Assembly: GCA_019454045.1 (NCBI GenBank)
Contig: SKCR01031821.1
Location: 22,334 to 86,333, forward strand
DNA length: 64,000 nucleotides
Reading direction: 5' to 3'
From: Zanthoxylum bungeanum
Taxonomy: Eukaryota > Streptophyta > Magnoliopsida > Sapindales > Rutaceae
Both the position numbers and the translations under genes were made by a program. This document shows, in pieces, positions 1-64,000 of the stretch (within the stretch, counting starts at the first letter, position 1; the number at the start of each line of letters is the position of its first letter). Under the pieces are notes generated by a model. It was not told where the DNA came from. It made no database searches and saw nothing but the letters and a program-made list of their open reading frames with translations.

Positions 1-1138
1 TGACTAAGTATGGATACCGCCTGGTTGGTCGGTTGGTAATTAATTATTAATTTGACTTAATCAGGATACCGCCTATATGGCTGGTTGGTAATTATCACGC
101 AAAGTTAATATATTATATTAAGGGAGATATCTAAAATAGTAGTAATAAAAGTTGATCCTCTAACCCCAGCATTTTCTTTTATTGTACTTTTACTTTATTT
201 AGTTTCAGTAATTTACTTTTCAGCAATTTACTTTTCAGTAATTTACTTTTATTTATTTTTTACTTTTTACTTTTTACTTTTTTTACTTTTCAGCAATTTA
301 CTTTTCAGTATTTAATTTTCAGAATTTACTTTATGTCTTTTATTTAATTTAAATTTTTACTACCCGTAAATATGTGTCGTAACTAAGCCAGTTATCTGGG
401 GTTGTGATGAAATCCAATATCACCGGTTTATAAGGGGTTAAATTATAGTTTGGGTAATATAAAGGTTTATTTATTGAGTCTTAATCTTAATGCTTTTTAT
501 TAACTTATTGAGTCTTAATCTTAATGCTTTTTATTAACTGGCCATTAATAAAATTGAACTGGTAAACTTAAAATGAACTAGACATAGGGATTTTAGGTTT
601 CAGCCTTAGACTCAATAGCCCACGATCTTCCTTGAGGATAGATAACCCTTTAATTGATTTCCTTACAGGATAGGAATATACCTGTCGGGCGGGGATAGCC
701 ATAATTGGAACTTAAACTTAATGAATCCAGATAATTTGGTTGACATAGACATATGGTTCAATTGGGTTAAACTGGGTATTTGTGTCTGACCATCGACAGA
801 GGCTTACACATAATTTAGTGTTCCAGGGTAATAAATCAATATTTTACCCAACTATAAGATAACCACTTCATCTTTAAAATGATATTGGAAGACATCACAA
901 CCCTAGATAGTTTTTAATATTGAATTTTCTTAAAACCTATTTTCGACAATTTTATTTACTTGCTTTTAAATTTAGAATCGTCAACATTTCAAATCAATCA
1001 ATCAACCTTTTAGATACTAGTAATCATTTGACCTCATAAAATTAATAGTTTTGATATTAAGTCCTTGTGGGATCGATATTCTTATACTACTTGAACGATA
1101 CGTGCGCTTGCGTTATACGTGTGTGTTTACGCCGGTTA
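1..1138 (+). mobile_element. LTR (3' part) of Athila-type element copy 1
   Basis: This stretch is nearly identical to 6680-7797, the second half of the complete LTR at 5673-7797, so it is the downstream part of an LTR whose start lies before the window. It has the same T-rich block with repeated TTTACTTTTCAG (about 170-340) and ends in TTTACGCCGGTTA. One visible difference is an extra 31-bp repeat unit near 480-540. No gene is visible in it. Confidence 0.85.
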
Positions 1139-1952
1139 CCATGTCAATGGGTCCCGCTTAACTGGAATCATTAAGCTTGTTGTGCCAAAGCCAAGGCTTA
1201 GTTGATTCAGAGGAAAAAGGTTAGGAAAATATTGGATATATTGGCATATATATTGTATATATGTTTCGGACTTGGATGTCCACCTACTGGATCTAGGAAT
1301 TGGATGAGATCCAATTGATCTTAGAGATCTACCTAGTTAAGTATCATACAATTTATTGGCCAAAGTCAAGATTGTGTGTTATTTAACGGGATCCTAGCCC
1401 ACTAGGAAACAAGGTTTCCCGAGTACTCAACAGAGGGTTAGAGGCTCGCCGAAAAATAGTGGGAGGCAAGTATTAGATTTGCAATTTCGTTTAGATACTT
1501 GCCATACGCGCTCATTTCATTTTTCGTCATAATTTATTTATATATATATTAGTTGGACTAATATTCAATTGTTGTTTTAATTAAACAGTTGGACTGTATT
1601 CAAACTGCTTCATTTATAGTTGATTATATAATTGGATTATAGTAATCAGTATATTTGAATTTTACCGATCATTTATAGTTGATTATATAATTGGATTATA
1701 ACAATCAATATATATTTGATTTTAGCCAATAAAATTGTAATTAGTTATATAGTTAGACTATAGTAATCATTACATTAGATTGTACCTGAAATCGTTGGTT
1801 GGATAGTTAGACTATTGGAATCAAGATAAATGAAAGATTAGTGTTTAAAACATAATCCTGGGTGAAAATGTGTTTAAACGACTTTAATTTTCAAATTGGG
1901 AATAAAATTTCAGGATGGTCCTGGAAACTAATAAGTTACTTTATTTGATAAA
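1139..1952 (+). mobile_element. duplicated copia C1 leader fragment
   Basis: This is the leader of copia element C1, a copy of 7798-8612 and also related in reverse to about 49920-50690 in copia C2. It carries two tandem units built on TAGTTGATTATATAATTGGA (about 1615-1760). No ORF is convincing. It sits between an LTR and gypsy coding sequence, where no copia DNA should be unless it was duplicated there. Confidence 0.8.
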
Positions 1953-2763
1953 CAATGCCAACTTCAGTCTCACTACAACTTGCTGATAGAACGCTCGTAT
2001 TTCCGAGAGGTGTAGTTGAAGATGTGCTGGTCAAGGTTGACAAATTCATTTTCCCAGCAGATTTTATTGTCCTTGATATGGAGGAAGACGCAGACGTGCC
2101 AATCATCCTTGGGAGACCATTCTTGGCTACATGTCGAACCATTATTGATGTACAAAAAGGAGAATTAACCATGAGGGTACATGACCAAGAAGTAACATTC
2201 AATGTTTTCAAGGCCATGAATTTCCCAGATGATGAAAAGAATGAGGAATGTTTCAAACTCGATGTGATACACAGTACCATTCAGAACTCTGATGAAAGAC
2301 AAAGTTCTACTGACAAACTTAAAACATGTCAATTGCCTGTAAAGCCTAAAGATAAAGCATCTTTTGTACTGAATGAGCCAATTCTTGCACTACAAGCAAC
2401 AGAAGAGAAAAGTTTCACCAACTCAACGAATTGGAGGAATTTCACAATCAGCCTTTTGATGATGCCAAATTGTACAAAGAAAAGGGCAAGAAGAGACATG
2501 ATGAGAAGTTAGTGCGCATACAACTGGAACCAGGGCAGAAGGTACTGTTAAACAAATCAAGGGTGAAATTCTTCCCATGGAAGCCAAAATCACGGTGGTC
2601 AGGTCCATTTGTGATCACCAAAGTTTTACCAAATAGAGCCGTTGAGATACATGATCCTGACGCTAACAAAACTTTCAAGGTTAAAAACAAGTGTGTCAAA
2701 CACTACTGGGGAGAATCATTTGGGCGACAAAAAGAAAGTGTTACACTTTCAGATCCAGCTTAA
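1953..2763 (+). pseudogene. Athila-type protease fused to integrase C-terminus, 5'-truncated and frameshifted
   Basis: The frame opens inside the aspartic protease domain of an Athila-lineage gypsy polyprotein, with LADRTLVFPRGVVEDVLVK and ILGRPFLATCRTIIDVQKG. The gag part and the catalytic DLGAS stretch are cut off by the duplication junction. After about 150 residues it passes directly into the integrase C-terminal segment (KVLLNKSRVKFFPWKPKSRW, then SGPFVITKV), ending at 2763. RT, RNase H and the integrase core are missing, and copy 2 (28208-28951) shows the same fusion, so the deletion predates both copies. One A is missing near 2410 relative to copy 2 and shifts the frame. The element therefore needs enzymes in trans. 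Confidence 0.85.
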
Positions 2764-2901
2764 CATTCGAGAAGCCAAGTCTGGCTGACGACTTTAAACT
2801 TAGCGCTCGCAGGGAGGCAACCCATGCAATTTGTGTATATATTGTGATTTGGTGTGATTTAATTTTGTGTGTTTAGTTTTTGCAGATTAAGTCATTTCAA
2901 G
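2764..2901 (+). promoter_or_regulatory. post-pol junction with possible 3' splice site
   Basis: After the pol stop comes GGGAGGCAACCCA (2813-2825), a motif common just downstream of pol in Athila elements. A T-rich tract then ends in TTTTTGCAG shortly before the ATG at 2902. Athila env-position ORFs are thought to be expressed from spliced RNA, and this looks like a usable acceptor. The splicing is inferred. Confidence 0.4.
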
Positions 2902-3450
2902 ATGGAAGAAGCTCTCACAAATCTTTACAAGCAATTTCCTTCTCTCCCTCAAAAATCTCTGATGAAAGTTTACAAAGCTCGGTTGGAACAGATGAGATTA
3001 CTAACAATTCATGGTGTTCCTAATGACATTCGTTGGGTAATTGAAGCACGGGTCCGATTGGCAGGTGAGTCTTCTAACTCTTTTATTTCACATCTGCCTG
3101 GTTTTGGAAGAAGCACCTATGCAAAGAAACGTAGAGCTAAACAAATGGGTGTTTGTTACAAATGTGCACGATGGAATTGCAATACTCGTTGTCGTTCTTT
3201 AGGAATGGTGTCTGATAATCGCGAAGACAAAATTAAATTCATTAGGGATGGCTTGAGTAATGAGTCTTTAGATGATATATCTTCAACTCTTGAGACGCAT
3301 CCCAGTGGATATGTTCACATAGCCTTTCGCAAATTACATACACAATTTCAAAAAGAAAGACAACTGTTAAGTCTCGGGAATCTGACTCAAAAAGACCTTG
3401 TTTGCCAATTTATAAGAAAATTGGATGGGAAGCTTGTCCCTGACGCATAG
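2902..3450 (+). CDS. basic Cys-cluster protein resembling Betaflexiviridae nucleic-acid-binding protein, intact copy
   Basis: This is a 182-residue open frame in the place where Athila elements often carry an env-like ORF. I chose the ATG at 2902 because the first residues MEEAL are shared with copy 2 and lie just after a likely splice acceptor. The core is GRSTYAKKRRAK at residues 69-80, followed by a Cys cluster C85-x2-C88-x4-C93-x3-C97. A GRSxxAxRRRA block directly ahead of a zinc-binding Cys pair is the hallmark of the small NABP/silencing-suppressor proteins of carlaviruses and vitiviruses. A further block at 107-118 (REDKIKFIRDGL) follows at the spacing I would expect for the vitivirus type. 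The N-terminal 65 and C-terminal 60 residues are not recognised. Binding of RNA or DNA is inferred from the family. The similarity was recognised by eye, without a profile search. Confidence 0.65.
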   Translation: MEEALTNLYKQFPSLPQKSLMKVYKARLEQMRLLTIHGVPNDIRWVIEARVRLAGESSNSFISHLPGFGRSTYAKKRRAKQMGVCYKCARWNCNTRCRSLGMVSDNREDKIKFIRDGLSNESLDDISSTLETHPSGYVHIAFRKLHTQFQKERQLLSLGNLTQKDLVCQFIRKLDGKLVPDA

Positions 3451-3708
3451 ACGTCAATCAAGCCGTTACTTTTCTTGTAAATATTATATCTCTTTGTCTT
3501 TTCTTAATAATTATGATTTGTTTTGTTATTTTCTTTTATTTTCTCAGACAGGATCCAGACCTTTTTGACTATCACGATATTATTTCGCTACTAATCGTCC
3601 TTTGGAAGATACTTGTGCTATTTTTACTCACCCTTTTCAGGTACTATAAATTCAGCCCGTCATTGCACTTTTGAAGGCATCCAGAGTAGAGAAAGAAATA
3701 CATAAAAA
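3451..3708 (+). promoter_or_regulatory. LOG upstream region with TATA-like box
   Basis: Between the two cargo genes lie a TATAAATT at 3645-3652, 57 bp before the LOG ATG, and a pyrimidine-rich CCCTTTTCAG at 3631-3640 that could be a splice acceptor. The context ATAAAAAATGG around the ATG is favourable for plant initiation. Copy 2 conserves the same TATA-like box at 27318-27325. Whether LOG uses this box, splicing or the LTR promoter cannot be decided from sequence. Confidence 0.4.
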
Positions 3709-4362
3709 ATGGAAGCCACTTCAAGAAGACGAGTTGAAACCATCTGTGTGTTTTGCGGTAGTAGTGTTGGAAATAAACCACAATACGTAGAAGCAGCACA
3801 AGAATTGGGTTGAGTCTTAGCTGTAAGGAATATGCACTTAATATATGGCGGAGGCAATCTCGGACTTATGGGGATCGTTTCAAAGGCAGTACAGGAAGGA
3901 GGCAGTCACGTTTTGGGAATCATCACAAAACCCTTGGCAGAGGCAAATCTTATTGGATCATCAAACGGAGAGGAACTAATCGTGCCAGGTATGTCTGAAC
4001 GACTGGTAGAAATGAATAACCGTGCTGATGCTTTTATTGCTTTGCCAGGTGGCTTGGGCACATTGGAGGAAATTTTTATAGTACTATCTTGGGCGAACCT
4101 GAACATACACCAGAAACCAATTGGACTGCTCAACGTTGATGGATTTTATGATTTTCTTTGTGTGTTTCTTGATGATGCTCGGAGAAATGGGTTCGTGTCA
4201 AAACCTTTTAAAGAACTCATCTTTACTGCCAGAACTGCTCCGGATCTAATAGACCAACTCATAGCCTATGAACCACAAGTTGACCCCATCCTTTCAAAGA
4301 TAAATTGGTCCGAGGACGATCGTGGTAAGAGGCGTCGTGTTAATCTGGATCTTAACCTTTAA
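3709..4362 (+). pseudogene. LOG: captured LONELY GUY (LOG) cytokinin-activating enzyme, copy 1, with premature stop
   Basis: This is an intronless LOG-type gene of 217 codons plus stop. Codon 35 (3811-3813) is TGA where copy 2 has CGA; otherwise the frame is open to the stop at 4360-4362. LOG proteins release free cytokinin base from cytokinin riboside 5'-monophosphate in the cytosol or nucleus. Rossmann-type motifs are present: YGGGNLGLMG and the family signature PGGLGTLEE at residues 113-121. An internal ATG at codon 42 (3832) could give an N-truncated product lacking the first strand, which is unlikely to be active. About 18 residues differ from copy 2. Ordinary plant LOG genes have several introns, so this is a processed capture carried by the retroelement. 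Confidence 0.9.
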
Positions 4363-4422
4363 TTTCATGTAGATTTCAGCTAACCAGGTACGACCTTCTT
4401 AACTCTCCTTTTACTGATTAAG

Positions 4423-4438
4423 ACATTGGGGACAATGT
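4423..4438 (+). repeat. perfect 6-bp-stem hairpin ACATTG..CAATGT
   Basis: The stem is ACATTG/CAATGT with a GGGA loop. The same hairpin occurs on the other strand in copy 2 at 26532-26547. It is typical of the 3' region of Athila elements and may be an RNA structure; its function is unknown. Confidence 0.6.
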
Positions 4439-4890
4439 CTCATTTAGGTTTGGCGGAGGGAATTAGTTGATCAGTACCTTATTTTTAGTTTGTGTGTTAT
4501 TTTTATTTTTAGTCCAAAATTTTTCGAAAAAAACAAAAAAATTGGAAAATTTTCAAAAATTACAAAAATATTTTGCATTTTTATTTGACTAAAAAGGTGA
4601 AATTGGTAAGAGATAGCTGAGTAAAGAGTTTCCACTCCTGAGCAGTATCTCAAACCTATTTCAAAACAAGTTAATTTTTGTTTATTTCATTTTGAATTAT
4701 TTAATTTGTGAATTCTCCATAAAATTGACTAAAATGGATCTTCATATGCTCAGTTGACAGATATTATCAACATATATAGTAACATACGGACATGAGCTAA
4801 AATTGAAAAGTTTGTAATATTCAGTGCTCTAGTTTAATTGGAGGAAACATCTCAAAAAACAATGGAGTAAAAAAAAAAAAAAAATCTAAG

Positions 4891-5120
4891 ATCCGAGTTA
4901 TTAAGTCTGTAAGGGTGTTTTAACACCTAGTGCCCTAAAGCCAACTGGTTTGGGAGTCACTGGCCCAAATCTCGTTACATGGATCGAAGATGCTGCAAAA
5001 ATATATATATCTGAAGTCTGAGTAATTAGGTCCGTAGGGGTGTCTTAACACCTGATGCCCTAAAGCCAACTGGTTTGGGAGTCACCGACCCAACACTCGC
5101 TACATAGATGGAAGATATTG
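4891..5120 (+). repeat. two tandem ~124-bp units with internal hairpin
   Basis: Each unit contains AAGTCTGTAAGGGTGTT..AACACC (stem GGTGTT/AACACC at 4914-4927) and GCCAACTGGTTTGGGAGTCA. The units recur in copy 2 (about 25855-26080) and, more diverged, in the third Athila-like remnant (about 34285-34535), so they are an old part of the family's 3' region. Confidence 0.7.
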
Positions 5121-5672
5121 TATATAAATAAAAAATAGTGAAAAATCAAAGAAAAAAATTCAGAAAAATGAGAAAAATTATTCCATTGCTACAAAAAGGT
5201 GTGAAATCTGATAGAACTTTAGGACAAAAATATTACTCTCTTATCAACTGCACTTATGACTGTTGTGGGCAAAAATGAGTTGTTTAATATTTTGTTGGCT
5301 GTGTATATGAAGAATGGTAAAAATAATCAGAGAATTTACTTATTCGGTAATTTAGAAGGAAAGAAAACAATTAGTAACTTGAAGTAGAAGTTTCACCTGA
5401 TTAGTCACTAACTTCTTTATAATATTTTCTCTTGCCTTTTTGCTTTTGTGTGCATTAGTTTTATTATCTTTTTACTTTTTTAAAACGTTTGTGGGTATCG
5501 TTGCTGTAAGCCCTCACGAGACTATAACTCGTCCACTAGGGACACCTAGGGGTTTAAAGGCTTGTTTCATATGCCAAACGTAACCGTGATCCCTACGAAA
5601 GTGGCTTAGTTTAATTTTATTTTTATTTTGTTGTTTTGCTCGAGGACTAGCAAAATTTTAGGTTTAGGGGTG

Positions 5673-7797
5673 TGATGAGAGGAAAATATATCAATATTTA
5701 CCGCCCCTTTAACTTAATATTTTGTTTAGTTTCTCGGGTTTGATGAACGTTTTGATGTGTTTTAGTTTATTTTGCAGATAACATAATATCGGGTCTCAAT
5801 GAAATCATTTAGGATGAAATATGGGTCAAATAAGGGCAATTATTGGACTTGATATATTAATTTTGGAGATTGGAAACTTGAAAAGGCGTTTTGACGAAGT
5901 GCAGTTTTGGGAATTCCAGTTTTGCGCATCTGTCATATTTCAGCATAACTTTTTACTCAGATATCGGATTGAGCTGATTCAAGTGTCAGATTAAAGAATA
6001 CTCAAATATCTACAACTTTGAAAGAGAAAATATTTTAGAATTCTGAAGATATCATGACCGAAATTGATGAACCATCCAGAAGTGTGTGATGTGTAATTAT
6101 TAAAGTCATTATCAATCATTTTCAAAGCAAAATATAAATTAATAAATAATTAATAAAAATTATCAAATCAACACCAAACAAGATAAGCAATTAGTGGAGC
6201 AATTATGGATTTGGTGGAGTAATTAGCGGAGGAATTAATAATGGATTTGGTGGAGAATTTGATGGATGATTTGATATAGGCAAAATTTTGCCTATAAATA
6301 CCAAGCCATTTCATTTGTAAAATTCATACTTTCTTCTTTGAAATTCCTAATGAATAAATAAGAAGATTGTATCTTGTTTGTTTATTTACAGCTTCCAGTA
6401 ATTAATTTCCGCTTTCGCACTTTCTTTTCTTTACTTTTCAGTTTTTACTTTCCGCAATTTACTTTTACGCACAAACCTTTTCTTTCTTTACTTTTGCAGT
6501 TTTTATTTTTCAAGCAATGAGGAGGTAACTCCCCTTTGCTGGGGTAAAAGGTAAAGCTTTTATTATTGCTATCTAGATTAATCTCCCTTAAATATAAAAT
6601 ATAAACTATTTAAAATCTGACTTAATGAGGATATCGCTATATTGGCCGGTTGGAAATTAATTATAAATTGGTTTTAACCTGACTAAGTATGGATACCGCC
6701 TGGTTGGTCGGTTGGTAATTAATTATTAATTTGACTTAACCAGGATACCGCCTATATGGCTGGTTGGTAATTATCACGCAAAGTTAATATATTATATTAA
6801 GGGAGATATCTAAAATAGTAGTAATAAAAGTTGATCCTCTAACCCCAGCATTTTCTTTTATTGTACTTTTACTTTATTTAATTTCAGTAATTTACTTTTC
6901 AGCAATTTACTTTCAGTAATTTACTTTTATTTATTTTTTACTTTTTACTTTTTACTTTTACTTTTTACTTTTTTTTTACTTTTCAGCAATTTACTTTTCA
7001 GTATTTAATTTTCAGAATTTACTTTATGTCTTTTATTTTATTTAAAATTTTACTACCAATAAATATGTGTCGTAACTAAGCCAGTTATCTGGGGTTGTGA
7101 TGAAATCCAATATCACCGGTTTATAAGGGGTTAAATTATAGTTTGGGTAATATAAAGGTTTATTTATTGAGTCTTAATCTTAATGCTTTTTATTAACTGG
7201 CCATTAATAAAATTGAACTGGTAAACTTAAAATGAACTAGACATAGGGATTTTAGGTTTCAGCCTTAGACTCAATAGCCCACGATCTTCCTTGAGGATAG
7301 ATAACCCTTTAATGGATTTCCTTACAGGATAGGAATATACCTGTCGGGCGGGGGTAGCCATAATTGGAACTTAAACTTAATGAATCCAGATAATTTGGTT
7401 GACATAGACATATGGTTCAATTGGGTTAAACTGGGTATTTGTGTCTGACCATCGACAGAGGCTTACACATAATTTAGTGTTCCAGGTTAATAAATCAATA
7501 TTTTACCCAACTATAAGATAACCACTTCATCTTTAAAATGATATTGGAAGACATCACAACCCTAGATAGTTTTTAATATTGAATTTTCTTAAAACCTATT
7601 TTCGACAATTTTATTTACTTGCTTTTAAATTTAGAATCGTCACCATTTCAAATCAATCAATCAACCTTTTAGATACTAGTAATCATTTGACCTCATAAAA
7701 TTAATAGTTTTGATATTAAGTCCTCGTGGGATCGATATTTTTATACTACTTGAACGATACGTGCGCTTGCTTTATACGTGTGTGTTTACGCCGGTTA
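5673..7797 (+). mobile_element. complete 3' LTR of Athila-type copy 1
   Basis: The LTR starts TGATGAGAGG directly after the polypurine tract and ends CGCCGGTTA. The next bases, CCATG, fit a 5-bp target duplication, because uninterrupted copia C2 has CCATG at the matching point. The U3 lacks the G-box array seen in copy 2. A TATAAATA lies at 6293-6300. The U5 is rich in TTTACTTTTCAG repeats. It shares start, U5 and end with the copy-2 LTRs. Confidence 0.85.
6293..6300 (+). promoter_or_regulatory. TATA box of copy-1 LTR
   Basis: TATAAATA is the best TATA box in the LTR, about 620 bp after its start, with transcription expected some 30 bp downstream. It matches by position the box in copy 2 at 24441-24448 (- strand). 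Confidence 0.6.
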
Positions 7798-8612
7798 CCA
7801 TGTCAATGGGTCCCGCTTAACTGGAATCATTAAGCTTGTTGTGCCAAAGCCAAGGCTTAGTTGATTCAGAGGAAAAAGGTTAGGAAAATATATTGGATAT
7901 ATTGGCATATATATTGTATATATGTTTCGGACTTGGATGTCCACCTACTGGATCTAGGAATTGGATGAGATCCAATTGATCTTAGAGATCTACCTAGTTA
8001 AGTATCATACAATTTGTTGGCCAAAGTCAAGATTGTGTGTTATTTAACGGGATCCTAGCCCACTAGGAACAAGGTTTCCCGAGTACTCAACAGAGGGTTA
8101 GAGGCTCGCCGAAAAATAGTGGGAGGCAAGTATTAGATTTGCAATTTCGTTTAGATACTTGCCATACGCGCTCATTTCATTTTTCGTCATAATTTATTTA
8201 TATATATATTAGTTGGACTAATATTCAATTGTTGTTTTAATTAAACAGTTGGACTGTATTCAAACTACTTCATTTATAGTTGATTATATAATTGGATTAT
8301 AGTAATCAGTATATTTGAATTTTACCGATCATTTATAGTTGATTATATAATTGGATTATAGCAATCAATATATATTTGATTTTAACCAATAAAATTATAA
8401 TTAGTTATATAGTTAGACTATAGTAATCATTACATTAGATTGTACCTGAAATCGTTGGTTGGATAGTTAGACTATTGGAATCAAGATAAATGAAAGATTA
8501 GTGTTTAAAACATAATCCTGGGTGAAAATGTGTTTAAACGACTTTAATTTTCAAATTGGGAATAAAATTTCAGGATGGTCCTGGAAACTAATAAGTTACT
8601 TTATTTGATAAA
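6680..8612 (+). repeat. direct repeat, right copy (matches 1-1952)
   Basis: This is the right copy of the duplicated LTR-plus-copia segment. After 8612 the copia element simply continues, so this is the original arrangement and 1-1952 is the extra copy. Confidence 0.85.
8270..8420 (+). repeat. tandem AT-rich units in copia C1 leader
   Basis: Two units of about 60 bp share CATTTATAGTTGATTATATA and ATTGGATTATAG, followed by related decayed units. The array is also seen at 1610-1760 and in reverse in C2 (about 50030-50300). Confidence 0.6.
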
Positions 8613-11600
8613 ATAACATATTAGGCCTAAGCCCATAGTTAAGCAAATAGTAGAGCATGATCTTTGGAAGATTCATGTGATGATAACTTTAGTGCTTAAT
8701 CCATTATACTTGTCAAAAGGACTCCTTAATTTCCTAATCAGAACTAAGGATTAGATCCTTAAAGTATGATGAAGAAATTGAAGGATCTTCATAGATCTAT
8801 TCTTAGATCTTAGAAGTATTAAATTGCAATTAATAACTCTTGGAGAGTTAATGGCTATTCTCAATGAGATAAAGCCAAAGTTTGCAATAAGGCAAGTAGC
8901 GCAAGGCGCACCTTACTTCGATATTCTAGAAACCCAAGGCTTGGCCAAAGGCTTATGGGATATAGAAAAGGACAAAGGCAAAATCATTACTGTCTTCTAG
9001 GAAGACAAAGGACATATCCCAAGATGTCTGCTTAAACTGTGGCAAATGGGATCACTGAAGCGTGACTTCCGTATGGACAAAGCAGACATGAAGGAATTGA
9101 AGACGAGCAAGGCTCTGACTTCAAATATGTTTGTCATAAATATGTTCACTACTAGTATTAAAATTGGATTTTAAATACTAAGTGTGATACATAAATATGC
9201 ATTGATGTGCAGAATCTGCTATGAGCAGGATACTGACTTCGATTGAGATTAATCTACGAATCGAAAACGGGACGAAAGTCGTTGTTTTACCGTAGATACC
9301 TAAGTTTGGGAACTACCCTTCGGGTGTGTACTTAAATTAGGAAACTGTTATAATGTAACTAGTTTGACTAGAAACATTATCTCTATATCGAGTATAACTC
9401 GTTGCGAGTATACCTTTATATTCTAGAACACTAAAGTGTTTTATTTTATAAAGATGATATTGAGATAAACACATTAGATGTGAATAACAGTATTTATATT
9501 TTGAATATAAATAAATCTCAAACATATAATATGACGAACAAATAGCTCAAACTGATTTGATCAGATAAGACTTATATGTGGCAGTGTTGTCTGGGACACA
9601 TTAAACAAGACTCGTATATTGAAGAATGGATACTAGGACGGATTTAATTCCATTCAAATGAAGTCTACGAATCTAGTTTATTGGGCAAAGTGCCTAAAAC
9701 ACCTTTACTTGGTAAAAGTGTAAGTGCCATCGATCTGTTAGCCCTCGTTCATGGTGAAATAAGTGGGCCCATGTCTAGCTAGGCTAGATGTGGATATGAA
9801 TGTTCCGTGACCTTTACGGATGTGGCATCGCGTTATGGTTATATGTTTCTTTTGAAACAAAAATCGGAAACTTTTAGAGTTTCGACACGAAATAGAAAAA
9901 CAGATCGGGTAAAGTATTTATACCATCACGGTTAGACCATGATGAAAATACTTAAGCAATAAGTTTCTCAAATCACTTGAAAGGGTATAGTATTCTTTCA
10001 ATGAGGACTCCTCCTGGAACACGTCAGTTTGACGGTGTGTCCAAACGGAGAAACCAAATTTTTTTAGACATGATAAGATTAATCATGAGTCGCTCTGAGC
10101 TACCATTTTCCTCAAAGGGATAACCATTAACAGTGCAATACTTATTTTGAATAAGATTCCATGAAAATCTGTTTGATAGATTTCATATTAGATATGAACA
10201 GGAAAGAAACAGGGTTTTCTCATTCCTGATGATTTGGGAATGCTGGGCATACGTTTGGATGATACCAAACTAGAACCCAAATTGGATAAGTGGCTAAATT
10301 GTAGGTTATCCTAGGGAAACCAAAGTTTAGTACTTATACATCTCACATAAGAACAATGTAATTGTTGCTCGCCATGCGTTTTTCCTAAGAGGAATACCGA
10401 TATGCAGTGGTAAGTGGGAGGATAGTAAAACTCGATGAAAATCGGAGTAATACTGTTCAAGGCACCTAGTCCTTAATGGAACACAAACAGTTCATCAAGG
10501 ATGAAACTGTACCACAATCTTCGAATACACATGAACCACGTTAGTCGGAGAGAGACAGAAAACAACCTGGGAGGTATGGGTTTCTGATCTCACCTCATAA
10601 AGATGTCAATCTTATTGAGGAAGACGGACTGACTACATATGAGGAAGTGATACAAGGTATCGACCCCCCATTATGGCAAAGTGCCATGAAGTCCGAAATG
10701 GATTCCATGTATACCAACTATGTTTAGAGACTAGTTGATGTACCAGAAGGCATTGTGCCTATTGGTACTATATAAGTCTTCAAGGAAGACATACATGGAT
10801 GGCAACATACCAATGTACTAAGCTAGGCTTGTAGCGAAAATGTATCGTTATCAATATTGTGTCGATTACAACGAAACCTTTTACCTATTGCCATGGATAA
10901 ATCCATTTGGATAATGCTTGCTGATGCTGCATGTTTCATTCATGAAATATGGCAGCTGAACGTCAAAATCGATTTCCTTAAACGGAAACCTTTTTGGATG
11001 ATGTTTATAACATCCTGACTGTTTTTGTCGTACCAAAACTAGCAAACAAGGTTTACAGGTTATTCGATCCATGCTTGGATTGAAGCAAGCATTAGGTTCT
11101 TGGAATTATCGTTTTGATGTAATCATAATGGTTTATGATTTAATTCAAAACGAAATGATTCTTGTGTATATAAGGAGGTTAGTGGGAGCGCACTGAAAGT
11201 GATTGTCCTAAATAATGATGATATGTCATTTCTTGGAAATGATATTCCCATATTACAATCGGTGAAAGCTTGGCTTTCATGAAAATTCTCCGTAGAATTC
11301 TTGGGAGAAACAACTTTTATTCTATGAATAAAGATCTACTGGGATAGATTTAATGTTGTTAACACTCTCTGAGAACTCGTACATTGAAAAATGTACGTGA
11401 CCTGGTGTCTCATACGCTTTGAACATATGGAGTCACAAACAGGTCAATCCAAGTGATAGTCACTGGATTGATATTAAGAACATCTGTTAGTATCTTAGAG
11501 AACTAAAGATGATGTCTTAAACTATGGAGAATGAGAACTTGAAGTGACTGGGATCACTACTGTAAGTTTCCTAACCGATAACAATAACGGTACTATACAG

Positions 11601-11983
11601 TTTGAATAACGGAACAGTGAGCTGGAAATCTTCCAAGCAAGATATTGTTACCAAATAAATAACAAATGTGGGTTATTGCTGCAGCTGAGGCAGCAATAAA
11701 AGCCATCTGGGTCGATAACAAATCTAATTAGATTAGATATAGTTCTATTAGCAGCTGAGCTAGGCTACAGCACAGGCTAAAGAATTAATGGTCTCATCAA
11801 CGATCCATATATATACTTCGACTATTCATCTGATTCGTCGAATCATACATCGTTACGATGTGATGATCGTATAAATCGCATAAGACGATAATCATGGAAA
11901 TCCGCTGACGAAAGCCTTTCCTCAGCAGTTTGAGCGAACCGTACATAGTTCGGGTGTATGACACTCGAGTGACTGGCTATAGG
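8613..11983 (+). pseudogene. decayed copia gag-pol (C1)
   Basis: There is no long frame, but landmarks appear in the right order across shifting frames. A gag zinc knuckle remnant CLNCGKWDH followed by a stop is at about 9029-9060. The integrase start LVHGEISGPM is at about 9744. RT begins about 10670 (WQSAMKSEMDSM), and an LNNDDMSFLGNDI relic stands where the active-site YVDD should be, near 11205-11245. An RNase H relic with AAAEAA-like residues lies near 11670-11700, and the usual end with AKWEIVG runs into the polypurine tract. Many stops and indels make it inactive. Confidence 0.8.
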
Positions 11984-11996
11984 CCAAGTGGGAGAT
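11984..11996 (+). other. polypurine tract of copia C1
   Basis: CCAAGTGGGAGAT directly precedes the LTR start TGTTGG. AAGTGGGAGA is the usual copia plus-strand primer in plants. Confidence 0.7.
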
Positions 11997-13993
11997 TGTT
12001 GGATAATTATGACCTATAGCGTCACTATTTGTACAGATCATGGTGTTGTTGTACAAATTAACTATGTGACAAGGAGATTGCACTCTTATCATTTGTGATT
12101 AGATCACCTAGATGTATAAATGATAGGAGGTCCCTATGATTAGTTCCTGGATTGAGATGATATGAAACAGTATCAGTCCACGAAGGATTAATCATTAAAT
12201 AATCCCTAGTCGTAGTATTATCGAGATTGGACATCGATAATGCGAAATAGACTAGTATTACACTTGTGCGCGTTGTGGGAGCACAACGATATAGTTCTCA
12301 TATATTTAAGTATTGGATACTTATGCAAGTGTGATAGGAGGTTGTGTTTACCGATGGTACGGAAAACAGCTTCGCACTGGATAGACCCCTCGGAATTCCA
12401 TTGGTAGTATGACTATGTGTATATGGAAGTCCGAAATCAGGGTAGGTGTATTTGGTCTTAACCTGAGACTTGCACCGCTAATACTTGCGACAATCAATAT
12501 GCTTTGGTTTTGGTCGTCCAGGGCTTTAACCGGTTCTGTGTACGCCTCTGCTGGGTATATTGAGAATCGTAGTGTATTGGGTGTGATTTTAAGACGGAAG
12601 TATCACTCCAGTCATAGTGGAGATGATGTCACGTAGGATACGGAACTAGTACTCTTAAGTACTGCAGTCATCGGGATGATATGACTAGGTCATGTTCATC
12701 CGAGTATAAAGACTAGTTACCAGACATCCGACATGTGCTTCGTACGGGGCAGACATAATTCCAGCCCCAGGCCTAGCACGTGACATCTGATACTGGATCG
12801 ACATACGCAATACTACGTATACTACGCCTGACATAGATTATTTATTCCAGTAAGAATATTTCTGGAGAATTGGGTAGGCACGGTGCTTTGCTAGAAGCCA
12901 ACCATGTCTTGTAAATCGGTAAGCACGTGGTACGAGATGTGCACGTATTCGGATAATCCGATGACCCTATTTACTGCTAACATATCCAGGGATCTCTTGG
13001 GTCGCTTCCCAAAGATTCACCGATGATAGTTGACTCGAATTAGAATTAATATGGGATTAATTAAGAGAGAGAAAATTAATCTAGGATTAATTGAGGCTTT
13101 ATTTAATCTGGGATTAAATGTGTTCGGAAGAGAGAGAACGCGATTAATTTGGAATTAATCGGTAAAAAAAATTTAATAGTTAAATTTGATTTTTCTATTT
13201 AATTTATTCGTATGGGCTAAAATTAATATATCGGATATATTAATATGAATTGGATTTCATTACGAAATTAAAGTTGGACTTTAATACGAACGAACGAATT
13301 AAATTTAGAATTAATTCGTAAACGACGTTCGTAATATATTTACGAGGCATCGTTATTTAATTAAATTAGATTTAATTATTTAGCGACGAGAGTTTGTTTA
13401 ATCGGATTAAACGGATCCGAGCCGCGGCAAATGTTCGTAGAGACATTTGAATTTTTGAATTCAAATGTGGGGCCCACTTTAAATGTGGTAGTTGGGAGAG
13501 TGGTTGGCATTTATGCCATACCATCCACTTTCCAACCACCTTGGAATGGTTTTGGAAAAACCATTTACCCAACCACCTTGTTTAGGTGAAAAGGGTAAAT
13601 TGGCTTTTACCAAAAACCCTTCTCTCTCTCTCATTTTTGTGTAGAGAATACATAATTTGTAAAACACCAAAAACCCTAGAACTAAAACACAATGGGCGTG
13701 AATGTGCCTCTTTTCTTCTCTTTGATTTTGTTGCAAAAAAAACAAAGCTAGCACTTCATGGAATCAACTAAGGTGATAGGGAAACCAACTCAAAGCTTGG
13801 AATCAACAAATGAAGGATCTTGGAGATCTTCAACTCAAAGCTGGGAATCAACAAAGGAAGGATCTTGGAGATCTTCTTCTCAAAATTTTAAAAGCTCAAA
13901 TCCATTCAATGTAAGTAATTCCACAACTTATAATGAATTTATGAACACCTTTTCTTGCTTATTAGATCCTTGGCATGTTCTAGGAACACTAAC
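11997..13993 (+). mobile_element. complete 3' LTR of copia C1
   Basis: The LTR starts TGTTGGATAATTATGACC and ends ACACTAACA, close to 2 kb. It matches the C2 LTR (52410-54420) in reverse along its length. A short frame near 12409-12636 reads similarly in both LTRs, but lies in LTR sequence and is not taken as a gene. Confidence 0.85.
13786..13885 (+). repeat. 45-bp tandem units near C1 LTR end
   Basis: Two clear units and a partial third share CAACTCAAAGC and GAAGGATCTTGGAGATCTTC. C2's LTR has different CAAGCTT-rich repeats at the matching place (about 52575-52630), so this LTR segment varies quickly. Confidence 0.65.
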
Positions 13994-15370
13994 AAGTAGC
14001 CCCCTCACGCACCATACACACATCACACCCTCAGCAGCCCCTCACACACGCCATAACAACATGAAGAATAACCATTAACAAAACAGCCCCTAAACTGCCC
14101 TTCAAGCCACGCAACACGTCCCTCCTTAAAAGCAAATAAACCCCACTCACCAACTCATCACTCACCAGCTCACTCTTAGCAGCCCTCACTAATAGATCCA
14201 ACACAGCCACCAGCCCACTAGCACAAACATCAAAACCCTTTAGCCGCATCATAAACAGCCCGTACAGCCCTCATATTCACCACAAAATAGTACCGAAAAA
14301 CTGTACAACCAAAACATCAAAAACTGCAACAAAACAGTCCCAAAACTGCACAAACCGTCACCCAAAATAGCCCCCAAATATCGCAAACAGTAACCAAAAA
14401 CAACAACCAGAAAACACAACAAAAATAGAGAAAATAGCAGCCCAAAACAGCGAAGCGACGAAGGAAAATATTGAACCAGTAAACCGAAGGAGTTGCGGAG
14501 CATTAACCCTTCCGACGGCCGTGTAACGCACTTCCAAGAGGCGACTTAAAAGGGAAGACCTGAGGGCACCCTTTTATTTATTCTCATTCATTTTTTATTA
14601 TTTATTAGTAATGCTTCGCATGCGTATTGTTGATTTATGTATGTTGTGGCCATAGGATAAATGATTTTGTGATATCTATCGTGGTATATAGGATGGAAAC
14701 CCAGACGTAAATTCCGTAGCCGAATCCGAATAGACGGTAGTGTGGTCTGAACTTGGGATATAATTCCACGTACCGCTTGAGAAACGCACATATTTCGTTT
14801 CATCTAATCTTGCGTTTATTCGTTATTTATTAGAAATAGTATGTTATTTTTATGCATGATTTAGTTATTTAGTATGTTATTTTTATACATGATTTAGTTA
14901 TTTCTTTCGCACTAGGAGCTTAATTATATCTATTCAATGTTTATGTTTAGACAATAGATTATTTATTTATGTTTCCGTATTCATCAATTTAATGTGTCCA
15001 TGAGATTGTGTGTTTGCCGTTATTTCGACTTACTTTTATGCATGCAAACTTAGATATAGGTTATATGCAAACTTAGATATAGTTGTATGCGAACTTAGAT
15101 GTAGGTTATCTTGCGTATGTATGTTGCGTAGACTTGGTTAGATTATTGCACAAATCCATTCATTACAAGTGGCATAAGTAAGGGACCATTCCGAACCCAA
15201 CGGTTTGAGGTCTTCCCTTGCGAGGGGTGAGCGCGACCTTAAATCATTTCCCAGTTCACATTGGGTGGCGACTCCATTTTATTTCTCTGGTTTAGTTCCC
15301 CTGCGGGCTACTCCGTACTCCCGACAGGGCCGCGAGCCTGAAACAGCGTCACCGATTTCAGTGTCCTACA
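13994..15370 (+). mobile_element. 5' LTR of Tat/Ogre-type element (3' part)
   Basis: It matches about 21390-22773 of the 3' LTR, including the C-rich stretch CACGCACCATACACACATCA and the end GTGTCCTACA. It starts abruptly where C1 ends. Confidence 0.8.
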
Positions 15371-15373
15371 GTC

Positions 15374-15391
15374 TGGCGACTCCACTGGGGA
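15374..15391 (+). other. primer binding site of Tat/Ogre-type element
   Basis: TGGCGACTCCACTGGGGA lies 3 bp after the LTR end. This string is characteristic of the primer site of plant Tat/Ogre elements, which I recall as matching a tRNA-Arg; the tRNA identity was not checked. Confidence 0.7.
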
Positions 15392-16306
15392 TAGAGAATC
15401 GGCCCTGAAATAATGCCTTGTAATGTTTTTTATTTTTGCTTTAGTTAACCGTGTCTACAGTGGGTTGAAGGGGTTTAATCAAAGGCACTATTAGAGCTAG
15501 GTAATGGTTTGGTGTCTTCCTTCATTCACTACCTTTCTATAAGGAAAAGCTGTGAAGGCACCTGGATAATCATTTACCTAAAGCTTACCGTGATGGACTA
15601 ATTTGGAGGACTTATTGTTTATTCATGTCACTAAGGCGATAAGAGCCTAAGAGGCTTGGGTATTTAAGAGAGTTCGCTTCACCCTCCCTTTGGGGAATCT
15701 TCAATAGAAAATCCATTTGACAGTTAGTCATACACTATAACTCGTTGGCACATACCTTAAAGTATAAAAAAGGTACGCTCACTTGGTCGCTGGAACCCTT
15801 GAGTGGGGAGTCCTAGTTGTGGGCAATCCTTCGCCAGCGGAAGCCTTTGTCTACACTCCCATAAACCCACATGTGAACCATAGTCGTAGGACCAATAGAA
15901 AATATCTCTTCATGCTTATGTTTGGGACCATCATCATTTGGATTCAGTTTGACTTCTCGTCAGGAGATATGAACTTGTTGGGCTATTTAAACTGGGACGA
16001 GTTCTTGTCCTCTGACAATTGGGCCAAAAGCTTCTAAAATGCCTATAGGCCATTTTGTGTCAGGGCCTCTTATCATTTGAAGTTGTTTAGCCATGTTATC
16101 GCAAAAGTGTAAACCTGTTGGGCCTTTTCAACTAGGACAAGTTTGCATCGCGCAATAGTATGGTTGAATGCTTCGGAATGATAATGGGCCGAATTGTATA
16201 TTCCATGCATTGCACGCATATATGCTAACATGCGGTTTTAAAAGACACCATAGATTTCCGTTGGGTTAGAGAGGAAGAAAGACTTGTCAAAAGACCGTTA
16301 GCGAAT
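15392..16306 (+). mobile_element. leader of Tat/Ogre-type element
   Basis: This is the untranslated region between primer site and gag. It holds a short inverted repeat AAAATGCCTATAGGCCATTTT-like near 16036-16056. An 84-codon frame at 15783-16037 has no recognisable feature; Ogre elements do have an extra ORF ahead of gag, but this frame is too short to claim as one. Confidence 0.5.
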
Positions 16307-17035
16307 ATGAGTGAGTCAGATAACGAGGGTTCTCGAATGGATCAGTTGGAGACTAATCTCACTAAGATTACCGAGCAGTTGCAAGCTTTGACCGCCGCTG
16401 TGGCCATTTTGACCATACCTCATATAGCTAATGATAGAAAGTTCTGCAACCGGAATAAAAAGACCATTTGGGGACCTTTGGGGACCAAGCCCACTCCTTC
16501 TGAGGTCGCCCCTATCAGGAACATACGATTCTCCAATTTTGGTAGACCTTTGTCAAAGGTGTTTGAAGAGTTGAAAAGACAAGGACTCCTAAGTCCCTTA
16601 GAATCTAAACCACTTCCAAACCCTGTGCCACGCTACCTTGATCTAAACCTATACTGTTACCTCCACCAGCAAAGAGGCCATGACACCGACAGCTGTGCCC
16701 GTCTCAGACATGAAATCCAGAACCTCATCGACTCCCATAAAATACCCGACCCGGAAAAAGAACAACCCAACACACACAGAAAACCTCTACCCACCCACAT
16801 AATCAACTCCAGCCTACCCGACAGCACTGTCCTCCAAACTCACGACCACCAAGCTTCCCGCATGGGGATATGGAGCAATAATAGTAAAAATGAAACGGAG
16901 CAGAAAGGGGAAAGTAAATGGGAAAAAGAATTACAGCAGTTAGAGGATCTGATGTCCGAAAAAAGCAAGAATATTGAAGAAGACAAAATTGAAAATTATG
17001 GGGATGTTTGTTTTCCTGATCTTATTCAATTGTGA
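16307..17035 (+). CDS. gag of Tat/Ogre-type element, shortened
   Basis: This is a 242-residue open frame. N-terminal residues 10-40 are a heptad-like helix. The middle is diagnostic for Tat gag, with GRPLSKVFEELKRQGLLSPL (about 79-98) and a zinc-knuckle-like YCYLHQQRGHDTDSC (about 116-130; C-x3-H-x4-H-x4-C), then RLRHEIQNLID. The usual several-hundred-residue gag core is missing between the first helix and the GRPLSKVFEEL block, and no protease follows. It probably cannot form particles alone. Confidence 0.75.
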   Translation: MSESDNEGSRMDQLETNLTKITEQLQALTAAVAILTIPHIANDRKFCNRNKKTIWGPLGTKPTPSEVAPIRNIRFSNFGRPLSKVFEELKRQGLLSPLESKPLPNPVPRYLDLNLYCYLHQQRGHDTDSCARLRHEIQNLIDSHKIPDPEKEQPNTHRKPLPTHIINSSLPDSTVLQTHDHQASRMGIWSNNSKNETEQKGESKWEKELQQLEDLMSEKSKNIEEDKIENYGDVCFPDLIQL

Positions 17036-17094
17036 TCTCGCATCCATTAATAATAAAGACATTGATTTTGCCTGCTTGTTCAAGTTTTTTCTCT

Positions 17095-18043
17095 CCTCAA
17101 TAGTTAAACATTGTCATGATCGTCAAGCACACGGTAACTTGAACCATTTACCTCACACAGAGTTACACGGGCTGTCAGAGCCGTGGCCTTTCTCAGCATG
17201 GGGAATTGATATGATCGGAGAAATTCGACCGCACGCATCGAATTGACATCACTTCATAGTAGTGGCAGTAGACTACTTTTGAAAATGGGTGGAAGCCGAG
17301 TCATTTCGCAACGTCACAGTAAAGCAGATGATAAATTTCATAGCCCGGAACATCATTTGTCGATATGGGATGCCGCATCACGTAGTAACAGACAACAAAG
17401 TCCAGTTTCAAGGAGAAACAAAGGCATTGCTACAGAGGTACGTGATAGGACATCACAGTCATCACCTTACCGACCGCAGGCAAATGGGGCTGTCGAGGCA
17501 GCCAATAAGACGATAAGGAAGATACTAGCCAAGACGACAGAGAACTACAAAGATTGGGCTGACAAACTACCATACGCCCTGTGGGTACATAACTTTTGTA
17601 AGAACAGCAACATGAGCCACGCCTTACTCTTTGGTCTACGGGATGGAAGTAGTCCTGCCAATGGAAGTTGAGATACAGTCTATACGGGTATTAGCAGAAG
17701 CAGAGTTACCTGAACAAGAATTGGCCTCGCGGAGATTTGAACAGTTAGCATTACTGGATGAAAAGAGAATGAAGTCTTTATGTCATATGCAGTTATACCA
17801 GAAGAGGTTGGCTCGAGCATTCAACAAGAAGGTGCGTCCTACTAAGATCAGAAAGGGTGATCTGGTACTCAAGTAGTCAAAGCCGTCGATGATAGACCTG
17901 AGAGGAAAGATCATACCGAACTGGGAAGGACCCTACATAGTCCAGAAAGTCATGGGAAATGGGGCAGTGAGACTATCAGATTTGGAAGGGAACGAGTTCA
18001 CCGAGCCGATCAACGTGGATAGATTGAAACAATATTTTGCCTG
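17095..18043 (+). pseudogene. integrase of Tat/Ogre-type element, frameshifted
   Basis: The frame is broken into at least three pieces but is readable. It starts in the end of the zinc domain (CHDRQAHGN). The DDE core follows: first Asp in WGIDMIG (17208-17210), second in VVTDN (17391-17393), Glu in NGAVEAANK (17495-17497). The C-terminal part is GNGAVRLSDLEGNEF then NVDRLKQYFA, ending in TGA. RT and RNase H that should precede it are absent. Frame breaks lie near 17247, 17430, 17640 and 17875. Confidence 0.8.
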
Positions 18044-18234
18044 AGGGAGAGAAGACTGAGCAATCACCAGAAGGACTGGCGGAAGACCTAACCCAACGGA
18101 ATAGGAAATTCATTCACGCATGCATGCATACACGTAACGTACTTGCATTCTTTTTTGTGTTTGTTCTGTTTTGTATTTACATGTTTCAAAAAGAATGAGA
18201 AAGCGGCAAATGTAAGCCAACAAGAATCAGCAAC

Positions 18235-18450
18235 ACATCAGTATCAGTTTCGGGAATGGATCCCAGGGTTAAGGCCCATATCAGTATTAGTTTCGGGAAT
18301 GGATCCCAGGGTTGAGGCCCACATTAGTATCAGTCGGAAATGAATCCCAGGGTTGAGGCCCACATCAGTATCAGTCGGAAATGAATCCCAGGGTTGAGGC
18401 CCACATCAGTGTCAGTTTCAGGAATGGATCCCAGGGTTGAGGCCCATATT
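18235..18450 (+). repeat. minisatellite, first block, in Tat/Ogre 3' region
   Basis: Four to five units of about 50 bp with GGGAATGGATCCCAGGGTTGAGGCCCA and ATCAGTATCAGT. They are related to the block at 19325-20065. Confidence 0.8.
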
Positions 18451-19324
18451 ATCAGCGGTTGAGAGGAACAATTCCAATCGCAAAAAAAAAAAGTCTTTGA
18501 TGGTCAGGCATATAACCGAGGATGAAATTGTTTGCTGTAGGGTGAAACCTTAGAAACGATAAGTACGAGATGTGCCCTCATCCGGTATTCTGAGTGGTTG
18601 ATATCAGCTAGACTCGCGGGCACTTAATTACAGGATCTTAGCGGTGGAAGCCTGAGTAGTCGGCAAGACGACTAGTTAAGGAAATGGTGGATCAGTGAAT
18701 GATCGTTTGCTTAAATGTCCATCCTGGTTTACTCGTGTTACGATATGTGATATGGTTGGAAACGAAGAAAAAGTCTCTGAAAAGGAAAAATAAACCACCT
18801 ATAACCGATAAGCGTGAAGCTACCCATGGGCGAGTATTAGGACCACCATGAGGAGAAATGCTACCTTAAAGGGTAGGTGCGTTGAAAAAAAATATGAAGA
18901 GACGAAAGAAAAGAAGAAAGAAAACCATATCATATTGAGTACGAATAAGTAATCGCAGAGCATGATCAAGACATCTCGGTTGGTTAGACCCACTGATCCA
19001 ATTCTTCGAGATAAAATAATCAAGTCGACTTACTTAAGGATTAAGCTGCTAAAGAACCTTGGCACACACACACTTGGAGTCTAGTTCAGATCATTTATTT
19101 AGACAATCGGAGTTGAGTTGTATTAAGTACTTTGAAGGTTCTTTGGTTTCGACACTAAGCATCTTTTGAGGACGAAAATATACTTAGCTATTGGGATTAT
19201 CTCGTGAGAGGCAGTATAGTATGTTGATATATAACATCATGAGATCTACCTTGACCTAATGAAAGCAGCAAAGAACAGAAGAATGAACCGAGACTGGGGG
19301 CGACTAGTCTACCCTTTCTTATAT
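18451..19324 (+). mobile_element. non-coding spacer in Tat/Ogre 3' region
   Basis: I see no gene and no repeat between the two minisatellite blocks. Base composition is like the rest of the element. Confidence 0.5.
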
Positions 19325-20065
19325 GGCACGATTCGGGAATGAACCATCACATCAGCAATGCCTCGGGGATGAGGTTCAGTATGCTGGGAATGGCACTCTG
19401 GGAATGGAGCATGGGTCGAGGCCCACATCAGTATCAGTTTGGGGATGAGTCCCACGGTCGAGGCCCATACATCAGTAGTAGTTTGGGATACGTCCCAGGG
19501 TCAAGGCCCACACATCAATAGTTTGGCATGCGTCCCAGGGTCGAGGCCCACACATCTGATGTTTGGGATGCGTCCCAGGGTCGAGGCCCACACATCAGCA
19601 GTTTGGGATGAGTCCCAGGGTCGAGCCCCACACATCTAATGTTTGGGATGTGTCCTAGGGTCGAGGCCCACATCAGCAGTTTGGGATGCGTCCCAGGGTC
19701 GAGGCCCACACATCTGATGTTTGGGATGCGTCCCAAGGTCGAGGCCCATATCAGCAAGTTTGGGATGCGTCCCAGGGTCGAGGCCCACACATCTGATGTT
19801 TGGGATGCGTTCTAGAGTCGATGCCCACATCAGCAGTTTGGGATGCGTCCTAGGGTTGAGGCCCACACATCTGATGTTTGGGATGAGTCCCAGTGTCGAG
19901 GCCCACATCAATAGTTTGGGATGCGTCCCAGGGTCGAGGCCCACATCAGTAGCAGTTTGGGATGCGTCCCAGGGTCGAGGCCTATATCAGCAGTTTTTCG
20001 GATGCGTCCCAAGGTCGAGGCCCACACATCATCAGCAGTTCGGGATATGTCCCAGGGTCGAGGCC
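19325..20065 (+). repeat. minisatellite, main block, ~40-bp units
   Basis: About 16 units of 38-42 bp read GTTTGGGATGCGTCCCAGGG then TCGAGGCCCACACATC-like. Each contains the near-palindrome GGGATGCGTCCC. The array lies between integrase and 3' LTR, where Tat/Ogre elements are known to carry hypervariable tandem repeats. Long frames across it are by-products of the repeat. Confidence 0.9.
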
Positions 20066-20350
20066 CATAACTTATCCGCACAGTTCAGGAAAAAAGCCCA
20101 CACTCGGTGGTTCGAGAACAAAGCCCAGGGGTCGAAGCACCTTGCCACCATATCAGTTAAGTTCGGTAGTGATTCCTAGAGATCGCAGCATCTTGTAGGG
20201 ATGAACCTCAGGGGTCGCAGCACCTCACCACCAGATCAACTCAGTTCGAAGAAACAGGCAAGTCAAGCGGCAGCTGGCGAGCCAGGTAAGTGAAAATGCA
20301 TTGCATAACTTTGATAGGATTGTCACTGTTACACACTGCACAAGTCCCAT

Positions 20351-20365
20351 CAAAGTGGGGGCGAC
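20351..20365 (+). other. polypurine tract of Tat/Ogre-type element
   Basis: CAAAGTGGGGGCGAC directly precedes the LTR start TGTAGGCAC. AGTGGGGGCGACTGTAG-type junctions are typical of Tat elements. Confidence 0.75.
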
Positions 20366-22773
20366 TGTAGGCACTACATTTTTGCATATAAGTCCTGATG
20401 ATGAGCATCGTACGGAGACACTACCATTTAAGCTGCGGAAGTCACGGGAAACAGACGTCAGAAGAGAAAAGTCAGAAATCAATACCTTGTTGGACTTAAT
20501 TCATTTGCTTAGCTTCGGGTTTGCTCGTTGGTTATCTGTTTTAAAATTCATCCTTGGCCTAAAACCTCGCAATCCACACCAAGCCACACACTAAGCCCAC
20601 ACATACCAAGCCCACCAAAAAGAACAAACCACACGCCCCAAGCCTTCCAATCACACGCCCAAGCTCATTCAAACCCATCCAAAATAATAATTAACACATT
20701 AAACACATGTTGAAATCTAAACAAATCGCCTTCCCGAATTAAAGAAATCTAATCAAATCACATTCCCTAATTAAAGAAATCAAATCAAATCCCATAAATC
20801 ACCTTCCTAATTAAATTAAATCACATGCCTAAACTAAATAAAATCAAATCAAATCAAATCTCACAAATCATCTTCATAATTTAATAGATCTTTTCCTTGT
20901 AGTACACTAATTAGGAGATATCCCCCATAATTGCATGATACTTTCCCTACCCGTACAAGGACAACTTCAACCCTCTCATATAAAAAGACACCCAAACCAA
21001 GCCCTTAGACCCCTAGCTAGCATCCTCACGACACAAACACCAAACATCCTCACGCCAATTCCATAAATAAAAAACCCTAGCCACTTCTCTCTCTACCCAT
21101 CACGCACTCACTGCCCTCACAAAAAAATAAACCGACCAAAAATCAAAAGTAAAGACACACGACAATAGCTTCTCATGCATGTGCCCCTTCAACTTCCAGC
21201 CTTCACGCCAACTGAGCTGCTTCACGTCCACTAAGTTGCTTCATGTTGCTGTCGTTTTAAACTCTCCACACCACTCTCCATAAACCCAAAAGCCATACGC
21301 CCTTTGCTCCACTCACGAACTATACGTACGTGAAAGACACTCTCACCAAAATAACAAACAGAAGCCCTCTCACGCACCCTACACACATCACACCCTCAGC
21401 AGCACCCTCATGCACCATACACACATCACACCCTTAGCAGCCCCTCACACACGCCATAACACCATGCACAACAACCCTTCACAAAATAGCCCTTAAACTG
21501 CCCTTCAAGCCACCCAACATGTCCCTCCTTAAAAGCAAATAAATCCCACTCACCAACTTATCACTCACTAGCTCACTCTCGGCAGCCCTCACTAATAGAT
21601 CCAACACAGCCACCAGCCCACTAGTACAAGCATCAAAACCCTTTAGCCGCACCACAAACAGCCCGCACAGCCCCCATATTCACCACAAAATAGTCCCGAA
21701 AAACTGCACAACCAGAACATCAAAAATTGCAACAAAAACAATCCCAAAACCGCACAAACCGTCACCCAAAACATCCCTCAAATACCAGAAATAGTAACCA
21801 AACACAATGACCAGAAAACACAATAAAAACAGAGAAAACAGCAGCCTAAAACAGTGAAGCGATGAAGGAAAACATTGAACCAGTAAATCGGAGGAGTTGC
21901 GGAGCATTAACCCTTCTGACGGCCGTGTAATGCACTTCCAAGAGGCAACTTAAAAGGTAAGACCTGAGGGCACCCTTTTATTTATTCCCGTTCATTTTTT
22001 ATTATTTATTAGTAATACTTCGCATGCGTATTGTTGATTTATGTATGTTTTGGCCATGGGATGAATGATTTTGTGATATCTCTCGTGGTATATCGGATGG
22101 AAACCCATACGTAAATTCCGTACCGAATTCGAATGGACGGTAGTGCGGTCTGAACTTTGGATATAATTCCACGTACCGCTTGAGAAACGCACATATTTTG
22201 TTTCATCTAATCTTGTGTTTATTCATTATTTATTAGAAATAGTATGTTATTTTTATGCATGATTTAGCTGTTTAGTATGTTATTTTTATACATGATTTAA
22301 TTGTTTCTTTCGCACTAGGAGCTTAATTATATCTCTTCAATGTTTATGTTTAGACAATAGATTATTTATTTATGTTTTCGTATTCATCAATTTAATGTGT
22401 CCATGAGATTGTGTGCTTGCCGTTATTTTAACTTACTTTTATGCATGCAAACTTAGATATAGGTTATATGCAAATTTAGATATAGTTGTATGCGAACTTA
22501 GATGTAGGTTATCTTGCGTATGTATGTTGCGTAGACTTGGTTAGATTATTGCACAAATCCATTCATTACAAGTGGCATAAGTAAGGGACCATTCTGAACC
22601 CAACGGTTTGAGATCTTCCCTTACGAGAGGTGGGCGTGGCCTTAAATCATTTCCCAGTTCACATTGGGTGGCGACTCTATTTTATTTCTCCGATTTAGTT
22701 CCCACACGGGCTACTCCGTACTCCCGACCGGGCCGCGAACCTGGAACAGCGTCGCCGATTTCTGTGTCCTACA
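20366..22773 (+). mobile_element. complete 3' LTR of Tat/Ogre-type element
   Basis: It is 2408 bp, starting TGTAGG and ending CCTACA. It has an A/C-rich, gene-free U3 with CAAGCCCAC and AAATCAAATC runs (20560-20880), then CTCTCACGCACC repeats (21365-21450). It joins Del/Tekay-like LTR sequence at 22774. Confidence 0.85.
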
Positions 22774-23069
22774 GCAATATGAATAAGTTTTCATTGACTT
22801 ATACATGTGAGCTATGTGTATAGAGGTTGAATTGGTAAAGTGTGATAAGGAATGAGAGTGAGCTAAGCATTTCTTAAATGAAAGAGATGACGATTGTTAA
22901 ATGCCATAGTATCTAAATTCGGAGGATTGAGTATATTAGTATGTTTGATTTATACATATATAAGTATGACTACTCTGATGATAAAGTAGTGTTTGTCATG
23001 TATATACTTGTGTATGAAGACCGTGTGGGATATGAGATTTGATTTCATAATGAGGAGTATATTCATAAG
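22774..23069 (+). mobile_element. Del/Tekay-like LTR fragment, left copy
   Basis: This is about 300 bp of the LTR whose remainder is at 32942-34231, and it is duplicated almost exactly at 30443-30739. It ends in ATAAG (23065-23069), the target duplication of Athila-type copy 2. Confidence 0.65.
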
Positions 23070-24440
23070 TGACCGGCGTAAACACACATGTATAACGCAA
23101 TCGTATCGTTCAAGTAGTATAAAAATATCGATCCCACGAGGACTTAATATCTAAACTATTAATTATATGAGGTCAAATGATTACTAATATCTAAAAGATT
23201 TATTGATTGATTTGAAATGGTGATGATTCTAAATTTAAAAGCAAGTAAATAAAATTGTCGAAAATAGGTTTTAAGAAAATTCAATATTAAAAACTATCTA
23301 GGGCTGTGATTTCTTCCAATATCATTTTAAAGATGAAGTGGTTATCTTAAAGTTGGGTAATATATTGATTTATTAACCTGGAACACTAAATTATGTGTAA
23401 GCCTCTGTCGATGGTCAGACACAAATACCCAGTTTAACCCAATTGAACCATATATCTATGTCAACCAAATTATCTGGATTCATTAAGTTTAAGTTCCAAT
23501 TATGGCTACCCCCGCCCGACAGGTATATTCCTATCCTGTAAGGAAATCTATTAAAGGGTTATCTATCCTCAAGGAAGATCGTGGGCTATTGAGTCTAAGG
23601 CTGAAACCTAAAATCCTTATGTCAAGTTCATTTTAGATTTACCAGATCAATTTTATTAATGGCCAGTTAATGAAAAAAGCATTAAGTTTAAGAATCAATA
23701 AATAAATCTTTATATTACCCAAGCTATAATCTAACCCTTATAAAACGGTGATATTGGATTTCATCACAACCCCAGATAACTAATTTAGTTACAACACATA
23801 ACTAGGGCTAGTAAAAACTTGAAAATAAAAGACATAAAGTAAAAATGCGGTAAAGTAAATACTGAAAAGTAAATTACAATAAAATAAAATGCTAAGGTAA
23901 AAGGAATTACTTTTACTACTACTAATTTAGATATCTCCCATAAAATAATATATAAACTTGTGATTCTTTTTCCAACCAGCCATAAAGGCGGTAACCTGAT
24001 TAAGTCAATTAAGTCCAACCAGCCATAAAGGCGGAACCAAAATTAAATTACCAACCGACCAATCTGGCGGTATCCTTTATTAGTCAGGTTTAAACCAGAT
24101 TAAAATGAATTACCAACCGACCAATCTGGCGGTATCTTTTTAAGTCAATATTTTAAATAGTGAATATATTATTTTTAAGGGAGATTAATCTAAATAGTAA
24201 CAGAAAAAGAATTACCTTCCACCCTAGCTGGGGGACTTACCTCATCATGGTAAATAATAAAAACTGTAAAAAGTAAAAAGTAAAAATTAAATTACTATAT
24301 TAACAAAACGTAATTAAAATAAATTACAAAACTAAAAAAACTAAAAAACTAAAAATTAAAAGAAAGTAGAGAGAGAAACTCTCTCTTTAGATAGAATATA
24401 AGAGAGAGAGCGGTGCACTGAATTTTGAAATCTCGAGCTC

Positions 24441-24448
24441 AATTTATA
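24441..24448 (-). promoter_or_regulatory. TATA box of copy-2 LTR
   Basis: TATAAATT on the minus strand is the only good box downstream of the G-box array and lies about 120 bp from its nearest motif. The right-hand LTR has the same box near 32112-32119. Confidence 0.65.
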
Positions 24449-24568
24449 GGCCTCGGTAGGCTTCCAGCGTCGTGACGCCAGGGCCCTCAGCGTCGCTACG
24501 CCAGCTTTTGTCGACGTAGCACGCTCTGGGTCACCGGTTTGAAGATTCTGGATAAGCTGATAAGGTGA

Positions 24569-24965
24569 CACGTGGCGCGGTGGTTGGGCTTCAATTATTG
24601 TGACACGTGGAGGCTTCTGATTGGTCGCTGAGATTCTTATCCGCCACGTGTCAGATAAGGATTAGATACTCAATGATTGATGCTGACGTGGCGTGACGTG
24701 ACGGTGATGTGGCGGTGACGTGGCGATATGTGGGAAAGAGACTGTCGGCACCGTAGGATTGCGACACGTGGCACTTCCTGATTGGCTGATGATGATGTGG
24801 CATGACACGTGGCAATGTTGACTTGTTGACTTGCTGATGTGGCTGATGACATGGAGACACGTAGGTTGCCACGTGGCGCACGTGGCGATGATGACTGTCG
24901 GCACTGTAGGATGCTGACACGTGGCACGGCGCTTGTTAGCAGATCGACTTTGATGGTGACACGTG
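24569..24965 (-). promoter_or_regulatory. G-box/ABRE array in LTR U3 (9 CACGTG in 397 bp)
   Basis: CACGTG occurs at 24569, 24604, 24645, 24765, 24806, 24870, 24879, 24918 and 24960, mostly inside GACACGTGGC, with further ACGTGGC or ACGTGAC cores near 24685-24720. ACGTGGC is the core ABA-responsive element bound by plant bZIP factors; CACGTG is also bound by bHLH/PIF factors. One CACGTG per 4 kb is expected by chance. Position upstream of the TATA box suggests a stress- or light-responsive promoter; the response itself is inferred. Confidence 0.75.
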
Positions 24966-25276
24966 GCACGACGCATTTTAGCAAAGTCAAACTTTTCTCA
25001 GATTCTGATTTGTGGACCCGGCGCACGTTAGCACTGTTCGGCGCATTTTAGACATCGCGACACTGAAGGCTTGGTGTCGCGACGCGGACAATTTACAAAA
25101 ATGCCTTTTTTGTCCAATTTTCACTGTTTTGACCCAAATCACCTCCAGAATGTCATGAAACTTTATTTATCTACAAAATAACACAAAACACATCAAAATA
25201 TTCACAAAACTCAAGAAACTATACAAAATATTAGGTTTAAATAAGTGGGAAATAGTGATAGATTTACCACTCATCA

Positions 25277-26607
25277 CACCCCCAAACCTAACATTTTGCT
25301 AGTACTCGAGCAAAAAATAGAGTAAAATAACATAAATAAATTAACTAAGCCACTTTCGTAGGGATCACGGTTGCATTTAGCGTATGCAACAAGCCTTTAA
25401 ACCCCTAGGTGTCCCTAGTGGACGAGTTGTAATCTCGTGAGGGTTTACAGCAATGATACCCATAAACATTTTACAAAAGTAAAAAGGTAGTAAAAATAAT
25501 GCACACAAAAGCAAAAAGACAAGCGAAAAGAGAATAAAGATGTTAGTGACTAATCAGGTGAAACTTCTACTCCAAGTTACTAGTTGTTTTGTTTTATTCT
25601 AAATTATTGAATAAGTGAATTCTCCGATTATTTTTACCATTCTTCATATACATAGCCAACATAATATTAAACAACTCATTTTTGCCCACAACAATCATAA
25701 GTGCAGTTGATAAGAGAGTAATATTTTTGTCCTAAAGTTCTATCAGATTTCACACCTTTTTGCAGCAATGGAATAATTTTTCTCATTTTTCTGATTTTTT
25801 CTTTGATTTTTCTCTATTTTTTTTTATTTATATACAATATCTTCCATCTATATAACAAGTGTTGGGTCGGTGGCTCCCAAACCAGTTGGCTTTAGGGCAC
25901 CAGGTGTTAAGACACCCCTACGGACTTAATTACTCAGACTTCAGATATATATATTTTTGCAGCATCTTTGATCCATGTAACGAGCTTTGGGCCAGTGACT
26001 CCCAAACCAGTTGGCTTTAGGGCACTAGGTGTTAAAACACCCTTACAGACTTAATAACTCGGATCTCAGACGTTTTTTTTTTTTTTTTTTTTACTCCATT
26101 GCTTTTTGAGATGTTTCCTCTAATTAAACTAGAGCACTGAATATTACAAACTTTTCAATTTTAGCTCATGTCCGTATGTTACTATATATGTTGATAATAT
26201 CTGTCAACTGAGCATATGAAGATCCATTTTAGTCCGTTTTAAGGAGAATTCACAAATTAAATAATTCAAAATGAAGTAAACAAAAATTAACTTGTTTCGA
26301 AATAGGTTTGAAATACGTCTCAGGAGTGGAAACTCCTTACTCAGCTATCTCTTACCAATTTCACCCTTTTAGTCATAATAAAAACACAAAAACGTAAAAT
26401 ATTTTTGTAATTTTTGAAAAATTTTCAATTTTTTTGTATTTTTCGAAAAATTTTGGACTAAAAATAAAAACAACACACAAACTAAAAATAAGGTACTGAT
26501 CAACTAATTCTCTCCCCCAAACCTAAATGAGACATTGTCCCCAATGTCTTAAACAGTAAAAGAGAGTTAAGAAGGTCGTACCTAGTTAGCTGAAATTCTA
26601 CAGGAAA
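25277..26607 (-). mobile_element. 3' internal untranslated region of copy 2
   Basis: This is the counterpart of 4363-5672. It contains the PPT complement CACCCCCAAACC (from 25276), tandem hairpin units (about 25855-26080), a poly-T run (26071-26092) and the ACATTG..CAATGT hairpin (26532-26547). There is no gene. Confidence 0.7.
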
Positions 26608-27261
26608 TTAAAGGTTAAGATCCAAATTAATCCGACGCCTCTTACCACGATCGTCCTCGTACCAATTTATCTTTGAAAGGATAGGGTCAACTTGTGGTTC
26701 ATAGGATATGAGTTGGTCTATTTGGTCCGGAGCAGTTCTGGCAGTGAAGAGGAGTTCTTTCATAGGTTTTGACACGAACCCATTTCTCCGAGCATCATCA
26801 AGAAACACACAAAGAAAATCATAAAATCCATCAACATTAAACAGTCCAAGCGGTTTCTGGTGTATGTTCAGGTTCGCCCAAGATAGTACTATAAATATTT
26901 CCTCCAATGTACCCAAGCCACCTGGCAAAGCGATAAAAGCATCAGCACAGTTAATCATTTCTACCAGTCGTTCAGATATACCTGGCACGATCAGTTCCTC
27001 TCTGTTTGATGATCCAATAAGATTTGCCTCAGCCAAGGGTTTTGGGATGATTCCCAAAACATGACTGCCTCCTTCCTGTACAGCCTTTGAAATGATCCCC
27101 ATTAGTCCGAGATTGCCTCCGCCATATATTAAGTGCATATTCCTTGCAGCTAAGACTCGACCCAATTCCTGTGCTGCTTCTACGTATTGTGGCTTAGTAC
27201 CAACACTAGTACCGCAAAACACACAGATGTTTTCAACTCGTCTTCTTGAAGTGGCTTCCAT
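26608..27261 (-). CDS. LOG: captured LONELY GUY (LOG) cytokinin riboside 5'-monophosphate phosphoribohydrolase, intact
   Basis: This is an uninterrupted 217-residue, intronless LOG gene inside a retrotransposon. It would convert cytokinin nucleotides directly to active free bases. The N-terminal nucleotide-binding strand is ICVFCGTSVG (12-21). YGGGNLGLMG is at 46-55. The signature PGGLGTLEE is at 113-121, with the conserved Arg at 98 in SERLVEM; where most plant LOGs have Arg-Lys, here the next residue is Leu. Length fits the family (about 210-220). The C-terminus is unusual: a basic RGKRRR (205-210) followed by LDLNL (213-217), an LxLxL repression-type motif, also present in copy 1. By hand alignment, copies differ at about 20 replacement and 17 silent sites, which suggests selection for protein function during divergence. 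A TATA-like box lies at 27318-27325. Confidence 0.92.
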   Translation of the reverse strand: MEATSRRRVENICVFCGTSVGTKPQYVEAAQELGRVLAARNMHLIYGGGNLGLMGIISKAVQEGGSHVLGIIPKPLAEANLIGSSNREELIVPGISERLVEMINCADAFIALPGGLGTLEEIFIVLSWANLNIHQKPLGLFNVDGFYDFLCVFLDDARRNGFVSKPMKELLFTARTAPDQIDQLISYEPQVDPILSKINWYEDDRGKRRRINLDLNL

Positions 27262-27317
27262 TTTTTATGTATTTCTTTCTCAACTCTGGATGCCTTCAAA
27301 AGAGCAATGACGGGCTG

Positions 27318-27325
27318 AATTTATA
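27318..27325 (-). promoter_or_regulatory. TATA-like box upstream of intact LOG
   Basis: TATAAATT, 57 bp before the ATG, is conserved with copy 1 (3645-3652). A polypyrimidine-CAG acceptor-like site lies just upstream, so a spliced LTR transcript is an alternative source of LOG mRNA. Confidence 0.4.
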
Positions 27326-27520
27326 GTACCTGAAAAGGGTGAGTACAAATAGCACAAGTATCTTCCAGAGGACGATTAGTAGCGAATTAATATCGTGATA
27401 GTCAAAAAGGTTTGGATCCCGTCGGAGAAAATTAAAAAAAAACAACAAAACAAATCACAATTATTAAGAAAAGACAAAGAGATATAATATTTACAAGAAA
27501 AGTAACGGCTTGATTGACGT

Positions 27521-28069
27521 CTATGCGTCAGGGATAAGCTTCCCATCCAATTTTCTTATAAATTGGCAAACAGGGTCTTTTTGAGTCAGATTCCCGAGAC
27601 TTAACAGTTGTCTTTCCTTTTGGAATTGTGTATGTAATTTGCGAATGGCTATATGAACATATCCACTGGGATGCGTCTCAAGAGTTGAAGATATTTCATC
27701 TACAGACTCCTTACTCAAGCCATCCCTAATGAATTTAATTTTGTCTTCGCGATTATCAGACACCATTCCTAAATAACGACAACGAGTGTTGCAATTAAAT
27801 CGTGCACATTTGAAACAAACACCCTTTTGCTTAGCTCTACATTTCTTTGCATAGGTGCTTCTTCCAAAACCAGGCAGATGTGAAATAAAAGAGTCAGAAG
27901 ACTCACCTGCCAATCAGACTCGTGCTTCAATTACCCAACGAATATCATTAGGAATACCATGGATTGTCAGTAATCTCATCCGTTCTAAGCGAGCTTTGTA
28001 GACTTTCATCAGAGATTTTTGAGGGAGAGAAGGAAATTGCTTGTGAAGATTTGCGAGAGCTTCTTCCAT
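27521..28069 (-). pseudogene. Betaflexiviridae-NABP-like Cys-cluster ORF, copy 2, one stop
   Basis: This has the same 182-codon gene as 2902-3450, with about 16 replacements and a TGA at codon 52 (27914-27916) where copy 1 has CGA. The key block is GRSTYAKKCRAK (69-80; one Arg is now Cys), followed by the Cys pattern C85, C88, C93, C97, all kept. The part after the stop is open for 130 codons and has its own Met only upstream of the stop, so the basic/Cys core would need readthrough. It lies between the integrase remnant and LOG, as in copy 1. Confidence 0.65.
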
Positions 28070-28207
28070 CTTGAAATGACTTAATCTGCAAAAACTAAAC
28101 ACACAAAAATAAAACACACCAAATCACAATTTATACACAAATTGCATGGGTTGCCTCCCTGCTAGCGCTAAGTTTAAAGTCGTCAGCCAGACTTGACTTC
28201 TCAAACG

Positions 28208-30442
28208 TTAAGCTGGATCTGAAAGTGTAACACTTTCTTTTTGTCGCCTAAATGATTCTCCCCAGTAGTGCTTGACACGCTTGTTTTTAACCTTGAAAGT
28301 TTTGTTAGCGTCAGGATCATGTATCGCAACGGCTCTATTTGGTAAAACTTTGGTGATCACAAATGGACCTGACCACCGTGATTTTGGCTTCCATGGGAAG
28401 AATTTCACCATTGATTTGTTTAACAGTACCTTCTGCCCTGATTCCAGTTGTATGCGCACTAACTTTTCATTATGTCTTTTCTTGCCCTTTTCTTTGTACA
28501 ATTTGGCATCATCAAAAGGCTGATTGTGAAATTCCTCCAATTCGTTGAGTTGGTGGAACTTTTTCTCTTCTGTTGCTTGTAGTGCAAGAATTGGCTCATT
28601 CAGTACAAAAGACACTTTATCTTTAGGCTCCACAGGCAATTGACATGTTTTAAGTTTGTCAGTAGAACTTTGCATTGCATTGGAGTTCTGAATGGTACTG
28701 TGTATCATATCGAGTTTGAAACATTCCTCCTTCTTTTCATCATCTGGGAAATTCATGGCCTTGAAAACATTGAATGTTACTTCTTGGTCTTGTACCCTCA
28801 TGGTTAATTCTCCTTTTTGTACATCAATAATGGTTCGACCTGTAGCCAAGAATGGTCTCCCAATGATGATTGGCACGTCCGCGTCTTCCTCCATATCAAG
28901 GACAATAAAATCTGCTGGGAAAAAGAAATTTGTCAACCTTGACCAGCACATCCTCGACTACGCCTCTTGGAAATACGAGCGTTCTATCAGCAAGTTGCAG
29001 TGAGACTGAAGTTGGCATTGTTTCTCCAATCTGTAATTTCCTGAAAATAGAAAAAGGCATCAAGTTAACACTCGCACCTAAATCACACAAAGCCTTACCA
29101 AATTTATGTTCTCCTATGACGCAAGGAACAGTGAAACTGCCAGGATCTTTCAACTTCGGGGGAAGTTTCCTCTGAATGATGGCACTGCATTCTTCTGTTA
29201 ATGCTACTGTCTCGTAATCTCCCAATCTCCATTTTCGTGAAAGAATATCTTTCATGAATTTGGCATAGGTGGGCATTTGTTCCAACGCTTCTGCAAATGG
29301 AATGTTGATATGCAGCTTTTTGAAGATCTCCAAGAACCGAGAAAACTGCTTGTCCAATTTGTTCTTCTGAAGACGTTGAGGAAAAGGTGGAGGTGGAATG
29401 ATCTGTTCTTTTTCCTTTGCTTCTTTTTCCTCCATCTGTTGCTTTGTTTCTTTTGGAACTTCCTCAGTAGTTGTTTTGGCTCCAACATCTTTGTTGATTT
29501 CAGTACCGCTTTTTAACAAGATGGCATGACATTGCTCATTCCCCATGTTTCTTGGATTTGGCTTTGTGTTGCTAGGAAGGGTACCTGGCGGTCTGTAACT
29601 CTGAGCATTTGCCAGTTGTCCAATTTGATTCTCCAGTGCTTTAATAGAAGCAGATTGATTTTGAATTAATGCTGCTTGGGATTGAAACATAGCATCATAT
29701 CTTGCTGCGTGAGAGTCGTGTTTTGCTTCTATTTTTTCAAGTGGGTCAACACTTCTGTTATTCCTGGTTCTTTTGCTTGCTCCTGGCTTTTGTTCTGTTG
29801 CTGGAATTCAGGTGGTGGATAGTTCTGCTGTTGGCCTGAATTGTTGCTCCATGAAAAATTGGGATGATTCCTCCACCCTGGGTTGTAGGTGTTGGAATAT
29901 GGATTGTTCCCCTGTCTGTTGAAATTGTTGACATAATTAACCGTTTCTTCAAGTTGGTTCAACTCTGGTGCTCCTCCATATGGTGAACTTGTGGATCCAG
30001 TGGTAAGAGTCTCCATGAATTTGCATATCTGATCCAGCTTGGCGTTGACTGCTGTATTGGCTCCACTTTCATAAATTCCTGCAATTCTTTGGATCATGCT
30101 CCTTTCTGTTGGCCACAAAGAATTGTTGTTGGCCATTTCTTCGATTAGGTCTCAAGCTTGATCTTCTCCTTTTGCCATTAAAGCTCCTCCAGCAGCAGCA
30201 TCGATTGTGGTTCTCATTATTCCAGAAAGTCCATTATAGAATGTTTGGACTTGAAGCCATTTTGGAATCTCATGGTGAGGACATTTCCGGAGTAAATCTT
30301 TGTACCTTTCCCAAGCTTCGTAGAGGGATTCTGAATCTTATTGTACAAAGGATGTGATGTCATTCCTCAGCTTTCCGGTTCTGGCTGGTGGAAAGTTCTT
30401 TGCAAGAAATTTGGTGGGTAAAGTGTTCCAGTTCTGTCCTAC
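28208..30442 (-). pseudogene. Athila-type gag-protease-integrase C-terminus, internally deleted and frameshifted
   Basis: Read right to left. The gag core enters at 30437 (NWNTLPTKFLAKNFPPARTG), with WERYKDLLRKCPHHEIPKW and stops near 30340 and 30150. The gag C-terminal part is at 30136-29729, then a frame change. Protease is at 29690-28896, with the catalytic LCDLGASVNLMPF. Another frame change near 28920-28950 leads into 28951-28208, which runs in frame from protease (ILG-to-IIGRPFLAT variant) to the integrase C-terminus. RT, RNase H and the integrase catalytic core are absent. Compared with copy 1 the fusion point is the same and here has no frameshift. Confidence 0.88.
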
Positions 30443-30739
30443 AGCAATATGAATAAGTTGTCATTGACTTATACATGTGAGCTATGTGTATAGAGGTTGA
30501 ATTGGTAAAGTGTGATAAGGAATGAGAGTGAGCTAAGCATTTCTTAAATGAAAGAGATGACGACTGTTAAATGCCATAGTATCTGAATTCGGAGGATTGA
30601 GTATATTAGTATGTTTGATTTATACATATATAAGTATGACTACTCTGATGATAAAGTAGTGTTTGTCATGTATATACTTGTGTATGAAGACCGTGTGGGA
30701 TATGAGATTTGATTTCATAATGAGGTGTATATTCATAAG
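30443..30739 (+). repeat. duplicated flank copy (matches 22774-23069)
   Basis: It differs from the left copy at only a few bases. It lies between gag sequence and the right LTR, where the element's own leader should be. The junction on the gag side shares TCCTACA with the Tat/Ogre LTR end at 22767-22773, a possible microhomology. Confidence 0.85.
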
Positions 30740-32941
30740 TGACCGGCGTAAACACACATGTATAACGCAAGCGTATCGTTCAAGTAGTATAAAAATATCG
30801 ATCCCACGAGGACTTAATATCTAAACTATTAATTATATGAGGTCAAATGATTACTAATATCTAAAAGATTGATTGATTGATTTGAAATGGTGATGATTCT
30901 AAATTTAAAAGCAAGTAAATAAAATTTTCGAAAATAGGTTTTAAGAAAATTCAATATTAAAAACTATCTAGGGTTGTGATTTCTTCCAATATCATTTTAA
31001 AGATGAAGTGGTTATCTTAAAGTTGGGTAATATATTGATTTATTAACCTGGAACACTAAATTATGTGTAAGCCTCTGTCGATGGTCAGACACAAATACCC
31101 AGTTTAACCCAATTGAACCATATATCTATGTCAACCAAATTATCTGGATTCATTAAGTTTAAGTTCCAATTATGGCTACCCCCGCCCGACAGGTATATTC
31201 CTATCCTGTAAGGAAATCTATTAAAGGGTTATCTATCCTCAAGGAAGATCGTGGGCTATTGAGTCTAGGGCTGAAACCTAAAATCCCTATGTCTAGTTCA
31301 TTTTAGATTTACCAGATCAATTTTATTAATGGCCAGTTAATGAAAAAAGCATTAAGTTTAAGAATCAATAAATAAATCTTTATATTACCCAAGCTATAAT
31401 CTAACCCTTATAAAACGGTGATATTGGATTTCATCACAACCCCAGATAACTAATTTAGTTACAACACATAACTAGGGCTAGTAAAAACTTGAAAATAAAA
31501 GACATAAAGTAAAAATGCGGTAAAGTAAATACTGAAAAGTAAATTACAATAAAATAAAATGCTAAGGTAAAAGGAATTACTTTTACTACTACTAATTTAG
31601 ATATCTCCCATAAAATAATATATAAACTTGTGATTCTTTTTCCAACCAGCCATAAAGGCGGTAACCTGATTAAGTCAAATTAAGTCCAACCAGCCATAAA
31701 GGCGGAACCAAAATTAAATTACCAACCGACCAATCTGGCGGTATCCTTTATTAGTCAGGTTTAAACCAGATTAAAATGAATTACCAACCGACCAATCTGG
31801 CGGTATCCTTTTTAAGTCAATATTTTAAATAGTGAATATATTATTTTTAAGGGAGATTAATCTAAATAGTAACAGTAAAAGAATTATCTTTCACCCTAGC
31901 TGGGGGAGTTACCTCTTCATGGTAAATAATAAAATCTGTAAAAAGTAAAAAATAAAAATTAAATTACTATATTAACAAAACGTAATTAAAATAAATTACA
32001 AAACTAAAAAAACTAAAAAACTAAAAATTAGAAGAAAGTAGAGAGAGAAACTCTCTCTTTAGATAGAATATAAGAGAGAGAGCGGTGCACTGAATTCTGA
32101 AATCTCGAGCTCAATTTATAGGCCTCGGTAGGCTTCCAGCGTCGCGACGCCAGGGCCCTCAGCGTCGCTACGCCAGCTTTTGTCGACGTGGCACGCTCTG
32201 GTTCACCGGTTTGAAGATTCTGGATAAGCTGATAAGGTGACACGTGGCACTGTGGTTGGGCTTCAATTATTGTGACACGTGGAGGCTTCTGATTGGTCGC
32301 TGAGATTCTTATCCGCCACGTGTCAGATAAGGATTAGACACTCAATGATTGATGTTGACGTGGCGGTGACATGGCGGTGATGTTGCGGTGACGTGGCGAC
32401 ACGTGGGAAAGAGATTGTCGACACCGTAGGATTGCGACTCGTGGCACTTCCTGATTGGCTGATGATGATGTGGCACGACACGTGGCAATGTTGACTTGCT
32501 GACGTGGCTGATGACATGGAGACACGTAGGATGCCACCTGGCGCACGTGGCGATGATGACTGTCGGCACCGTAGGATGCTAACACGTGGCACGGCGCTTG
32601 TTAGCAGATCGGCTGTGATGGTGACACGTGGCACAGCGCATTTTAGCAAAGTCAAACTTTTCTCAGATTCTGATTTGTGGACCAGGCGCACGTTAGCACT
32701 GTTCGGCGCATTTTAGACGTCGCGACGTTGAAGGCTTGGCGTCGCGACGCGGACAATTTACAAAAATGCCCTTTTTGTCCAATTTTCACTGTTTTGACCC
32801 AAATCACCTCCAGAATGTCCTGAAGCTTTATTTATCTACAAAATAACACAAAACACATCAAAATATTCACAAAACTCAAGAAACTATACAAAATATTATG
32901 TTTAAATGAGTGGGAAATAGTGATAGATTTACCACTCATCA
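30740..32941 (-). mobile_element. 5' LTR of copy 2 (or solo LTR adjoining a duplicated unit)
   Basis: Nearly identical to 23070-25276, including the U3 G-box array and TATA box. It is followed by the target duplication ATAAG (32942-32946). Confidence 0.88.
32241..32630 (-). promoter_or_regulatory. G-box/ABRE array in right LTR (8 CACGTG)
   Basis: CACGTG occurs at 32241, 32276, 32317, 32402, 32479, 32544, 32583 and 32625. One site present in the left LTR reads ACTCGTGG here and another is lost. The array is otherwise in register with the left copy. Confidence 0.75.
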
Positions 32942-34231
32942 ATAAGTTTGAAGTATATGTATGTATATGAGTATTTTAATGATGTTTGGATTGTTTGTCG
33001 TGTATGTGCATGTTTATAAGGAATCATGTGATGAGTTTATGTTATATGGTATGTGAGCCTGTTTGTATGTTTGATTTGATGATGTGACCTTTTATGTATT
33101 GAATGTTATGTGTGTTTCCTATTTGATTGAGTGATGACTGTAGATATGTCTGAGTGTGTGTATGTGTGTGATGAAACAGATGTAACTATCAGAGGTTATA
33201 GAGTGTGTTTGCTAAATTGTATTTGATATATACGTATGTGTGTAAGAGTTTTGAAACTGTATTTGCATGTTTATAAAAGAAGTGTGCTAAGGTATGCGTG
33301 AATGTAAATGAAACCCAAGTGTTAAGCTATGGTAAGATTGTCGTGGATTAAAGAAGGTTAGAAAAAGATTGTGTTGATATTGAAGAAAGTTTGTTAGATT
33401 CACCGATTTGATGATATTTCAAAAATATTTACTGTGATAAGTATTAATATGTGACTTCACGTTTCAACATTGAAATGGTTTCGATGTTATGTGATGTACT
33501 TTGTGATTTTGAATCCATGTTTCGTGTGCTTTGAATCTCTAGCCACTACATTGACAATATGTAAATACGAAAATTTGATATTGGTAAAGTATAAAGGATA
33601 AGAGAATGTTGATAATTCTAAGACTTGTAATAAATTGAAAACTCTGAAAAATTTCTAATGTGATTAATTTGTATGTTTTGTTCGTAATGCTTGCATGATT
33701 ACTTACTGAGTTTTTAAAACTCGCACCAAACCAGTTTGCTAGTTTTGCAGGCTGGATTCTAATTTATGGTATATGTGTATATTCATAATTAACCACTTCA
33801 ACATTGGATGTTATACTTGAGACGCGGATCACCCAAGCGGCAGTCACCCTCGCAAGTGTCTTAGGAGAAGTTTAGAAGTTTAAAAAGATTAAAATATTTT
33901 TTTATTGCTTATTTGTCGTGCTGAGCACGCTGTCTGTATAAATACATGTTAGAAATATTTTGATTGCTTATGATGTTGTGGGCACTGAGCCTTTGAGTGT
34001 TATAGATGATATGGGAACGGAGCCCTTAGGTGTGATTTTGATGTGTGGGTGTGGACCTGAGGTCTATTTTGATTTATGATGTTCATTTTAGGTTTTTTTG
34101 GTGCTGGATTAAGATCCAGGTTGTCTATTTTTAGAATACATCATGCCGGATTTTCGGTAAGTTTAGAGGCTTATGGAGATGGGTTAATCCTGTCTCCTGC
34201 CGGTAGCATCCTGCCTCTGGCGGGGTGTTAC
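32942..34231 (+). mobile_element. Del/Tekay-like LTR, right part
   Basis: This continues the fragment at 22774-23069. It contains TTACTGAGTTTTTAAAACTCGCA (33704-33726), typical of Del/Tekay chromovirus LTRs, and ends GGCGGGGTGTTACA followed by a decayed initiator-Met primer site (AACGGTAGAGCTTG). No internal region survives. Confidence 0.6.
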
Positions 34232-34847
34232 AAACGGTAGAGCTTGAATTAAAAAAAGTGTCAATAAGTTCATTTTCGTAACCTCTCTAACTCGAGCAAT
34301 TAAGTCTGTATAGGTGTAATAACACTTAGTGCCCTAAGACCAACTGGTCTGGGAGTCATTGGCCCAAAGCTCATTAAATGGTTTAAGGAGAAAGCTTAAG
34401 AAAAATGGACACTTCTTCTTTTTAACATATGAGATCCGAGCAATTAAGTCTGCATGGGTGTCTTATCACATATTGTCTTAAAGCCAACTGGTTTGAGATT
34501 CACTGGCCCAAAGCTCGTTACAATGATTGAAGACGTATTATTATTTTTAAAAAAAAAAACTATTTCTGTATATAAATAATCCGCCATTACCAAAAGATGT
34601 AAATTCTGATATAACTTTAGAATAAAATATTATTCTATTTTCAACAAGACTTGTGAATATTGTAGGCACAGTGAATTGATTAATACTTTCTCTTATGTGT
34701 ATATTGAATAATGGTAAAAAGTGCATGAGAGTTTTCTTATTTGATAATTTAGAAAGAAATAAAACAATTACTATCTTGGATAAGATTTTTTTTTCTTTTT
34801 AGTTTTCGCTTAAATTACTAGGGACTAGTAATAAGTTGTTGGGGGTG
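34232..34847 (+). mobile_element. third Athila-like remnant, 3' internal region
   Basis: Only the end of an Athila-like element is left. It has two diverged hairpin-bearing tandem units (about 34285-34535, with CCAACTGGTCTGGGAGTCAT and CCCAAAGCTCGTTAC), a poly-A run and the polypurine-like GTTGGGGG ending at 34847. No cargo gene is visible. Confidence 0.65.
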
Positions 34848-35175
34848 TGATGAACACTAAAAAGTACACATTTATTAAAAGGAAAATTAATCATTTTACA
34901 CTTTTAGTTTCATTAATCCCCTTAATTTAGCACATTTGTGAAATAAATATTAAATTTATGTTTTGTATATTCTTATTTTGTATTTTTATTTATTTTATAG
35001 GTAAAATACTGCTTTAGAAGCTCAACGGGAAAAATGGATATGAGATCTAAATTTCATGACCTAGAAAACCCAAAAAAGAGCGTGATATTTAGATTCAAAT
35101 CAGACTTGGAAGACATTCACCGTGTTTAGATTGGCGACAAAATGAGCTTATGATGTATTTAGGTACAAATGTATT

Positions 35176-35228
<53 letters not shown>

Positions 35229-36743
35229 ATATATAATATATTTAGGAGGTCCCATCGAGATTTTATAAATATAATATTATATTTTAATAATGCATTGCTG
35301 GATTGCAAATGCAATTGCATTTGTAATTTTGTGTCGAGACTTCATTAAAAGGAGGTGCTCGGCACCTCAGTTGGGGGGGAGAAAAATGGAGAGCCCTTTT
35401 TCCAGTCCGGATGCATTATTTCATTTTTCCTTTTGGGAGATTTGGGATAAGTATCATGTGCGTTTTATTTTATTTTATTTCTTTTATAATTTCTTTTTTT
35501 ATTAATAAAATCATAAACGTTTTTATTTATATATTGTTTTGTAAATTTGTATCATGTTAGGGTCAAGGGTGAAAGCTCTTGATATGAAAATATATGTGAT
35601 TTTTATTTGTATTATATTTTATAAATTGTGATAATTTCTCAAATAAAATTCATACTCTTTATTGAGGACTCTTGACTAGCTCTAGAGAGTCCCCGATTGA
35701 TAGAGATAATACTTGAATCCCATAAATGAGAGAGAGTTGACTATCAAAGATCTGGATTAATTATTGACAAATTTTGTTACAGCCTATATGGTTGGTTTTA
35801 TATATTTGACTTAATTGAGTATCTAACTAGACTTGTTATAGACAAATGATATCATCGCCTTTATGGCTGGTTTTATATGTTTTTGGCATATTTAGTGCAT
35901 TGGCAAGACTAATTATCGACAAGACGGATCACATGTGTGGGCATAATTAATACATGATAATTATTAAATAACTTGATTGGGAAATTATTAGATTTTATAT
36001 TTTATAAAAGTAAAAATTATTTTATATTTGAAATATCAAGAGTGGATCTCATAACCATAGTATTTTAATTCATTGTTTTTATTTTATTAGTTGAATTATT
36101 ATTTTATCTTATTAAATTTATTTCTTGTAAATTGATCCCTGACTTACCGGGTTATTTTATTATATATATAATGCAATGCATTATTTCATTGCTGGATTGC
36201 AAATGCAAATTACTTTATACAATTGCATTTGCAATTTGGTGTCGATGCCTCATATAAAATGAGGTGCTCGGTACCTTAGTGAGAGGGGAGAAAAATGGAG
36301 GACCCCCTCTAGTCCGGATGCGTTATTTCATTTTCCATTTTCAAAGATTTGGGGTAAGTATCATGTGTGTTTTATTTATTTTATTTTATTTCTTTTGTAA
36401 TTTCTTTTTATTTTATTAATAAAATTGTGTATGTTTTTATTTATATATGTTTTGTAAATTTGTATATTGTTAGGGTAAATGGTGAAATGAAAATATATAT
36501 GATTTTTATTTATATTATATTTTATGAATTGTGATAATTGTGGACTCTTAACTAGTTGTAGACAGTCCCCGATTGACATAGATAATACTTGAATCCCATA
36601 AATGAGAGAAAGTAGACTATCAAAGACCTAGATTAATTATTGACAAATTTTGTTACCGCCTATATTTCTGGTTTTATATATTTTGCATAATTGAGTACCT
36701 AATTGAACTTGTTATAGACAAATGATATCACTGCCTTTAGGTT
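34848..36743 (+). mobile_element. LTR of third Athila-like remnant, with partial internal duplication
   Basis: It starts TGATGAACAC after the PPT. The segment from about 35290 to 36170 is repeated from about 36188 onward (shared GCATTGCTGGATTGCAAATGCA, AGGTGCTCGG, GGGAGAAAAATGGAG). The second unit continues after the copia insertion at 43555. Confidence 0.6.
35177..35227 (+). repeat. (ATT)n microsatellite
   Basis: About 17 uninterrupted ATT/TAT triplets lie inside the LTR. Length polymorphism is likely. Confidence 0.95.
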
Positions 36744-36748
36744 GGTTT

Positions 36749-39282
36749 TGTTGGGGTTTTGGCACGGGCGCAGCGGAAGCTCGCGGTTCGGGTGAAATCA
36801 TAATTTTAAAACTTTTTAAATTACCGAATAAGTTATTCAATATCCAATATGAATAATTCATTCATATTTTACCTAAACATATTTATTCGATATCAAATAA
36901 CGACATAAATAGTTAAGAAACATCGCGAAACTTTTACGAAAATGTTTTTCCGTAAAATGACATAAAACATATTTTTGACCAAACCGACTATCCAATGCAT
37001 ATGGGGGCTTCCCAGGTCATCCCCAACAGTACTAGGGCAGTTCATGGGCTACCCGAACAATGACCAATTCACTTTTTGGGCAGCCGTCACCCGGTTGGCT
37101 CAAAAGTCACATGGTACCACCGTTTTTTACCGTTTTCGCATATTTCAACTCCGAAATAGTTTCCGGCAATTGTTCCAATACCCAAAACACATCCAATACA
37201 TTTATATGACATAATTTTTCATCACCATAAACCAAGTTTTCCAGATCTGATCCATAAACCAAAAAAATATCAATATTTCATGCTTTAATCGAATTTTCTT
37301 AACATTAATCACATTAATCAGAACACCAATCCAAGCCACCACCAATGAAGCACCCAAGAACAATTCTAGGTATTACAAATTGGTCATAACACTCTAAAAT
37401 GGCAACAAGTCATCAAATGATAAAATTGAATCAATATTACACTAATATCATCCAATCAAAATTCACACATGCATCTAGTTTCCAAATCCATCCTACAAAT
37501 CAAAAAGCCCCAATTTCTACGAAGTAAATAAACCCTAGAACCATTATAGTAATTCAAGAATAAGAAACTAATTTTATACACTTAAGAACATTAAAGATTA
37601 CCTACTAATCTTCAACTTTCTATAAGCGTTTCCTTGAATTCTTCACTATCTTTTTTGTTTCTTCAAAGAAATATTTGAAAGCTTTCTTTAATGGAGGGTT
37701 TGGCCAAGGCTAGGAGAATGAAAGGAAAAACAAAAAATTTCACTTTAAAATTCAAGCCAAAACCCACCTAAGGGGTATTTTAGTCATTTATATAATTTAA
37801 TCTAACTGAATAAAGATAAGCTTTAAGTTTGACAAATCAAATTTGCACACTTCAAACTTAATTAAAACCATGCCACATATAACCAATAATAATCAAACAT
37901 AATGCATAACATTTATGTAATATAGATATTATTTAATTATTCAAATATTTAATATTTAAATATCTAAATAATTAATTAATTTAATTATTATTATATATGT
38001 ATTTTATTTACATTAAATAACAAATACATATATTAATGGCATGTGTCAAAGTCTCATTTGACAATTAATTAATATGTATCAAATCAAATTTTGTATCAAA
38101 TACAAATACCCATTAATTATTAATTGACCAAAATTTCACAAAGCATGTGTTTTCGTTTAACCATTTAAATGATTCAAATTAACTAATTTAATTTGGTGAA
38201 GTATTATGAATAATTTATATTATTCATAACGCATTGCCCAAGTGTTCAACGAGTACACTTCATATTGTGGGACTCTCTAAGTTTAGGTTTATCCATCACG
38301 AAATCCAATTTCATGTCCATAATTCACCCACTCATGAATTATGATGACCACGAATAATCTCGCTAAACTATACAAGTCGAGGTCATTGCATACGTATAAT
38401 CCTTCCGCACAGGCTATCTATATTATACCTGTGATATAGATAAAAATGTCAAATCTTTAAAGTATAATATAGTCGACTTTCAAATTTACGATATCTAAAT
38501 AACACTTGGAACTCACTTCCGAAGTTATATCACTGCCATGAATTTACTAGATCGCAAACATTTGTAGGATACATATGCCCTGTACACAGGACTGACGGAT
38601 TCTATCTTGATACGCACTGGATATCATGAGCATCAGTCCACACCCAACGAACAGGCGGAGGTCTGATCTAAATAGATCGGTGACATGACTGCCATCTAAG
38701 TGTGGAGGATAACTCATATATTCACAGTGGTATCTCAAGTCGAGGACCACTATGCTGCTCACTTAACTCGAGAAGATTCCAATTAATGTTGGTGTACCAT
38801 CTATTAGGAAATCTTCAGTGAGTCATTCAGTGTTTATCAAATAAACACCTATATGTTTATACGAGTCTCATGAGACTCATGGTTCATTGGGATAAACTAT
38901 CGGACCAAGTCACGATATACGACATGTACTGGTCTCAGCGGATTTTGCTAACCAACCCGTATTAGTAAATCTTGACCAAGAACTTTATTTAAGGATATAC
39001 AACTTATAGTGACGCTTCCCAATGTCAATTACAAACTACGTTGTAACTGCGCATTACATTGTAAATCCTAGGGTCTTTGTCTAATATACACGTATCACTA
39101 AATCATATTTAGTTTCAATCTAATCATAATTAGATATCTAATCGTAATTAGATTGAATATGTATATAAAAGACAAAAGGTGCTACCATTAAATAAGCAAT
39201 ATTATGGAAAAATGAATTATTCGTATTCATGAATCAGACATAAATACAATCCAGATTGGCACTTCGAGCACCAACCCTAACA
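36749..39282 (-). mobile_element. 3' LTR of minus-strand copia
   Basis: About 2.5 kb. On the minus strand it starts TGTTAGGGTTGGTGCTCG, preceded by GCAAGTTGGAGAAAT, and ends ACCCCAACA. It is homologous to 59898-62415. No gene is seen. Confidence 0.85.
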
Positions 39283-42200
39283 ATTTCTCCAACTTGCTCT
39301 AGTGTCAATCCACGGTATCATATACACATCTAAATATGTATCACATACAAATGGCCCTCAAGAGCTCACCTATCACTCAAAAGGTAGGCAACAACAAGTA
39401 AGCCCGCTATAACAAATTGAGTTTGTCCAACAAACCTAATCATTTCCTTAAACCATCATCATTCATATTTTGTAGAACCCAAGTTCTACATCAATATGAC
39501 TAAGATGCGATATCAATATTGTGTTATAGCCATAAAGTTATCTATGTATTTAGAAATCAAATTCAAATATTATGAGACAACTGCAAGCACAACATTATTA
39601 TTAAAAACTTCTAATCTATCAGGTCACTATGTAACTTCATAAGTCAATATTTCATAAGTCACACTAATTCCACTAATATAGTAGAATCATTTGTGACACT
39701 CCCACTGCATCTTTTCGGACTCTATATGACGTAGACTGTCTAACGTCATAATTAGACTCAAAACTAATCTGACCCTAATGGTTGCGGATTATATTCTCCA
39801 TGAATAAGAAACTCGTTCTTAATCTCTCAAAGATAACAAAGAATGTGCTTCAAGACACATCCTATGGTTTACAACATATCAAAATAACTCGTAACAATTA
39901 TAATTAAATTGATATCTTTAATCGGATATAATATAGTATTCATTATGCCATCATCCTATGATGCATAAGATTGATTAGACATTCTAATCAATTTCTCTTT
40001 CGACAAAGGAACCATCATTTACAAAAGATGAATATTATATATAAAAGACACACTAACTGTCAAACAGTTATACTAACTGTCATACATATAGTTTTGATGT
40101 GTCCTTTATTAGATCATATTTAATGCACGACTAATGAGAGTATCTCATAAGTCTCTAGTTTTATATCATATATAAAACTTTATATCAAATATAACAGAGA
40201 CTACTCTCACTGCTTTCACGGAGAAAAGAAGACTTAGGTAAACTTTTTTACCTTACAAACATCTCATTATTACATTAATAATAATAATGTCGTTAGGATA
40301 TACAATACTAGAAAGAACATTGTATGCTCCCACTGACCCTACTATCAAATATGTAATCTCTATACTATGATAAAATCAGACAATCTAATTGTATCAAAAT
40401 TAGAGAACACATATTTCTGGAAAGCTCACCTGAGTCTACAATAGGCTCTATAAGCATTATACCAAACTGCGATCTTAGCATAATACAAACTCCAGGGCCA
40501 TTCTAGAATGAACTCTTTAAACAAAGAAACCACAATGGATCTCTTATTTGAAGAAACTATTCAAGAAAGCCACTTTGCATTCTTTAGCCAAAATATATAG
40601 TTTAATATCAATATTAACCAACAGATCTTTAATTGTTCAATTAGTGCGACTAGAGACAAGTTTCCTCAGAGTCTACAATAGATAGCTAGGTTTAACTTTT
40701 CTCACAATCATACTATAAAGGTCAAACCTTTAATAAACTCATTTTGTTTTTTATGCGCAAACAATTTGCATATTTTATGAACAATTCATAACAAAAGCTT
40801 AATCAAGTTCCGAACTTGATCGTAGTAAGTTATGAACAATTTTAGATCTATGGTTTAATGCTAGCTTTCGAAACCGATATCAAATATCCCTTCCACTATA
40901 AGTTATAGGATAATTTTCTTCGATAAGAAAACAACAGAATCATTAAGTATCAAATACTTTATGAATGATTCTGACATCCTATTGAACTTATACGAAAGAT
41001 ATCTTAGGGTCATTTCATCTTATTAATTATGAAGTTCCATTTATAGCTTATCATTCTCACATTTAACTTCAATAAGTAAAGTCGTTTCAACAACTGTCAA
41101 CATCCAATGTTACACATCAAGTAATAAAACTATTTTATTGCTCGGGATCGTAGAAAAGATATTTTATCAAATAGAATACAATATTCTATTAAATAGAATA
41201 AATGATAAACTTTTATTAATTAAATACAAATATATTAAATATATGTATAATATTTACATTAAATATTAAATACATATATATAATTATGATATTAGTCAAA
41301 TATCTCAATTTGACAATTAATTAATGTGTATTTGAATTAATCTAGCATATAATGCAAATACACAAAAATTAAGGAAATGGCTATCGGGTCCCTACACATG
41401 TATTTTGCGTTTAACCTTTAAACGACTTTATAAATAATCAGTATCATTTATAAATGTTGCCCTAGTGCTCTACGAGTATGTTTCATTAGTAAGACTCTCT
41501 AGATTCAGGCATATCCGTCACGAAATTCAATTTCGTGTCCATAATTTATCCACCCGTAAATTATGACAATCACAGATAAACTCGATGAATCATACAGGTC
41601 GAGGTCATGGAAAATGTATAATTCCTCCGTCACAGGTATCCGGATAAATCCCAGAGATATAGATGTAAACGTCAAATCTCTATAGGGATTATCCAGTCGA
41701 CTATTCTATTAGCAATCTCAAAAAGAACATTTAGAACAAACTTCTAAATTGTACCACGGGCCCATGGTTTTTATCTGATTGCTAATCATATGGACTACCT
41801 ATGCTCTGTTACACAGAACTGACGGATCCTATCTCGATACACACATGACACCCTGAGGATCTATCCACACCCAACGAACAGGCGGAGGCCTGATATAAAT
41901 AGATCGGTGACGTGACTGTCATCTAAGTGTGGAAGATGTCTCATGTGCCCTTAGTGATATCTCAAGTCGAAGAATCACAAGTGCTACTCAACCCGATAAG
42001 ATTCTTATTGACGTTGGTGTACCATCCATTAAGAATCTTCGGTGAGTCGTTCAGTGTTTATCCGCTATAAACACCTACACGTCTATACTAGTCTCCAAGA
42101 CTTATGGTTCATTGAGAAACCATTGGAATCATATATTCCAGTATACGACATGTACCGGTCTCAACGGGTTTACTATATTGACCAAACAGTGTAAACCTTG

Positions 42201-42878
42201 ACCAGGAACTGTCTGAGAATGACAACGTCATGATACAACTCAATGTCAGGTGCGACACTTTTGCAACAGCACCATGACTAGTCATTCTAAGGTCATTACG
42301 TATTTACCATATTAAAAGATACATCATATTATAGAAACTGCATATATTATTCATAATAATAACGTTTTACAGAAGTATTCATAAAGAAATACAACCGGGA
42401 ATTGGTGCTCTGAGCACCAACCCCAACACCACTTTCACTTAAATTTGTCTAGTATCAAATATACATCTGGCATCGATAAAATTCTATCAATTACACCCTC
42501 ACTGCTTTGGCACTTTCTCGGATGCACCCATAAAAGATACCTATAAACCGTATTAATAAGACGGACCAAGAAACATGCATCACAATACATGTCACTTTAA
42601 TGCCTTATTTAAGCGGGGATATTCCTCAAGAAAGCTTTGCTCTATATCAAATACAGAGTTAAATCTAGATCAACTTCTAAACACTTCAATTCTACCTTAG
42701 AAAAAATAACTTAACTTAACCATTAAATTTCCGTTATGTTTCCCGTTAGCGTAGAACCGAAAAGTCAAGAAATATCTAAATTACATGCATGTGCAAACAT
42801 CAAAATTGGATTATATATCATATATCAAGCATGAAAAATGTAATGGATGAAGGATCAGACTTGCTCTGATACCATTTT
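39283..42878 (-). pseudogene. decayed internal region of minus-strand copia
   Basis: No frame over about 60 codons is meaningful. An RT relic (reverse of 40556-40583) matches the VAFLNG-bearing stretch of the sister element at 58703. The 42863-42874 segment is the reverse of the primer site TGGTATCAGAGC. The stretch about 41218-42428 is not internal sequence but a diverged LTR piece ending (plus strand) CCCCAACA; it replaces what in the sister element is about 56125-58083. Confidence 0.7.
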
Positions 42879-43554
42879 TGTGGGGGGTTTTGGCGTGGGT
42901 GCAGCGGAAGCTCACGGTTCGAGTGAAATCGTAATTTTAAAACTTTTAAAATTACCGAATAAATTATTCAATATCCAATATGAAAATTCATTTATATTTC
43001 ACCTAAACATATTTATTCGATATCAAATAATGACATAAATAGTTAAGAAACATCACGAAACTTTTACGAAAATATTTTTCCGCAAAATGACATAAAACGC
43101 GTATTTGACCGAACCGACTACCCAATGCACATGGTGGCTACGCAGGTTAGCCCCAACAGTACTAGGGCAGCCGTCACCCAGTTGGCTCAAAAGTCACCTG
43201 ATACCACCGTTTTTTTCCGTTTTCGCATATTTCAACTCCGAAACAGTTTCCGACAATTGTTCCAATACCCAAAACACATCCAATACATTTATATGACATA
43301 ATTTTTCATCACCATAAACCAAGGTTTCCAGATCTGATCCAGAAACCAAAAAAATATCAATATTTCATGCTTTAATCTAATTTTCTTAACATTAATCACA
43401 TTAATCACAACACCAATCCAAGCCACCACCAATGAAGCACCCAAGAACAATTCTAGGCATTACAAAATGGTCATAACACTCTAAAATGGCAACAAGTCTT
43501 CAAATGACAAAATTGAATCAATATTACACTAATATCATCCAATCAAACTTCACA
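42879..43554 (-). mobile_element. 5' LTR of minus-strand copia, truncated to 676 bp
   Basis: It matches the last 0.7 kb of the 2.5-kb LTR. It stops at the target duplication, so the truncated form appears to be what integrated. Confidence 0.7.
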
Positions 43555-43905
43555 GGTTTATATGTTTTGACATATTTAGTACATTAGCATGACTAATTAT
43601 TGACAGGACGGATCACATATGTTGACATAATTAATACTTGATAATTTTAAAATAAATTGATTGGGAAATAATTATATTTTATAAAAAGTAAAAATTATTT
43701 TATATTTGAAATATCAATAGTGAATCCCCTATCCATAATATTTTATTTTATTGTTTTTATTTTATTAGTTGAATTATTATTTTATCTTATTAAATTTATT
43801 CCGTGTGGATCGACCTCAGACTTACCGAGTTATTTTATTATTTCGGTATTCTTATACTTGAGCGATACGTGCGCTTGCGTGCGGTAGTAAAATCACGATC
43901 AATTA
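43555..43905 (+). mobile_element. end of Athila-like LTR after copia insertion
   Basis: Continues the LTR from 36743. It has CTTATACTTGAGCGATACGT and GCGCTTGCGT as in the other Athila-type LTRs, ending near ATCACGATCA. The exact end is uncertain. Confidence 0.55.
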
Positions 43906-44502
43906 ATAGTTTTAAAGTATAAATTTGGAAGAATTAAGAATTTAAGTAAAATTTTATTTTTTGTTATAAAATAATTTGATCAATTTATACATATAATGTA
44001 GATATTTCCATTGAAGAATAATTTTATGATTTTATATTTAATCTTACCTTAAAATATCTTCCAACCAAACACAACAACATTATTTGATTAAACGACCCAA
44101 ATTTTGAAAATAAAAAAATTTGGAGATAGAAAATTTTGTCTCTTTCGAAATCTAAGCCGTTGGCCAGATTTAACTAGATATTAGAGCCCCCAAATTTCAC
44201 ATTATTAAATCATCTTTTATCATACATTCCACTTAAATATAAAAAGATAAATTACTTTATTTTAATAAATTTCATTCCACTCAATTCAATCCAAATAAAG
44301 TGTAAAATTAAAAAAATAATAATAATAATTGTTTCAACTTTAAACATTTATAATATCTCTAGCTTGAGGGTGCCGGGCTGATTTCCAATTAATTCCTCCC
44401 GCCAACGCTTTAAACTCTACCGTACTGGCATTTCTCAGCCTTACTGACTGGCATAAGCCTTAGCCCTAACAAAAGTGGATAGCAGCACATTCATTTATAT
44501 CA
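43906..44502 (+). promoter_or_regulatory. TOP6A upstream region
   Basis: AT-rich sequence with no gene. About 100 bp before the ATG is CCTCCCGCC (44395-44403), a near match to the E2F site TTTCCCGCC. No clear TATA box is seen. E2F control would fit a DNA-replication/endocycle gene but rests on one imperfect site. Confidence 0.35.
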
Positions 44503-45780
44503 ATGGCTGACAAGAAACAGAAACAAAAACGCCGGCGACCCGACCCGTCATCAGACGACGAATCCGATATCCCTTTCAAGAATATCCTCAAACCCGACCC
44601 GGCTATCCTCGAAACCCTAAAACTCCTGCTAACCGATGCTTCAACCTCCTCCTCCTCCTCATCGAAACCCCAAACTCTATCAGACCTCAATCTCTCCGCC
44701 ACGTGTCGCGAAGTCAGCGACCTCTCACTCTCCGACGTCCAATCGGCGATCGAAACCCTAATCCTCCAAATAGCACACTCAATCCTCGCCGGCAACGGCT
44801 TCAGTTTCCAAGTCCCCTCACGCGCCTCCTCCAACCAACTCTACGTCCCCGAACTCGATCGCATCGTGCTAAAAGACAAAACTACCCTCCGCCCCTTCGC
44901 ACACGTGTCGTCCGTGCGCAAATCTACCATCACCGTCAAAATCATCTCTCTCATCCACCAACTCAGCCTGAAAAACATCCACGTCACCAAACGAGACCTG
45001 TTCTACACAGACGTAAAACTCTTCCAAGACCAGACCCAATCCGACAACGTTTTGGACGACGTCGCGTGTATTCTCGGCTGCACGCGATCCAGCCTCAACG
45101 TTGTCGCCGCTGAAAAGGGTGTCGTCGTCGGAAGACTGATTTTCAGCGACAATGGCGATATGATTGATTGTACTAAAATGGGAATGGGCGGGAAAGCGAT
45201 TCCGCCCAATATTGATCGAGTTGGTGACATGAAAAGCGATGCTATGTTTATACTTTTGGTGGAAAAAGATGCCGCTTACATGAGATTAGCTGAAGATAGG
45301 TTTTACAATCGATTTCCTTGTATCATTGTGACTGCAAAAGGCCAGCCTGATGTGGCAACAAGGTTGTTTTTGAGGAAGATGAAGATGGAATTGAAGTTAC
45401 CAGTGTTAGCTTTAGTTGATAGTGATCCTTATGGATTGAAAATTTTGTCAGTTTATGGATGTGGGTCGAAGAATATGTCTTATGACAGTGCAAATTTGAC
45501 TACGCCTGATATTAAGTGGTTGGGGATTAGGCCGAGTGATTTGGATAAGTATAAGATACCGGAGCAGTGTAGGTTGCCGATGACAGAACAGGATATAAAG
45601 ACGGGGAAGGATTTGCTGGAGGAGGATTTTGTGAAGAAGAATCCGGGGTGGGTTGAGGAGTTGAATTTGATGGTGAAGACTAAGCAGAAGGCTGAAATTC
45701 AGGCGCTGAGCTCCTTCGGGTTTCAGTATTTGTCTGAAGTTTACTTGCCTTTGAAACTGCAGCAGGAAGACTGGCTGTAA
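44503..45780 (+). CDS. TOP6A: DNA topoisomerase VI subunit A (SPO11-3/RHL2/BIN5 type)
   Basis: A single uninterrupted frame of 425 residues, close to the Arabidopsis protein's length (about 427). The protein is the DNA-cleaving subunit of plant topoisomerase VI, which with subunit B and partners removes catenanes during endoreduplication in the nucleus; Arabidopsis mutants are dwarf with poor endocycles. A variable basic N-terminus (KKQKQKRRR) resembles an NLS. A winged-helix domain carries the catalytic Tyr168 in TKRDLFYTD. The Toprim domain has Glu254 (LLVEKDAAY) and DSD 306-308 (LVDSDPYG). All catalytic residues are present and the second half is extremely conserved. The ATG at 44503 is the first in frame and gives the expected MADKK start. 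It is the only convincingly functional host gene in the window. Confidence 0.97.
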
Positions 45781-46854
45781 GCGAGGATTGAGGATTGTGG
45801 AATGATACGGCAAACTGCAAAATTGGTTAGTGATTATAGAGTTTTTATCTCTATTTGTACCAATTATTGTTTGCATTTTAGCACTTCTGTTTGTCCTGTG
45901 TATGGTCTTGAATTTTTATTATGCAATGCATTGAATGGTTCTTGCAAAGGACCATTGATTCATCAGTTTTTTCCAGCAATGTTGTGTGTAAGGAAAATAC
46001 AATCATCTGAAGATTTCCAGAACTTCCACTAATGTTAGCAATGTTTGCATTTTAGCACTTCTGTTTTTCCTTTGTATGGTCTTGAATTTTTATTATGCAA
46101 TGCATTGAATGGTTCTTGCAAAGGACCATTGACTCATCAGTTTTTTCCGGCAATGGTGTGTATATCGGAAATACAATCATCTGCAGATATCCAGAGCTTC
46201 CGCTATTGTATCCTTTTTAACAGTTTTTGTATTGATGAAAGATTTAGTTTCTGTGTCCTAGTGTTTTACCAGTTGTGGCTATTTTCACAAAAAAAGTGTT
46301 AGATATTCTTTATTTTAGTGAGGGTAAATTAAATTAGATTTTTCATTAATTTATAGGACCGCAAATTTTTAGAATGAATGGGGACAGGCTACCCCATTAA
46401 CCTCAATGTGGCTCAGCCAATGGTTGTGGCTGAATTAACAGCCATTTTCTGACCTGAGCCTTCAGCTTATATTTTCAATCGCTTTGATAGTTATATCATT
46501 TCAAATTGCAGTAATTGTAACCACTGGAAAACAGTAAATGCAACTAAATTGCTAGGGGTGAAGAACCTGAGTAATTTAAAGAAGCAAAAGGAACAGAGAA
46601 AAAGAATATGCTTCATTGTGTTAATATTTTTGCAAGGCTTACATTTGACATCAACTGTTGTCAGATGTACAATAACAGGTAACTTCTATTCTGATGCAAT
46701 TACAATAAGAATCAAATACTATATTCATTTGACGTCGTAACTTATTCTGATCTGAGGCAATAAATATGAATCAAATATAAATGATACAAAATTGATCACA
46801 GAATTTATACACGAAGTTGGAATTTGAACATAAAACATGGTTAACTTTTGGCGG
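45781..46854 (+). other. TOP6A downstream region with 174-bp tandem duplication
   Basis: Bases from 45871 and from 46045 are two copies of a roughly 174-bp unit, about 90% identical by eye, sharing TTGCATTTTAGCACTTCTGT and TTGAATGGTTCTTGCAAAGG. This probably lies in or just past the 3' UTR. Short frames inside are not genes. Nothing else is seen to 46854. Confidence 0.7.
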
Positions 46855-48060
46855 CACAGACTCTTCTCTGCAGCTACCGTTGCAACTATTTCTTTGTCAC
46901 CTTTAACCTCTGTACAATTGCAGGTCTTCTAGTTGAAGTTTTTAATTCAAATATGTAATCTTTCCGTTCCTGGTGTTCCTTCCATATTAGAATCTGAATG
47001 AAGAAGTGTCTGTATATGTGCATTCTTACGTTCTGTGATAGGTCCATCTAGAGAAACCTCGAGCCCCAAATCATCATGCAAAAGTTTAGTTATTGCATCT
47101 TTCACCTCCGATATGTGTTTGGCTCAAATTTCATCAACTTTATTAGGTCCTAAGACGATCATCAAGTCATCCTTAAGTGGTAGCCCTGCAACCAGAGGCA
47201 TTTAAATGATTAATATATTAGACACATTTCAATAACTCGTTCTAAATAACTTGGATCCTAGAGTTTGTTTTGCCGAAGTTTCAAATGTCAACAATCTGAT
47301 GGTAAAAAAAGTTGAAGCTTGTTAACAAACTCAACAGTACCTAAAGAGTGATTCTCTTTTATCATTGGTCGCCGCAGAGTGATCTCATCCATGTAACATC
47401 TGGATGTTTGATCTATTCAAGCAGCCACTGCCAGAAAGCTAACCATGCAAACAATTCGTAAGTTGGTTCTTCTGCAGGGCATGAGCTCTCCTTGGTTTTG
47501 ATTTCTGTCTGTCTTGTATTACTCCTTCACACCTCTTCTCAATTGATTCCTTGAGGTAGGTATCATTGGATCGTTAATGAAAAGGAAGAAGAATGTCTAC
47601 AATTCACCTCAACATAAAGTTAGACAATGTAAAACCCACATCTGAAAATACCCCAATGTATTTTCTGATTTCTAGAGATTGAGTTAATATAAAGACATGC
47701 ATTAGTAGGGCTATATGGTTGTATCAGCTACTGCATAGCATATAGTAACAAGTTTGCAGCACATATCAACATTATATATGTACATTTTTGTCTTTCTTTT
47801 CCTTTCTAGACAATAACTTAGAATATGATGATTTGAAATCATCTTGAATTCACATAGCTCAAGCTTAAAAAAAATTACATTACAACTAGAGCCAATGCAA
47901 GCAAAGTTCACAAAATAAGAAATTACCGTGAAGAATCTCCATTAAATCAACAAACATCTCCACTTTACCAAACAGCTTCAATGGAGCTACCCCAAGCTCA
48001 TTCACTTTCTTCAAAACCCCAACAACACTTCTTGTTTTTGTTCTTTCTAATTAAACATGT
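46855..48060 (-). pseudogene. decayed C-terminal exons of a PPR-type (possibly SMR) protein
   Basis: On the minus strand there are exon-like islands in conceptual frames. The first is VLKKVNELGVAPLKLFGKVE near 48010-47930, followed by a GT donor. A WLAFWQWLL island lies near 47455-47420. After a TTGCAG acceptor near 47190 come GLPLKDDLMIVLGPNKVDE, then LLHDDLGLEVSLDGPITER, and finally RRPAIVQRLKVTKK near 46930-46890. Stops interrupt several islands, and nothing upstream of 48060 continues the gene. The LQRLKVT-type end is typical of some plant PPR proteins. From memory, in Arabidopsis the gene next to TOP6A (At5g02820) is a PPR gene (At5g02830), so this may be its decayed counterpart. Confidence 0.4.
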
Positions 48061-48262
48061 CCTGCAAATTTGGGGTCGGAGAAGGCCGTTACTAGCAACT
48101 GCAGTTATTGTACTCCCAATAACCAAAAGTTAGATCTTCATAACGATCGATATTCTTCATAACCAAAAGTTAAACATAACTGCAGTTATTGCAGATGTGT
48201 AGCTTAATGTCCATTGAAGAGGGAGAAAAGAAGGTTATTAAACTGTCTGGTCAATTACTCAA
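48061..48262. other. spacer before DUF4283 remnant
   Basis: Short non-coding spacer with imperfect repeats of CATAACCAAAAGTTA (48115-48170). No gene is seen. Confidence 0.4.
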
Positions 48263-48874
48263 TTGAAAAAAGAAGAGAAGATGATGGCTCACTGTTTGGT
48301 TGGGAAGGTGTTGGCTATGAAGTCGATAAACAGAGGAGCGTTTAAAACTACTATTCAACAAGCATGGAGAACAGTTAATGGGGTTAAGATTGGAAGTTTG
48401 GGACAAAATAAGTTCCTTTTCCACTTCTACAATGAAGCTGATAGGAGAAGAATCATGGCTGCTGGACTGTGGGATTTTGAAAATTCAGCCATAGTCCTGT
48501 CCACGATTACGGGAGCTTGAGAGATGCAGATACCGAGGTTTGATTTCATCTCAATTTGGTTTCAGCTTCATAATGTCCCGGTATTATTCATGAATGAAAA
48601 TGCGGCTAGATTTGTTGGGGGCCAAATTGGTAACGTGGTGGAGGTAGATACAGGGTATAATGGCAGCTGTGTCGGGAAATTTCTTATAATAAGAATCACT
48701 CTGGACATTACTAAAGCACTCAATCTGGATCAGCAGGAGAAGGACCAAGCTATTATCATCCCAATACTGTATGAAAAATTGCCAGAGTTTTGTTTCAACT
48801 GTGGATTAGTAGGCCACTGTTTTAGAGAATCCCGTGAACTAGGAAGCACAAACGGAGGAGATGGGGGAAAATAA
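48263..48874 (+). pseudogene. DUF4283 / CCHC zinc-knuckle protein, LINE ORF1-like
   Basis: Two consecutive pieces in the same frame are separated by TGA at 48518-48520. The first (86 codons) has the DUF4283 signature, including FLFHFYNEADRRRIM and GLWDFENSAIVL. The second has FDFISIWFQLHNVPV and a degenerate zinc knuckle CFNCGLVGHCFRES, where the last Cys is Ser. DUF4283-zf-CCHC_4 proteins are usually the first ORF, or captured derivatives, of plant L1-type LINEs. No reverse transcriptase follows. It is inactive, perhaps a 3'-truncated insertion. Confidence 0.75.
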
Positions 48875-49794
48875 AAATTTAGATTTGGTCCCTGGATGAG
48901 GGCCTATTCATCGGGGGAGTGGAGTAAATCGCCCAAAACCAAATCCAACACAACGCATGAATGCAGAGAGGGGTCGAAAGGAGATGGTTGACGGCTGTTT
49001 TTAGTTTCAATGGTAATATTGAAAACTTATCCATCGAATAAACTTCTCTCAATTGTGAATTTGTTTGGTTAATGAAAATCACACAAACTTAGCGAAATAC
49101 AAATTATCATAGAAGCAATGATTTACGTAATTTGGTGGAGAGTAGCTCCAACCTACGTTTATGGGAGAAAGGGGGATCACTTTTATTAGGCTCAAGGTAA
49201 ATACCGACTCGACCACCTAACAAGGGATTTACATAAGGTTTACAGTGAATAACCCATTGGATTTACTATATGGTCGGGTACATGACTCACTTGCTCATTC
49301 TATCACTAGTTTGCTCTTACCAGTTTTACTATCGAATTACAAGTGTTGTAAAATGTAAAAATTTCTAACTCTTTTTAATGTAGCTTCTACCCTTAATATA
49401 GGCTAACAAATCAATTGTTATAACCGACCCTGAAGTCGGCTCATGTCACTGAATCATCATTACAATCCTTAGTCATTACTTCCATCATCTTTTCAACCAA
49501 TCAAATAAGCTTATTCCCCTACTACTGCACCTGCCTGGCAAGGCTTATGACCACTATGAGCCGTTGCTTTATATCTATTATTAACCTTCTAGATGCACCC
49601 CTCTCTAGGTAGGGGATACATCATGTCGCTCCCGAATTGGTCGATTATCATCTCATCTTCGTTCATCAGGTTGGATAGGCGAGGAAATTTGCACTCTTCC
49701 AAATCTAAGCTTTAGAGTCGTCGGGTTTAACCCTTACGGATGATACCTCATCGGGTCGGCCTTAATAAATTCTCAGAGTATCATACTTTAAGGA
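48875..49794. other. unassigned intergenic sequence
   Basis: No coding frame, repeat or element end is recognised. Gene-like codon structure is absent. Copia C2 homology starts (reading leftward) at about 49794, where it departs from C1 after AAGTATGAT. Confidence 0.4.
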
Positions 49795-50029
49795 TCTAAT
49801 CCTTAGTTCTGATTCAGAAATTAAGGAGTCTACTGCGACAAGCTAAATGGATTAAGCACTAAAGTTATCATTACATGATCTTCCAAAGATTATGCTCGAC
49901 TATTTGCTTAACTCCGGGCTTAGGCCTAACATGTTATTTTATCAAATAAAGTAACTTATTAGTTTTTCCAGGACCATCCTGAAATTTTATTCCCAATTTG
50001 AAAATTAAACCATTTAAATACATTTTCCT

Positions 50030-50300
50030 TAGGATTATGTTTTAAATGTCAATCTTTCATTTTTATATCTTGATTTTAATAGTCCAACTATTTAATCAAC
50101 GATTTCGGTACTATTTATTATAATGATTACAATAGTCCAACTATTTAATCAACTATAATTTAATAGATTAAAATCAATTATATTGATTACTATAATCCAA
50201 TTATAAAATCAACTATAAATGAATAGTTTGAATATAGTCCAACTATTTATTAAAACAACATTTAAATATTAGTCCAACTAACATTTAATATATTTGACGA
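50030..50300 (-). repeat. AT-rich tandem units in C2 leader
   Basis: Repeated blocks AATAGTCCAACTATTTAATC and ATTACTATAATCCAATTATA, the counterpart of the arrays in C1 (8270-8420). Confidence 0.55.
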
Positions 50301-50454
50301 ATGATATTTGTTTTGAGCGCGTATGGCAAGTAATTAAACGAATATTGCAAATTCAACTCTTGCATCCCACTAATTTTCGGCGAGCCTCTAACCCTCTGTC
50401 GAGTACTCTGGAAACCATGTTTCCTAGTGGGCTAGGATCCCGTTAAATATCACA

Positions 50455-50860
50455 CAATCTTGACTTTGGCCAACAAATTGTATGATAATTAACTAGGTAG
50501 ATCTCTAAGATCGATTGGATCCAATCCAATTCCTAGATCCGGTAGGGGGACATCCAAGTCCGAAACATATATCTTATATATGCCAATACATCCAATGTAT
50601 TACCTAACATTTTTCCTCTGAATCAACTAAGCCTTGGCTTTGGCACAACAAACTTAGTGATCCCAGTTAAGCGCGACCCATTGACCATGGAAAGCTTCGT
50701 AATCAATGTCGATGGACAAGAAGTGGTCTTGACTTTGGCCAACAAACCACAACTTGGACAAGACACCAATATGGAACAAAGCCTTCGTGATTCAAACACA
50801 TCCTCGACGGACAAAGGCCTTGACTTTGGCCAACAAGCCAATGCCAGTCTCGGATCTTGA
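50455..50860 (-). repeat. three spaced TTGACTTTGGCCAACAA blocks in C2 leader
   Basis: The block occurs at about 50460, 50728 and 50819; the reverse, GGCCAAAGTCAAG, is in C1 at about 8020. The surrounding leader is expanded relative to C1. Function unknown. Confidence 0.6.
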
Positions 50861-52396
50861 GTAAGAATCACTCAATGGAAGGAAAAACGCTTAATATTTT
50901 GCGAGGGTTTTTCGCGTGCAAATTGGCAACCAATTTATTATCTTTGTTAAGGTCTCATCATCATACACCCTTAAACATGCATTCTAAATACATAATAAAG
51001 CGCGTATAAATAAAATAATAATGATATGCGGATGGATACTTTACACAATGATCCTAGATCAAATCTCTCCCTTTCTCTCTCCCGCTAGCATAATTATTAC
51101 TTCTACCCGTTTCACTACACTTCTAAAGAAACCTCATTTACATTGAGGGGAATAAGTGAGAAGAGAATACAAAGAATAAGGAGGTAATAAGGCTGGACAC
51201 ACAGGTCCAATTAATAAATTCCAAATTTATTACAACAATTTCTAAAATTGTCCCACCCATCTAATATCCATCCGATATACATTATTCATGCATCGCAACC
51301 ATGTATTCACACAAACATGTTATCAATCAATCTAATCAAATTAATTAATCTGATAATTAGTGATCATCCAATGTTCAAACAACGATTTGATTTTGCGCGA
51401 GTCAAACTCATTTTACGAATAAGTACTCAAAGTACGAATTCTCGAATTAAATTAAACTACATAATTAAATCCAATTCAATTTGTATTTAATACTAATTCG
51501 CTATTTAATTCCAAATTAAATATTACACTTTATTAATAAACCTTTACGACTTAAATTCCAAAATAATCGTTACGGGTCTCAAAGCCTGATTAACGTCCAA
51601 TGTCAATTTAATTAAAGTCTAATGGGCTTTTAATTAATTTCTTAAGGCGTGGACTTTTGGTCAACTCGGGTCGAACCCAATAACCAAAGTCCAATCCGGG
51701 AGTTACCCCATAAGTCCAGAAATTAATTTAGGCCCATTAGGCCCAATTAAACTTTAAAGGTCCATTAGTCGCATTTGGGCTTTATGGAGGCGGTTTTGGG
51801 CCCAATTGGATCCAACCAATTTTTCCTAAACTCAACTTAGTACAACTAAGCCCAATAAGCCCAATAACAACACAACAAGCCCAAATCCAATTTAAGGCCC
51901 AAATAATTAAATTCCAAAAATCCAATTTTCCCAATTTAATTACACTAAAGTGTATAACACAATTAATCACCCAAATCAATATTTCCAAAACATTAATTTA
52001 TACAATTAATCATGCTCAATTACAACAAAACATGTCCAACACATTTCATCAAAAATCAAACCCATTCATGCTTCTTTATGTCTCAGCAATATTGGGGATT
52101 TTATGTCCGATTCGAATTCAATCCAATTAATTCCACAATCGACATTAAATCAACATCACGAATGATTTCTAACTCATCCAATGAATCAAAATTCAAAAAA
52201 TCACCAAGACAATATAGGGCATTACATTCGGCCAACACCAAAATTTTGGGCAAATTTGTTCCAAACAATTTTTAATCAAATTGATCCAATCAATCATCAA
52301 TTAAAACAAGCATACTAATTCATCCAATTTCATTATACATGCTCAAAATCAAGTTTACCCAAATTTTAAGCCCTAAACTTTTTCATGCTTTTCTTT

Positions 52397-52408
52397 GCTC
52401 TGATACCA
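52397..52408 (-). other. primer binding site of copia C2
   Basis: Reverse of GCTCTGATACCA gives TGGTATCAGAGC, complementary to the 3' end of initiator-Met tRNA, directly after the LTR end CCAACA(AT). Confidence 0.85.
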
Positions 52409-52409
52409 T

Positions 52410-54420
52410 TGTTGGAGTTTACTAAGGTCCCAAGGATCAATAAACAAGCATGAAACACATGTGAATACAAAGTGGGAGTTGCGGAATACTCACATCGATC
52501 GGTTGAGCGACGCGAGAGGCTCCAAAATTTCACTTTCTACTCGGCAGTGGACTGTATAGCTCACTGTTTTTGGCCTCCATGGATTCGGCTTCAAGCTTCA
52601 AGAATCAAGCTCCAAGCTTCGTCAAACGATTCCCGGCTCATGGGTGGACTTCCCTATCACCTTCGCATGTCTCTCGGTGTGCTAACTCTCTTGATTTTTG
52701 CCACAAAAATCCACATTTTTGCTTCCCTCATTCACGGTTTTTTCAGAAAAAACCAGTGAAGAATTAGGCCCTCCATGGGCGTGAGGAGAGAAATGGAGAA
52801 GAGAGAAGAGAGGGTTGAAAAATGTGTAATATGTAATTGATTTCTAAAATCAATTTTACATATACCAAACATATAATAATAATATATGTCACTCAAGCTT
52901 TTAAAAAGGTTTTCAACAACTCCCATCAAGTCACATCTATCAATCAAGTTGTCAAGTCACATCACTCAAAGTGACAAGTGATTTGACGCTTGATGCGACT
53001 AATGATTTGACGCTTGATTTGACTTGTGTGCCGCACTCGAATTCGAAATGCGAATGCGCTCGCAAATAATCCCGGGCTCGGGTTCGCTAATTCCAAATTA
53101 ACGAATTTTTCGTTGCGACGCAATTAAATGATTACGCCTAGCGAAATCACTATTCACGTCGCTAACGAATTAATTCTAAATTAACTCGTTCGCCCGAATT
53201 AAAATCTAATTTTAATTCCGCGTCGAAATCCAATTTCGTTTAATATATCGAATATATTAATTTATCGATTAATTCCAAATTAATCGTTATCTCTCTATAA
53301 TTGATATTTTATCCCAGATAAAATATCTCCGCTATTAATCCCAGATTAATTTTCTCTCTCTTCTTTTTAATCCCATATTAATTAAAAGTGCGAGTCATAC
53401 GTCATCGGTGAATCTTCGGGAAGCGACCCATGAGATCCCCGAATATGTTGGCAGTAAATTAGGTCGTCGGACTATCCGAACACATGAGTACCTCGTACTA
53501 CGTTTATACCGATTTACAAGATAAGGTTGGCTTCTAGCAAAGCGCCATGCCTACCCAATTCTCCAGAAATATCCTTACAGGAATAAAGGATCTATATCAG
53601 GCGTAGTATACGTAGTATTACGTATTTCAATCCAGTATCAGATGATCACATGCAAGGCCTGAGGCTGGTACAATGTCTGCCCCGTACGAAGCATATATCG
53701 GATTACGAGCAACTAGTCTCTTTAATATCGGATAATGATGACCAAGTCATATTATCCCGACGGTTGCAATCTTTTTAGAGAACCAGTTCTGTATCCAAGT
53801 GCGATCATCAACTCCATATGACTAGAGTGACACTTCCGTCTCGACATCACACTCAACACACTACGATTCTCAATATACCCAGCATTGGCGTACACAGAAC
53901 CTGTTAAAGTCCTGGACGACCGCAACCAAAGTATATTGATTGTCGCAAGTATTAGCGGTGCAAGTCTCAGGTTAAGACCAAATACACCTACCCTGATTTC
54001 AGATTTCCATAGACACATAGTCATACTACCAATGGAATTCTGAGGGGGTCTATCCAGAGCGAAGCTGTTTCCCGTACCATCGGTAAAACACAACCTCCTA
54101 TTACACTTGCGTGAGTATCATATACCCAAATATATGAGAACTATGCCGTTGTGCGCTCAATAGTCTTTTACATATTCATCGATGTCCAATCTCGATAATA
54201 CTCTGACTATGGATATTTAATGATTTATCCTTCGTAGACTGATACTGTCTCATATCATTCTCAATCCAGGAACAAATCATAAGGACCTCCTATCATTTAT
54301 ATATCTAAGTGATCTAATCACAAATGATAAAAGTGCAATCTCCTTTGTCACATAGTTAATTTGTACAACAACACCATGATCTGTACAAATAGTGACGCTA
54401 TGGGTCATAATTGTCCAACA
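52410..54420 (-). mobile_element. complete 5' LTR of copia C2
   Basis: 2011 bp; on the minus strand it starts TGTTGGACAATTATGACC and ends ACTCCAACA. It aligns with the C1 LTR throughout, apart from the variable repeat near the end. A short conserved frame (54093-53752) also reads in the C1 LTR but has no protein signature. Confidence 0.85.
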
Positions 54421-55691
54421 AATAAAAATACATATATAATAATAATCGCATTAATTAATTATTTAGATGTTTAAATGTTAAATATCTAGATAATTAAATT
54501 ATTCCAATATTACATAATTATTATGCAATATGTTTGATTATTATTGGTTACATATGGCATGATTTTATTAAGCTTAAAGTTTACAAATTGGATTTGTTAA
54601 CTTAAATGTTATTATTATTATTTAATTAGATTAAAAATGAGCAAATGACCAAAATACCCTTCACCCCCCTCCAAAGTCAGTTATACTTGCTTTATAAAGT
54701 GAGAAATTTTTGTTTTCTCATCTAAGGAAAGCCATTGCCGAAATCCACAAAAAGAAAAAACACCCAAAATTTTCTTGAAGAATTAAGGAAGAAAGTGAAG
54801 AAAATCAAGAAAAAGTTTAAGGAATTTAGGAGATTTGGAGGTAATCTTCATAACTTTTAAACTTAAGAAAGTTTGTTTCTTGTTCTTGAGTATCTAGACA
54901 AGTTCTAGGGTTTATTCCTTTCTTAGATTTTGGGCCTTTTTGATTTGGAGGATGGATTTGGAGGTTAGATGCATGTGTGGAGTTGGATTGGATAATATTA
55001 TTGTAATATTACTTCAATTTTATCATTTGATGACTTGTTGCCATTATAGTGTTATTACCACTCTTGTAACTCCTAGAATTATTCTTGAGTTCTTCATAGG
55101 TGGTGGCTTTGGTTAGTGTTATTGTTGATATGATTAATATTGAGAAAATTGGATTTAAAGCATGAATAATGATAATTTTTGGTTAACAAATCAGATCGGA
55201 AATTTCTGTGATTTTGGTGATGAAACATATGTTGTATAAATGTATTGGATGTGTTTGGGCATTGGAACAATTGCCGAAAATTATTTCGGAGTTGAAATAT
55301 GCGAAAACAGTGAAAAACGATGTTACCGGTTGAGTTTTGGACTTACTGGGTGTCCGCTGTCCAAACCATGAATTGGTCACTGTTTAGGCAGCTCATGAAC
55401 TGTCCAAGTACTATTGGGGATGACCTGGGCAGCCCTCATGTGTATTGGTTGGTCGGTCCGGACAAAAGCGCGTTTTATGCCATTTTGCGGAAAAACGTTT
55501 TCGTAAATATTTCGCGATGTTTCTAACCTATTTATGTCGTTATTTGATATCGAATAAATTTTTTTAGGTGAAATATGAATGAATTATTCATATTGGATAT
55601 TGAATAATTTATTTGGTAACTTTAAAAGTTTTAAAGTTACGATTTCACCCAAACCGCGCGCTTCTGCTGGGCCCGCGCTAGAACCCCAAAA
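54421..55691 (+). mobile_element. 5' LTR, second half, of plus-strand copia
   Basis: Matches about 61152-62415. It ends CGCGCTAGAACCCCAAAA. Confidence 0.8.
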
Positions 55692-55695
55692 AAAA

Positions 55696-55707
55696 TAGTA
55701 TCAGAGC
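55696..55707 (+). other. primer binding site of plus-strand copia, one base changed
   Basis: TAGTATCAGAGC differs from the initiator-Met site TGGTATCAGAGC at one base (G to A, CpG-independent). Confidence 0.75.
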
Positions 55708-56054
55708 AGGTCTAATCCTTCATCCATTATATTTGTCATGCTTGATATATGATAAATAATCCAATTTTGATATTTGCACATGCATGTAATTTAGATGTTT
55801 CTTAATTTTTCGATTCTACGCTAACGGAAAACATAACAGAGATTTAATGGTTTAGTTAAGTTATGTTTTCTCAGGTAGAATTGAACTATTGAAAAATTGA
55901 TCTAAATTAAAATCTGCATTTTATGTGGAGTAATTCCTCTTTAGGAATATCCCCGCTTAAATAAGGCATTAAAGTAATTAATATTAGAAATACTTGTTTC
56001 TTGGTCCGCCTTGTCAGTACGAATGCAAATGATTTCCTGATGCTGTAGTTGTAT

Positions 56055-56347
56055 CGTGCCAAAGCTGTGCAGTTATGACTGATGGTAGTTCATTTGCGTC
56101 GGTATAACTTATATGATAAGAGACAAATTCAAGTGAAAGTGGAAATCCTGAACGTGCCAAAGCTGTCAGGACTACACCGGTAGCTTGAGTTTGTCACTGA
56201 CAAGTGAAGCCTTGATACGCCTCCTTGTGAACGTGCCAAAGCTGTCATAACGAGAAACGGTCAGGACCAAAATCAAGAGTCACAGTGAGTGTGATTGACA
56301 ATGAGTTTTTTACCTGTGAATATATTTAGGCGAGAACGTGCCAAAGT
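56055..56347 (+). repeat. four spaced CGTGCCAAAGCTGTCA-like leader motifs
   Basis: CGTGCCAAAG occurs at 56055, 56153, 56230 and 56337, the first three extended by CTGT. The minus-strand sister has CTGCTTTGGCACTTT near 42506, and C1 leaders have GTGCCAAAGCC near 7837. A packaging or dimerisation signal is one possibility. Confidence 0.6.
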
Positions 56348-59300
56348 AATTAGGCGAAATATATTAATGGGGTCCACTTCTCACTATGGAATTCAATTTA
56401 ATTATTGAATTCCTATTTTCCGTTGGGGATTACGGTATTATGTAAAGTAGTGGGAGGCACTGCTGTGTTAAAAATCCATAACTAAGGCAGTGTGTAATAT
56501 TATGAAAATTGTCGCTGATATTTTCCTTATTCTATATTGTTGATATAATTGAAATTTTAATCCACTGCATGCATATTTATCTATATATTTTCTGACTTTC
56601 CTTATGATTGCAGATTTCTAGAATAGGTTCTAGATTTAGAGTAGGCTTGGATATTGTTAGAGTAGTCAAAACCATTGGGAACTGTTGTTCCGATTTTCTT
56701 GAAAAATCAAGATGGTTAGTGACTTAGTTTCTAAGTCACGATATATAATCTAAATAGATATCCATTTTAGGATATAATACTCTAGAGAGAATAGTTTCTT
56801 GTGCTATAAGAATTGACATGAATTTGTTCATGTCTCAAGATTTTTGACTGGCATTAAGAATTCTCCATTAGGTATTTTTTATGTGATAATGACGTTTCTT
56901 GGCTTTAGTGACCTTTAGAGGTAGTGTGTCAGACACAGTTTGCTAATCAATTATCTACAATTGTTGTGAATAGTTGAAGGCAAATTATAAAGCTAAAGAA
57001 AGGAGATGTGTATAGTTGTGTATAGAGAATATTGATTCTCACAATACAACAACTGTAGGTATTGGATACCAGATCTCCCGTCTAGTTATTTAAAATATCT
57101 TTTAATGATTGTTTTGATATTTGATATCAGAACTTGTGACTATTGGATAGTTACTTGTTCTTTATAAACAGTTGTTACATATTTTAATACGACTAGTAGT
57201 GTCATTGATACAGAGATAAACTTTAAGAACATATTCGGTTAACTAAATAATTTAGAGCAGTGCTTTATGAGATTTTATCACTTAAGTAATAAATGCTTAT
57301 TCTGTATGGTAAATGATGGTCTGATACGAGATCACACCACATATCCTTATCCATTTAATGAATATTGTATTTGGGAATGTGATTAAATCTCATTTAACCA
57401 ATGATCGTCATTGGATCACAGATTTATTAAACTAATACATTGGATGTATGTAGTTTAATGAATTAAAAAATTACTTTGGATAGTTTTCTTTACTTCGTAA
57501 CTTAGTTAATGAGTTGTCATGACTTAGATACGTGTTTCTAAAAGAACACATATTGAACGTCTTGAATGGTTCGAGAGCTTTCAATATGTTTATGATGAAA
57601 CGCGGATAGAATATTTTGAATGGTTCAAAGATATTCGATTTGAAGTTTTGAAAACTATATCTTTAAAATTCATCATGATTTTTTTAATTATTTAAAGATG
57701 TTTGATACGATCAAACATATGAATTTATGGCAATTGTTCTAAGGTTATTTAATGAATGCGATTCTTGCTCAATATTATTCTTCTACGATTTCATCGTGAT
57801 GAAATTGGTCAGTGGGAGAAATCGAATCCTATACGATTTGATTCGTTTGATATTGAGTGTTATTGAATTAGTTTCAATACTCTTGGATATATGCTCCAGT
57901 AACGCTAATTCATCCTTTTAATTAATGTTCCATTTGTTTCTACAGTTACATATATGATATGTATAAGTAGAAAATTCGAATCTTGAAAAGTTTGAGATTT
58001 GAGTCTTTCTTTTGTATAATGGTTATATAATTGAAAAGTACTTGTGCCTTGGAGGTACAAGTAAAAGTTTATCATTTGTTCTATTTAATAGAATATTATA
58101 TTCTATTTGATAGAATATATTTTCTACGATCCTGAGTAATAAAATTATTTTATTACTTGGTGTGTAACATCAGATGTTAACGATTGTAGAAAAACTTGAC
58201 TTATTGAAGTTAAATGTGAAAGTGATAAACTATAAATGGAATTACATAATTAATAAGATGAAAAGACCCTTAGACATCTTCTGTATAAGTTCAATAGGAT
58301 GTCAGAATCATTTACAAAGTATTTGATACTTAATGGTTCTGTTGTTTTCTTATTGAAGAAAATTATCATATAACTTATAGTTGGAGCGATATTTGATATC
58401 GATTTCGGAAGTTAGCATTAAACCATAGATCTAAGATTGTTCGTAGCTTACTACAATCAAGTTTTGAACTTGATTAAGCTTTCGTTATGAATCGTTTATA
58501 AAATGTGCAAATTATTTGCGCAACAGAAGCAAAGTAAGCTTATTAAAAGTTTGACCTTTATAGTATGACAATGAGAAAGGTTATACTCAGCAATCTATTG
58601 TAGATTCTGAGGAAATTTGTCTCTAGTCACACTAATTAAACAATTAAGGATCTATTGGTTAATGTTGATATTAAACTATGTATTTTGGCTAAAGAATGCA
58701 AAGTGGCGTTCCTGAATGGTTTCTTCGAATAAGAGATCCATTGTGGTATGTTTATTTGAATAGTTCATTCTAGAATGGCCCTGGAGTTTGTATTCTGCTA
58801 AAAGCACAGTTTTATATACTAGCTTATAGAGCCTATTGTAGACTCAGATAAGCTTTCTGAAAATATGTGTTTTCTAGTGTTATATATCATAACGACATTA
58901 TCATTATTAAAGTAATAATGAATGTTTGTAAGGTAAAATGTTTACTTAAGTCTTCTTTTCTCCGTGAATGAAGTGGGAGTAGTCTCTGTTATATTCGATA
59001 TAAGGTCTTATATATGATATAAAACAAGAGACTTGTGAGATACTCCCATTAGTCGTGCATTAGATATGATCTAATAAAGAACACAACAAGACTATATGTG
59101 TGACAGTTAGTATAACTATTTGACAGTTAATTTGTCTCTTGTATATAATATGTATCTTTCATAATGAATGATTCTTTTGTCGAAAGAGAAATTGATTAGA
59201 ATGTCTAGTCATTTATGCATTGTAGGATGATGGCATAATGAATACTATATTATGTACGATTAAAGATATCAATTTAATCGTAATTGTTACGAGCTATTTT

Positions 59301-59882
59301 GATATGTAATAGACCATATGATGGGTCTTGAAACATGTTATTTGTTTTCTTTGAGATAATAAGAACGAGTTTCTTATTCATGGAGAATATAATCTGCAAC
59401 CATTAGGGTCAGATTAGTTTTGAGTCTAATTATGACGTTAGACAGTCTACATCATATAGAGTCAGAAAACATGCAGTGGGAGTGTCACTGTTGATTCTAC
59501 TGTATTAGTGGAATTAATTGTAACTTTTGAAGTATTGACTTATGAAGTTACAAAGTGAACTTATAGATTAGAAGTTTTGATATTAGTGTTGTGATTGCCG
59601 CTGTCTCATGATATTTGGATTTGATCTCTAAATATATAGACAACTTAGTAGCTGTAGCACAATATTGATGTCGCATCTGAGTCATATTGATGTATAACCT
59701 AGGTTATACAATATATGAATGATGTTGGCTAAGGGAAACGATTGGGTTTGTTGGACAAACTCAATTTGTTATAGCGGACATACTTCCTGTGCCTATCTCT
59801 TGAGTGCTAGGTGAGCTCTTGAGGGCCATGAGTATGTGATACACATTGAGATATGTATATGATACCGTGGATTGACACTAGA
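56348..59882 (+). pseudogene. decayed gag-pol of plus-strand copia
   Basis: Almost fully decayed. The clearest relic is VAFLNGFFE-stop-EIH at about 58703-58745, the start of the copia reverse transcriptase domain. The sequence then matches the minus-strand sister (39283-41217) to the PPT. No frame could make a protein. Confidence 0.65.
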
Positions 59883-59897
59883 GCAAGTGGGAGAAAT

Positions 59898-62415
59898 TGT
59901 TAGGGTTGGTGCTCGGAGTGCCAATCCGGATCGTATTTTTGTCCGATTCATAAATACTAACAATTCATTTTTTTCCATAATATTATTTACTTAATGGTAG
60001 CACCTCTTATTTTTTATATACGTATTCGATCTAATTACGATTAGATTGAAACTAAATATGATTTAGTGATATGTATATATTAGACAAAGACCCTAAGATT
60101 TACAACGTAGTGCACAGTTACAACGTAGTTTGTAATTGACATTGGGAAGCGTCACTATAAGTTGTATAATATCAAATAAAGTTCCTGGTCAAGATTTACT
60201 GACATGGGTCGGTTAGTAAAATCCGTTGAGACCAGTACATGTCGTATATCGAGACTTGGTCCGATAGTTTATCCAAATGAACCATGAGTCTTGGGAGACT
60301 CATATAGACATGTAGGTTTTATTTGATAAACACTGAACGACTCACTGAAGATTTCCTAATAGATGGTACACCAACGTCAATAGGAATCTTCTCGAGTTGA
60401 GTAGCATAGTGGTCATTCGACTTGAGATACCACTGTGGATCTATGAGTTATCCTCCACACTTTGATGGCAGTCACGTCACTGATCTATTTAGATCAGACC
60501 TCTGCATGTTCGTTGGGTGTGGACTGATGCTCATGATATCCTGTGAGTATTAGATAGAATCCGTCAGTCCTGTGTACATGGCATAGGTATCATGTACATA
60601 TTTGCGATCTAGTAAATCCATGGCCGTGGTATACTTCAGAAGCGAGTTCCGAGTGTTATTTAGAGATCGTAAATTTAAAAGTCGACTATATTATACCTTA
60701 GGGATTTGACGTTCTTATCTATATCCCCGTTATAATATTGATAGCCTGTAACGGAGAGATTATACGTATGCAATGACCTCAACTTGTATAGTTTAGCGAG
60801 ATTATCCGTGGTCGTTATAATTTACGAGTGGGTGAATTATGGACACGAAATTGGATTTCATGACGGATAAACCTAAACTTAGAGAGTCCCACAATATGAA
60901 GTGTACTCGTTGAGCACTTGGGCAACACGTTATGAATAATATAGATTATTCGTAATACTTCACCGAATTAAATGAGTTAATTCGAGTCGTTTCAACGGTT
61001 AAACGAAAATACATGCATTAGGGGCATTTCGGTCATTTGATAATTAATGTGTATTTGTATTAGATACAAAATTTGATTTGATACATATTAATTATTTGTA
61101 AAATGAGATTTTGACACATGCTATTAATATATGTATTTGTTATTTAATGTAAATAAAAATACATATATAATAATAATCACATTAATTAATTATTTAGATG
61201 TTTAAATGTTAAGTATCTAGATAATTAAATTACTCCAATATTACATAATTGTTATGCAATATGTTTGATTATTATTGGTTACATATGGCATGATTTTATT
61301 AAGCTTAAAGTTTACAAATTGGATTTGTTAACTTAAAGGTTATTATTATTATTTAATTAGATTAAAAATGACTAAAATTCCCTTCACCCCCCCCCCCCAC
61401 CAAAGTCGGTTATACTTGCTTTATAAAGTTAGAAAATTTTATTTTCTCATCTAAGAGAAGCCATGGCCGAAATCCACCAAAAGAAAAAAAACACCCAAAA
61501 TTTTCTTGAAGAATCAAGGAAGAAAGTTAAGAAAATCAAGAAAAAGTTTAAGGAATTTAGGAGATTTGGAGGTAATCTTCATAACTCTTAAACTTAGAAA
61601 GTTTGTTTCTTGTTCTTGAGTATCTAGATAAGCTCTAGGGTTTCTTCCTTTCTTATATTTTGGGCCCTTTTGATTTGAAGGATGGATTTGGAGGCTAGAT
61701 GCATGTGTGAGGTTGGATTAGATAATATTATTGTAATATTAGTTCAATTTTGTCATTTGATGACTTGTTGCCATTCTAGAGTGTTATGACCACTCTTGTA
61801 ACTCCTAGAATTGTTCTTTATTTCTTCATAGGTGGTGGCTTTGGTTGGTGTTATTGTTGATATGATTAATGTTGAGAAAATTGGATTTAAAGCATGAAAA
61901 ATGATATTTTTGGTTACCAAATTAGATCTGGAATTTCTGTGATTTTGGTGATGAAACGTATGTTGTATAAATATATTGGATGTGTTTTGGGCATTGGAAC
62001 AATTTCCGGAAATTGTTTCAGAGTTGAAATATGCGAAAACGGTGAAGAACGACGTTACCGGGTAAGTTTTAGGCTTACCGGGTGTCCGCTGTCCAAACAG
62101 TGAATTGTTTGGGCAACCCATGAACTGCCCAAGTACTATTGGGGCTGAGCTGGGCAGCCCTCATGTGTATTGGTTGGTCGGTTCAGACAAAAACGCATTT
62201 AAGCCATTTTGCGGAAAAATATTTTCGTAAAACTTTCGCGATGTTTCTAGCCTATTTATGTCGTTATTTGATATCGAATAAATATATTTAGGTGAAATAT
62301 GAATGAATTATTAATATTGGATATTGAATAATTTATTTGGTAGCTTTAAAAGTTTTAAAGTTATGATTTCACCCGAACCGCGAGCTTCCGCTGCGCCCGC
62401 GCTATAACCCCAACA
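59898..62415 (+). mobile_element. complete 3' LTR of plus-strand copia
   Basis: 2518 bp, TGTTAGGGTTGG to ACCCCAACA. It contains a run of about 13 C (61387-61399). No gene is seen. Confidence 0.88.
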
Positions 62416-62416
62416 C

Positions 62417-62898
62417 TTAGAACTTCCTAGGGTTACTTTACTCGATGAAGAAGATAGAGAAAAAACCCGAATAATTATAGTAGGCCCAACTACCAGTAAA
62501 ATTGATCCATTAAATCTGACTAACCTTATGCCTCGTGTCGTCCATTTTAGGAAAATATCTGAATCAGAAGCCTCGTGTCCTCTCTCAGTCGAGATCATCT
62601 CGATCAATGAACTCTCTTCAAGTTCCACTACTCATGTAGACCCAAACGTCAGACCTGACAATACCGACCTTGACACCACTCCAACCTTTTCTGAAGAAGA
62701 AGACCAATCATTCACCAAAAGAAAGCCCCATCTCGACCCAATATGCCATCCCTTTAGCTTTGAAGGCTTGGACATGGACCAACAGTCATCAATTACTCGG
62801 GCGGAGGTAGAATGCCTGAGAGAGAGATTTAACGTTCCCAAAAGGATATACTTAGAACAACCAAATGACCTTGATCAGTCAAGCTGGCCAATTGACGG
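62417..62898 (+). pseudogene. orphan reading frame of unknown origin, cut by two copia LTRs
   Basis: The frame is open from the end of the copia LTR (62415) to the start of the next LTR-like sequence (62899), about 160 codons without a stop. The first ATG is at 62528, but the frame is open upstream of it. It is acidic in the middle (FSEEEDQSF), with a C-terminal stretch RAEVECLRERFNVPKRIYLE. I do not recognise a family; the last stretch faintly recalls N-terminal parts of plant transposon-related proteins. Both ends are lost to insertions. It could be a host exon or an older element. Confidence 0.45.
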
Positions 62899-63320
62899 TG
62901 TTGGAGTCGTTGCTTCGAGCGTCAATCCGAACAATGTATTGTGCGATATTTTATTATTAGATAATAATATAATTGTATTTTCATTTCAATACTTTATTAA
63001 TGGTAATTATTATCGTGTTATTTTCTTTTGAAACATATGGATGAAATATTTAGTAGATATATATTTGTATGTTGATTATAACATCGATCTTAGAATAGTC
63101 ATGTAGTGGTACTGGACATTGGGTGTGGTCCGCCGTTAGGATAGTATCGCTATTTTAAACTATTCTAAAAAGATTTATTCCTAGTAATTGGTTTTGGAAC
63201 ACAATCAAATTCCTATAACCTATAAGACTAGCACTTTTCGTATATTGGAATTGAAGTTTCAATGGTCAGACCCAATGGACCATGAGCGACGACGACTCGT
63301 ATATACATGTGGGTATTCGT
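62899..63320 (+). mobile_element. copia LTR start, diverged
   Basis: TGTTGGAGTCGTTGCTTCGA and CGTCAATCCGAAC align with the LTR start at 59898 (TGTTAGGGTTGGTGCTCGGA). It runs into a hAT-like end at about 63321, so it is truncated or interrupted. Confidence 0.55.
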
Positions 63321-64000
63321 TAGGGGTGTTCGCGGTGCGGTTCAGGTCGGTTATTTTATTTTTTATCAAATCGCACGGATTGGCGGTTTGAGAAATTAGA
63401 AATTGAAATCGCAAATTAAATAAGAAAAAATGTGGCGATTCGGGTTGGCGGTTTGAGAGGCACGGGTTGACGATTTGTAACTTGTGAAAATTATTAGCTA
63501 TTTGTTTAAATTAAAAAAAAAATATAGATTTGGAGTAAATAAATTCAGAAATTTTCTATATACTACAAATAATAATATATACGAAACATATATACTATAG
63601 GTAACATTTCATGTTGGTTCCAGGATACCGAAATCTTAACTTATTTCTGTCCATACAATACAATCATGCAATTCTATGAAAAAAACCATCTACAAACAAC
63701 CTGCCATAAAAAATTAGTACATTTCATTCAGACATCCACAATGACAGGAAGGAAACAATTGGGATGAGGACAAGTAGGACCAATCCCACATTCATATTTC
63801 AATTCCAACATCATCAAACCATACAAAAATTATCAAAACTAAGAAATATCATCATTTCAACTAGTAAACAAAAAACAGTAACCGAAAACTAATGTCAATA
63901 TTCAATAACTGGAAACTGAAAAATGGAAAGAAATGGCAGCCAATAACTGGAAAGAAATGTCAATTTCTGAAATGCCACACCAAATATCAAAGGTTCCAAT
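63321..64000 (+). mobile_element. hAT-like element end (continues beyond window)
   Basis: TAGGGGTGTTCGCGGTGCGG is typical of the terminal inverted repeat of plant hAT elements, and subterminal GGCGGTTTGAGA-like repeats follow (63380-63470). No transposase frame is visible in the part seen. Confidence 0.5.

What the first reader, a model, noticed from the sequence alone, without database searches (positions are those of the whole stretch)
26608..27261. Cytokinin-activating LOG gene carried intact by a retrotransposon
A full, intronless LOG frame with the PGGxGTxxE signature sits between gypsy pol and the 3' LTR. A second copy sits at the same place in an independent insertion (3709-4362). Ordinary plant LOG genes are multi-exon, so this is a processed capture that has since moved with the element. 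A mobile element able to supply active cytokinin would be an unusual hormone-linked cargo.
Basis: partly seen in the sequence, partly recalled or inferred. Interest (0 to 1): 0.92.

Follow-up and report, generated by a model that had tools for sequence, protein, structure and literature searches.

The report
Retrotransposon carrying cytokinin-activating and virus-like genes
A family of jumping genes in a flowering plant has copied itself hundreds of times while keeping a working-looking hormone-activating enzyme and a virus-like protein, which suggests the element itself gains from manipulating its host.

Summary
26608-27261(-) is an intact 217-codon, intronless LOG frame before the 3' LTR of an LTR retrotransposon with a 5-bp target duplication. 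The copy at 3709-4362 belongs to an independent insertion but has an in-frame stop. Both window copies are truncated.

In the same genome (3.96 Gb) LOG matches lie at 300 distinct loci or more; 141 of the 150 best have no stop (ranking favours intact copies). Four further LTR-bounded insertions with target duplications carry it; one has RT, RNase H and integrase domains.

In 20 copies chosen by NABP score, LOG follows in 20 and shows dN/dS 0.21 (0.15-0.29); wrong frames give 0.70 and 2.01. So LOG looks like selected protein cargo, not a passenger, although only 8 of those 20 frames are whole. A second, non-autonomous family keeps LOG without NABP. The protein has a conserved basic plus L-x-L-x-L tail.

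LOG ("YgdH") domains in Citrus and poplar Gypsy elements are already in print (PMC9289625); my searches showed no report of the NABP-LOG pair. Enzyme activity, expression and benefit to the element are inferred. The donor gene was not found.

The parts
26608..27261 (-). LOG ORF (retro-LOG), 217 aa, intact
   Evidence: model pLDDT 85.3 matches AtLOG3 2a33
26899..26925 (-). PGGLGTLEE motif, codons 113-121
   Evidence: the seven motif positions listed are kept in 31 of 31 own-genome copies examined
26611..26655 (-). C-terminal tail DDRGKRRRINLDLNL: basic cluster plus L-x-L-x-L (EAR-like; name recalled)
   Evidence: disordered in model; strict LxLxL in 79 of 97, basic cluster in 94 of 97 full-length hits among the best 120; tail dN/dS 0.28
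27318..27339 (-). Conserved CCCTTTTCAG/GTACTATAAATT, 69 nt upstream of the LOG start: candidate splice acceptor and/or TATA box
27521..28069 (-). NABP (carlavirus-type nucleic-acid-binding) frame, one in-frame stop at codon 52
   Evidence: Pfam on the intact copy
28086..28087 (-). Candidate 3' splice acceptor TTTTTGCAG, 16 nt upstream of the NABP start
   Evidence: identical in all sequences that reach it (11-22 per column); position
28208..28951 (-). End of protease region joined to integrase C-terminal tail (pol deleted)
   Evidence: reading; no Pfam hit
28896..29690 (-). gag C-terminus / protease region
   Evidence: reading; no Pfam hit here; the homologous stretch in L035 gives below-cutoff Asp_protease hits
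25277..25291 (-). Polypurine tract abutting the 3' LTR
23070..25276 (-). 3' LTR, TG..CA, 2207 bp; followed by target duplication CTTAT 23065-23069
   Evidence: 97.2% to the 5' LTR
30740..32941 (-). 5' LTR, 2202 bp; target duplication CTTAT at 32942-32946 and again at 30735-30739
30435..30739 (-). Duplicated 3' flank (copy of 22765-23069) between the 5' LTR and truncated gag
   Evidence: 98.7% identical over 304 bp
3709..4362 (+). Second LOG copy, in-frame stop at codon 35
2902..3450 (+). Second NABP copy, intact, 182 aa
   Evidence: Viral_NABP 1.5e-6 and Carla_C4 1.8e-6 for the ORF 2869-3450
5673..7797 (+). 3' LTR of the second insertion (ends in TA); target duplication CCATG 7798-7802 and 1139-1143
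1..1138 (+). End of the 5' LTR of the second insertion (starts at contig base 21331, before the window)

Best explanation
This is an Athila-like (Ty3/gypsy) LTR retrotransposon family of a probable Sapindales plant that keeps two added genes in the env position: a carlavirus-type NABP and a LOG enzyme. SHOWN: real insertions with 5-bp target duplications; LOG and NABP in sense orientation before the 3' LTR; at least hundreds of copies; purifying selection on both proteins; LOG fold and motif residues kept. INFERRED: both genes are translated from spliced subgenomic mRNAs (conserved acceptor-like sites) or, for LOG, from a short promoter; LOG releases active cytokinin from riboside monophosphates in cells where the element is transcribed; NABP acts, as its viral relatives do, as a silencing suppressor and/or transcription factor. 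Together they would favour dividing, less-silenced cells, so that new copies enter the lineages that form gametes.
For: Target duplications and LTR ends in six insertions: window CTTAT and CCATG, and GGCGT, AATAC, GTACT, ATAAG (read by eye). PBS TGGCGCCGTTGCCGGGGA in two, its visible part in the other two outside the window; the Calypso/Diaspora relatives of Athila use tRNA-Asp, PBS 5 bp past the LTR (PMC1142308, passages). RT, RNase H and integrase domains plus NABP plus LOG inside one insertion, C28371. 300 distinct loci from two searches each capped at 150, the second with a 75-residue query only. In 20 copies picked by NABP, LOG present in 20 of 20 with dN/dS 0.21 (0.15-0.29); wrong frames 0.70 and 2.01; NABP 0.20, wrong frames 1.19 and 1.16. 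Motif residues kept in 31 of 31. Best structure match AtLOG3 2a33, TM 0.94 by target. Carlavirus relatives suppress silencing and CVB p12 acts as a transcription factor causing hyperplasia (PMC12172455, passages).
Against: No transcript, protein or activity data. In the NABP-chosen sample only 8 of 20 LOG frames are whole from ATG to stop; 10 end early and in 2 the scan missed the start. The gag-pol genes of the copies looked at closely have defects or deletions: the gag region of C28371 is split over several frames, so no complete working element is shown. NABP is absent within 1.5 kb upstream in 18 of 31 LOG-chosen copies, one of them with only 316 bp held, and has internal stops in 7 of the 12 fetched LOG-chosen loci that show it, so the pair is not obligatory. 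dN/dS is 1.17 in codons 1-9 (few changes) and 0.49 in codons 187-202. NABP's Pfam scores are modest and its model is poor (pLDDT 58.3). The donor gene was not found.
Confidence: 0.6

Rival explanations
1. Repurposed LOG: the protein is kept chiefly for a nuclear or regulatory role through its basic plus LxLxL (EAR-like) tail, which would recruit a TOPLESS-type co-repressor; catalysis is secondary or lost.
For: Tail is disordered in the model yet recurs across homologues about 50% identical and is constrained within this genome (dN/dS 0.28).
Against: The core is under stronger constraint (0.18), and 19 of the 20 positions listed keep the window residue in at least 30 of 31 copies. 18 of 97 full-length homologues lack a strict LxLxL. 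A short LxLxL can arise by chance, and these tails share ancestry.
Confidence: 0.2
2. Passive hitchhiker: LOG was captured once and rode along without function.
For: Many single copies are broken, including the second window copy. Gene transduction that leaves one or a few copies is known (PMC11963269, passages).
Against: dN/dS 0.21 in a sample not chosen by LOG, with wrong-frame controls; LOG kept in two element families whose upstream regions are largely unrelated; related proteins in Populus, Reevesia, Paulownia and Xanthoceras.
Confidence: 0.07
3. Ordinary LOG gene with retroelements inserted around it.
For: Only that the frame is complete.
Against: LOG lies inside LTR pairs sharing target duplications at six places and LOG matches stand at 300 loci; intronless, whereas the majority of peanut LOG genes have 7 exons (PMC13257298, passages).
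Confidence: 0.01
4. Sequence constraint reflects an RNA or DNA function (packaging, splicing) and not the protein.
For: A conserved non-coding island lies just upstream.
Against: Constraint is frame-specific.
Confidence: 0.04

Closest known systems
Athila / Calypso / Diaspora lineage of Ty3/gypsy elements (most with an env-like ORF)
   Same: Long LTRs, TG..CA ends, tRNA-Asp-type PBS a few bases past the LTR, RT-RNase H-integrase order, extra sense ORF between pol and the 3' LTR.
   Different: The extra ORFs here are NABP and LOG, with no env-like gene recognised; a non-autonomous branch keeps LOG without pol. RT placement not tested.
YgdH (LOG)-domain Gypsy elements of Citrus and Populus (PMC9289625, citing Steinbauerova et al. 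2011, which is not held)
   Same: LOG-family domain in Gypsy consensus sequences; Citrus is also Sapindales (recalled).
   Different: In the section and passages seen only the domain and species are listed; selection, tail, NABP neighbour, insertion anatomy and the non-autonomous family are not described there.
Plant LOG enzymes (AtLOG3, AtLOG8)
   Same: Type-I LOG fold, PGGxGTxxE motif, about 47% identity to AtLOG3 (91 of 195).
   Different: Intronless, mobile, separate group in the tree, added basic and LxLxL tail (the last residues of AtLOG3 and AtLOG8 were not seen in any call).
Carlavirus / allexivirus cysteine-rich NABP (CRP, p12)
   Same: Basic stretch and Cys-finger region; Pfam PF05515 and PF01623.
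   Different: Conserved C-terminal half beyond the matched region; encoded by a retrotransposon; direction of transfer unknown.
Orchid Gypsy elements with AlkB (PMC9289625)
   Same: Gypsy element fixing an extra enzyme of a kind also found in flexiviruses.
   Different: RNA demethylase, not hormone activation; activity demonstrated there in vitro, not here.

Membership tests
LOG (cytokinin riboside 5'-monophosphate phosphoribohydrolase) | Lysine_decarbox (LOG) domain above the curated cutoff | tested here: met
   116.3 bits against 27
LOG (cytokinin riboside 5'-monophosphate phosphoribohydrolase) | PGGxGTxxE motif and conserved Arg | tested here: met
   R98 and the seven motif positions, 31 of 31 copies
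LOG (cytokinin riboside 5'-monophosphate phosphoribohydrolase) | Type-I LOG fold | tested here: met
   2a33 TM 0.94 by target, E 4.8e-19
LOG (cytokinin riboside 5'-monophosphate phosphoribohydrolase) | Activity on iPRMP | not testable with these tools
   needs an enzyme assay
Athila lineage of Ty3/gypsy | LTRs with TG..CA ends and 5-bp target duplication | tested here: met
   the second window copy's LTR ends in TA
Athila lineage of Ty3/gypsy | tRNA-Asp primer-binding site | tested here: met
   TGGCGCCGTTGCCGGGGA in C28371 and C37272, part of it seen in C29210 and C48130; tRNA-Asp use by relatives from PMC1142308; the tRNA 3' end itself is recalled; absent from both window copies
Athila lineage of Ty3/gypsy | Gypsy gene order RT-RNase H-integrase, no chromodomain | tested here: met
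   L035, no chromodomain hit in the frames scanned
Athila lineage of Ty3/gypsy | RT tree placement | not tested
   no reference RT set to hand
Carlavirus-type NABP | Pfam Viral_NABP and Carla_C4 above cutoff | tested here: met
   28.8/23 and 28.2/20.9 bits; each matched by 27 of 31 aligned members at E 0.01 or better
Carlavirus-type NABP | Same fold | tested here: inconclusive
   pLDDT 58.3, not searched; PDB sequence search gave only two hits of E 0.5
Carlavirus-type NABP | Silencing suppression or transcription activation | not testable with these tools
   needs bench work

The most novel reading that the evidence does not exclude
A plant counterpart of an oncogene-carrying retrovirus: a vertically inherited retrotransposon lineage that has kept, by selection, a two-gene host-manipulation cassette, a virus-derived silencing suppressor/transcription factor and a cytokinin-activating enzyme with a nuclear co-repressor tail, and uses hormone-driven cell proliferation to place new copies into germ-forming lineages across several eudicot orders.
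Probability: 0.28. Interest if true: 0.93.

Novelty: new variant of a known kind. Interest (0 to 1): 0.74.

Why it matters
Extra ORFs in plant retrotransposons are well known but mostly lack known domains (PMC9289625, passages). Here the cargo is a hormone enzyme of known chemistry and shows frame-specific purifying selection over many copies, so the question of what an element gains from host-type cargo becomes directly testable: express the protein, assay it, and look for phenotypes. Pairing it with a homologue of viral silencing suppressors also offers a case of gene traffic between RNA viruses and LTR retrotransposons. It also warns annotators that some plant 'LOG' gene models may be transposon genes.

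Tried and rejected
Ordinary LOG gene inside nested elements: rejected by shared target duplications and copy number. Hitchhiker: disfavoured. First dN/dS estimate (0.10-0.19) set aside because those loci had been ranked by LOG protein score; replaced by the NABP-chosen sample. Viral contigs (IMG/VR): no NABP relative; LOG gave 23 loci of 26-50% identity, not followed. NABP fold: model too poor to search. Canonical intron-bearing LOG in the own genome: two answered protein searches with an AtLOG3 piece returned 150 rows each at 56-60% and 69-76% identity, read as retro copies, so the donor is unknown. Species: only the order is inferred, from the TOP6A gene. Copy number beyond 300 was not measured; first-look candidate numbers (40,894 to 70,472) are not counts of copies.

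Full report
WHAT IS THERE. The frame at 26608-27261(-) is a complete 217-aa LOG. In element orientation (minus strand) the order is: 5' LTR 32941-30740, a 305-bp piece of flanking DNA, truncated gag/protease, an integrase tail, NABP 28069-27521, LOG, polypurine tract, 3' LTR 25276-23070. The gag, protease and integrase labels in the window are my reading; Pfam gave no hit there. The LTRs begin TGATGAG and end GCCGGTCA; CTTAT precedes the 5' LTR and follows both LTRs. The second copy (plus strand) is a separate insertion with CCATG. Each window copy has one of the two genes broken: LOG at codon 35 in the second copy, NABP at codon 52 in the focal copy.

BOTH WINDOW COPIES ARE DERIVATIVES. In each, LTR + target duplication + flank (814 bp, 99.0% identical; 304 bp, 98.7%) is present twice with a truncated element in between, and the primer-binding site is gone. 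Recombination between a solo LTR and a full copy, or a join of two haplotypes by the assembler, could give this; I did not decide.

LTR-BOUNDED RELATIVES. The assembly (3,956,113,105 bases, 51,709 contigs) was searched with the LOG protein: 150 of 150 scored candidates match at 93-100%, 141 without an internal stop (capped, and the ranking favours intact copies). A second capped search, with 75 residues of AtLOG3, returned 150 other places; none overlaps the first list, giving 300 distinct loci. Six contigs were taken for a closer look. In four of them LOG lies within an LTR pair bearing a 5-bp target duplication: C28371 (96.4% LTRs, GGCGT), C37272 (98.5%, AATAC), C29210 (93.1%, GTACT), C48130 (97.4%, ATAAG). 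In C36297 and C27183 no LTR pair around LOG was resolved (C27183 was fetched in one stretch only). C28371 carries RT, RNase H and integrase domains and below-cutoff protease hits, then NABP, then LOG; its gag region is split over frames. C37272 has only a 407-codon frame (acidic by eye) with no Pfam match above cutoff and LOG between LTRs 1.5% apart: a young, non-autonomous element whose one recognised enzyme is LOG. At the often used 1.3e-8 per site per year (recalled) the uncorrected LTR differences of these four mean roughly 0.6 to 2.6 million years.

TWO FAMILIES. Of 30 LOG-chosen loci, 12 show NABP or its remnant within the 1.5 kb held upstream and 18 do not (one of these has only 316 bp upstream); with the second window copy, 13 and 18. 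Of the 12, 7 have internal NABP stops.

SELECTION. LOG-chosen loci gave dN/dS 0.10-0.19 but are biased. I therefore took 20 of the 150 NABP hits, spaced down the list, and looked at the LOG next to them: present in 20 of 20, dN/dS 0.21 (codon bootstrap 0.15-0.29), against 0.70 and 2.01 when the same columns are read in the wrong frames; NABP 0.20 against 1.19 and 1.16. Eight of the 20 LOG frames run whole from ATG to stop, 10 end early, and in 2 the simple scan missed the start. By region: codons 1-9 1.17 (few changes), 10-186 0.18, 187-202 0.49, tail 203-217 0.28. Window copies against each other: LOG 0.28, NABP 0.38. The NABP figure within this sample is biased by the ranking; the LOG figure is not, except through linkage to well-preserved copies. 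The copies share descent, so the bootstrap interval is indicative.

THE PROTEIN. The model is confident except for both ends (pLDDT 85.3; residues 1-5 and 203-217 under 50) and matches AtLOG3 and AtLOG8 best. Of 20 positions checked in 31 copies, 18 are invariant, one differs in one copy, and one (codon 18) varies between T and S. The tail KRRRINLDLNL, a basic stretch and an L-x-L-x-L, recurs across homologues: strict LxLxL within the last ten residues in 79 of 97 full-length sequences among the 120 best hits, basic cluster in 94 of 97. The EAR and NLS names are recalled, and I could not see the last residues of AtLOG3 and AtLOG8. In a tree of 103 rows the window LOG and 98 of its best homologues group apart from AtLOG3 and AtLOG8 (96/93). 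Two plant references are few, and whether the homologues lie in retroelements was not tested, so 'old and separate' is likely, not proven.

THE NEIGHBOUR. NABP matches Viral_NABP and Carla_C4 above their cutoffs; each family is hit by 27 of 31 aligned members. Of its relatives (368 with E up to 0.01, best 120 listed) 65 of the 120 are exactly 182 aa, and named ones come from Populus, Xanthoceras, Acer, Rhamnella and Orobanche. Carlavirus CRPs are described as silencing suppressors, and Chrysanthemum virus B p12 as a transcription factor causing hyperplasia (PMC12172455, passages).

HOW IT IS PROBABLY EXPRESSED. TTTTTGCAG stands 16 nt before the NABP start and is identical in all sequences that reach it (11-22 per column); CCCTTTTCAG/GTACTATAAATT stands 69 nt before the LOG start. 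That 22-nt island is 95% identical to the window copy on average in the NABP family (87% in the 100 nt before, 79% after) and 98% in the other family (79%, 91%); its AG is kept at 94-100%, but one column falls to 47% in the NABP family, and its exact form (with a YAG) is found in 14 of 33 NABP-family and 16 of 18 other sequences. It reads as a splice acceptor, a TATA box, or both. No RNA was examined.

WHAT PLANT. The window's TOP6A/SPO11-3 frame has Acer, Citrus and Xanthoceras as its three best hits, all 91%; the other 117 rows listed are 88% or less: Sapindales is inferred.

PRIOR WORK. PMC9289625 (section 12 and passages) reports YgdH (LOG-family) domains in Gypsy consensus sequences of two Citrus species and, with a filter off, Populus trichocarpa, citing Steinbauerova et al. 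2011 (not held). Ten literature searches listed no paper whose title or opening abstract concerns the NABP-LOG pair, selection on this LOG, or NABP in retrotransposons; the listings are capped, most papers were seen as listings only, and subscription journals are largely missing. PMC7264820, a review on extra ORFs, holds none of the words cytokinin, LOG, decarboxylase, zinc, carlavirus, Citrus. Peanut LOG genes have 3-7 exons, the majority 7 (PMC13257298, passages).

VERDICT. The combination with a virus-type gene, the selection signal, the tail and the LOG-only non-autonomous family are what I found no report of.

Noticed in passing
window 1139-1952 / 7798-8612 and 22765-23069 / 30435-30739: In both insertions the LTR plus its 3' flanking DNA is present twice with a truncated element between (flanks 98.7-99.0% identical): solo-LTR recombination, tandem duplication or haplotype join.
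   Followed up: partly
G000:C37395 181228, 191786, 202424 and G000:C22646 10465, 18236: LOG matches on one strand at about 10.6-kb spacing (three) and 7.8-kb spacing (two), suggesting tandemly repeated elements that share LTRs.
   Followed up: no
L032:6501-7721: ORF of 380 codons from its first ATG (407 stop to stop), acidic by eye, in the non-autonomous LOG family; only a below-cutoff Pfam hit; role unknown.
   Followed up: partly
window 44503-45780 (+): Intact single-frame TOP6A/SPO11-3 gene, 91% to Acer, Citrus and Xanthoceras; the one clear host gene I recognised.
   Followed up: yes
window 18234-18446 and 19413-20067: Minisatellite arrays of 40-41 bp units (78-bp higher order in the second) downstream of an ORF at 16307-17035 that looks gag-like by eye (no Pfam hit).
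   Followed up: no
window 34293-34780: Copy of the tandem-repeat stretch found between LOG and the 3' LTR (25571-26083), 68-84% alike, outside the element.
   Followed up: no
L031:1958-3001: A further, more diverged NABP-LOG copy found by chance beside another element, LOG 78% identical, NABP partial.
   Followed up: no
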